Shown here in pieces: positions 1 through 64,000 of a stretch of DNA of 64,000 nt. Both the position numbers and the translations under genes were made by a program. The stretch is taken from positions 49,746,999 through 49,810,998 of the forward strand of contig CM060190.1 of NCBI GenBank assembly GCA_030549335.1. Direction: 5' to 3'. Each line of letters starts with the position of its first letter. Position 1 is the stretch's first letter. The stretch is from Pontederia crassipes (taxonomy: Eukaryota; Streptophyta; Magnoliopsida; Commelinales; Pontederiaceae). The notes below the pieces were generated by a model. The model saw nothing but the letters and a program-made list of their open reading frames with translations. It was not told where the DNA came from and made no database searches.

Positions 1-64
1 TAATGATCTTCTTGCGAGCATCGTTCCATTAGGGTCAAACTCAAGCAGCTTCTCGTCGGCCTAG
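1..64 (-). CDS. Possible partial coding exon at the left edge
   Basis: Read on the minus strand this stretch is open and looks coding: Ala-Asp-Glu-Lys-Leu-Leu-Glu-Phe-Asp-Pro-Asn-Gly-Thr-Met-Leu-Ala-Arg-Arg, running off the window. It is preceded (at about 65) by an AG that could be a splice acceptor. Upstream minus-strand sequence as far as about 380 is also open in more than one frame, but I could not settle a reading frame or a family. It could be the inner part of a host gene lying mostly to the left, or a chance reading. No function is proposed. Confidence 0.22.
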
Positions 65-2019
<1,955 letters not shown>

Positions 2020-2024
2020 TGGTA

Positions 2025-3343
2025 TGTAAATGCAAAGATTATTTGGATTCTCAAATGTCATGATCTGTTGTATTGATACTAGAATCTATATATAGCATTA
2101 TGGAACCATTTGTATCGATTGTTAAGTTTCTATGGAGATAGTAATTACATGATATTACAACAAATTTAGTGAGCAAGATTGACGTGAAATTTATGTGGCT
2201 ATAAATGCCTCACACTAAAAGTAATTCTAGTCATATTTAAATTTTACTCTACATTTCACACAGCTGCAAGTGCACAGGTCGAGTAGAAACCCTGGGTGTC
2301 ATAACCCCATTGATTTAAATTAGTTATCAATCCACTTATATCTCAAGAGTTGTCACAAAATAATTAAAAACAAATCGGATGTCACACGAATTGCAGGAAA
2401 AATAAAAGGAAGAGTAAAGAGGGATCAGAATATAATGAAAGAAATTCCCTTGTAATGAACTCATTGAAGCCATTACATCCTAGTTCTCATCTTATGAGTC
2501 GAAAGATCTTTCGATCTTACTGCGCGACTTAATTACCCTGTTTCTAAGCTCACCGATCTCTCCTTGTGTCGAGGGAAGAGTAGCCGTTAAATGTTAGATT
2601 ATAATTGATGGTTAGTCGATCTCTCGTCCTAACTAGAAGAAGGGGATGATCTCTCGATCTTTAATTATCCGTTCTTTTATCCTAATCAGAGCAATTGAAA
2701 CAAATATGACATCGCTAGTCACTGTTAAGGGCTCTCACCTCACAATAGCTATTATAATGGACCTCTCAGTCTCTATAAGAATGCTAAATCAAATATCACT
2801 AGAAACACAACAAGTAAACGTAACCAGTTCCTCCTCTCGAATGGAACGAGTTTTAGCAAAAATAACAGATCTCTCGATCAAATTGAAACCGAATGTAAAT
2901 AATAACGTTGCAGTGTATCAAGTAAATAAAAATTAAGAGTCAAATGCATGACGTTAGAGAACTAAAAGAGTAGCATCAACAAAGTATCATCACAAGGGAA
3001 CCAAAAACCCCTTTTAGCTCGACATGAGTTTATATAACATCAATGATCTTCTCCTCCACATTCTTCTTCTTCTTTTTCTTCTTTTTCTTCTCCTTCTCGT
3101 CTCTCTCCCCCTTTCTTCATTTCCTCGCCTCCTTTTCTTTTCTCCCTGTTTAGAATTCAAAATTTGAAAAGTAGTTAGTCCCCCCTTTTACTCGTTCAAC
3201 TCCACTACTAATAATAGGTAAAAAATACTTTAAATATGATCAGATTTCATGTTAATCTAGTAGATTTAACTATAATAATTATGAGCATAATAAGAAATGA
3301 TCAAAGATCATATCAGAATAACTGTTGAATAAATACACTAACA
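2025..3343 (-). repeat. Left (3') LTR of the copia fossil, split by a nested insertion
   Basis: Positions 2025-2179 align with 9206 onward, and 3309-3343 (ending CTAACA) align with the end of the right LTR near 9390. Everything between is the nested solo LTR with its target duplication. A purine-rich stretch (minus strand, 3344-3352) lies next to it, as expected of a polypurine tract. Confidence 0.8.
2180..3303. mobile_element. Solo LTR nested in the copia LTR (1,124 bp)
   Basis: Begins TGACGTG and ends ATGATCA, with the five bases AAGAT directly on both sides (2175-2179 and 3304-3308). No coding sequence of gag or pol is inside. A CT-rich run (about 3058-3150) lies near its right end. The bounds follow both from the duplication and from the copia LTR resuming at 3309. 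The superfamily cannot be told from an LTR alone; the style is like long gypsy LTRs. Confidence 0.85.
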
Positions 3344-6300
3344 CGCCCCGACAAGCTAGGGAGGGCGTGAGCACAACTGTAACTTGTCACGTAAGAACTT
3401 GAAGTGAGTTTCACTAAGAGCTTTCGTCATAATGTCGGCAATGTTGTCTTTGGAGGAGATGAATCAGATGATGAGTTGGCGGTGCACGACCTCATCACGA
3501 ACAAAATGATAGTCCATTTCAGTGTGCTTCATGTAGGCGTGAAACATGGGATTCACAATAAGATATGTGGCACCAATGTTGTCAAACCAGAGGACTAGGG
3601 TGGAGATAGTGGGGAGACGAAGTTCACACAACAAGGAACAAAGTCAGATTAACTCAGCCGTGGTGTCTACTAGAGCTTTGTATTCAGACTCAGTGGAGGA
3701 CCGTGACACCATACATTGCTTCCTTATGGACCAAGCGATAAGATTGTTACCAAGGTAAATAGTGAACCCACCGTCAATCTATCTGGTCTACAACCCAAAG
3801 AAAGATTGTAATGTGGTGGAAGAGCAATGGGAAATGTGGAGTCTGCTGATTAGCAATACAATTGAGATAGCGTAAGATACGCTTCACAAGTTTCCAACTT
3901 GCATGAATTGTCACACATAGTTCACAACAAAGGCTAGGTCGGGATGGGTGATAAGCACATACTGTAGTGAGCCGACTACATGGCGATATAAGTGCGGGTC
4001 CGAGCACAACTTGGTAGGGAGAGAGCGCACACTCTGTGTAGTGGCCATGGGAGATTGGACCGACTTGGTAGCATTCATATGCGTCCGTCGCAAGAGATCT
4101 GTGATATACTTCCTATGGGAAATAATCAAGTCTATAGTATCGCAAAGAACTTCGATGGCAAGAAAGTAAGAGAGAGGGCCAATGTCATTGAGGTGATGGA
4201 GAAGCGAGTCCAAATGGTTGGATGAGGAACCTGTCAAGACGAGATCATCTACATAAACTAATACATATAGGAGAGCATCACCCTAAGAGTAAACAAAGAG
4301 AGACATGTGGCTTTGGACGCCTAAAAGACAAAAGGGATAGGAGCCTAGTGAAGCTTGAAGAACCATGCTCGCGGAGCTTGTTTTAGACCATAAAGAGACT
4401 TTTGTAAGCGACAAACGTGGTTGGAAAATTTTCATCAACAAATACAGGAGGCTGTGACATATATACTATCTCTTGCAAGTCTCCATGAAGAAAAGTATTA
4501 CTGATGTCAAGCTATCATAGAGGCCAACCACATGACACAGCAATGGCGAGGACCACACTTATAGTCGTCAGCTTAATCATTGGGCTGAAGGTGTCAAAAT
4601 AGTCAATGCCTACATGTTGATGAAAAGACAGCAATAAGACGAGCCTTGTGACATTCCATTGTGCCATCCCGTTTGTGTTTGATTTTGAAGAGCCACTTGC
4701 ATCCAATCACCGGCATAGACAAATGTTGAGGAACAAGGGTCCATGTACCATTCAAGACGGATCTCAGTAGCCATTGGTGACGCCATTCAGGATGAATGTT
4801 GGCAGCAGTAAAGGAGCTGGGTGTAGGTGGTGTATAGCTGGTAGACTCGTCATGGTTAGCAGATGGACAAGAAAGGCCGGCAAGTGGCGATAGTTGATAG
4901 AGGTGCGAGGCCGAAGTGTCATGCATTCGGACGAGGATCAGGTGGAGATGACAGGGTTGGAGGCGGCAAGATTCTAGTGGTGGTGGACGTTGGAGGTAAG
5001 CTTGGAGGGGCAGCTGTTGCGAGAGAAGACCATGTGGATGGTATGCTAAGCCAAGGTGTAGGACTATGTGGGGGATGCAACATGGATAACATTGATGTGA
5101 CAAAAGGGAACGTGGACTCATCGAAGGTGACATGGAGAGCATGATAGTTGTGCCGGTACTAGGGTTGGGGCAATGATAGCCATGAAATCTAGAGGGATAA
5201 CCTAACATACAACACACAGAATGATAGTAGAACTTGTGATGGTTGTAAGGACAAAGAAATGGAAAAACAATGCAGCCGAATACCTTAAGGAAGTGTAAGT
5301 CTGGGTCCTTGTTGTATAACAATTGAAACGGTGATTTATGACTAGTGACAAGTGAGGATAGTTGATTTATTAGATGGTAGTCTCACAAGCAAAATGTCAA
5401 TAACTCGAGGGACAGATGAGTGTGCGGCAAGAATTATGCATGTTTCAAGAATATGATGATCTTCCTCTCAACAGTGCCATTTTGTGTCGATGTGAGAGGA
5501 AACCATATGTAGTGGTTAATACTGCAGTCGGCAAAGTGATGCTTCAAGGCCGTGAACTCACCGCCACCATAAGATTGGAAAGAAATATTTTTTTAGTTGA
5601 AATAACATTCAACAAAGTTTTGAAACATGATAAAGCATGAGACTACATCAGATTTATTTTTCAAAGGAAAGAACCATGTAAACCTAGTACAATCATCTAA
5701 GAAAATGACAAAATAATGATGACCATTAACAGAAGTGATAGGGGCAGGACCCAGATATCACTGTGAACAAGCTGAAGTGGGGTAAAAGTGGAGGTAGTGA
5801 AAAGTGGTTGTCTAGAAAACTTTCCAAAGGCCCAAGCATGTCAAGGGGAGGAAGAGACTACAACATCAATGTGGTGTTCGCGAAGCAGTTGACGAAGGAT
5901 ATGAGAATGCGAATGACCCATATGAGCATACCATGAAGAGGTACTGGTACTAAGAAGAGCTGTGGGTTGGGAGGAAGGAGGGATAAGCTGATATAGTCCA
6001 TGCTTAGTTTGGCACATAGGAGGACCTCGTGCGTGAGAGAGTCCTTAACAAGAAAATGTTTAGGGTGAAACTCAAAGAAACAATGGTTGTCAAATTTATG
6101 GATAGAAAGAAAAGGGTGAGAAATGTAAGAAACACGGAGCACATTAGAAAGAATGAGAGGCAAAAAATCGGAAGGTCTGATACCAGAGCCAACATTGTGC
6201 ATAGGAAGCGACTTACATTGGCCACTTGAAGATTATCGGTCCTGTGAATGTTTCTGTGGTAGTGGGCACCTACATATAGGAGTAACATGATGTGTGGCTC

Positions 6301-7312
6301 TAGAGTCTGTGTAAGGTTGTTGTGCCAGGAAGCCAAGTTGAGAAGATGTCGATGAGTTGACAGAGTTCACAAATGGTTGCATAGCATAAGATGCTGAGTA
6401 GGCTTGTGGGCGGGGAAGAGATGCCTAGAGGAGAGCTCCTGGTCGTGAAGAGATAAGTCCAACAGATGATGCAGACGTAGACGAAGGGAGACACTAGTAG
6501 TAGCATTTGTAAGAACTATGACCATAAGCGCGCACAGGGCATGCATCTCGATGATCTTGAGAGGGGCGACCATGGCCTCGTCACGAGGGTGCTACAAGGT
6601 CGACAACTGGATGAGATTAGTTACAGGACAAAAGGTGGCATCAGATGTTGGAGTAGAATGTTGCAGGCAGATGTCATGGCTCAAGAGAAGGTTGTGAAGT
6701 TTCAAAAAGGAAATTGGCGCAGCCAGAGCGGAGACCATGTCACTGAATGCGGAGCAAAGATTATTGAAAATGATGACGTTAAACATAGAAACGGAAAGGG
6801 AGTGACCAGTAGCAGCAAGTTCATCTGCAATGAACTTTGTGTACTGGAGATAAGTGGTGATGGTGGAATCTCCCTTCTTCATGTTATGCAACTGCATTAT
6901 TAGCTGAAGAATTCTGGTATGCGAGGGTGCACCAAACGCTTGATGTAATGTGGTCCAAACCTCGAAGGAGGTGGAAAGCCTGACCATGTAAAGAAGAACT
7001 TCTTCCAAGAGAGAAGAAACAAGCCAGCTAACTAGAGTCTGATTTCATCGAATCCAATATGGGTTTGATCGTGCAGTGGTGGAGGACTTGTCGGACGAGA
7101 GTGTTGCCTCCGGGCATGGAAAGGTGCCTGTGATAAACCCTTCAAGGTCAAGGCTTCTGATGAGGGGAAGTAGTTGAGTCTTCCATAAGAGATAGTTGGT
7201 CGGCGAGAGTTTCAGGGTGAGGTTGTGATGAACATGAGCAACGGTCTGCAGAGATGTAGGAGGTCGAGTAGTAGTTGAGTCTTGCTGGGTGGAGGTGGAG
7301 GAAGAAGAGGAG

Positions 7313-9157
7313 TGATGCGTAAAATGATGTAGCAAAATAGAATCGCTAGCAAGTGCACTAGTCGTTCAAGTAATATAGTAATAGAAGTAAGAGTGTCGAA
7401 CTCACGATGTATATTATTAATAAAATATTTGAATTTATAAATTAATAAGAGAGAAGAAAAACATGGAATTTTGGAAAAAGGGTTTTGTAAAATAAAATAA
7501 AGAGAATAAGATAAAGATAAGATAATGTAATGGTGTTGAAGTTGGTCTTAGGATGATATTGCGTTAAGGATAAAAATGTGAACCATAAAAGATAAATTAA
7601 AATTCTTAAGATGGATTAGGAATTTTCTCAAGTTATTAATTTACAAAATTAAAATCACACGAGTCCATAAATTGGTAATTCTGCTATTTAATCCGGCAAA
7701 TCAAACTATCTTAAATTCAATTAAATTTGAAGTCCCACAAACTAGTATTCGTCAGATGAGATTAAAATTAAGATGCATTAATATGAGAATCCTAGACTAT
7801 TACTCACTCCACAAACTAGTATAGATTAACAGACCACACAGATCCAATTCTCCACACACTAGTTATTAGATCTATGTCAATTTTTAATTTCATAATAGAT
7901 CATTTAATTTAACTAAATAAAAGCTAAAATTAAGTAGTCCACAAACTGGTAATTACTTAACTCAAAAATTTAAATAATTAAATTAAAAGCACTAAACACA
8001 ATTAAAAATTGATCAAAAGAAATTCAATAATAATAAAGCAAGGTTTCACAGAATTTTCCTTCAATAATAATCTCCTAAAAATAAAATAACTAAAAACATG
8101 GAGTTCATCCTAGAATTGCAGAGAGATAATAATAAAATAACAATAATAATTGAAAGAACTACACTAAGAAATAATTCGGATCCTCAAATGTCGTCGGAAA
8201 CGCCTGGATCAGCCGTTCGATCGAATCTCTATCTCTGGCCGAAGCTCGCGAAGCTCACGACTTGCTATGGACGAAAATCAAACTTTCTCCTCTATTTATA
8301 GGTGCGGACGGCCTTCAATTTGATCACGATCGTAATATCGTACGACCAACTTTAAATTCGCGAGATAAACTTTACAGTGTTGATAAAATTTTGATTAATG
8401 ATAAAAGGTTATCTGTTACACTTCGTTCCCGACCACAAAGTGATAAACTTCTCTTCGTTCTCGGCCAAAACTTAGATCATTACACCCAAAATGTATGGAT
8501 TCTTCTTTACCCCCTTCATGGAATCTCGGCCAAAATGAAGATTCTTTTATTACGCACAAAAAAGATAAACTCTTTTATCTTCCTTCTTGAGTTATCGGCC
8601 AAAATGATGACTTTGCCCAAGAATTTGAGTTTTCGGCTGATAAACTTGATTCCTTTCTGAATTTTGGCCAAAACAAAAGATCACTTCTTCTAATTTTGGC
8701 CAAAACAACGTATATTGACCAATACGTTTCGGTCATGTAACCGCATGAATTAAATAATGTTACGCCCAAAGATATCACGTTGGAAAGCTTTTACCCCCAA
8801 GGAAGTCACGTAAAACTTATCTAATGAAATGATAAACCCTTTTACGCTTTCATGTGATTCTCGGCCGTAAGATCTTTTGTATTCGAATTGCGGCCGATAA
8901 ATCACATTGCGACTGAATTGCGGCTGATACATTTAATATAATCCCTCGTATAATTGTGTATTCGGCCTTTCCTGCAAAATAAATATCAAATTTTAATTAA
9001 TTCATCCACAATTAAAATATTCAAAGAATTAACAATAAAAATCAATAAATTCGGAATTATGACAAAAAGAAACTAAAAATGATGCATGCCATGATCAAAT
9101 TACAGAAAAAATTAATTAAAATAATAATCTAAAATATATTATATTTTGCATGCATCA
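7313..9157. mobile_element. Solo LTR nested in the copia body (1,845 bp)
   Basis: Begins TGATGCGTAAAATG and ends TTTTGCATGCATCA, giving inverted ends TGATGC/GCATCA. It is flanked by AGGAG on both sides (7308-7312 and 9158-9162). It separates the copia gag start from its primer site, so it inserted later. AT-rich, with repeated CGGCC-containing words between 8200 and 8950, and no pol sequence. Probably from a Ty3/gypsy element. Confidence 0.88.
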
Positions 9158-9390
9158 AGGAGGATTGGTCATCTGCCATTGGGAGAACAAGTCACTCTGG
9201 TACCATGTAAATGCAAAGATGATTTGAATTCTCAAATGTTGTGATCTATTGTGTTGAACTAGTATCTATATATAGCATTATAGAACCACTTGTATGGGTT
9301 ATTAAGTTATTATGGATATAGTAACTACATGATACAACAAAAAATTTAGAGAGTAAAATGATATCCATTGGCATAATAGATACTCTAACA

Positions 9391-9535
9391 TGGTTGACAT
9401 ACCCATTGGCATATTTACATCATTTCATACACCATCCACTATGCACATGGACTATTTCATGTAAGTTGATTGTCTACGTGAAAACTTGATGCTATCTCAT
9501 CATAAAGCACTTAACCAATAATTAATTATGTTACA

Positions 9536-9571
<36 letters not shown>

Positions 9572-10319
9572 AATGTTTGTGACTTACTCGTCCTAATTTT
9601 TATTATCAAACCACACTTGTTGTCGAAGTCTCCAAATTGATGTTCATCCAAGATGTGTTAACTCTGACTAGTTAGGGTGTTCAATATTGTCTAAAATTCA
9701 ATTGGCGGTTTCATCACCTGCAGATGTATAAATCTTATTTTCATGATTCCACCATAAACAAAAAAATATTGTCTCACTTCAACAACTTATGGTAATACAA
9801 GACCATACCATATAATGCCTAAATTTTTGGATGTTAGAAATTATGCACCGCAAGAAAATCTAAGAAATTTAAGGAGACAAAATTTTATTAGATGAAAATA
9901 GAAGAAATTTACAAATTACTTTTTGTTTGGACCTCTAGGAAGTTTATATATGCACTCCTTTTTACAGACGATACAAATTTCATACCGATTGAGACTCCAA
10001 ATTAATTCCTAAAAAATAGGACACCTATCTCGTGATAAGAAAATAATTTAATTCCGAATCACATACATAGTACTCCATAAAAGTTTTGCCCAGAGGACTC
10101 CCCCCACCCCTGTAGTGTGAGGGCCCCTTTTACTTCAGAGTGTCTTGGGGTGGGGTCTAGATGAGTTTTCAGTTGGGATAGGATTCAAGGCATTATTAAC
10201 ATTGGACATAGTCTTCCTAATCACGACTTGCCTCCAAAAGCTTGACAGTGTGATAATGTGGAAGAATAGCTTAAGCTTTTGGGTAAGATTTTGAATTCAT
10301 ACTTGGATATACATCTTAT
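9391..10319. other. Intergenic sequence with a (TA)n run
   Basis: AT-rich. A perfect TA repeat lies at about 9539-9567. No gene or element recognised. Confidence 0.5.
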
Positions 10320-11788
10320 CACTATAAGAAAATTACATATTTTTGATGATCAATTTCCGACGGGTTAAATCCTATGTTGAAAAATTTGTGATGGGATGAA
10401 ATATCACAAAAGCGTCTAATGGTAAAATCCATCAATATTTTATTGACGATCATCGACTTTAAAATTATCGACGGATAGAGTGATCGTCGATAGTTCTGAA
10501 GGCTAGAATCATCGAAATTTGAATTTAGAATAAAATAATATAAATAACTATTGCATATGATTAATATTTAATACTAAGGTTTTCGACGTTCGTAACTTTT
10601 AGAATTACCAACATATTAAAATATGATTAATATTTTACTACTAAGTTTTTCGACAGTAGTAGCCTTCGGAATAATCGATCCACCAGTAATTCTAAAAGCT
10701 AGACGCATCAGAATTTGAATTTATAATAAAAAAATATTATAATACTATATAATAAAATATTGACATATGATTAATATTTAATATTAAATTCTTTATGGTA
10801 ATAGCCTTTAGAATTACTGAAAGATGTCGATCCGTCATTAATATCGAATGCTACAATCATCAAAATTTGAATTATATTGCAATATGATTAATATTTTAAT
10901 ATTAATTTTTTTAGCGATCATAGCTTTTGAAATTATCAATGGATGTTGATCTGTTAATAATTTTGAAGGCAACCGTCGGAATTTGAATTTAGGCAAGAAA
11001 GGGATAGGCAGAAAAATGTGAGAGAGGGAAAAAGATATGCGGGAAAATGAGGTGGGAGAAATTTTAACATTAAAATTTTTGACGGACACCCATCAATTGA
11101 TGGCTAGATCGTAAAAATTGGAATCTATATAATAAAATCCGATGGTGAATCCTCTTTCCCTCTCCCTCTCATTTTCTCTCTTTCTCTCCCTCTTTCTCAC
11201 TTGCTCGATCTTTCCCGCGCACGACTCCAGCAACCGTCGGATCCAGCGATCTGGCGGCTCCAACGATGTCATAGCGGTTCTGGTGACTCCCTCTCTGGCG
11301 ATTTGGCAACTCCAGATTTGGCGATCCCTCTCTATCTCTCCTCTCTATCTCTCTCTCTAGTTATCTCTCTTTCTCTCCTCTCCCTCTCTCTCTCACTCAT
11401 TCTCTCCCCATTTATCACTCCCAAATCTGGCCGCATGCAACGGTCGGATCCGATTATCTAGTTGTTGGACAGTCGGATTCGGCTGACTGAATAAAACCAT
11501 AAAAATTTTCGAATGGTGAATTACCTGTCAAAAGTTCCGATGGGGCTCACCCATCGGAATTTTTGACGGGTGCCTCCCGTCAGAACATCAGAAGGGCGCT
11601 CGAAGGATTATTCTCGTCGGAAGTTTCGAAGGATGTCTTTGCGACGATGGTACCCATAAAAAATACCGATAGTTTTAATGTGGCCATAATTTTTTATGAA
11701 CATTTTTCCAACGTTGTTGCCCCCTCACAAATTTTGTCAGGTTTCTGACGAATTTGGACATCATAAATTCAAAAAAAATGTTGTAGTG
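10320..11788. mobile_element. Non-autonomous CACTA (En/Spm) element 1
   Basis: Ends are CACTATAAGAAAA at the left and the complement of CACTACAACA at the right, flanked by the 3-bp duplication TAT (10317-10319 and 11789-11791), the usual size for CACTA. The subterminal regions are crowded with short words around TCGACGG/CCGTCGA and GTCGGAA in both orientations, as typical for transposase binding in this family. The centre (about 11140-11420) is a CT-rich tract. No transposase reading frame is present, so any movement would need a transposase from elsewhere. About 1.47 kb. Confidence 0.88.
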
Positions 11789-12059
11789 TATTAAACAAAA
11801 AATTATCTCTATTATTGTAATGGACTGTGGATTGTGTTAGTACAAATTTGTCAACATTTGATGGGGAATTTTAAGATTATAAATAGGAAAAAATGGGGGT
11901 AACCCCTATTTCGCTAGCTGTCGGATGCACGTCTGACAAACTAGCCCAGATCTGCTCCTTATGAAGGATTGAAATGCGGTTCGCAACGCGGTCGGTTCAC
12001 ACGCATCAAAGGACGGTTCGGTCTGGTTCATTTTGCAACATATATTTATTTTCATAATC
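11789..12059. other. Short spacer with no recognised feature
   Basis: Flank of the CACTA element up to the point where similarity to the tandem-unit 3' flank begins. Confidence 0.4.
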
Positions 12060-12519
12060 AGTGAAAATTGAAAGTCAACTGACAGTCAAAATAGTATGCA
12101 TGCTGGTAGCATCTCCAAAAATATTTAATTAACAAGTGGTTAGGGGACGTTTTTTTAAGCTTTACACATAAGAATATCAAATGTATTAATTATTTACTTG
12201 CATCATTACTAAATGATAGACATTATAAAGATGATGAAAATGATATTATTATACTTGATATCCTGCTCATAAAAAATGATGTATTCAATGAAATTAAAAA
12301 TAAGTTGAGCAAGAAATTTAAAAAAAAAACATGTGAGATGGTTTATATGAATTCATATAATTTATGATATAAATTAAAAAATATTGAAATTAAGTCAGGA
12401 ACAATATGTTAGACAAAATACATTCAAAATATAAAGCTGTGCACTCCATTGATGACATGACTCTTGTGATTTAGATCTAATAAGAATTAGTGTCCCAAAT
12501 AGGACAAGAACTCCTAGGG
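12060..12519. repeat. Remnant of the tandem unit's 3' flank (unit 0)
   Basis: Aligns with the region after the gene in unit A (about 22665-23110) and unit C (about 62570-63050). It shares the AAAATAGTATGC start, a decayed version of the (TTA)n site, CCTGCTCATAAAAAATGATG and the TCCATTGATGACAT stretch. This shows the array once reached further left. Similarity stops at the base where a solo LTR and an unrelated spacer follow. Confidence 0.8.
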
Positions 12520-14328
12520 TGTAACGCCCGAGCCAAAACAAGGAAAGAAAAAAATAAATAAAAGGAAAAGATAAAAGAGGAGAATAAGAGAAAAGATAAA
12601 AATATGAGTTAGATTCGATTTGATTCTTTAATTACCACACGAACTCATATCTCTCCCCTATATCTATGGGATTAAATCCAACAATTAGCCCCTTTTCTCC
12701 TGTGCAAGCCGGCTCTTAATCTCCACCCTGTTTTGTGCGCCCTTCATTATTTTCGTCCTTGATCCGCCGCCGCCAATAGGAGACGTGCAGGAGGACGCGA
12801 ACGCCGACGAACGCACCACTAAAACCGAGAGGGACCGGCAAAGGAAGAAAAGGAAGAGGAAGAAGAATATAGCAGTAACATTTTACTGGACAGAAACTTT
12901 AAGATATGAAATTTAGATAGATTCGTGATAGAATCTTGATTTAAGACTTGAAACATGTTCTAGGTAGTTCCTGATTAATGCATGATATTCTATGATGTTG
13001 AATTGTGTCGGCCATAGCTGGAAATGATGAACGGAACGCGAACTGCGCGTCCGCGTAATTTCTGCGTAAGAAGAATCCGGCCCGAGCAGGTCCTTCGTCG
13101 GACCGAGTTCGTAGGAACTCAGCCCGATCCGCCATTGATGCGCTCTTCGAGCTCTGCAACTTGACGAACGCGGCCCGGGTTGAGGATGACCCAGAACGAG
13201 TTCTGCGTATTAAGAATAGTCGGGCACGACAGCCGTCCCGACTCGATTACGATCCGACCCGGCCCGGGTGTAACCCGAACCCGATCCGAGATTTTTCTCT
13301 GATTTTTACCGATGATGACCGTGTCTGACCCGACCCAAGTTTCTTCCTACTCGGCATGGGTTCTGACCAGATTAGGTAGATATTTATGATCTTTTAATCC
13401 CTATTTTACATAATTAATCTTAATCTATGTGTGATGATGATTATGTCAAGTTTATCCCTGATTTACTCTCCATGATCTTGTTCTTTATCCTGATTTAAAG
13501 TTCTTTTCAAGATGTGATTTGATTAATTAAAAGATGCAAGATAAAAGACGTAAATCGTTAAATGGAGAGCTCTTTTATGATGATCTGGTGATGACCAGAT
13601 TATGGGCTGACTTCGGTCAGTTCTGGGCTGGCTCTGCCAGTTATGATGATGATGATGATGGACGGATTGAGGCTGGCCTCCCCGTGGGTTGAAATATACC
13701 CCAAATAAGTCAAAGATGAAATTAAGATGATGAAGAAGATGAATACATATGAATAAAGAATCTTTCTTATGATGCTTGACTTTTGCCTTTCTTATGATGA
13801 CATATGTTCCTTTGCAAGCTCCTATCATTCTATTTATGATCATGATTTTTTCTCATTTTATATGATGATGTTACCTTTATGATCCATGTCTAGTATCATG
13901 ATGATCTTATGATGATATTTATCTTACTTCCATACTAAATTGTAAAACTCATAGGGAGGTTCTCCCCTGCATGTTATTAAATGCAGGCCAAGGTCTGAAT
14001 GATGATGGTGGCCAACGATGACAGATCAAGCTCGTAGGTTGCACATGGTTAACGAGTCCTTTAGATGATGGATAGCTTTTTCCTTTCTTTTTATTACTTC
14101 ATGTATTAGCTTTCCTTTGGACTCCTATGAAGTCATTTATCAATCTTCCGCACATGATGATGTTAATATCTTTTATTCTTAATGATGATCTAGTTATTTC
14201 ATATTTATCATTTCGAGTTGACCAGTCAAAGTGTTTATTTAGTCAATAAGATGTACACGTAAAGATGACCCGTAACGTTCCCGAAGCGTACTCTGCCACG
14301 TGACGGGGTGCGATTTAGGGATGTTACA
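12520..14328 (+). mobile_element. Solo LTR, gypsy-type (1,809 bp)
   Basis: Begins TGTAACGCCCGAG and ends GGGATGTTACA, flanked by TAGGG on both sides (12515-12519 and 14329-14333). The TGTAACGCCC start and TGTTACA end are typical of Ty3/gypsy chromovirus LTRs. It is rich in ATGATG words in its right half. No internal coding region is present, so recombination between the two LTRs of a former full element is the likely origin. Confidence 0.88.
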
Positions 14329-14333
14329 TAGGG

Positions 14334-15245
14334 TGCGTTTGACAATCGAAATCGTGATTCTGTCGAGTTCTACGTGAATAATTGAATTGACAAATTAGTT
14401 CGAGGTGTGTTTGCATATAATGGAATGTAATGACGAGGAACGTTGATGTGATAGGAAAAAGTAGATGTGATAGATTAATTATATTATGTGTTTGAATAAA
14501 AATAGATTTTATAAATATAAAACATATTTTTTAATTAATAAAAATAAAAATAAAAATTTAAAAGAATTTTTTATGAAAAAATATTTTTTAAATATTAAAA
14601 ATTGTAAATAAATTATAATATTAAAATTTTTATTGAAAGAATAAGTAAGAAATAATATAATATTAATATTTTATAATGTATAAGGGTAATGTGAGTGAAA
14701 AAATAAGGAAAGAAAAAAAATGAGAAACGTCGAAAAAAATAGAAAAAAAACAAAGGTGAAAGCAAGTGGTGGAGTGGGAATCAAGGTCACATGCACCTTG
14801 GTCCCACCCTCAGTTCTCGGTGCGATTCTGCCAAACGTTACAACATTTGGTTGACAAATTCGACAAAAAGGAAAGAGAAGGGTGGAAACAGGAACTAGGT
14901 TGTGGTTCTTCCGATTCACAAATAAGTCCTTATGTTTGAAAATTGAATCCTAGTTCTTTCAAAGTTCTCGATGAATAGTTGAATTGATAGCTTAGTTTTA
15001 ATGTGTTTGAATGAAGTGGAATTTAACGACAATGAATAAAGTAATCGATGTCATAGGAAAAAATAGATTTGTTGGAATAATTTTTAATGGGTGTTTGAAT
15101 CAAAATAATAATTATATATAAATAATATATTTTCAAATAATTAAATAAAAGTATAAATAAACAAATTATGGGAATTTTTTTTGTTAAAAATATACTATTT
15201 AAATATAAAATTATATTTAATTAAATTTGAATTTTTTAATGTAAT
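14334..15245. repeat. AT-rich spacer with two diverged copies of a ~260 bp block
   Basis: The block at about 14362-14620 and the block at about 14957-15230 share the same word order: an AATTGAATTGA word, GTGTTTG, GTGGAAT/ATGGAAT, GATGTGATAGGAAAAA/GATGTCATAGGAAAAA, TGTTTGAAT, then an AT-rich tail. Identity is moderate. The left edge GGTGCGTTTGAC is reminiscent of DNA-transposon ends, but no matching right end was found. No gene. Confidence 0.5.
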
Positions 15246-16017
15246 ACTATGTAATGAATAATAAAATAATTTTGAAAAATACATTGAAAATCATTAAAAT
15301 GATCGTGAGATATCAAAAAGGATTTGTGGATAGTGTGATTGCCCTCGCCCGAATGACTGATTGAAAAATATCGAAGTTTTTTTACTATTACTATGATAAA
15401 AATCATACTAATTGAAGGAATTAGTGAATTTGAAATATCAAACATTTTTTTTCTGTGAAACGGAACTTAAGGAAAAATGTAACTATAATTGCATGTTTTG
15501 TCTGTTCAAAAGTAACATTGATTGACTAATTAAATGAGTTCAAACATTAATTATTTTTTGAGAGAGACTTATTATCTTTCAATCATATGCCAACTGCATT
15601 CCATAAACCATTAATTCACACAACTCATTCCCTTCCCTATTTGTTCCTCGGCTCATTGCCACCTTGCACCTGCCATCATTTGCCTGCATGCACCTCATCA
15701 TTATTCCAAGATCTTATCAACAGCACAATTTTGATTGGTCTAAGAACAAATTATATATTGTCATGAAAAAAAGAATAAAGTATATATGTGCGCATATCCT
15801 CCAACGAGATAAGAAGATAACCTGATACAAGTCTTTGAATGGAAACAAAACAAACTTTAGCAAGTAGAATGAATTAGGAATACACGATAAGAATGAACTG
15901 AAAACTCATAAACCGTTTTACTTGTCAATGATAAAAAAACAGAAAATGGCATATACTATTACACTCGCCAATCAATTTTCTCTTTCTTCCTCCCTGGTGA
16001 GGCAAGGAACCTTATAT

Positions 16018-16042
16018 TAAATAATAATAATAATAATAAATA
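16018..16042. repeat. (TAA)n microsatellite in the gene A upstream region
   Basis: A short TAA run at the place where the other units carry much longer ones (24026-24172, 26875-26990, 55732-55762). Confidence 0.9.
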
Positions 16043-16345
16043 AATATGCTTCTAGAACAAGAATTTAAGTTATAATTAATGTATTCTTTGAAATTTGCCA
16101 ATTTCTCATGGTGATAAGGAACATTAAATTTCTAGTTGTGTTCTGGCATTTACTCACATACATTTATTGTGTATCAAATATTTGCAAAATAAATACAATA
16201 TATATATACCATTAATACACTTCCCTTTTCAGGCTTTCATGCACCACCATCTCTTGTATCAGTCCAAATGCATGCACCTCTTTCAGGGTAATTCATGCAT
16301 CTCTTTAGGGTTGATGGAAGAAATAGAGAGAAAATGAACAATAAT

Positions 16346-16353
16346 TATATATA
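16346..16353 (+). promoter_or_regulatory. Candidate TATA box of gene A
   Basis: TATATATA, followed by GTGAGAGAG, lies 120 bases before the ATG. The same motif at the same distance is found in unit C (56064-56071), and a close copy precedes the orphan and B copies. Position and conservation suggest the core promoter; the start of transcription is not visible. Confidence 0.5.
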
Positions 16354-17258
16354 GTGAGAGAGTTCTCGATGATCTCATATCATCTCTCTTTTACTCTTCA
16401 TTGAGCACATTCGACCTTCTTCTATACTGCCGCCTACCGTTTCTCCTCACACCCCCTTGGAACTCCATTGACATGGCCAGAATTAATGTCCCGTTGAACC
16501 AATACCTTGAAAACAACCTCTCTATTCATGTCGAGAAAGATATGATTGGAAAGCAATGTGAGGAAGAGTCTCCTCAAAAGTTCCCTACACCAGAACATCC
16601 AAAGGTGGCCCAACTTGAAGGAGCAATAGATCTTGACCTTGAAAATTATGAGCGCTTGCTCTTTGATGAGGAACTTTTGTTGATGGACATCGACAAGGTC
16701 TTGGAGGAGTTGGAGGCAGACATTGATCGTCAAAGAGGAATGACCACTATGACCCAAAACTCCTTAGATGAGGAAGCCAAGGTTTCTGCTGCAGAAGTAG
16801 TGCAATCTAGGCCTGCTCATCCAGAGTGTCCTCAAAGAATCCCTATTGAGGAACATCAAAGAGCGGTGCAACTTGAAGGAGCAGTCGATCTTGACCTCGA
16901 CAACTTCGAGCTCCTGCTCTTTGACGAGGAATTTTTGTCGATGGACATCGACCAGGTCTTGGAGGAGTTGAAGGCAGATATTGACCGACAAAGAACAACA
17001 TCAATTATGAGCCACAACTCCTCGGATGAGCAAGCAAAGGTTACTGCAGAAGCAGTGCAATGAGACATAAAATATGTGCTTGCTCATCCAGAGATAGACA
17101 TCGACAACAATGGACCATTGTTTGACGAGCACAAGGAGGAGGAGGAGATCGAAGTCAACGAGGAAGAAGAGGTCACCAGTGACGAATGGCTTCCCGAAGG
17201 ATGGAAGTCGATAGTTCTCACAAGGAAATCTGGGAAGAGCACAGGCCACAAGGACAAG

Positions 17259-17274
17259 GTAATTACTTTAGAAA

Positions 17275-17310
<36 letters not shown>

Positions 17311-20300
17311 TTTCTTTTGATTACAAATGTTAATGGTTGTTAAATGCCAACAAACATGTCATTTACTTGTATGTAATGTATGCATTATTTATTGATTAAT
17401 CTACAATGATATTACATGTCTGCATACTATTTTCTTATCATCTCATCAGTTGAATTCTGCATCCATTGTTAGATAAATTTCTTGCGATTCTTAGAAATGA
17501 TGATAAGTCATTTTAAGTATGAAATGTATGTCAAGAGATTTTAAAGAATAAATTATTTTAAAGAATGTATGTCAAGGGATTTGGATCATAAATTAAGTAA
17601 TTACAAATTTGAAGGAATTCTTGAAATTTCAAATGGAGTACATAAATTTTCTACTAAATTCTATTGATATATCAATACCTTTGAGAAGAATAACGAAGGA
17701 AACGTCTAACAAATTTAAAAATAGTCATTGTAGCTTTCTTCCTACCACCATTATTTTCGTATAATTTTATTTGTGAAATAATAAGGAAAAATAAGTGATA
17801 TAACTCTTGTTTTTATTAATATATAGTTCCGTAGGAGGTTACCTAGAAAGACATAAAAATAGTGTTTCATTGGTGTTTAATTGCAAAATCATTTTCTAGT
17901 GCTCTATTTAAAAAGTATTTGGACAATGAAAATATAGTTGATAGTGATGCCACCCATATTCCTCGCAAGGAAAAAAATGGAAAGTTGAGAACCACATACA
18001 AATTAAGGACGGAATTATTAATTGATGGACTAATAATGGTCTTTTCATCTTGATGGAGTAGTTGTCATAGGTTTTATAACCAGTAATACTAAATTAATTT
18101 ATAGCTGACAATAGTAAATGTGATTATTCACATTTGTTTTTGAGGTTCAATCAATTTCCTCATTAAACATTTTTAGGAAGTTTTTAGAACTGAACTTATG
18201 GTAAGTCTTTCATAGAAAATGTACAACGAGGACAAGTTTGATACTTGATGAGGTAAATTTATTTTTATTCTACATGAAATATATGGATTTTCTTATATTA
18301 TTTATTTTATAAATTCAAACGAGTAAATGTCATATTGGTAAAGAACACTATTTTTAATGTTAAAATTCTGATAGGCTTTGTTAAAAAAGTAAAAGAATAG
18401 AAACCAATAGTGGTCCAATTTGGAGAATGGTTCTAAATGTTTTTTAGTAAATTTGAAAACCTCTAGGGAATACTAATGTGAAAATAACAAAAAAATAAGT
18501 AACATATTGGAGCATATATTCGACCAATTTCTTCTATAGTGTGTTTGATTTGTTTTATTTTATTTCCATTCCTTGGAATCATTAAGGGAATATTAGATTA
18601 CCACATTTGGTTGGATATAATTTAGTAATGTAATTAGAAATGTGACATTCTTCCATTCCTCTTTCGGCCATTGTCTTTCTTATATTCCGACCTCTTCGAG
18701 TTGTTGCCCCCACTGGGCCTTTGCCGAGAAAGAGAGAAGTGTCGGCATCCGGAAGAAGAAGCAAACGTGCTGGTGTATGCACGTATGCTCCTGCTCGTCC
18801 TTCACAACTAGAGAAGTCAAAGGTCCTAGCATGTGCTCCTGGTTATCCTTCCCAAAGAGAGACAGAGGGAGGAAGAGAGAGAAGCATCATGGTTTTGACG
18901 TGTGCTGTTGCTGATTTAAAAAGAGAGAGACAAGTATTAGTATTCCTGCTAATTTGAGAAGAGAGAGAAAGAAGTAGCAATTTTGACGTGTGCTGATTCT
19001 TTGTGTCAATGAGAGAAGCATCACATTTTTTGCTTGTTTTTCACCACTATGCTTTATTTCATTTGATAGTTGCCGGCGCCATTTATGAAACAACGAAGTC
19101 TCCATGGTTAGCTCAACGACCTTAATGTGACCTCCCACCAACAAGAGCATTTGGTTCATATCTTGTCCCAATAGTTCCGAACTCCATAATCAAAAGCTCA
19201 TCGTTCGAATTCCTTTTTTTTCTTTTGGTGAGGTGGCTTTAAGTTGTTAAATTACTATCCATTTTACCTAGGAATGTGATTCCTAGAAATAACATTCCTT
19301 GGAATATTAAAATTTCAAGTAATGTTATATATCTTAAACCAAACACGCCTATAGTGATATGACGATGTGTCCTCTATAATATTAAGAATTTAATTTGAAA
19401 AATAAAAATATGTGTTTCTTCTAGAGAAATTAATAACATTTTACAAAAAAAAATAATGACCATTGAGCTTGGATTCTCATCCGTATGCAATTGAATCTTA
19501 TAATCCAAATATACAATTGTAGAAAACAAAATACAAAAATAAATGAAATGAAACATCGAAGGATCTATATATGCATTCACAGCCGAAGATATCTAACAAC
19601 ACATTACTTTCGTAATAAGAAAATTGGTACATTAAATAATGTTCAATATGTACATTGAATAATGTACAATATATCATTTGTATAATCTAAAATTGGTATA
19701 GTTGTATTTAAGCTCAATACACCAAACACCACTATCGACGTGATAATGTAGATCTCCTATGTACTCACAGCCACAATGCTCCGATCATGCTCCAAAAAGT
19801 ATCCATTGATTATGTGTCAATCCTAGGAATAAATGGATGATGTCCTCAATCACGAATCTAAGTAGGGCACATAACCTATTTGGAGTGAACTAGTTGGAAC
19901 ATGTCCTATCATGCCTTACAAGTCAAACAAAGATACTAGATATTTATCATTAATAAATGATGATGTTTTAAGCATTTAAAACGATGAATATTTCTTCAGT
20001 CCTACGAACAAAAAGACTACAGAAATGACATATACTTTGAGAAGATTAAAATAGGTTCATAAAATTCTTTCAACCTCCGTGAAATTGGTAAGATTGAATT
20101 CTCAATTTAACTTCGCATAACATCATTATAGGCTTTAATTTATCATATTTATTGTAATTTCTATCAGCGACATCTTAATCATATCTATAAATTTCTATAT
20201 GCTAGATAAGTCTTATCTTTAAACAAGCTCTTACATTGCAAGTTATTAGAAAGGACTCCAAGTGAAATATTATACAACCTAAACGTGCAAAATTTGTATG

Positions 20301-21210
20301 CTCTAGCTTTGGGAACTTTGCTCTCAAATGTATATTGGTACTTCCTATGATATACTTGAAAAAAAGGCTTTTTATTGTTTGCATAGACAAAAGTTCTATG
20401 TTAATTTTATAAAGCATTGTGGTTGTTTAGTCACCGTTGAGGTCATGAAAGAAAAGTAGAGGTTTTTTATAAGTAATGGAATCACGATCTTTTTTATTGA
20501 AATGTCATTATCTTGGGTTAGTCATAATTTTGACACAAATTTATATTTTGAAACTTAATTAGCTCATTAATCATAATAGCAAAACTATTTTTTGCAATTA
20601 TATTTTAAGTGTGAAGAGGTGGACTTACGGTGGTTAGGCTAATTCTTGTAGAATATTTCTTGATGTTGAATTTAGTCTAAAGAAATTCTTAATTATCTTA
20701 AAGTGACATTAGTTTGATTATGAAGTTTTTTTAATATAAATAACTATTAACTTCATTAGCATGCATTGACAAATAACTTGAGCGGCAAGAATGAACGAAA
20801 AAATATATATCCATAGATATCAACAAGAAAATCTTAAAAAGGAATTTATTGAGATGTCGTGTCGCTTACTCTAAAATTATTAATTATTAAAACAAACAAT
20901 TTAATGCAATGCCATAATTCATTTAATATTTATAATGAATTGAGTTATTTCACATGTAAACCACTTTATCTTCTTTTATTATCTTATTTTAGGAATATCA
21001 TGCACAATGAAACAATAGTTTTTGGATGTTTGATTTCACTCTTTGTGTAATATATTAATAGATTAATTAGTATATTTATATGTCTTTAAACCAATGATCT
21101 TGCAAACACTAGAAAATGTTGCATAGTAATTATTTTAGATTTTATTCAGTAATCTTTGGCTTATTTATCATAACATTCTACTAATGTATTTCTCTTTTGT
21201 GTTACTATAG
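17259..21210 (+). other. Intron 1 of gene A
   Basis: Lies exactly between Lys262 (ACAAG|GTAATT) and Tyr263 (TATAG|TATTTC), inside the MBD. It contains a (TA)n run at 17279-17307, the MITE-like element at 18539-19349 and otherwise AT-rich sequence. The open frame at 17862-18053 is not kept open in unit C and looks like chance. Confidence 0.85.
18539..19349. mobile_element. MITE-like DNA transposon remnant, copy in unit A
   Basis: Terminal inverted repeats of about 13 bases: GTGTGTTTGATTT at the left and the complement of GGCGTGTTTGGTTT at the right. TATAGT lies beside both ends. Subterminal GGAATG/CATTCC words recur in both orientations. It contains GAGA-rich tracts and no transposase. Copies at the same intron position in units B and C show insertion before the duplications. 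Superfamily unresolved (hAT- or PIF-like). Confidence 0.6.
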
Positions 21211-22179
21211 TATTTCTTAGATCCTATATTTAACAAGAGATTTCGATCAAGAAGGGAAGTTTATGATTTCCAGCGTACGTTGGTGGAGTTGGAATTAAAC
21301 TCTTGTTGTCTTAATGGGAAGGTATGCATATATTTTCTATTTTTGGCTTTTGCTTCTTTTTTCTCTCATTTATTGTTTTCTTCTCTTACTAAAGGAATAT
21401 GTTTTTACTTATTGTTCATGCTTTTGTATTCATAGATTAAACTAACATGTTCATTCTTCCAGGAAGAGAAAAGAAAGTTGTTGAAAATGATAAGAAGATT
21501 GCAAAAGCAAGAAAGACACGAAGCTAGACGTAACTTAAATGCCAATGTTGTAAGTTCCTTCAAAACTTCTCATTATTTTTCTTTTCATGATGTATTCTTT
21601 AGTTATTAATGCATTATAAAAATTCACATTGTCTCTACTTATTGTCCTTAGAGTCTATAATGGAAATATTCCATATCATTTTACTACAATTTGTTATCAT
21701 GAAAAATATGATGTATGAATAGACTTTCAATTAAGTTATCCTAAATTTTTTAATTTGTACTTTTTCTTGCCTAGATACCTGAGAATCCTCAAACTTCTCT
21801 AATATTTAAAATTATCGATAGAAAGAAAACTAATTTTAAACATCACAAACAATTACTGTATGGTATTGTTTATATATTTTCACTAAGAAAATGTTTCATA
21901 AATGTATACTTCTACATATATATATAAAACATTTGCTCATGAGTTGTTTTGTCATCACTAATTAATTTATGCTAATTTGTAAAAACTTATATTTGAAAAT
22001 ATTTGGATATGCATAAACCATCTCAATTCTTCAAATGAAATATCAAATTTTTTTTGTGTCAATCAATTATCTCTATTTTTATTGTTCATTTATGAACTTT
22101 TAGTATGTTGTTAAGTTATTCCAAATTTGCTTTTAAAAAAACTACACAATGACATTGTCTGTATCTTCAGGGAGAATGA

Positions 22180-22809
22180 TTGAAGGAGATGATCCAAAAG
22201 ATGCAAGATGATAATGAAGATGAAAACTAAGTTATGGGGCAACTAATTTCAAAGTCGCAAACATTTGTAAAAAGATGAAGCAATAAAGGAACAAAAGTCA
22301 TCTAAATTGTGATGCAAAAAAAAAACGTAACTTGGAATTTCTTTTGAAACATTATAATTGATGTTTTAGCTACCTCAGAACATATGGTTGGCCTATAGAT
22401 TATATATATATATATATTTGAAGATGGCTTCATAGACTTTCTTAATGTTTTTATTCATTATTGTGAACACAGTTGACAAGCCATCTTGTCCTAGTTTCAT
22501 ATGAAGCTGCAAAATAACATGGTGGAGAAGAAAGCAATTATTACACATGAATAATATATAAAGTTATTATTATATTAATGTGCTTGTAATTTTCTTTCAA
22601 AAAGGAAAAGAAATTTTCTAATTTCATGAGTGGATTAAATCATTTTGTTCCACAATGAAAAACTGACAATCAAAATAGTATGCACACTGTTCCAAAAATA
22701 TTTAATTAGCAAAAGGGTTGTCTTTTTAAGCTTTACACATAAGAATATTAAATGTATTAATTATTTACTTGCATTATTACTAAATGATAGATGTAATAAA
22801 GATGATGAA

Positions 22810-22859
<50 letters not shown>

Positions 22860-23189
22860 CCTGCTCATAAAAAATGATGTGCCCAATGAAAGTAAAAAAA
22901 AAAGTTTAGCAAGAACTTTTAAAATAAAAAGCATGTGAGATGCTTTCTATGAATTCATATCATTTATGATATAAATTCAAAAATATTGAGATTATGATAG
23001 ACAAAATACATTCAAAATGTAAAGTTGTGCACTCCATTGATGACATTATTCTTGTGATTGAGATCTAATAAGAGTTAGTCTCCCAATATAGGACAAGGAC
23101 TTGTAAAGGATATCTATGCACAAATGGTGAATAATTTAATGTATGAAATGCCTTGTAAGAGACCTGATTTGAATTATTCAATAAATTTT
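22180..23189 (+). other. 3' flank of gene A with (TTA)n
   Basis: Carries the possible polyadenylation signal AATAAA (22282-22287), a (TA)n run near 22400 and a (TTA)n microsatellite at about 22810-22858. The poly-Ile open frame here comes from that microsatellite. This flank is repeated at 12060, 24597 and 62570. Confidence 0.7.
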
Positions 23190-24596
<1,407 letters not shown>

Positions 24597-24960
24597 AATG
24601 ATAGATATAATAAAGATGTTATTATTATTATTATTATCCTGCTCATAAAAAATGATGTGCCCGATGAAAGTAAAAAAAAAGTCTAGCAAGAACTTTTAAA
24701 ATAAAAAGCATTTGAGATGCTTTCTATGAATTCATATCATTTATGATATAAATTCAAAAATATTGAGATTATGATAGACAAAATACATTCAAAATGTAAA
24801 GTTGTGCACTCCATTGATGACATTATTCTTGTGATTTAGATCTAATAAGAGTTAGTGTCCCAATACAGGACAATGACTTGTAAAGGATATCTATGCACAA
24901 ATGGTGAATAATTTAATGTATGAATTGCTTTGTAAGAGACCTGATTTGAATTATTCAATA
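24597..24960 (+). repeat. Orphan 3' flank copy
   Basis: Aligns with about 22785-23190 of unit A, including a short (TTA)n site and CCTGCTCATAAAAAATGATG. Joined directly to the orphan promoter, it implies removal of one whole gene between them by deletion or unequal exchange. Confidence 0.8.
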
Positions 24961-25247
24961 AATTTTATTTGTAGATATTAGAATAATTCTGAAAAATACA
25001 TTGAGAAGCATTAAAATGATCGTTAGATACAAAAAATGAGTTGCAGATAGTGTGATTGTCCTCACCCAAATGACTGATTGAAACATAACAAACTTTTTTT
25101 ACTATTACTGTAATAAAAATCATGTTAATCGAAGGAATTAATGAATTAACAAATATTTTTTTGAAACAAAAAAGTAAAGGAACCTTAAGGAAAAATGTAA
25201 CTATTGTTGCCTATTTGGTGTGTTCAAAAGTAGCATTAATTGGCTAA

Positions 25248-26296
25248 CACTACTAGAAAAACGCGGATTACCGATGGTCCGAACCATCGGTAATCAGCCT
25301 GAAAATCGTCAGTAACGTAATTATCGACGGTTTTTCAGTCGGAAACGATCTGTCGGAAAAACGCTCGTCGCAAACGGATTTGCGACGATTGAAAATAATT
25401 CATCGAAAATATCGACGGTTCTGGCCGTCGGAACAGTCCCCGACGGTTCGACCCGTCGAAATTTTCTGACGGTTGCAACCGCCGGAAAAGTCCTCGGCGG
25501 TTCGAACCATCGCTATTTCCGACGGTTGCGACCGCCGGAAACCTGGCGGTCGGATCCGGCCGACAGCAGAGAGAGATGCCGGCGCGGAGCGGGAGAGAGA
25601 GATACACCGGCGCGGGAGAGGGTCACCGATGCGGGAGAGGGTCGCCGGCGTCCGGCGTGGGAGGGTCGCCGGCGTCCGGCGCGCGGGAGAGGCCGATCCG
25701 ATGCTCGCGGCCGGGAGAGGGAGAGAGGAGAGGAGGGAGAGAGAGAGGAGTGGAGGGAGGAGGGAGAGAGAAGAGGGAGGAGGGAAAATATATAAAGGAA
25801 AAAAGTGGATAGAAAGCGGGAAAAGGGAAAAAAAAGTGGGATAATGAAATTTTAATTACCGACGATTTCGACCGTCGAAAACGTAAATAATAAATATTTT
25901 TATTTTATTTAGTTATATATAATATTTATTTTTTTATTTTATCGACGGTTTGAACCGTCGGTAATCTTTACCGACGGTCAAAACCGTCGGTAATTACGAC
26001 GGTTTGGACCGTCGCTAGTTATATTAATAAAATACTCTTATATATGATATTATTGTATATTTACCGACGGTTACGACCTTCGGAAATTGCGGCGGATTTT
26101 GCGACGGATGGATATCCGTCGGAAATATCGACGTTCCTAATCGTCGAAAAATTAAATAATAATATAAATTATTTCCGACGGTCATAACCGTCGAAAAATC
26201 CGTCGGAAATGGAACCGTCGAAAAATCCGTCGCAAATTGCGACGGATTTAGAATGTAAAAAATTATCCGTCGAAAAATCATGATTTTCTTGTAGTG
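25248..26296. mobile_element. Non-autonomous CACTA (En/Spm) element 2
   Basis: Begins CACTACTAGAAAAA and ends with the complement of CACTACAAGAAAATC. The 3-bp duplication TAA lies on both sides (25245-25247 and 26297-26299), and the empty site GGCTAACTAATGAG is present in the orphan flank (about 23460) and unit D (about 63420). Dozens of short CGACGGTT/AACCGTCG words in both orientations fill both ends and would pair strongly. The centre (about 25560-25790) is GA-rich and GC-rich; its Arg/Gly-rich open frames are by-products. No transposase is encoded. 1,049 bases. Confidence 0.93.
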
Positions 26297-26874
26297 TAAC
26301 TAATGAGTTCAAACATTAATTAATTTTTTGAGAGATTATTATCTTTCAATCATTTGCCAACTGCATCCCATAAACCATTAATTCATACAACTCACTCTCT
26401 CCCCTATTTGTTCCTAGGTTCATTGCCACCTTGCACCTGCCATCATTTGCATGCCAGCACCTCATCATTATTCCAAGATATTATCAACAGCGTATTTTTA
26501 TTATTATTCCAATATTGGTCTAAGAACAAATTATATATTGTCGTCGAAAAAAAAGATTAAAGTATATATGTGTGCATATCCTCCAACAAGATACGAAGAA
26601 AAACAATAACTGATGCAAGTATTTGATTATTTCATTGGAAAGGAAACAAACTTTAGCGAGCAGAATGAATTAGGAATACACAATAAGAATGAACATAGAT
26701 TTTTTTTTTCAATTTCCAGCATGATATGGTAAAATTAAGAAAATAGCATAAACTAAAAATTCGTAAACCTTTTTACTTGTCAATGATAAAAATAGAAAAT
26801 GGCATATTATTACACTCGCTAATCGATTTTCTCTTTCTTCCTCCCTAGTGAGGCAAGGAACCTCATATTAACTA

Positions 26875-26898
26875 ATAATAATAATAATAATAATAAAA

Positions 26899-26987
<89 letters not shown>

Positions 26988-26990
26988 ATA
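26875..26990. repeat. (TAA)n/(TAAA)n microsatellite upstream of gene B
   Basis: TAA triplets pass into about a dozen TAAA units. It occupies the same place as the (TAA)n sites of the other units. Confidence 0.95.
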
Positions 26991-27401
26991 TGCTTCTAGA
27001 ACAAGAATTTAAGTTATGTTAATGTATTATTTGAAATTTGCCAATTTCTCATGGTGATAAGGATCATTAAATTTCTAGTTGTGTTCTGACATTTACTCAC
27101 ATACATTTATTGTATATCAAATATTTGCAAAATAAATTCAATATATATACCATTAATGCCCTTCCCTTTTCAGGCTCTCATGCACCACCATGTCTTGTAT
27201 CAGTCTGAATGCATGCACCTCGTTTAGGGTAATTCATGCATCTCTTCAGGAACGATAATTATATATAGAGAGAGTTCTCGATCTCATACCATCTCTTCTT
27301 TACTCTTTAGCAAACACATTGGCCCTTCTTCTCTACTGCCGCCTACCGATTGCTCCTCACACACCCACACACCCACCCCCTCCCCCCGGAACTCCATTGA
27401 C

Positions 27402-27593
27402 ATGGCCGGAATTAATGTCCCGTTGAACCAGTAGCTTAAAAATAGCCTCTCTATTCATGTCGAGAAAGATATGATTGGAAAGCAACATGAGGAAGATGTC
27501 CTAAAAAAATTCCCTATACGAGAACATCCAAATAGGAGCAATAGATCTTGACCTTGAAAATTATGAGTGCTTGCTCTTTGTCGAGGAACTTAA
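27402..27593 (+). pseudogene. MBD gene B, truncated sense start of exon 1
   Basis: Keeps the ATG and about 190 bases similar to the start of exon 1 in units A and C, as far as GAGGAACTT in the first acidic module. Codon 11 is TAG instead of TAC (Tyr), and small length changes follow. At about 27594 the sequence switches abruptly to the reverse complement of the first bases of intron 1, so this copy cannot make the protein. It shares private bases (CCTAAAAAA, CGAGAAC) with the inverted copy next to it, so the two arose from one another. Confidence 0.88.
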
Positions 27594-27617
27594 TATATGA
27601 TCAGCTGAAGTAATTAC

Positions 27618-28397
27618 CTTGTCCTTGGGGCCTGTGCTCTTCCCAGATTTCCTTGTGAGAACTATCGACTTCCATCATTCGGGAAGCCATTCTTCACTGA
27701 TGGCCTCTTCTTCCTTGTTGACCTCCTACTCCTTGTGCTCCTCTAACAATGGTCCATTGTTGTCGATGTCATCTATCTCTAGATGAGGAAGCACATATTT
27801 GACATCGGGTTGCACTGCTTCTGCAATAACCTTTGCTTGCTCATCCAAGGAGTTGTGACTCGTAGTGGACGTTGTTCTTTGTCGGTTAACGTCTGCCGCC
27901 AACTCCTCCAAGACCTGGTCGATGTCAATCGAAAAAAAATTCCTTGTCAAAGAGTAGGAGCTCGAAGTTGTCGAGGTCAAGATCAATTGCTCCTTCAAGT
28001 TCCACCGCTCTTTGATGTTCCACAATAGGGATTTTTTGAGGACACTCTGGATGAGCAGGCCTAGATTGCACTACTTTTGAAGCAGAAACCATGGCTTCCT
28101 CATCTAAGGAGTTTTGGCTCACAGTGGCCGTTGTTCTTTGACGGTCAATGTCTGCCTCCAACTCCTCCAAGACCTTGTCGATGTCCATCGACACAAGTTC
28201 CTCATCAAAGAACAAGCGCTCATAATTTTCAAGGTCAAGATCTATTGCTCCTTCAAGTTGGGCCACCTTTGGTTGTTCTCGTATAGGGAATTTTTTAGGC
28301 CACTCTTCCTCACATTGCTTTCCAGTCATATCTTTCTCGACATGAATAGAGAGGCTGTTTTCAAGGTACTGTTCAATGGGACATTAATTTCGGCCAT
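27618..28397 (-). pseudogene. MBD gene B, inverted copy of exon 1
   Basis: Complete exon 1 on the minus strand, from ATG (28397) to the GTAATT donor just below 27618, 780 bases against 786 in A and C. Both acidic modules, the linker and the first half of the MBD (WLPE.WKS) are recognisable. Frameshifts near the start and after the second LLFD.E motif, and a TGA in place of the Gly codon in WLPEGW, make it a pseudogene. No exon 2 follows on this strand; within about 20 bases after the donor it meets the sense fragment head to head. Its own upstream region (28398-28823) is included, with a TATAAA on the minus strand at 28587-28582. Confidence 0.88.
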
Positions 28398-28823
28398 GTC
28401 AATGGAGTTCCAAGGGGTTGTGAGGAGCAAACGTAGGCGGCAGTACAGAAGAAGAGCGAATGTGTTTTCTGAAGAGTAAATAAGAGATGGTATGAGATCG
28501 AGGATAAAAGAGATAAAAGATAAGCATTTAGAAAAAAAGATAAACCTGATGGAGCAACGAGAGCCTCTCCAATGCACCCGCTTTATAGATATATAGATTA
28601 TTGTTCCTTTTCTCTCTATTTCTTCCATCAACCTTGAAGAGATGCATGAATTACCCTGAAAGAGGTGCATGCATTCCGACTCATACAAGAGATGGTGGTG
28701 CACGAGAGCCTGAAAAGGGAAGTGTATTAATGGTATATATATATATATTTTATTTATTTCACAAATATTTGATATACAATAAATGTATGTGAGTAAATGC
28801 CAGAACACAACTAGAAATTTAAT

Positions 28824-29376
28824 GCTAGATTTGTTGATGCTTTATTACGAATAAAAAGGTTCATAGTCTATAATGTAGTTGCGAAATTGCCTCGCGAATT
28901 TAACGATCAATTTTGCCTCCCAATGTGTTATGGAATTACAATTTTATTTTGTTTTTGCTGTTGACTAAGAAATACCAGTGTGAAAATAACAAAAATATAA
29001 ATAACATATTGGAGCATATAATCGACCAATTTCTTCTATGGTGTGTTTGGTTGTTTTATTTCCATTCCTTGGAATCATTAAGGGAATATTAGATTACCAC
29101 ACTTGGTTGGATATCATTTAGTAATGTAATTAGACATGTGACATTCTTCCATTCCCCCTTCCACTTTGTCTTTTTTACATTTCGACCTCTTCTAGTTGTT
29201 GCCCCCACTGGACCTTTGCCGAGAAAGAGAGAACGTGATAGTGTATGCTCCTGTTCGTCCTTCACAGCTAGAGAAGCGAAAGGTCCTAGTATGTGCTCCT
29301 AGTTGTCCTTCCCAAAGAGAGATAGAGGAGGAAGAGAGAGAAGCAACATGGTTTTGACGTGTGCTCTTGCTGATTT

Positions 29377-29423
<47 letters not shown>

Positions 29424-31197
29424 AGTACTCCTACTAGTTTGAGAAGAGAGAGAAAGAAGTAGCAACTTTGGCTTGCGCTGATTCTTTGTGTGAAGGAGAG
29501 AGGCATCAAATGTCTTAGCATTTTTTGCTTGTCTTTCACCACTATCGTCTTGCTTTATTTCATTTGATAGTTGTCGGCGCCATTTATGAAACAACAAAGT
29601 CTCTATGGTCAGCTCAACAACCTTAATGCGACCTCCCACCAGTAAGAGGATTTGGTTAATCCCTTGTCCCAATAGTTCCGAACTCCATAATCAAAAGTGT
29701 GAGATGGCTTTAAGTTCTTAAATTGAAACAAACATTGCAATTGATTTTACCTAGGAATGTGATTCCTAGAAATTACATTCCTTGGAATATTTAAATTTGA
29801 AGTAATGATATATATCTTAAACCAAACACGCCCATAGTTATATGGCGATGTGTCCTCTATATTATTAAGAAGTTAATTTGAAAAATAAAAATGTATGTTT
29901 CTTCTAGAGAAATTAATAACATTTTATGAAAAAATAATGACCATTAAGCTTGGATTCTCATCCGGATGCCATTAAATCTTATAATCCAAATATACAATTC
30001 TGAAATACAAAAAAAAATAAAAAAAAAATAAATGAAATGAAACATCGAAGGATCTATATATGCATTCACAGTTGAAGATATCTAACAACACAATAATTTC
30101 CTAATAAAAAAATCGGTATATTAAATAATGTTCAATATGTACATTGAATAATGTTCAATATATCATTTGTATAATCTAAAATTGGTATAGTTGTGTTTAT
30201 GCTCAATACACCTAACAACACTATCGACCTGATAATATAAATCTCCTATGTACTCATAGCCACAATGCTCTAATCATGCTCCAAAAAGTATCCATTGATT
30301 ATGTGTCAATCCTAGGAATAAATGGATGATGTCCTCAATCACAAACCTAAGTAGGGCACATAATCTATTTGAGTTAGATGTCAATCTTGATTTGGAGTGA
30401 GCTAGTTGGAACATGTCCTATCATGCCTTACAAGTCAAAGAAAGATACTAGATATTTATCATTAAAAATGATGATGTTTTAAGCATTTAAAACGATGAAT
30501 ATTTCTTCAGTCCTACGAATAAAAATACTATGGAAAGGACATATACTTTGAAAAGATTAAAATAGGTTCATAAAATTCTTTCAACCTCCATGAAATTGGT
30601 AAGATTGAATTCTCAATTTAACTTCCCATAACATCATTATAGGCTTTAATTTATCATATTTATTGTAATTTCTATTAGCGACATCTTAACCATATCTCTA
30701 AATTTCTATATGTTAGATAAGTCTTATCCTTAAACAAGTTCTTACACCGCAAGTTATTAGAAAGGACTCCAAGTGAAATATTATACAACCTAGACGTGCG
30801 AAATTTGTATGCTCTAGCTTTGGGAACTTTTCTCTAAAATGTATATAAGTAATGGAATCACGATCTTTTTATAAGTAATGGAATCACGATCTTTTTATTG
30901 AAATGTCATTATCTTGGGTTGGTCATAATTTTGACACAAATTTATATTCTGAAAACTTAATTAGCTCATTAATCATAATAGCAAAACTATTTTTTGTAAT
31001 TATATTTTAAGTGTGAAGAGGTGGACTTGCGGTGGTTAAGCTAATTCTTGTAGTAAATTTCTTGAATTTAGTCTAAAGGAAATTCTTAATTAACTTAAAG
31101 TGACATTAGTTTGATTATGAAATTATTTTTAATATAAATAATTATTAACTTCATTAGCAAGCATTGACAAATAACTCGAGCGACAAGAATGAACGAA

Positions 31198-31234
<37 letters not shown>

Positions 31235-31243
31235 ATGGAAAAT
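28824..31243 (+). other. Intron 1 sequence of unit B, first part
   Basis: Aligns with intron 1 of unit C from about 58180 on. It begins with a ~160 bp stretch that is open as RFVDALLRIKRF and is present in unit C but absent from unit A. It then holds the MITE-like element and AT-rich sequence, ending in a (TA)n run (31201-31232). Confidence 0.75.
29041..29832. mobile_element. MITE-like DNA transposon remnant, copy in unit B
   Basis: Same ends (GTGTGTTTGGTT left, AAACCAAACACGCC right) and the same intron position as in units A and C. It holds a pure (GA)n run at about 29379-29418. Confidence 0.6.
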
Positions 31244-33432
31244 TGATGTGGAAAATCATGGTCTATATTTTCAACACTCTTTCGCATGCATACAATACAC
31301 ATGGCACGATTATTCTTCTGATTAAGCACACACATGATGCCAACTTAACACATTTCAAACATTCTCCACATCCAGCCACTCATGTATTACTTTTATTCTG
31401 TCAGCAAGAAAGCTCATTTGGGTAAGTGTCCTTTGTAGGAAGGTGATGAGCTTTGGGAGATGAGGTAGAGTGACCGGATCACACACCATTCTCTACACAA
31501 ATGACGGGTGAACTACTTTTTGGCTGCAAAAGAAGCCCAACAACCAACAAGAAACATCACCTATGATTGAGGACCATCCAACTCCCCCACCTCCCTCATG
31601 CAAGGAAGCTTCTGGAGAGCGGTCCACAAAAACTTTAGGCGGCAAAAAGGTTGTAGCGGCAGGAGAAAACTGATAGAGGAACAAAGATGAGTAAGTGGAT
31701 AGATACAAAAAGGAGAGGAGGTTGAAAGAGGTGAGGAATTGATTCAGGGAGATTGCATCGAATCATCGAGAGAGAAATTGAGGGTGAGGAAGAACAATGT
31801 CTGTGTCGATATTCATGGGGAAATGTGTGTTCCCCCCATAAATGTTAACTAATCGGCCTTGCTGAGGCCGGGAGGTGCCTTATGTGTTTTGAATTTGTGT
31901 TCTTTAGTTGCACTTTCATCTTATTGCTTTCTGTGATTTGAACCGAATGTTGAGCTTCATTTCCTGTTTAATGATATCCGCTCGATCCTTGTTTCATTGT
32001 GTATCTCTTTATTTTTTTTGGATCTGTATTTGGATTTGAGTTCGTGAATTGTCTTCACCTTGCACCCCCAATCATAGGGACATTAAATGCTTCACGTAGA
32101 GAAATATAGCTTTGGTGAAGAGGATTTTCAGCGTGGTTTTCTTATTTTTCCTCATAGATGTAATCTTGGGGGAATTCTTGAATCATTGCTGCCTTGCACC
32201 CCCGATCATAGGGACATTAGAGACTCCATGCGACCGAAAATAGAGAAATTCAGCTTTGGCATACAATGGTTTGTGGTTCAGATTTTTGTAGAGTTAATGG
32301 CAGTTCTTCATGGTTTGGCTTTGACATCGTTCATTTTCTGATCTGCGACTTGAGGAGGTTGTGTGAATTCTGAGTTTTTGACAATAAATGACCGCATTGA
32401 GTTGGGGACTCAGATTATCTTAGACGGATTCAGAGAGTGTTCATGTATTCCTTCTTCGTCACTATTATTTTTTATTCATTTTGTTTACGAAAAGTTCTAC
32501 CCCAGAGGGGACATTCTCTTATCCTCATTCGTAATCGTCGACCTGAGCAGGGTGGATAACAAATGAATTATTTCTAAAGAGCTTCTAGTAATCCTAGACT
32601 GTATTTTCTGAATCGATAATTTCTTCCCCTTTCAAATCGTCTAAGTAGTCTCGGTGATACACTAGTCCCTTACTTTCAACCCGGGAGGGTGGTCTATATT
32701 CCACCAAGGCAAGCGCGAGCTGATCGAAGTCGACTTTTCTTAAGTGTATTTCTTTTGAATGCTTGGTACTAAGAGAGACGTTAACTCAAATCCAAAAAGA
32801 AAGGAAGCTCGATTTGTATCTTGGAGCATCGTACGCGAGAGCGATGATTGCACCCACCTTATGAACCCCTTTCACGTGTGCAACACAGGCTTTCCACCAA
32901 CAACGAGGGTGTGGTAATGGAGTCGAGTGTCTTCCCCACTAGGATTGACCAAATATGCATGTGAAGAGGCATTCGGTACTATTTATCCTGTAGCAAAAGC
33001 ACCTCCCATAAGTCCTCATCATGTGTTCCCAATCGATTTTCCCTCACTTTCTTTAGATTTAATGTCGTCTCCGTACTATTTATCCATATAATCTCAAAAA
33101 CAACAAAAACACTTAACTTCTTTTATCTCATTCCGCTATCATTCTCTCTCTTATTTTCAGCATTGCTTTTACTCGTCGATCTTGTTCCTAAGAGTCTTTT
33201 CGAGAATTTCGCAAATACCGTTCCCCGTGGATCGAACCTCAAATGCTACAATGATGCACCATACGCTTGTGGATCGTATTTTGATAATGTAGAGAGATTA
33301 TAAATTTTAAAACTTCATTCAACATCTTTTCTGTGTTCAAGAATAACACGCCAGGGTAAAGGAAAGACCTATGTCTTAGAGGCTCAAACCCCCTTACAGG
33401 CGACATTCTATATATATACTATATGCGAGTCA
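31244..33432. mobile_element. Solo LTR in intron 1 of unit B (2,189 bp)
   Basis: Begins TGATGTGGAAAATC and ends TGCGAGTCA, flanked by AAAAT on both sides (31239-31243 and 33433-33437). The intron reads on without it in unit C (CATAGAAAATCAACAAG). Near the right end is CCCCGTGGATCGAAC, a phrase of the kind found close to LTR ends in Tat/Athila-like gypsy elements. Two related ~55 bp blocks (about 32070 and 32200, each with ATCATAGGGACATTA) lie inside. No pol reading frame. Confidence 0.82.
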
Positions 33433-33610
33433 AAAATCAACAAGAAAATCTTAAAGTGGAATTTCTTGAGATGTGATGTTGCTTATCTAAAATTATTATT
33501 AAAACATGAAATTTTATGCAATGTTATAATTCATATAATATTCACATGTAAACTACTATTATCTTCTTTCATTTATCTTATTTTAGGAATAGCATGCACA
33601 ATGAAACAAT

Positions 33611-36191
33611 TGTAACATTTTTTTTAAAAAAGGTGGAATTTGTTTAAAATTTAAGGGCAATTTTGACATTTTGCAGGAACTGACAGCAGAAAGAAAAAAA
33701 TAATAAAGTGACCGTGTGGAAAGAGAAAAAAAAGGATCGTAACCGCGAGCCATTCTCCAGCTGCCACCCCTTTCGACGCTCCGTTCTCCTCCATCCGGCC
33801 ATCGTTTTTCATGTGTGAGGTGTCTTTGGAAAGAGGACGACGGGACGAACATTTTGCAAAGGGTTAGGAGATTATTGGTCCACTGTGCACGACACAACGA
33901 GCTTAGAACACGAGGAGATGAAAATTTTGCCGACGATGATTCTGGCGACTCTTTCGGCTCCGCACTGATCCTTCTCCTAATAAGTTGTACATCATTCTTA
34001 GGTCGATTAGAATTATTTTGAGGGGTTTTAATCATGTCTTTGATCCAAATTACGTAGGAGACTGAAATTGGGACTTTCCGGTGAACTTTTTCGGCGACCT
34101 ATCCGGCGAACCGATGGGGAACTCTGGCCAAACTCATCTCGATGTTCTGGTAGGTGCACACATGAGGAAAAAAGAAATCAGATTGCTGTCCGTATAATAA
34201 TTAGTCGCTAATTTTTCTTTTAGGTTCGTAGGTTTCGGATTCCGATCGTTCTCCGGCAACCTTTCCGGCGACTCGTTCTCGTATCGCGGTTGGTAAGTGA
34301 ATAAGAATGTGCATGTGATTGGATTTCATCTATGTGGACAAATTTAAAGTAACTTTATTTTATTATTGATGAAGAAGGCGTTCGGTGGCTTTTCGATGAT
34401 TTGACGGGTGCGGCGGTGATTTTGAGAGCGGTGGCTATAGTGGTTGTGGTATGAATGCTCGGATAACTAAAAGTGAATTTTTATAATGTAGTGAAAGTTC
34501 TAATTGGAAGTTGTCTTAAAAATTGATTTGAACTTCGCTTATAGAGTTTGTTAATCAGAGGCGACGGTTCGATTGTTTAGATTCAATTAGGCGGTTACTA
34601 GATGATGATGCCTTCTTTTTCTTCTCGATAAGTATTTTAGCAAATCCATAATATGACTTGGCTTATGATAAGTATATTGAGTTATTGCGAAGAGTGAATT
34701 ATCAATTAATTTTTTATAATATTAATTTACCAAGTAATGAATGTGATAGGTTGTGTTACTTTTAATTGTATTTGGATGAGGGGATAATTTGGGCACTCGA
34801 CGAATTCAAGGTGAGGGAACTTATCTCAATTGATATGAACCACTTAAATTCCTTTGAGTAATGATATTGTCCCATCCGATGTGGGACTAATTTTCGTGAT
34901 AGTTTTTTCCCATGTCAAAATCATATTTATTCGTATGCTTCTTATGTGTGCTCTCATATGACTTGTAATGTTTTATTATGAACTGTGGAAGTCTTTAATT
35001 GATAGATGTTTCTCTTGTCATCTGAAATGAAGGATTTCCTTTTGAAATGAAATGTTCCTTTAGTATAATGATTTCAAGTTTTATATTTTCATTTTGAAAT
35101 TGCATTCATGCATTACATGTAAAATCCACCTAAGGCGGAGTGTTTTCATCTCGGAGGATTGGCCATCTTCGGGTAGAGCGATTTGGGGCTCGGTATGCTC
35201 TGTGTCAATGGGATACGAAGTGCAGGTTCAACACCCTATGTCAATATAGTGATACGAAAGGTAGAATTAGAACAACCATCCTGTGTCAATGGGATACAAG
35301 GATGGAAAGAAGAGATAAGAAGCCCTGTGTCAATGGGATACGAGGGACAGAGTTGGAACAACCATCCTGTGTTAATGGGATACGAGGGATGAGATTGATT
35401 CATCCATTGAGGAGATTGGATATCCATATTTGATGATGTTTCTCCAAGTTTTATGATGTTATGTTATTATGATACATGTGCATCCATAGCATTCATTTTG
35501 GTATGATCATTATTTTAATGAATTTTCTTGAAGAAATGAGAAGGGTTTGGAATAATTTCTGAAAATGAAAAGGTTAGTTTTTTCTTTGCTGTTTTAATAT
35601 TTGAGATAGTCATTTTACTCAATGAGTCTCTTTATGCTCACTCCTCTTATTTAATTCTTTTCAAGTAATGAATGAAAACTTGCATAACATCAAATAAGGA
35701 TTGTAAAAGAGCTAGTAAATGAGCATGTGTCAGAGGCATGATTATTGAGTTTCATTATATGAATTTATTACTTGATGAATGTTTTGAAAGATTTTGGAAA
35801 TGTTGAATAATTATGTGGAGCGAAGGACGCTCACGTTAGATAGTTTATGAGCATCTGGCTCGTGATCTTGATTTGAGGGTGAGCTTGAGACTCACTATTT
35901 TGGGCATGTGTCCCATCATTTTATCTATACGATGAATTGCCAGTAATGTCCTTATAATTGCCTGTGATGATTAAAGTTTTGAAGTTAATTGTTGTAATGA
36001 GATATATATATGAATTATTGTATATGACGAATAGAAGAATTTACGCATACATCATGTCAAAATTTTTAAAAATCTCCAGAGTTAGTTTACTTTTTGAAAT
36101 GTTGGTTTCATTGAAGATTTGAATTTGAATTTAAATGATTGATTTTCTAGTTTCACCCCTTTGGCGCCAAAATTAGTAGAAGGGTGTCACA
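33611..36191 (+). repeat. 5' LTR of the gypsy fossil (2,581 bp)
   Basis: Contains several copies of a CTGTGTCAATGGGATAC word spaced by 30-60 bases (about 35200-35390), also found in the 3' LTR (about 48285-48500). The open frame at 35140-35433 is a product of that repeat. Confidence 0.92.
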
Positions 36192-38294
36192 AGTTACCGT
36201 ATCAGAGATTAGAGATTAGATCCAAATCACGGAGTGTGGGTAGAAATGGGTACTTGTATGTTATGCTTGTGTATGTATTATTACATTTGAAATCTTTATG
36301 AAAAAAATTGCATAGTGAAATTTATGTCATGTGCATATATATATGAACTAGAACATAATGGACAATATTATGCTGAATTATTTTTATATTATGTTATAAG
36401 ATTATTGTTAGTGAGTAAACTTAATGGGATATTGATATGAATGAAATTATATGTTAAACGTTTAAAGGAACCATCGTGCCAGGAGGTATGATGGGTAGAT
36501 ATATTGTTGTAATGAGTTGTTAAGTAATGATTTTAGCGATTAGATTTTATGGGATTCACTAAGGAAGTTTGTGGTATTAAATGCAGCATGACACCCACGA
36601 CCCGACAGAAAGGTCATGTTGGAGTGGACGGTTCAGGAGGATTTGGGACCGGAGTTGGCTCCCATGTGGGAGAAACTCGCGATGAGATCCGAGTCGAGCC
36701 ACAAGCACAGCTTAGGGGATCTATGCCACTTGCCCTTGATGTTAAGGCTTTGCCTAGTCACATTGACTTACTTGTGCACCAAATTAAGTTGAATGGTGTG
36801 GTTGAATTTGAAGGAGAGCAAGATCCTGCTAAGGCTAAGGCATGGTTGAAACAATTGGAACGTGTGTTTAAGATGATGGGTTTAAGTGATGATAAGAAGA
36901 TGTCATGCATTGAGTTTTTACCAACTAAGGGTGCTTTGTCCTGGTGGGAGGACAAATATGAAGAATTGGACATGAGATGAGTTCAAGAAGGAATTCTACA
37001 GTTTTTACATTCCAATTTCACATAGTGCTAAGAAGGTCAAAGACTTTATAAATTTGAGATAGGAGGAGGATTCAGTGGCAACTTATACTATCAAATTTGA
37101 ACAGTTGTGTAAGTTTTGTTCAGGATTAGTGTCAACGGATGAGGAGAAGAAGATCATTTACATGGAGAAGCTAGCACATAGGATCAAAACTCAAATTGCT
37201 TGCATTGAATGTAGGACATATGTGGAAGCAAACAATTTGGCACTTAAGGCTGAGGAACAAATGGAGGAAAGCAAAATGTGGGCAAATCGCAACAAAAAGA
37301 GACAAGAAATCGGTCAAGGTAACTCCAATCTAAAGAGGGAAAGAGTGGATGCATACTTTCAGCCACTATCATTTAGAGGGATACCTAGCATGACTGGAGG
37401 ACGAGGTAATCAGAGGGCTGATTTAAGGACTCATGATCGGGGAAATCAAATGAGAGATCATAGTATGGTGTGGCACCTGTGGAAAGCGTGACTCGAGCAA
37501 ATGCTGGTCTAACACGAGCAGAGTACCTACATGCTTTAATTGTGGTGAGAAAGGGTATAAGAAATTTGAATGTACCAAATTAGCAGCTGCTACATAGGTT
37601 TCAGATGCTCGTGGTGGATCACGGATTGCTCCACAGCAGGTTGGTACTACAGTGAGGATCCCATCTACTAGTTCCCGAAATAAGGGAAAAGTTATTACCG
37701 ACCGCTAGTCCTGAGGTGGTTACAGGTTTGATTCTCATCAATAAGAAGTATATGACTATTTTATTTGACCCCGGTGCATGATATTCATTTGTTTCATATG
37801 CATGCGTATCCTTGTTGGATATGGAGCCTTTTCCCTTATCCGTTGATATGTTTGTTGTCCTACCCTCAGACACGCTTTGATTGCTAGACAAGTATACAAG
37901 GAATGTGTGCTTATGATATGTGATAAAGAATTTCTGACTAATCTTATTGTTATAGACATACAGGGATTTGATGTCATTTTAGGCATGGATTGGCTTTCCA
38001 CTTATCGGGCAATGGTGGATTGTTTTGCTAAAGAAGTGAAATTGACATTGCCTTGTAGTGAGGAGGTAATTTTCAGGGGGTGATAAGAGAATGCTACCTA
38101 CTTATGTGATATCCACTATGGTAGTCAGAAAAATACTACTTGAAGGGTGTGATGCTTACTTAGCTCATATTCATGATTTGAATCGTGAGCCACCTAAGCT
38201 TGAAGAGTTGCTTATTGTTCAGGAGTTTTCTGGTATTTTTCTCGAGGCATTGCTTACCCTTTTAGCCTCTAGTTTAGCATTTATAATTCAGTTT

Positions 38295-41200
38295 TGATAA
38301 TTTTTCAAAAATCCAAAAATAGTTATCATTTTTTGCCATTTAAAGAAATCAGTTTGAACTTTCTTTTAATTTCTTGGAATTTTAACTTGAGTTAAGGCTA
38401 ATCTAAATTGTTTAGGGAGTCTTAGGCTTCAAATCACTGTGGATATGATATTTGGGTAGACTACAATTGACCTGTATACTTGCAGTAGAAAGTGAATTAG
38501 GGAGTCAAAATCAAAATTGAAAAAATCTGAAATTTGACCCCAAAATCAGCAAGTTATCACTACACTCCTCAATTTCACTATCACTGGCCTCACACGGAGG
38601 TTGCACAACAAACCTCCATAGTCATCCACTCTCAAGTGACAAATCACTCTTGTAAGCTCCTCAACAGGAGAGATCATGCCTAAATCCTCTGGTGTCACAT
38701 AATTTTTGAACTTTGGGCTTAGTGCATCAGCAACTATATTTGCTTTTCCTGTATGATACTCCATTGTTAGGTCATAATCTTTAATGAACTCCATCCATTT
38801 TCATTGTCTCTGATTTGATTCTTTTTGTGTCTTCAACTCTTTCAAACTTTTGTGGTCAGTGAAAATTTGAACATGCTCATCATATAAGTAATGTCTTCAT
38901 ATCTTCAACGCAAATATTATAGTCGCCAACTCTAAGTCATGAGTAGGATAATTGACTTCATGTGATTTCAATTTTCTCGATGTATAAGCAATTACCTTCC
39001 CATGTTACAGCAAGACACATCCAAGTCCCTAACGTGAAGCATCACTATAAATCACAAAATTTTCTCTACCTTCTAGTAAAGTCAAAATTAGTGCTGACAC
39101 CAATCTATTCTTCAATTCCTAAAAGCATCTCATACTTCTCTGTCCAAACAAATTTGGCATTCTTCCTTAGCAACTGAGTAAGTGGTCCTGCAATGGTAGA
39201 GAAGCCCTGCACAAACTTCCTATAATAACCTGCCAATTCAAGAAAACTACAAACCTCTCTTGCATTTCTTGGTGCTTCCCACTTCATAATAGCTTCTATC
39301 TTGGAAGGATCGACTAACACTCCATCAGCTGATATGACATGCCCCACAAACACCATTATATCTATTCAGAACTCACATTTGGAAAACTTAGCAAGCAACT
39401 TGTTCTGTCTCAAAGTCTTCAACACTGCCCTTAACTGTTGCTCATGTTCACTTTTGCTAGATGAATAGATTAAAATATCATCAATAAACACAATGACAAA
39501 TACATCAAGAAAATCTCGAAGCACTATATTCATCAAACCCATGAATGCTGCAGGAGCATTCATCAACCCGAATGGCACAACAAGAAATTTGTAATGCCCA
39601 TATCTAGTGCGAAATGCGGTTTTCTTCACATCCTCATCTCTGATCCGCAACTGGTGATATCCAGACCTCAAGTCAATCTTGGAGAAGACCTTCGAACCAT
39701 GCAATTGATCAAACAAATAATCTATTCTCGGTAAGAGATATCGATTCTTTATGGTGATCTTATTCAGCTGTCTATAGTCAATGCACATCCTCATTAAGTC
39801 ATCTTTCTTCTTCACAAATAGTATAGGAGCTCCCCAAGGTGACACTAGGTCGACTAAAACCCAAATAAAGCAACTTTTGTAATTGCTTCTTCAACTCCTC
39901 AAGCTAAATAGGTGCCATTCTATATGGAGGAATGGAGATTGGTGTTGTACCTGGAATCAACTCTATTTCAAAATTCATCTCTCTTTGTGGTTCATCTAAC
40001 TTAATTATGGATGGAATGGAATAAGTTATCATTATATTGTCAATTTTAATTCAACTTGAAAATGGCCTGTTATCATAGCAATATAAACTAGAACTAATAA
40101 TCATATTCTCATATGGTTGATTAGTTAAGTTGAATTAGAAATGGTCCTGACTGAAATCAAGTCAACATTAAGTTCAAAATTTAGTTCCTTGCTGATTTTC
40201 AATAATTTAGTGAAATATGAAATGATAACATTCAATTTCACTTTGAAAATGAGGGAAATGCTTCAATCAATTAAACAGGGATGAAATCAATCTAATATTA
40301 GTGCAAACACTCCTTCGTTTATCTCTAAACTACAAGAGGATTTTAAATCAGCCCCTCAGCTGTAAATTCAAATGAAATCCACATTATCACTAATGGATTG
40401 GATAGAAATCAGCACTCAATTACATATGAAACTCAGCACTTGCATTTGTTTCTTGGTTCATCTCTGAACAGCAAGATAACCTTAATTCACCTCTCAGTGA
40501 TCAAATGAAATCAGAGGTTACAATAACAAAGAAGAGTCCTACAGAATTTTCAAGAAATCAACAAAAGAATTTCAGAAATCAACATTAAGAGTTGCAACAA
40601 TTCAGGGAATTAAACCTTGGAAGTACCATTGTCCCTTGATTCATTTTTGAACAAGAGGAAACCATAGGATTAGCTACTTAGCTGCTAAGAAATCAGGGGT
40701 CTTACAATGATATCAGATTTTGAGAATCAGAAACTAGAAATGCAATTCAGAATTTAGATTTCAGGAAATCAGAATTGAAATCAGAAATTAGCAATGACAA
40801 CTTGAAATGTTTGCAATAATTCATGGATTGAAACCTTAGAAACTTCATTGTCTTTTGATTCATTTCTGAACAAGAATAGAACCATAAGCAACCTCTCAGT
40901 TATTAATTCAATTAGGGTTCCACAATAATGAAAACATATTTCAACAATTCAGGAATTCAGAAATAAGGAAAATCATATTTCAGAAATCAGAAAAATCAGA
41001 TTTCAGAAATCAGGAAAATCATATTCTAATTGGAATTAAATCTAGAAACTTGGCATTGATTCTCAATTCATTTCTGAACAAGAATGGATCAAAGAACAAC
41101 CTCTCAGTTATAAATACAAGTAGGATCTTGCAACGACAAGAACGGATTCGTATGAGTTTGGAAATCAGTTGTAAAACCAGAAATCAGATTTCAGTGCAAG

Positions 41201-42440
41201 AAATCAGATTTGTCCCTAATCCATCCACAACTAATCTAGACTACTATCCTATTCTAGGAGACATAGAGTTTAGCTCCTCATAATTACAAATATAGATTCA
41301 AAATAGAATGAAGAACAGAAGCTAATCATCTTGATTTTGAGGGCTGCTCTATAGAAATCAGCAACCCTTTTGCAGACTTCAGCTCCACTTCCAGCACCAA
41401 TTCCTGCAATGGCCGGCCTCCCCTTGATTCCAGGGTTTTTTCAGCTTATATATGGCTTTTAATCACCCTTAAATCAGCATCCAAATGTTCCTTAGCCTCT
41501 GATATGAGCCACCTGTCCAGGGCCTAAAAATCCAACTGTTGTGACAGCTTTTGGACAACAAAAAGTAGGTGGTCCCCCTTTGCTTTTCCAACCTTTTTCA
41601 GCTCCATTCACCTGCTAGAAGAGAAAGAACACCAAACATCAAAGTCCTCAAATAGAAAATAAACAAATAAGGATGAGGACAACTACTAGAATCAGCTCAA
41701 ACATCAAATAGGATTTAGTGTTGTGCAGAAATGAAAACCAAAATCAAAACAAATGATTTTTGGAACCCAGAAATGATAACTTTGCACTAATCATGAAAAT
41801 TATCCAAATAAAAGTGATTCAAGACATTAAATGCATCAAAATGATTAATGTGGCAAGTGAATGAGGTCATAAATAAAATGTAGATAGGATTTCATAGTGT
41901 TGATAACTTAGTGACCCGGAATAATAACTTTTAGCCACTAAAATGATAACTTGTCATAACTTTTGTTGTGGTTATTCAAATGAGATCAAATTTGAACAGC
42001 AATGAGTTAAGACAGTGTTTTAGTGATTGCTTAATGCCTTTGTGCAGATTTGATAGTTTTGCATATCAAAATGACAATTTTGCCCTTAAATGATAACTTG
42101 GCATTGAAAAATGATAACTTGTGAAATAGATTGATAATTTTGCACAAGTTGAAATATGATCATTCAAATATGATTCATTCATGATGGCAGTGGATTTAGG
42201 GCAAGAAAATCACTGAAAATAAGCTCAAATAGAAAAATGATAACTTGCACATTGAAATGATAACTTTGCATAGAATTGACATATTTATGGATTTTGACAA
42301 TTCAGAGCCTCTATGCATATGAAAGCAAGTATAAAATGAGAAAGATCAACTACTTATCACAATCCTTACATTCCAAACATAATTGGCCAAAAGTTATGTA
42401 AAATAGGGGCTCTATATGGGTGAAATGCATCTAAAATGGG
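38295..42440 (-). mobile_element. Second gypsy fossil nested in the first, minus strand
   Basis: Outer pol sequence stops at about 38294 and different sequence starts with TGATAATTTTTC. On the minus strand, about 39900-38550 carries a gypsy reverse transcriptase ([17 protein letters not shown] and FIDDILIYS motifs) followed by RNase H (ending VADAL). No integrase follows, so it is a partial element, with several breaks. The right part (about 40000-42440) is AT-rich with TGATAACTT words and tandem blocks of about 200 bp. The right boundary was not found exactly. Confidence 0.75.
40280..41290. repeat. Four to five diverged tandem copies of a ~200 bp block
   Basis: Each copy holds a TTCATTTCTGAACAAGAA-type phrase followed by an AACCTCTCAGT-type phrase (near 40460, 40640, 40860 and 41060, with a weaker one near 40330). 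It lies within the nested minus-strand gypsy fossil, upstream of its pol. Confidence 0.65.
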
Positions 42441-43507
42441 ATAAAAACCTATTGTGATCAGCTAGTGATGAGTCAGTATTATTGGATAGGATTCGACAAG
42501 TACAAAAGGTTAACATAGGAACTTTTATGCTTATGGACCAACTAAAGGTTGGTCATGATGAAAAGAACTATCATGTAAGCAAGGATGGGATTCTCATGTA
42601 TCAAGATAGATTGTAATATCCTAAAGTAAAAAGAAAAAAAAAAGAACAAGCAACAGCCGGCCGAAGACCAGCCGCATGCAACCCACAAAGCCCACTACAT
42701 TATGTTGACCTAAAAGCTAATGGCTTTTCCCCCAAATCCCATCACCGAATGCCAACCGAAAGTTGCCCAAGACCCCCCATTTTGCTACAGTAACCCCCAT
42801 GTCCTCTCTCCGTCCAAACCTCCATTCGGCCAGCAGGGAAAGAGAGCCCCATTTCTGCTACAGTAAGTCACCACGATTTATCCTTTGGTCCATATCAAGC
42901 ACCCTCACCATCTCTCTCTCTAATCACTGTAGCAACTCAGAAATAGTAGCTAGGAGGGAGAAAGGGTTGTCCAAGCTAAAGAAAGAAGATTAGAGTTTAA
43001 GCTTAGCTAATCAAGGTATGTTGAGGGTATCCAAACCCTCTAATCACTCCTTAATGATGTTTGTGTGCTTGGATTAGGGCATAAGAACCTAACATGTGTT
43101 CTTTAAATGTGTGATTAAGGTATATGCATTTGGCATTTGTATGTTTCATGTTTTATTAAGATTCATGCCCCATTGTTAATCATGTTGAAAATCTCATGTG
43201 CTTTATGTATTATCAATCTTAATGACTATTGTGGTTATATTAGCTCATTATGAAATCTTGTAAAGCTTATGTGCAATTTTAAGTGTGATTAGCATGTTGA
43301 ATGCCTTATGTGAAAACCTCTTTATGTTTCATGATTAGAATGCTAAGAATGTTAAGAAATGTCTTGTATGATGTTTGGAAGTCAATATTGGTTCAATATG
43401 TTAATGTACAAAAGATTTGGAAAGAAACCTTGTAAAAATCGGGTGTTTGCCGTCCTAGAACGGACGACCAATTTTCTATCGGTTGATCGTTCTGGAGGGG
43501 CAGACAC

Positions 43508-43925
43508 ATTCTGTGATTAGCGGGCGACCAAACGCCCTGTTTCGATCGTCCGATAGCTATGTAAATGTCGACCGATATACCACAGGTCGTTCGATATGAG
43601 TAGTCAAAACAGTCGAAATATTCTGTGATTAGCGGTCGATCGAACGCCCTATTTCGATCGTCCGAAAGTTAAGAACCGGTCGACCGATATGCCACCGGTC
43701 GTTCGATTTAAGCAGTCATCACATTCTGTGATTAGCAGATGAACCTGAACCCAATTTCAGACGTCCAAAAGACCCATAATGGTCGACCGATATACGAGCG
43801 GTCGTCCATTTCAAGGAGTCATCACATTCTGTGATTAGCGGATGAACCGAACGCACATTTTGATCGTCCGAAAGGACCATAACGGTCGATCGATGATCTG
43901 ACCGGTCGCCCGATATAAGACTAGT
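43508..43925. repeat. Four tandem copies of a 103-112 bp block in a solo LTR
   Basis: ATTCTGTGATTAGC recurs at 43508, 43620, 43723 and 43826. Each copy then carries TCGATCGTCC-type and GGTCGACCGATAT-type words, which are palindrome-rich. Confidence 0.88.
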
Positions 43926-44149
43926 GGTCGACCGTTAACCAAAATGGTCGTCCATTTTTGAAAGATGACTATCTATGATTGAATGTCCACACTTAGCATG
44001 ATTTGAAGTTTGTATGACCTTAAATAGGGTTAAAATATGCAACATGTATTGAATGATTGTATGTATTGATAAACATGATTAAAAGATAGGTTGATGAAGG
44101 AGTGACATTTTTATGACCCGTGACCAATTGGTACCCAACCTAAGACCTC

Positions 44150-44340
44150 ACCGACGGGTGGGAAAAGACCTCATTGACGAATGAGGATAAAAACCTTGCC
44201 TTCGAAGAAGGATAAAGACCTCACCTACGGGGATGATAAAGACCTTGCTTTCGAGAAAGGATAAAGACCTCACCTACGGGGAGGATAAAGACCTCATCTA
44301 CGGATGAGGATAAAGATCTCATCTACGGGGAGGATTATGA
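44150..44340. repeat. Short tandem repeats (GATAAAGACCTCACCTACGG type)
   Basis: Six or more imperfect copies of about 25-34 bases with the alternating words CTCACCTACGG/CTTGCTTTCGA, inside the same solo LTR. Confidence 0.85.
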
Positions 44341-46700
44341 TTTATGAGCCACTACCCTTCTCAATCGATAAAATAAGAAAACATCTAAATAAAGATGAAA
44401 GATGAAAAGATGTAAAGATGAATGATGAATGACTTGGGACATAAAGACAAAGATGATAAAAATGAAGAAGGCACCTATGAGGATGCATTATGAATTTCCA
44501 CTTGTCACATCATATGATGTCATGAATAAAGACGACAAAATAAAGTAAGACAAGATTATGATATGCAATAGCATCATGATAAGTATGATGATAAGATATG
44601 ATATGCAATAGCATAATGATAAGATATGATATGCAACAGCATAATGGTAAGTATGATGATAAATTATGATATGCATGATTTAAAGATTATGATGTTACAT
44701 GTTATCTAGCTTGTCATGATGATGTGCTCACATGCCATATAGTATGCACAAGTAGCTCATAGCATTCATATGGCTTATGTTCCATGATGATGAAATGCAT
44801 ATGCCATGACATATAGAAATCATGTTATAAGATCATAGCATGCATGGACTTCAACATACTCTAACAGGAGAAATCCTCTGCACCTCATGGATTCGTGCAG
44901 GTATGAAGGAGGCTTAAGTTCGGCGGCGAGAGCCTCGTGACGATGACATTGCACATGGGTCTGTCGGGCTACGACCCAAGTCTTTTACTTATATTATGTT
45001 ATCATGACGATGAACTCTGTTAAGGGTGTTTTATGTATGGCTTATGGGCCTTATTGAGCCATGTACTCCATTTGAAATCATTTATGTATGATGAACCCTC
45101 TATTGGGTATACGTTAGAGCCTATTAAGCCCATGGACCAGTTTATGTATCTTGGGATTTTATATGTTGAGAAGTCTTCCGCTATTTATGAAAAATGATGT
45201 TTTATGTTTATATTTATGAATATATTTTCGCTGCAAAAGTTTTATGAAATTAGGACAGGGTCAAAGTCAAAGTAACATCGCCTAGGGTTCGGCAAAAGTT
45301 TTAAATTGGGGCCGAATTTCGGAGGAGTTACATAGATTATTTGTATATAAAGCATATGACTTGAGAGAGGAAGTGTACAAGAAAGTCACAATGTAGCATA
45401 TTAAGTGATACAAGAAAGTTACAATGTAGCATATTCATTACATCCAGGTTGCACCAAGATGTACAAAAACCTGCGGCAAAATTACTTTTGGCTAGGAATG
45501 AAGGAGAATGTGGTTGAGTTTGTATCTCACTGTTTGGTATGTCAGCAAGTTATGGCTGAGCATCAAGCTCCTTGTGGTAAGATGAACCCATTACCTATAC
45601 CTGAGTGAAAATGAGAAAAGATTAATATGGATTTTGTGACAAATTTGTCATAATGTTGTGTGGGTGATAGTAGATAGATTGACAAAATCAGCGCATTTCT
45701 TACCAATTAAGATTACTTAGTCGTTGGAATAATTGACACAATTGTTCATTGATGAGATTATTCGATTACATGGTATACCAAAAGTCATTATTTCTAATAG
45801 AGACACTAGATTCACATACAAATTTTGGAAGAAGTTAAGTGAGCCCTTAGGGACGAATTTGTATTTTAGTACGGCCTTTCACCCACAGACTGATGGTCAG
45901 GCTGAGCGGACGATACAAACATTGGAGGATATGTTGAGAGCTAGTGCGATGAATTATGGTGGATGTTGGGATGATCATTTAGCGTTGGCCGAGTTTGCAT
46001 ATAATCATGGTTATCAATCCTCCATTTGTATGGCGCCATTTGAGGCTTTGTATGGTCAGAGATGTCGTACCCCCATATGTTGGGATAAAGAGGGTGAAAG
46101 ACAGTTGACGGATGTTGACTTAGTTCAGGAAACCGTGGACAAAATTGTTGTTATCCGAAAAAGAATAAAGGAAGCTTAGGATCGTCAGAAAGCACTAGCG
46201 GATAAGTCACGACATGAGAGACAATATGCAGTCGGAGATAAAGTTTTCTTGAAGATTTCTCCTTGAAAAGTTGTTCTTCGATTTGGAAAGAAAGGAAAGC
46301 TGAGTCCCAGATTTATCGAACTCTACGAGGTGTTTGAGAGAGTAGGAACCGTGGCTAATCGCCTTGCCTTGCCACCACCATTGGCGAGGATTCATAATGT
46401 GTTTCACATATCAATGTTTCGAAAGTTTTTGCTTAGAGAAGATCAACAGATTGAGGCATAACCAGTGGAGATAAATGAAAATATGACATATCAGGAGGAG
46501 CCTGCTCAGATATTAGCACATGAGGTGCGACAGTTACGCAGACGTGAGATACCTATGGTTAGAGTACTAAGGAAGAATTATACGGAGAGAAAGGCTACAT
46601 AAGAGTTGGAGGAGGATATGTTGAAAAGCTATCCACATTTTTCTGATCTTCAGGTTAGTTTGAATTTCGATGATAAAATTTTTGTCATGGGTATTGTAAT

Positions 46701-49331
46701 TGTAACATTTTTTTAAAAAAGTGGAATTTGTTTAAAAGTTAAGGGCAATTTTGACATTATGCATGAACTAGCAGTAGAAAGAAAAAAATAAGGTGACCGC
46801 GTGAAAAGAGAAAAAAAAAGGATCGTCGTCTTCATCTCCCAATAGCTACAGTAACTACGAGCCGTTCTCCAGCCGCCGCCCCTTTTGACACTTCGTTCTC
46901 CTCCGTTCGGCCATCGTTTTTTGCATGTGAGGTGTCTTTGGAAAGAGAACGACGAGACGAACATTTTGACATGGGTTAGGAGATGATCGGTCCACTGTGC
47001 GCGATGCAGTGAGCTTAGAACACGAGAAGACGAAAATTTCATCGATGACGATTTTGGCTCTGATTCGCACTGATTCTTCTCCTGGTGAGTTGTACATCAT
47101 TCTCAGGTCGATTATGATCATTTTGAAGGGTTTTAATTATGTCTTTGTTCCAAATCACGTAGGAGACCCAAATTGGGACTTTCGGTGCGCTATCCCACGA
47201 ACCGATGAGGAACTCCAGCCAAGCTCATCTCGATGTTTTGGTAGGTGCACACATTAGGCAAAAAGAAATCAGATTGCTGTCCGTATAATAATTAGTCGCT
47301 AATATTTTTTTTAGGTTCATAGGTTTCGGATTTCGATCGTTCTCCGATGACCTTTCCGGTGACTCATTCTCGTATCGCGGTTGGTAAGCGAATAAGAATG
47401 TGCATGTGATTGGATTTCAACTATGTGGACAATTTTAAAGTAACTTTATTTTATTATTGATGAAGAAGACATTTGGTGATTTTTTGACATTTTGGCGAGT
47501 TCGGTGGTGATTTTGAGGGCATTGGCTATAATGATTGTGGTATGAATGCTCGGTTAAGTAGAAGTGAATTTTTATAATGTAGTGAAAGTCCTAATTGGAA
47601 GTTGTCTTCAAAATTGATTTGAACTTCGCTTATAGGGGTTGTTGATCAGAGGCGACGGTTCGGTTGTTTAGATTCGATTAGGCGGTTACTAGACGACGAT
47701 GCATTCTTTTTCTTCTCGGTAAGTATTTTAATAAATCCATAATATGACTTGGCTTATGATAAGTACGTTGAGTTGTTGCGAAGAGTGAATTATCAATTAA
47801 ATTTTTATAATATTAATTTATCAAGTAATTGATGTGATAGGTTGTGTTTACTTTTGATTAGATTCGGACGAGGAAATAATTTGGGCACTCGAAGAATTCA
47901 AGGTGAGGGAACTTATCTCAATTGATATGAACCACTTAACTCCTTTGAGTGATGATATTGTCCCATTCGATGTGAGACTAATTTTCGTGATAGTTTATTC
48001 CCATATAAAAATCATATTTATTCGTATGCTTCTTATATGTGCTCTCATATGATTTGTGATGTTTTATTATGAATTGTGAAAGTCTTTAATTGATAGAAAT
48101 TTCTCCTGACACCTGAAATGAAGGATTTACTTTTGAAATGAAATGTATATTGATTTTCAAGTTTTACATTTTCATTTTGAAATTGCTTTCATGCATTACA
48201 TGTAAAATCCGCCTAGGCGGAGTGTTTTCACCTCGGGGGATTGGCCAACTCTAGGTAGACCGATTTGGGGCTCGATATGCTCTGTGTCAATGGAATACGA
48301 AGAGCAAGTTTAACACATTGTGTCAATGTAGTGATACAAAGGGTGAAATTAGAACAACTATCATTTGTAAATGAAGATACGGGGGATGGAAAGAAAAGAT
48401 AAGAGGCCCTGTGTCAATGGGATACGAAGGGCAGTTCAACGTCCTGTGTCAATGGGAACGAGGAACGAAGTTAGAACAACCACCCTGTGTCAATGAGATT
48501 CAAGGTGTGGGATTGATTCCTCCATTGAGGAGATTGAATATTCATATTTGATGATGTTTCCCCAAGTTTTATGATGTTATCTTATTATCCTGCATATGCA
48601 TCCTTAGCATTCATTTAGAGTATGATCATTATTTTAATGAATTTTCTTGGAGATATGAGAAGGGTTTGGAATAATTTCTGAAAATGAAAAGGTTGGTTTT
48701 TCTTTCGCTGTTTTAATATTTGAGATAATCGTTTTACTCATTGAGCCCTTTTATGCTCACTCCTCTTGTTTAATTCTTTTCAGTTAATGAATGCAACATT
48801 GTATAGCATTAAATAAGGATTGTAAAGGGGCTAGGAAATGAGCATGTGTGAGAGGCGTGATTATTGAATAGCTAACTTTGCGTTTCATTGAATTTTCTTA
48901 TACGGATTTATTACTTGATGAATGCTTAGAAAGATTTTGGAAATGTTGGATAATTGTGTGGAGCAAAGACGCTCACGTTATATGGTTTACGAGCATTTGG
49001 TTCGTGATCTTGATTTGAGAGTGAGCTTGAGACTCACTATTTTGGGCATGTGTCCCACCATTTTAGCTATCTGATGAATTGCAATTGCCTATGATGATTA
49101 AAGTTTTGAAGTTAATTATTGCAATGATATATATATATATATATATATATGGATTGTTGTATATGACGAATAGACGAATTTACGCATATTTCATGCCGAA
49201 ATTTTTGAAAATTCACAGGGTTAGTTTATTTTTGAAACGTTGGTTTCCGTTGAAAATTTAAATTTGAATTTAAACGATTGGTTTTTCGGTTTCTCCCCTT
49301 GTGACACCAAAATGAGTAGAAGGTCATCACA
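46701..49331 (+). repeat. 3' LTR of the gypsy fossil (2,631 bp)
   Basis: Aligns end to end with 33611-36191 with many single-base differences and small length changes. It includes the same CTGTGTCAATGGGATAC block series and a (TA)n run at about 49127-49150 that is shorter in the 5' LTR. Confidence 0.92.
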
Positions 49332-49530
49332 ACAATAGTTTTTGAATGTTTAAATTCACTCTTTGTGTAATATATTAACAGCTTAATTATTCTATTTATA
49401 TGTCTTTAAACCAATGATCTTGCAAACACTACAAAATGTTGCATAGTAATTATTTTAGATTTTATTCAATTATCTTTGGCTTATTTATCCTATCATCCTA
49501 CTAATGTATTTCTCCTTAGCGTTACTACAA

Positions 49531-49641
49531 TATTTCTTAGATCTTATATTTAACAAGAGATTTCGGTCAAGAAGGGAAATTTATTATTTTCAACGTATGT
49601 TGGTGGAGTTGGAATTAAACTCTTGTTGCCTTAACGGGAAG
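49531..49641 (+). pseudogene. MBD gene B, exon 2 remnant
   Basis: 111 bases aligning with exon 2 of units A and C: Tyr-Phe-Leu-Asp-Leu, then FNKRFRSRREIYYF, the C-terminal half of the MBD. The reading frame is open, but the acceptor TATAG|TATTTC of the other units is here TACAA|TATTTC, so the AG is lost. It is cut off from exon 1 by about 20 kb of insertions, and no exon 3 follows. It is decaying under no visible constraint. Confidence 0.88.
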
Positions 49642-49779
49642 GTATGCATATATTTTCCATTTTTGGCTTTTTCCTTCTTTTTCTCTAGTTTACTATTTTT
49701 TTCTTCCATTACTAAAGGAATATGTTTTTACTTTACTATTCTTTCTTTTGCATTCTTAGGTTAAACTAGCATGCTCATT

Positions 49780-50370
49780 ATGTAACGGATAACATTAAAT
49801 CATATGTCAATAAATTCTTGTGCTTGTAATATGTGATTTTGAAATTATGAAGTTCAAATCACATGTTTCAAGTACTTGATCATTGTATTCAGAATCAACC
49901 ATAATATATATTTTGAGTACTAAATTCTAATAAATTTTTTTGTCATTTTTAACGTCTCCTTTTTTTATAATCTCATTTTATTATCAAGAATGTCGAACGT
50001 TATGATTAACTCAACCATCTATAAACTAAGAATTAGATTAATTTCAAGTAATTAATTAGGAATTAGATTGATTTCAAGTAATTAACTAATAATTAACTTA
50101 TCATGGTATTAGATTAAAAAATAGCAAATTAACTAGGAACTAGATTAGTTTTAAGTAATTAACTAGTAATTAACTTAACATGTATTAACTAACTAACATG
50201 TATTAACTTAACATGTATTAACTAACATGATTAAAAATAATAAATTAACTAGGGATTACATAATGGATGATAGTAGACTCGTACCTTCTTAAGCGAGAAG
50301 AATGCCGGCGGCCGACGGAGGAGGGTAAGCGGTGGAGGAAGGCGGCGAGCGGCGGGTGACTGATTGTAAT
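49780..50370. other. Junction spacer between units B and C
   Basis: Unit similarity ends at about 49778, early in intron 2. The filler holds a string of related AATTAACTAG(G/T)AA and AACATGTATTAACT repeats (about 50030-50230) and a short GC-rich stretch (about 50300-50360). Unit C 5' flank begins near 50370. Origin unknown. Confidence 0.6.
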
Positions 50371-50981
50371 GAATAATAAAATAATAAGTAATGAATAATA
50401 AAATATTCTGAAAAATACATTGAAAAGCGTTAAAATGATCGTTAGATATCAAAAAGGAGTCGTGGATAGTGTGATTCCCTCACCCGAATGACTGATTGAA
50501 AAATATCAAACTTTTTTTACTATTATTATGTTAAAAATCATACTAATCGGACGAATTAGTGAATTTGAAATATCAAACATTTTTTTCTATGAATCAGAAC
50601 TTTCAGGAAAAATGTAACTATAATTGCATGTTTCGTGTGTTCAAAAGTAACATTGATTGACTAATTAAATGAGTTCAAACATTAATTAATTTTTTGAGAG
50701 ACACTTATTATCTTTCAATCATTTGCCAACTGCATTCCATAAACCATTAATTCATACAACTCATTTTCTTCCCTATTTGTTCCTCGGCTCATTGCCACCT
50801 TGCACCTGTCATCATTTGCGTGCATGCACCTCATAATTATTCCAAGATCTTATCAACAGCACAATTTTGATTGGTCTAAGAACAAATTATATATTGTCAT
50901 GAAAAAAGAATAAAGTATATATGTGCGCATATCCTCCAACGAGATAAGAAGAAAACCTGATACAAGTCTTTGAATGGAAAC

Positions 50982-51310
50982 TGTTGCGAATAAAACACTA
51001 ACGATCGATGAATAATCAAAATAACGAAAGAAAGAGAAGATGAACACAGAGATTTAACGTGATAAAACTCTCTTGATCAATGTGAACAAGAGAGAAACAT
51101 CCACGGGCAAAGGAGGCCGCCGCCAGAAATTTCCACTATGAGCCAAAAGAGAGTGTACATCATATAAAATCCTAACCCTCATATATAAAGGTCCATACCC
51201 TAACGGTCCAAGTCCTCCGCTTCCGCCACAGATTCTCATTTTTCCTCCTTTTTCATTTTTTTTCTTTCATAATTTTGGGTACAAGGTACATAATTCAAGG
51301 CACACCAACA
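50982..51310 (-). repeat. 3' LTR (left copy) of the Tnt1-like element
   Basis: 329 bases. On the plus strand it starts TGTTGCGAAT and ends CACACCAACA. It keeps a stretch with CATATATAAAGG that the other LTR lacks. Confidence 0.93.
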
Positions 51311-54300
51311 AATCTCCACCTTGACTTTAATTTCACAAAACTCTAAAAAAAATGCTCAACATGCTCTCCTTTGCCGAATGGCCCACGAGGGCCTAGCTTG
51401 ATCTTTGTGTAACGCCCGCCAAGTCTGAACAATAGTCGAACTTGGCAACAGGTAAACTCTTTGTCATAATATCTGCTGGATTGTCATGTGTGCTAATCTT
51501 CTGAACTTGAACATCTTGCTTTTCCACAATATCTCGAACAAAATGATATCTCACATCTATATGCTTTGTTCTTTCATGATGCATTTGATTTTTTGTAAGA
51601 TGTATTGCACTATGACTATCACAATATATGACAGTAGCTTCCTCTTTCGTAGTGAGCTCTCCAACTAATCCTCTCAACCAGATAGCTTCTTTCACAGCTT
51701 CAGTGATGGCCATGTATTCAGCTTCAGTAGTGGATAATACTACTGTATCCTGCAAAATAGCTTTCCAACTCACAGCACAATCAGTAATAGTAAAGACATA
51801 ACCAGTTAGGGACCTTCTTCTATCAAGATCTCCTGCAAAATCTGAATCAACATAGCCAATCAGTCCAGCTGAATTTCTACCAAATTCCAAGCATACATCA
51901 GAAGTACCTCTTAAATATCTCAGTATCCACTTAACAGCTTCCCAGTGCTTCTTTCCTGGATTAGACATATATCTACTAACAACACTGACAGCATGAGATA
52001 TATTTGGACGAGTGCAAACCATTGCATACATAATGCTACCAACTGCACTACAGTAAGGAACTTTTGACATATACCTTTTGTCTTCATCAATTTGAGGTGA
52101 ACATGAAGCTGAGAGTTTAAAGTGCGCTGCAATCAGTGTACTGACAGTTTTAGCATTCTGCATTCCAAAATGCTCCAAGATTTTTTCAATATATTTCTGC
52201 TGAAACAGAAATAGTCTTCCTGAACTTCTATCTCTAGAAATTTCCATTTCCCAAAATCTTCTTTGCTGCTCCAAGATCCTTCACTTCAAATTCAGAACTT
52301 AACTTATTTTTCAAAATATTAATTTCAGATATATCTTTCGCTACAATTAACATATCATCAACATAGAGCAACAAATAGATGAATGAACCATCGGCAAGTT
52401 GATTCAAATAAACACAACTATCATATTTGCTTCTAGCAAAACTAATACTCAACATGAATGAATCAAACCTTTTATACCACTGCCGAGGGGATTGTTTAAG
52501 TCCATACAAGGACTTCTTCATATGACAAACTTGATCTTCTCTACCTTCAACATGAAAATTCTCTGACTGCTCCATATATATATATTCTTCTAGATCGTCA
52601 TGTAAGAATACAGTCTTAACATCTAATTGCTCAAGTTCAAGATTCTGCAAAGCAACAATAGCAAGCAAAGTACGAATAGAAGTATGTTTCACAACTGAAG
52701 AGAACACATCATGAAAATCAACACCCTCCACTTGATTGTACCCTTTTGTCACCAATCTTGTTTTGTACTTTGTTTCTTCATTATTGATTCCTTCTTTCTT
52801 CTTGAACACCCATTTGCAGCCAACAATCTTCTTATTCACGGGTTATTTTACAAGATCCCAAGTGCCATTCTTCTGTAGAGATTCCATCTCCTCCTGCATT
52901 GCTATTAACCACTTATTACAATCATGACTTCGAATAGCTTCAAAATAGGAGGAATGATTAGGTAATTCAATATCTTCAGCAACACTTAATGCATAAGCGA
53001 CCAGTTCTTCAAATCCGAGCCTTTGAGGTACTTTTATTTCTCTCCTCGGTCTATCACGAGCTAACATGTATTGCTGCTGAACTTGAGGTGATGTATGAAC
53101 TTCAGGAGCATCAGGAGTATAATTCTTTTCATCAGAAGAACTTGACAGTTCTAACTCCACCTTCTCCAAAGTTTTCTGCTTTTCTGTATAACCAATAATA
53201 GACAAATCTTTTCTCGAGTGAAACATTATAGATTCATCAAAAGTAACATCTCTACTGATAATAAATTTCTTGATTTCAGGACACCATAATCTATAACCTT
53301 TAACACCAGATTTATAACCAAGAAATATGCACTTCCTAGCTCTAGGTTCAAGCTTTCCATCATTAACATGTGCATATGCAGGACAACTGAAAACTCTTAA
53401 ATGTGAGTAATTAGGAGAATTACCTGACCACACTTCTTCAGGAATTTTTAAGTCTAAGGATCGGTGAGGAGACCGATTCACTAAGTGACATGCCAGGTTA
53501 ACAGCCTCTGCCCAAAACTCCTTGCCAAGTCCTGCATTTGATAGCATACATCGTGCTATTTCTAGTAGAGTTCTGTTCATTCTTTCTGTGACTCCATTCT
53601 GCTGTGGAGTTCTCATAACTGTGTGATGCCTTGCAATACCTTCTTTGTCACAGAATTCATTGAACTTAGAATTACAGAATTCTAGTCCATTATCAGTCCT
53701 CAGTCTCTTGACAACTTTTTCAGATTGCTTCTCTAGCAAAGTTTTTCATGACTTGAATGTTTCGAATACATCATCTTTATGCTTTAGAAAATAGACCCAA
53801 ACTTTTCTAGAGAAATCATCAATAAATGTCAGCAAATACCTATTTCCTCCTTTCGAAGGAACCTCAGAAGGACCCCATAAATCTGAATGGATGTAATCAA
53901 GGGTTCCCTTCGTCTTATGAATGGCTGAGCCGAAACTAACTCTCTTCTGCTTTCCGAAGATACAATGCTCACACAGCTCTAACTTTTCAACTTTTGCACC
54001 AAGAAGAAGATCTCTGTTACTGAGAACTTGCATGCCCTTCTCACTCATATGGCCCAAACGCATGTGCCATAACTTTGTGCAATCTTCCTCTGGGGTAGAT
54101 GAGACTGCTGCTGAACCTATCATCGTCGAACCTTGGAGAACATACAAACTACCGATTTTGAGACCTTTCATCAACACAAGAGCACCACGAGAAATTTTCA
54201 TTCCATTAGACTCAATAACAACTTTGCAACCATTTGAGTCTAAGACACCGAGAGAGATAAGATTCTTCTTCAGATCAGGAACATGTCTGACTTCTGATAA

Positions 54301-55370
54301 TGTCCTAATAATCCCATCATGCATCTTAATCTGGATGGACCCAATACCAACAGTCTTACAGGCAGCATTGTTTCCCATAAGAACGACTCCACCTTCAACA
54401 GATTTGTACGTGGAGAACCAATCTCGATTGGGACACATATGGTATGAGCATCCAGAATCGAGAATCCATTCACTTGATGATCTAGATTTGTTTGATGTCG
54501 TTACCAACAGAACATCTTCATTATCACTTTCTGCTACACCGGCATCTGCAACTTCAGCCTTTTGATTTCCCTTCTCGTTGCCATCGTTAATCCTTTTATT
54601 CTTATTCTGTAATTTGTAACACTCTGCTTTGATATGACCCTTCTTCTTGCAATAATTGCAGACTTTATCTCTGTTCTTCGACTTGGATCTGGATCTATCT
54701 TGATTTTGATTTCTCATCTGATGTCTGCCTCTTGCGATCAGACCTGAGGCTTGATCATCAGATTTACTGCTTGATCCCAATTCATTATCCAACGTTTCTT
54801 TGCTCAGCAGTCTGCCCTTAATATTTTCAAACGTGAGTTTGTCCCTACCGTAGATCATCGTCTCCTTAAAGGTTTTATATGAAGATGACAGAGAACAAAG
54901 AAGTAATAGGGCCTGATCTTCATCATCAACCTTTGCATCAACGTTCTTCAAATCATTGATTAGGGCAATGAACTCACTGATATGTGATTTGATCGACGTA
55001 CCTTCGGCCATACGAAAGTGTACAACCGCGCTTCAACATAAGTCGATTCGCTAGGGTTTTTGTTAGATACAGAGTTTCCAACTTCGTTCAAAGACCGACC
55101 GTCGTCTTCTCTGCGAGAACTTCCTGAAGAACATCGTTCGTCAGGCACAATTGAATCATAGACATGGCCTTCTCGTCAAGATCCTCCCAGGCGGACGCCT
55201 CCATGGCGTCAGGCTTTTGACCCGACAGCGCCTTCTTCAACCCATTCTGAACCAGGATGGCATGCATCCGAACCTGCCACAAACTGAAATTTGTGTTCCC
55301 GTCGAACTTCTCGATGTCGAACTTCGTTGTAGTCATCTTCGCGGAAAGAAACTCGGCTCTGATACCAATT

Positions 55371-55658
55371 TGTTGCGAATAGAACACCGAGGATCGATGA
55401 ATAATCAAAACAACGAAAGAAAGAGAAGATGGACACAGAGATTTAACGTGGTAAAACTCTCTTGATCAATGTGAACAAGAGAGAAACATCCACGGGCAAA
55501 GGAGGCCGCTGCCAGAAATTTCCACTATGAGCCAAAAGAGAGTGTACATCATATAAAACCCTAACCGCTTCCGCCACAGATTCTCATTTTTTCTCCTTTT
55601 TCATTTTTTTTCTTTCATAATTTTGGGTACATGGTACATAATTCAAGGCACACCAACA
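55371..55658 (-). repeat. 5' LTR (right copy) of the Tnt1-like element
   Basis: 288 bases, directly beside the primer-binding site. Its promoter would point leftward, away from gene C. Confidence 0.93.
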
Positions 55659-55729
55659 AAAACGAAACAAACTTTAGCAAGTAGAATGAATTAGGAATAC
55701 ACGATAAGAATGAACTGAACCTTATATTA

Positions 55730-55764
<35 letters not shown>

Positions 55765-56063
55765 TGCTTCTAGAACATGAATTTAAGTTATAGTTAATGT
55801 ATTATTTGAAATTTGCCAATTTCTCATGGTGATAAGGAACATTAAATTTCTAGTTGTGTTCTGGCATTTACTGACATACATTTATTGTGTATCAAATATT
55901 TGTAAAATAAATACAATATATATATACCATTAATACACTTCCCTTTTTAGGCTTTCATGCACCACCATCTCTTGTATCAGTCCAAATGCATGCACCTCTT
56001 TCAGAGTAATTCATGCATCTCTTTAGGGTTGATGGAAGAAATAGAGAGAAAATGAGCAATAAT

Positions 56064-56071
56064 TATATATA
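56064..56071 (+). promoter_or_regulatory. Candidate TATA box of gene C
   Basis: TATATATA 120 bases before the ATG, in the same context (AATTATATATAGTGAGAGAG) as in unit A. It lies 406 bases downstream of the inserted copia LTR, so the core promoter is intact although more distant sequence has been pushed 4.7 kb away. Confidence 0.5.
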
Positions 56072-56976
56072 GTGAGAGAGTTCTCGATGATCTCATATCA
56101 TCTCTTTTTTACTCTTCAGCAAACACATTCGTCCTTCTTCTGTACTGCCGCTTACCGTTTCTCCTCACACCCCCTTGGAACTCCGTTGACATGGCTGGAA
56201 TTAATGTTCCGTTGAACCAGTACCTTGAAAACAACCTCTCTATTCATGTCGAGAAAGATATGATTGGAAAGCAATGTGAGGAAGAGTCTCCTCAAAAGTT
56301 CCCTATACCAGAACACCCAAAGGTGGCCCAACTTGAAGGAGCAATAGATCATGACCTTGAAAATTATGAGTGCTTGCTCTTTGATGAGGAACTTTTGTCG
56401 ATGGACATCGACAAGGTCTTGGAGGAGTTGGAGGCATACATTGATCGTCAAAGAGGAATGGCCACTATGAGCCAAAACTCCTTAGACGAGGAAGCCAAGG
56501 TTTCTGCTGCATAAGTAGTGCAATCTAGGCCTGCTCATCCAGAGTGTCCTCAAAGAATCCCTATTGACAAACATCAAAGAGCGGTGCAACTTGAAGGAGC
56601 AGTCGATCTTGACCTCGACAACTTCGAGCTCCTGCTCTTTGACGAGGAATTTTTGTCGATGGACATCGACCATGTCTTGGAGGAGTTGGAGGCAGATATT
56701 GACCGACAAAGAACAACGTCAATTATGAGCCACAACTCCTCGGATGAGCAAGCAAAGGTTACTGCAGAAGCAGTGCAACCCAACATAAAATATGTGCTTG
56801 CTCATCCAGAGATAGACGTCGACAACAATGGACCATTGTTTGACGAGCACAAGGAGGAGGAGGAGATCGAAGTCAACGAGGAAGAAGAGGTCACCAGTGA
56901 AGAATGGCTTCCCGAAGGATGGAAGTCGATAGTTCTCACAAGGAAATCTGGGAAGAGCACAGGCCACAAGGACAAG

Positions 56977-58747
56977 GCAATTACTTCAGCTAATCATATA
57001 TATATATAGGTTTTCCTTTTGATTACAAATATTAATGGTTGTTAAATGCCAACAAACATGTCATTTACTTGTATGTAATGTATGCATTCTTTATTGATTA
57101 ATCTACAATGATATTACATGTTTGCATACTATTTTCTTATCATCTCATCAGTTGAATTCTTCATTCATTGTTAAATAAATTACCTGCGATCTTAGAAATG
57201 ATGACTAAGTCATTGTAAGTATGAAACATAAAAAATATTTTAAAGAATGTCAAGAGATTTCAAAGAATAAATTATTTTAAAGAATGTATGTCAAGGGATT
57301 TGGATCACAAATTAAGTTATTACAAATTTGTAGGAATTCTTGAAATTTCAAATGGAGTACATAATTTTTCTACTTAATTCTATTGATATATCAATACCTT
57401 TGAGACGAATAACGAAGGAAAAGGCTAACAAATTCAATAATAGTCGTTGTAGCTTTCTTCCTATTGCCATTATTTTCGTACAACTTTATTTGTGAAATAA
57501 TAAAGAAAAATGGATGATATAACTCTTGTTTTTATTAATATATAGTTTCGTAGGAGGTTAATTGCAAAATCATTTTCTAGTGCTCTATTTAAAAAGTATT
57601 TGGACAATGAAAAATAGTTGATAGTGATGCCACACATATTCCTCGCAAGGAAAAAAATGGAAAGTTGAGAACCACATACAAATTAAGGGCTAAATTATTA
57701 ATTGATGGACTAATAATGGTCTTTATTTCATGTTGATGGAGTAGTTGTCATAGGTTTTATAACCAGTAATACTAAATTAATTTATAGTTGACAATAGTAA
57801 ATGTGATTATTCACATTTTTCTTTGAGGTTTAATCAATTTCCTCATTAAACAATTTTAGGAAGTTTTTAGAACTGAACTTATGGTAAGTCTTTCATAGAA
57901 AATGTACAACGAGGGCAAGTTTGATACTTGATGAGGTAAAATTATTTTTATTCTACATGAAATATATGGATTTTCTTATATTATTTATTTTATAAATTCA
58001 AATGAGTAAATGTCATATTGGTAAAGAACGCTATTTTTAATGTTAAAATTCTGATAGGCTTTGTTAAGAAAGTAAAAGAATAGAAACCAATAGTGGTCCA
58101 ATTTGGAGAACGGTTCTATTTTTTTTAATAAATTTGAAAACCTCTCTTCCACTTTTTGCAGAAGTAAAAGTATCCTCATGCTAGATTTGTTGACGCTTTA
58201 TTACGAATAAAGCGATTCACAGTCTATGATGTAGCTACTAAATTGCGTCACAATTTTAAAGATCAATTTTGCCTCCCAGTGTGTTGTGGAATTACAATTT
58301 TATTTTGGTTTATTGCGTTGACTAGGGAATACCAATGTGAAAATAACAAAAATATAAATAACATATTGGAGCATATAATTGACCAATTTTTTCTATAGTG
58401 TGTTTGGTTTGTTTTATTTTATTTCCATTCCTTGGAATCATTAAGGGAATATTTAGTAATGCAATTAGAAATGTGACATTCTTCCATTCCCCTTTTGGCT
58501 GTTGTCTTTCTTATATTCCGACCTCTACGAGTTGTTACCCCCACTGGGCCTTTGCCGAGAAAGAAAGAAATGTCGGTGTCCGGAAGAAGAAGCAAACGTG
58601 CTAGTGTATGCACGTATGCTCCTGCTCATCCTTCACAACTAGAGAAGTGAAAGGTCCTAGCATGTGCTCCTGGTTATCCTTCCCAAAGAGAGACAGAGGG
58701 AAGAAGAGAGAGAAGCAACATGGTTTTGAGGTGTGCTGTTGCTGATT

Positions 58748-58817
<70 letters not shown>

Positions 58818-61088
58818 GTACTCCTGCTAATTTGAGAAGAGAGAAAGAAGTAGCAATTTTGACGTGTGCTGATTCTTTGTGTCAATGAGAGAAGCATCAC
58901 ATTTTTTGCTTGTTTTTCACCACTATGCTTTATTTCACTTGATAGTTGTCGACGCCATTTATGAAACAACGAAGTGTCCATGGTTAGCTCAACGACCTTA
59001 ATGCGACCTCCCACCAACAAGAGCATTTGGTTCATCCCTTGTCCCAATAGTTCCGAACTCCATAATCAAAAGCTCATCATTCTAATTTCTTTTTTTTTTC
59101 TTTTAGTGAGGTGGCTTTAAGTTGTTAAATTACTATCCATTTTACCTAGGAATGTGATTCCTAGAAATAACATTCCTTGGAATATTAAAATTTCAAGTAA
59201 TGTTATATATCTTAAACCAAACACGCCCATAGTGATATGGCAATGTGACCTCTATAATATTAAGAATTTAATTTGAAAAATAAAATATGTGTTTCTTCTA
59301 GAGAAAATAATAACATTTTAAGAAATCTCATCTGGATGCCATTAAATCTTATAATCCAAATATACAATTGTAGAAAACAAAATACAAAAATAAATGAAAT
59401 GAAACATCAAAGGATCTATATATGCATTCACAGCCAAAGATATCTAACAACACATTACTTTCCTAATAAGAAAATTGGTACATTAAATAATGTTCAATAT
59501 GTACATTGAATAATGTGCAATATATCACTTGTATAATCTAAAATTGGTATAGTTGTGTTTAAGCTCAATACACCAAACACCACTATCGACGTGATAATGT
59601 AGATATCCTATGTATTCACAGCCACAATGCTCCGATCATGCTCCAAAAAGTATCCATTGATTATGTGTCAATCCTTGGAATAAATGGATGATGTCCTCAA
59701 TCACAAATCTATGTAGGACACACAATCTATTTGAGTTGGATGTCAATCTTGATTTGGAGTGAACTAGTTGGAACATGTCCTATCATGCCTTATAAGTCAA
59801 ACAAAGATACTAGATATTTATCATTAATAAATGATGATGTTTTAAGCATTTAAAATGATGAATATTTCTTCAGTCCTATGAACAAAAACACAATGGAAAG
59901 GACATATACTTTGAGAAGATTAAAATAGGTTCATAAAATTCTTTCAACCTCCGTGAAATTGGTAAGATTGAATTCACAATTTAACTTCCCATAACATCAT
60001 TATAGGCTTTAATTTATCATATTTATTGTAATTTCTATCAGCGAAATCTTAATCATATCTCTAAATTTCTATATGTTAGAAAAGTCTTATCTTTAAACAA
60101 GCTCTTACATTGCAAGTTATTAGAAAGGACTCTAAGTGAAATATTATACAACCTAGACGTGCGAAATTTGTATGCTCTAGCTTTGGGAACTTTGCTCTCA
60201 AATGTATATTGGTACTTCCTATGATACACTTGAAAAAAAGGCTTTTTATTGTTTGCATAGACAAAAGTTCTATTTTAATTTTATAAAGCATTGTGGTTGT
60301 TTAGTCACCGTTGAGATCATGAAAGAAAAGTAGAGGTTTTCTTATAAGTAATCGAATCACGATCTTTTTTTATTGAAATGTCATTATCTCGGGTTGGTCA
60401 TAATTTTGACACAAATTTATATTCTGAAACTTAATTAGCTCATTAATCGTAATAGCAAAAATATTTTTTGCAATTATATTTTAAGTGTGAAGAGGTGGAC
60501 TTGCAGTGGTTAGGCTAATTCCTGTAGTAAATTTCTTGATGTTGAATTTAGTCTAAAGGAAATTCTTAATTATCTTAAAGTGACATTAGTTTGATTATGA
60601 AGTTTTTTTAATATAAATAACTATTAAGTTCATTAGCATGCATTGACAAATAAATTGAGCAGCAAGAATGAACGAAAAAAAATATATCCATAGAAAATCA
60701 ACAAGAAAATCTTAAAAAGGAATTTATTGAGATGTTGTGTCGCTTACTCTAAAATTATTAATTAATAAAACAAACAATTTAATGCAATGTCATAATTCAT
60801 ATAATATTTATAATGAATTGAGTTATTTCACATGTAAACCACTTTATCTTCTTTTATTATCTTATTTTAGGAATATCATGCACAATGAAACAATAGTTTT
60901 TGGATGTTTGATTTCACTCTTTGTGTAATATATTAATAGATTAATTAGTATATTTATATGTCTTTAGACCAATGATCTTGCAAACACTAGAAAATGTTGC
61001 ATAGTAATTATTTTAGATTTTATTCAGTAATCTTTGGCATATTTATCATAACATTCTACTAATGTATTTCTCTTTTGTGTTACTATAG
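56977..61088 (+). other. Intron 1 of gene C
   Basis: Between Lys262 and Tyr263 codons. It holds a short open stretch at about 58180-58390 (missing in unit A), the MITE-like element and AT-rich sequence. Compared with unit A, a ~37-base segment near 57555 is absent. Confidence 0.8.
58399..59227. mobile_element. MITE-like DNA transposon remnant, copy in unit C
   Basis: Same ends and position as in units A and B. It includes a (GA)n run of about 64 bases at 58749-58812, which accounts for its greater length. Confidence 0.6.
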
Positions 61089-62054
61089 TATTTCTTAAAT
61101 CCTATATTTAACAAGAGATTTCGATCAAGAAAGGAAGTTTATGATTTCCAACATACGTTGGTGGAGTTGGAATTAAACTCTTGTTATCTTAATGGGAAGG
61201 TATGCATATATTTTCTATTTTTGGCTTTTGCTTCTTTTTTCTCTCGTTTATTGTTTTCTTCTCTTACTAAAGGAATATGTTTTTACTTTACTGTTCATGC
61301 TTTTGTATTCATAGATTAAACTAACATGTTCATTCTTCTAGGAAGAGAAAAGAAAGTTGTTGAAAATGATAAGAAGATTGCAAAAGCAAGAAAGACACGA
61401 AGCTAGACGTAACTTAAATGCCAATGTTGTAAGTTCCTTCAAAACTTCTCATTATTTTTCTTTTCATGATGTATTCTTTAGTTATTAATGCATTATCAAA
61501 AATCACATTGTCTCTACTTATTGTCCTTAGAGTCTATAATGGAAATATTCCATATCATTTTACTACAATTTGTTATCATGAAAAATATGATGTATGAATA
61601 GACTTTCAATTAAGTTATCCTAAATTTTTTAATTTGTACTTTTTCTTGCCTAGATACCTGAGAATCCTCAAACTTCTCTAATGTTTAAAATTATCGATAG
61701 AAAGAAAACTAATTTTAAACATCACAAACAATTATTGTATGGTATTGCTTTTATTTTCACTAAGAAAATGTTTCATAAATGTATACTTCTACATATATAT
61801 AAAAAATATTTGCTCATGATTTGTTTTGTCATCACTAATTAATTTATGCTAATTTGTAAAAACTTATATTTGAAAATATTTGGATATGCATAAACCATCT
61901 CAATTCTTCAAATAAAATATCAATTTTTTTGTGTCAATCATTTATCTCTATTTTTATTGTTCATTTATGAACTTTTAGTTTGTTGTTAAGTTATTCCAAA
62001 TTTGCTTTTAAAAAAACTGCACAATGACATTATCTATATCTTCAGGGAGAATGA

Positions 62055-62266
62055 TTGAAGGAGATGATCCAAAGATGCAAATTGATAATGAAGATGAAAA
62101 CTAAGTTATGGGGCAACTAATTTCAAAGTCGCAGTCATTTGTGAAAAGATGAAGCAATAAAGGAATAGAAGTCATCTAAATTGTGATGCAAAAAACATAA
62201 CTTGGAATTTCTTTTGAAACATTATAATTGATGTTTTAGCTATCTCAGAACATATGGTTGGCGTAT

Positions 62267-62317
<51 letters not shown>

Positions 62318-62716
62318 GATGGCTTCATAGACTTTCTTAATGTTTTTATTCATTATTGTGAACACAAAGTTGACAAGCCATCTTGTCCTAGTTTCATATG
62401 AAGCTGCAAAATAACATGGTGGAGAAGAAATCTAGAAAGTACTGCAATTATTACACATGAATAACATATAAAGTTATTATTATATTAATGTGCTTGCAAT
62501 TTTCTTTCAAAAAGGAAAAGAAATTTTCCAATTTCATGAGTGGATTAAATCGTTTTGTTCCACAATGACAAATTGAGAATCAAAATAGTATGCACGCTGT
62601 TCCAAAAATATTTAATTAGCAAAAGGGGATGTTTTCTTAAGCTCTACACATAAGAATATTAAATGTATTAATTATATACTTGCATTATTACTAAATGATA
62701 GATATAATAAAGATGA

Positions 62717-62812
<96 letters not shown>

Positions 62813-63189
62813 CCTGCTCATAAAAAATGATGTGCCCAATGAAAGTAAAAAAAAAGTTTAGCAAGAACTTTTAAAATAAAAAGCATGTGAGATGCTTTCT
62901 ATGAATTCATATCATTTATGATATAAATTCAAAAATATTGAGATTATGATAGACAAAATACATTCAAAATGTAAAGTTGTGCACTCCATTGATGACATTA
63001 TTCTTGTGATTTAGATCTAATAAGAGTTAGTCTCCCAATACAGGACAAGGACTTGTAAAGGATATCTATGCACAAATGGTGAATAATTTAATGTATGAAA
63101 TGCTTTGTAAGAAACTTGATTTGAATTATTCAATAAATTTTATTTGTAGATATTAGAATAATTCTGAAAAATACATTGAGAAGCATTAA
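62055..63189 (+). other. 3' flank of gene C with (TA)n and (TTA)n
   Basis: Contains a (TA)n run at about 62269-62314 and a (TTA)n run of about 95 bases ending near 62812, both longer than in unit A. No further gene. Confidence 0.75.
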
Positions 63190-64000
63190 AATTATCGTTA
63201 GATATAAAAAATGAGTTGCAGATAGTGTGATTGTCCTCACCCAAATGCCTGATTGAAACATAACAAACTTTTTTTACTATTACTATAATAAAAATCATGT
63301 TAATCGAAGGAATTAGTGAATTAACGAACATTTTTTTGAAACAAAAAAGTAAAGGAACCTTAAGGAAAAAATGTAACTATTGTTGCCTATTTCGTGTGTT
63401 CAAAAGTAGCATTAATTGGCTAACTAATGAGTTCAAACATTACTTATTTTTTTGAGAGATTATTATCTTTCAATCATTTGCCAACTGCATCCCATAAACC
63501 ATTAATTCATACAACTCTCTCTCCCCTATTTGTTCCTCGGCTCATTGCCACCTTGCACTTGCCATCATTTGCATGCCAGCACCTCATCATTATTCCAAGA
63601 TATTATCAACAACGTATTTTTTTATTATTCCAATATTGGTCTAAGAACAAATTATATATTATCGTCGAAAAAAAGATTAAACTATATATGTGTGCATATC
63701 CTCCAACAAGATATGAAGAAAACCAATAACTGATGCAAGTATTTGATTATTTCATTGGAAAGGAAACAAACTTTAGCGAGCATAATGAATTAGGAATACA
63801 CAATAAGAATGAACATAGATTTTTTTTCAATTTCCAGCATGATATGGTAAAATTAAGAAAATAGCATAAACTGAAAATTCGTAAACCTTTTTACTTGTCA
63901 ATGATAGAAATAGAAAATGGCATACTATTACACTCACTAATCGATTTTCTCTTTCTTCCTCCCTAGTGAGGCAAGGAACCTCATATTAAATAATAATAAT
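63190..64000 (+). repeat. 5' flank of a further unit (D), cut by the window edge
   Basis: Aligns with 23190-24030 (orphan flank) and with the unit B flank without its CACTA element. It ends as the (TAA)n site begins, so another gene copy, or another orphan promoter, should lie just to the right. Confidence 0.85.

Follow-up and report, generated by a model that had tools for sequence, protein, structure and literature searches.

A tandem array of MBD-type genes on contig C8 of this plant genome contains a foldback, in which a truncated promoter and first exon are followed directly by an inverted promoter and first exon. The two arms of the foldback come from different paralogues, and the hairpin that its RNA could form has been imperfect from birth. 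We think it probable that the locus is a rearranged MBD pseudogene and that the foldback is a by-product of the rearrangement, which appears able to make hairpin RNA and carries no sign of selected silencing. Silencing by the foldback is a hypothesis without firm support.

The array and its genes

By the window, we mean the whole stretch of DNA that was analyzed, which is 64 kb long (C8:49746999-49810998, from a genome of 1.13 Gb in 43 contigs) and sits inside the array. To map the array, we placed the modules of gene A on 139 kb of C8 and on 50 kb of contig C7. We use window coordinates throughout, with numbers beyond 64000 for positions on C8 past the end of the window. The units on C8 are A (15225-23100), the foldback unit B (from 26980 on), C (50374-62568), a second foldback unit B2 (63119-67892), D (86635-94350), and the unrearranged unit E (from 94351 on, with its exon 1 at 103545). 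A distant relative, F, lies at 123363. C7 carries, in reversed orientation, the genes H1 and H2, a truncated promoter (H3), and another relative (F7), and we found no foldback within the 50 kb examined there, which hold the matching array. Because the ten C7-C8 matches of at least 200 bases that lie outside the array units are 84.7-95.1% identical, C7 is apparently the homoeologue. More distant relatives with a similar end of exon 1, encoding half of an MBD domain, are present at C7:52.46-52.70 Mb, at C8:22.6-22.7 Mb, and on C11 and C12.

Exon 1 codes for a region of acidic repeats as well as the first half of the MBD domain, and it ends at a splice donor. The second half of the domain is encoded by exon 2, which we located by tblastn of related ORFs about 3.6-7 kb downstream of exon 1 in A, C, D, H1, and H2. 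The initial annotation of this DNA had taken the family to be readers of methylated DNA, and the domain scores agree: predicted exon 1 joined to exon 2 scores 30.6 bits in D and 31.1 bits in H1 against the Pfam MBD model (PF01429; cut-off 21), while the 3' part of exon 1 of C, taken alone, scores 16.4 bits against the same cut-off. A segment of about 240 bp within exon 1 is also duplicated in tandem (for example, 16565-16806 and 16823-17061, which are 79% alike), and this duplication encodes the acidic LFDEE...LEELEADIDRQR unit twice.

We judged the integrity of the genes on exons 1 and 2 only. Among the six genes that are not foldbacks, exon 1 is open in D, which lies outside the window, and in H1, and it is broken in A, C, H2, and E. 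A and C are the genes that the initial annotation named as targets of the hairpin. Both are probably pseudogenes, because exon 1 of each contains an in-frame stop codon: exon 1 of A (16473-17258, plus strand, with exon 2 at 21211) has a TGA at 17061-17063, and exon 1 of C (56191-56976, plus strand, with exon 2 at 61089) has a TAA at 56512-56514 as well as a GC splice donor. Upstream of gene C is a retroelement-like insertion (50982-55660), which by eye has Copia-like ORFs and whose end repeats are about 84% alike.

We also computed dN/dS for exon 1 (NG86, 15 pairs from 6 sequences, with stop codons omitted). The ratios were 0.62-1.12 among A, C, and D; 0.42-0.51 between these three and H1 or H2; 0.49 between H1 and H2; and 0.62-0.89 between the inverted exon of B2 and the other five sequences. 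By this measure, constraint on exon 1 is looser in the C8 copies, which is not decisive.

Anatomy of the foldback

The foldback extends from 26980 to 28824, and its inverted promoter and exon 1 occupy 27592-28824. The initial annotation had placed the junctions at about 27594 and 28823, and we find them close by, between 27591 and 27592 and between 28824 and 28825. The sense arm region (26980-27591, plus strand) holds three parts of the B pseudogene, namely the promoter, the leader, and exon 1 up to its nucleotide 190, with TATATATA at 27260-27267, the ATG at 27402, and an in-frame TAG at 27432-27434. Judging by eye, a TATA-like box lies ahead of the sense arm. The portion of this region that pairs with the inverted arm is 527 nt long (27065-27591, plus strand). 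It is followed by a spacer of 603 nt (27592-28194, minus strand), which is made up of the 3' part of the inverted exon 1 with its splice donor, plus some 25 nt of intron 1. The inverted arm itself (28195-28824, minus strand) is 630 nt long and contains the 5' part of exon 1 (ATG at 28397-28395), the leader, and the promoter of a different paralogue. Past the right junction, sense sequence of intron 1 appears again (28825-30846, plus strand), matching 58181-60209 of C and 18464-20335 of A.

In terms of gene A, the sense sequence up to 27591 matches 16018-16676, and the inverted insert corresponds to 17283 back to 16122. The insert therefore holds promoter and leader sequence reaching about 350 nt ahead of the ATG, the whole of exon 1, the donor, and 25 nt of the intron. 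The inverted exon 1 had been described as complete, and in extent it is, but its reading frame is broken in B; in B2 the frame is fully open. The remainder of the sense exon 1 and the first 1.2 kb or so of intron 1 are missing from B. At the left junction, which by eye is either blunt or carries a single filler base, the inverted piece ends at the start of an AT run in intron 1. At the right junction, again by eye, the two sources overlap by three bases (ATG).

The arms align in two blocks, namely 27065-27248 with 28635-28824 (90.0% identical) and 27277-27591 with 28195-28502 (81.8% identical, with gaps). In a multiple alignment, the arms of B are identical at 456 of 506 ungapped columns (90%), and their longest perfect run is 38 nt; the arms of B2 are identical at 491 of 550 ungapped columns, with a longest perfect run of 50 nt. 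Between the TATA region and the leader of the inverted copy is an 86-bp dispersed repeat (28503-28588), which is also found in the second foldback and which we take to be MITE-like. This repeat has at least 38 matches in the genome outside both foldbacks (38 of the 40 that were scored, from 91 candidates). Across 189 kb (139 kb from C8 plus 50 kb from C7), the foldback and its duplicate are the only inverted BLAST matches of at least 300 nt within 5 kb.

Exon 2 of the B pseudogene, which encodes the second half of the MBD domain, is at 49531-49650 (plus strand), about 21 kb past the right junction and behind retroelement-like insertions. It has lost its acceptor AG (the sequence is CAA). In the intron region of B, two direct repeats of about 2.6 kb (33608-36192 and 46698-49332, 84% alike) surround retroelement-like ORFs, and they look like long terminal repeats.

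A second copy of the foldback

The second foldback lies just past the end of the window, from C8:49811000 to about 49812875. It is 94% identical to the first over all 1844 bases of the query, and it has the same two junctions. The two loci are 37 kb apart, and each has private changes. In the 2 kb of right flank, 61 of 1986 positions have been substituted (3.1%). At B there is also a 1,049-bp element with CACTA...TAGTG ends (25248-26296) and a 3-bp target duplication (TAA). We take it, from its end sequence, to be of the CACTA type. The element is not at B2, where the empty site is at 63400-63440. Furthermore, a local tandem duplication (24187-24588 and 24591-27357) has given B an extra promoter upstream of the foldback, which is a second, truncated copy of the same promoter (24187-24588, plus strand); B2 is without it. 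Because the two loci differ in flank substitutions, in the CACTA-type insertion, and in the promoter duplication, they have been separate for some time.

Origin of the arms

We built trees from the promoter and exon 1 region that is shared by 10 sequences, and also from the exon only and from the promoter only. In the combined tree, the sense arms and unit E group together with UFBoot support of 99-100, and the inverted arms of both copies make up a clade of their own (100). The exon-only tree gives the same groups (98 and 99), and the promoter-only tree is weaker (91 for the sense group and 80 for the inverted pair). The AU test rejects a single clade of all four arms (p = 0.00024) as well as a pairing of both arms of one copy, Bs with Bi (p = 1.25e-05). 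It rejects neither a clade of E with the four arms (p = 0.097) nor a grouping of the inverted arms with A, C, and D (p = 0.28). A TAG at codon 11 is common to both sense arms and E, and the inverted arms are without it. Also, at 31 of 506 arm columns, the arms differ from each other and have the same state in both copies of the foldback. Because these columns agree within each arm, divergence of at least 6% between the arms is older than the duplication that produced B and B2. Since the arms have separate ancestry and their differences are common to both copies, the hairpin was mismatched at birth. The initial annotation had implied that both arms came from one gene, which these results contradict.

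Given the p value of 0.097 for E with the four arms, the donor of the inverted arm could have been closely related, as a sister, to the E lineage. Since the inverted exon 1 of B2 is fully open, one arm derives from a working-looking gene. The junctions suggest how the foldback might have formed. The starting event would have been a break within an E-lineage pseudogene, which would have been repaired by reverse copying of about 1.2 kb from the promoter and exon 1 of a sister gene, perhaps by template switching or by end joining. The remainder of exon 1 would have been lost in this repair, along with about 1.2 kb at the start of intron 1. Later, the rearranged unit was duplicated along with its surroundings, leaving two foldbacks in the array. 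Even if it is silent, the locus illustrates the birth of an imperfect hairpin locus from two paralogues that had already diverged, and its subsequent copying with the array. It follows that the arms of such loci need not begin identical.

Hairpin potential and matches to relatives

RNA from the foldback was expected to fold into a long hairpin, and the computed energies bear this out. The minimum free energy of the B RNA (1806 nt) is -957.9 kcal/mol, as compared to -452.1 +/- 10.4 for 8 dinucleotide shuffles, and that of the B2 RNA (1837 nt) is -1030.3, as compared to -468.0 +/- 8.9 (8 shuffles), so both copies are at about twice the mean of their shuffles. A control stretch of A of the same length as B gave -481.8, as compared to -422.2 +/- 9.3 for its shuffles. 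In the predicted fold of B, 463 of the 527 bases of the sense arm pair with the inverted arm and none pair elsewhere.

Both arms have perfect 21-nt matches to every one of the six other genes. For the inverted arm of B, which has 610 21-mers, the numbers with a perfect match are 130 in A, 57 in C, 92 in D, 99 in E, 82 in H1, and 75 in H2. For the sense arm, with 507 21-mers, they are 48 in A, 36 in C, 38 in D, 127 in E, 29 in H1, and 79 in H2. Just 55 of the 507 sense-arm 21-mers are unchanged in the inverted arm. So the hairpin would indeed match A and C, as the initial annotation had it, but as targets both of these genes are compromised by the stop codons in exon 1 and, in C, by the GC donor.

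The perfect runs within the arms (38 nt in B and 50 nt in B2) make the foldbacks a credible source of siRNAs. If RNA polymerase were to read across from the retained sense promoter, the transcript would fold into an imperfect hairpin of about 500 bp, and Dicer-like enzymes could cut this hairpin into 21-24-nt RNAs that match the array. Any small RNAs made in this way could target exon 1 and the promoters of the array. We would give the production of siRNAs by the foldbacks slightly less than an even chance, and we doubt that they silence members of the array in trans to a measurable extent.

Signs of use

If we compare B with B2, substitutions are found at 15 of 626 positions in the inverted arm, 20 of 601 in the spacer, and 22 of 519 in the sense arm, along with the 61 of 1986 in the right flank. 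These rates are similar, and none of five Fisher comparisons was significant (the lowest p was 0.093). We also found no compensatory double changes in the 41 variable arm columns: 28 of these vary in the sense arms only, 12 in the inverted arms only, and the single column that varies in both has lost its pair in B. The absence of compensation is weak evidence, because with so few changes a double hit by chance would not be expected.

To look for traces of past methylation, we counted C-to-T changes in a loose and in a strict form. With loose polarisation, C>T or G>A accounted for 40 of 85 changes in A, C, and D. The sense group (Bs, B2s, and E) had 31 of 64, the inverted pair had 21 of 52, and the C7 genes had 24 of 74. 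The strict count covered eight segments in three classes and is uncorrected for GC content, in which the segments differ. For A, C, and D, the strict numbers of C>T and T>C changes were 6 and 6 for the stem, 18 and 2 for the 3' part of exon 1, and 98 and 88 outside; for C7, they were 3 and 12, 8 and 4, and 84 and 105, respectively. The ratio is higher for A, C, and D in all three classes (odds ratios of 4.0, 4.5, and 1.4), and none of these differences is significant (Fisher p = 0.13, 0.17, and 0.12). Two segments that overlap others, the whole of D1 and the 5' part of exon 1 as polarised with the inverted arms, were set aside from this count; together they have 53 C>T to 26 T>C changes in A, C, and D and 31 to 21 in C7. 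There is no stem-specific excess of C-to-T changes in A, C, and D (strict count, stem against outside, p = 1.0). The promoters of A and C are without any CpG, and methylation could be the cause. We take the C-to-T counts as neither support for silencing nor evidence against it. Overall, we see no sign of selection for silencing.

Alternative explanations

The foldback might instead be a working natural hairpin, with small RNAs that would silence the genes of the MBD array (and possibly those on C7) via RNA-directed DNA methylation or cleavage of mRNA. Its strong folding in silico, the perfect 21-mers to A, C, D, E, H1, and H2, its presence in two copies, and C-to-T counts that lean this way (in the strict form, without significance) are consistent with such a role, as are published parallels such as VIM4-VIM2 in Cvi-0 (PMC13213937) and GmIRCHS (PMC13051633). 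On the other hand, the arms change at a rate like that of the flanks and show no compensation, and the stem in A, C, and D has as many T>C changes (6) as C>T changes (6). Furthermore, A and C are already broken, and so is H2 on C7, even though no foldback was found beside it. Nor were the arms identical at birth, while the VIM4-VIM2 genes are far more similar, at 99.86% (PMC13213937). On balance, we consider a working silencer unlikely. It seems less likely still that the two foldbacks are the array's own duplicated silencer, which would restrain the array and possibly the C7 genes too, with the build from two paralogues letting its small RNAs reach more of the family than those of a perfect repeat. 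If that were true, methyl-DNA readers would have been targeted by self-made hairpins more than once, with VIM4-VIM2 as the other instance.

Other readings of the locus concern how it arose. In a simple inverted duplication, the arms would be copies of one gene, identical at birth and diverged since; the geometry alone fits this, as does the 90% identity of the arms in ungapped columns. We reject this reading, which is very improbable given both AU tests and a TAG that is common to E and the sense arms only. Tandem arrays are hard to assemble, so we also considered that the foldback could be a chimeric or inverted joint in the contig. But the same two junctions occur at two loci separated by 37 kb, each of which has private changes and between which substitutions amount to about 3%, so we reject an assembly artefact as extraordinarily improbable; the foldback of promoter and exon 1, with its inverted arms and junctions, is real, as had been claimed. 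Finally, the foldback might be a young MIRNA-type gene of the kind described by the inverted duplication model, in which the target gene is first copied in inverted form (PMC3237417). A long stem, a loop of 603 nt, arms that change evenly, and the absence of any Rfam match at the gathering score in the 64-kb window all make this highly improbable.

Relation to known inverted repeats

Even as a by-product of rearrangement in a pseudogene, which is the reading that we prefer, the foldback is a structural member of the same kind as PAI, GmIRCHS, and VIM4-VIM2. VIM proteins are readers of methylated DNA. The PAI1-PAI4 inverted repeat of Arabidopsis has gene-length arms, and its small RNAs have been demonstrated. 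The initial annotation pointed to PAI and to chalcone synthase as plant precedents for silencing by inverted duplication; these do exist, and VIM4-VIM2 in Cvi-0 is another (PMC13213937).

VIM4-VIM2 is the nearest functional parallel. In Arabidopsis thaliana Cvi-0, siRNAs from this inverted repeat are directed at VIM genes, which belong to the DNA methylation pathway, and both the siRNAs and the silencing in trans have been demonstrated; the repeat consists of two whole genes, head to head and 99.86% identical, around an unpaired center of 50 bp (PMC13213937). Like the MBD foldback, it is a natural inverted repeat in a duplicated family, with a stem of first-exon sequence from a methylation-pathway gene and a hairpin that matches relatives. 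The MBD foldback, in contrast, is built from truncated parts of pseudogenes, with arms that are about 90% identical and a spacer of 603 nt, and it concerns MBD rather than VIM. The nearest anatomical parallel is GmIRCHS of the soybean I allele, a 1,087-bp repeat with a 78-bp spacer. The repeat follows the 5' portion of a DnaJ gene, its dsRNA has been detected, and its seed-coat phenotype is known (PMC13051633). Both are inverted repeats of pseudogene fragments within a duplicated gene cluster, but the MBD foldback has a promoter from its own family and two copies of the locus. Unlike VIM4-VIM2 and GmIRCHS, it is known from sequence alone.

Two other systems are similar in part. PAI1-PAI4, which is also treated in PMC13213937, consists of inverted gene copies that are methylated and make small RNAs. 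FOLT1/FOLT2 in Arabidopsis Shahdara involves rearranged, partly truncated copies of a paralogue that are linked to small RNAs that silence a relative, and both trans silencing and hybrid incompatibility have been demonstrated (PMC5257005, citing an earlier study). Compared to either, the MBD foldback is known by its anatomy only. Among the titles and abstract openings that we searched, which cover the literature in part, we found no account of this foldback.

If small RNAs are made from the foldbacks, then a reader of methylation would be controlled via the small-RNA pathway itself, and the C7 array would be a natural control. We also note a further inverted stretch of intron in unit E, at window coordinates 105100-107158 (on C8, past the window), and therefore the array has been locally inverted more than once.
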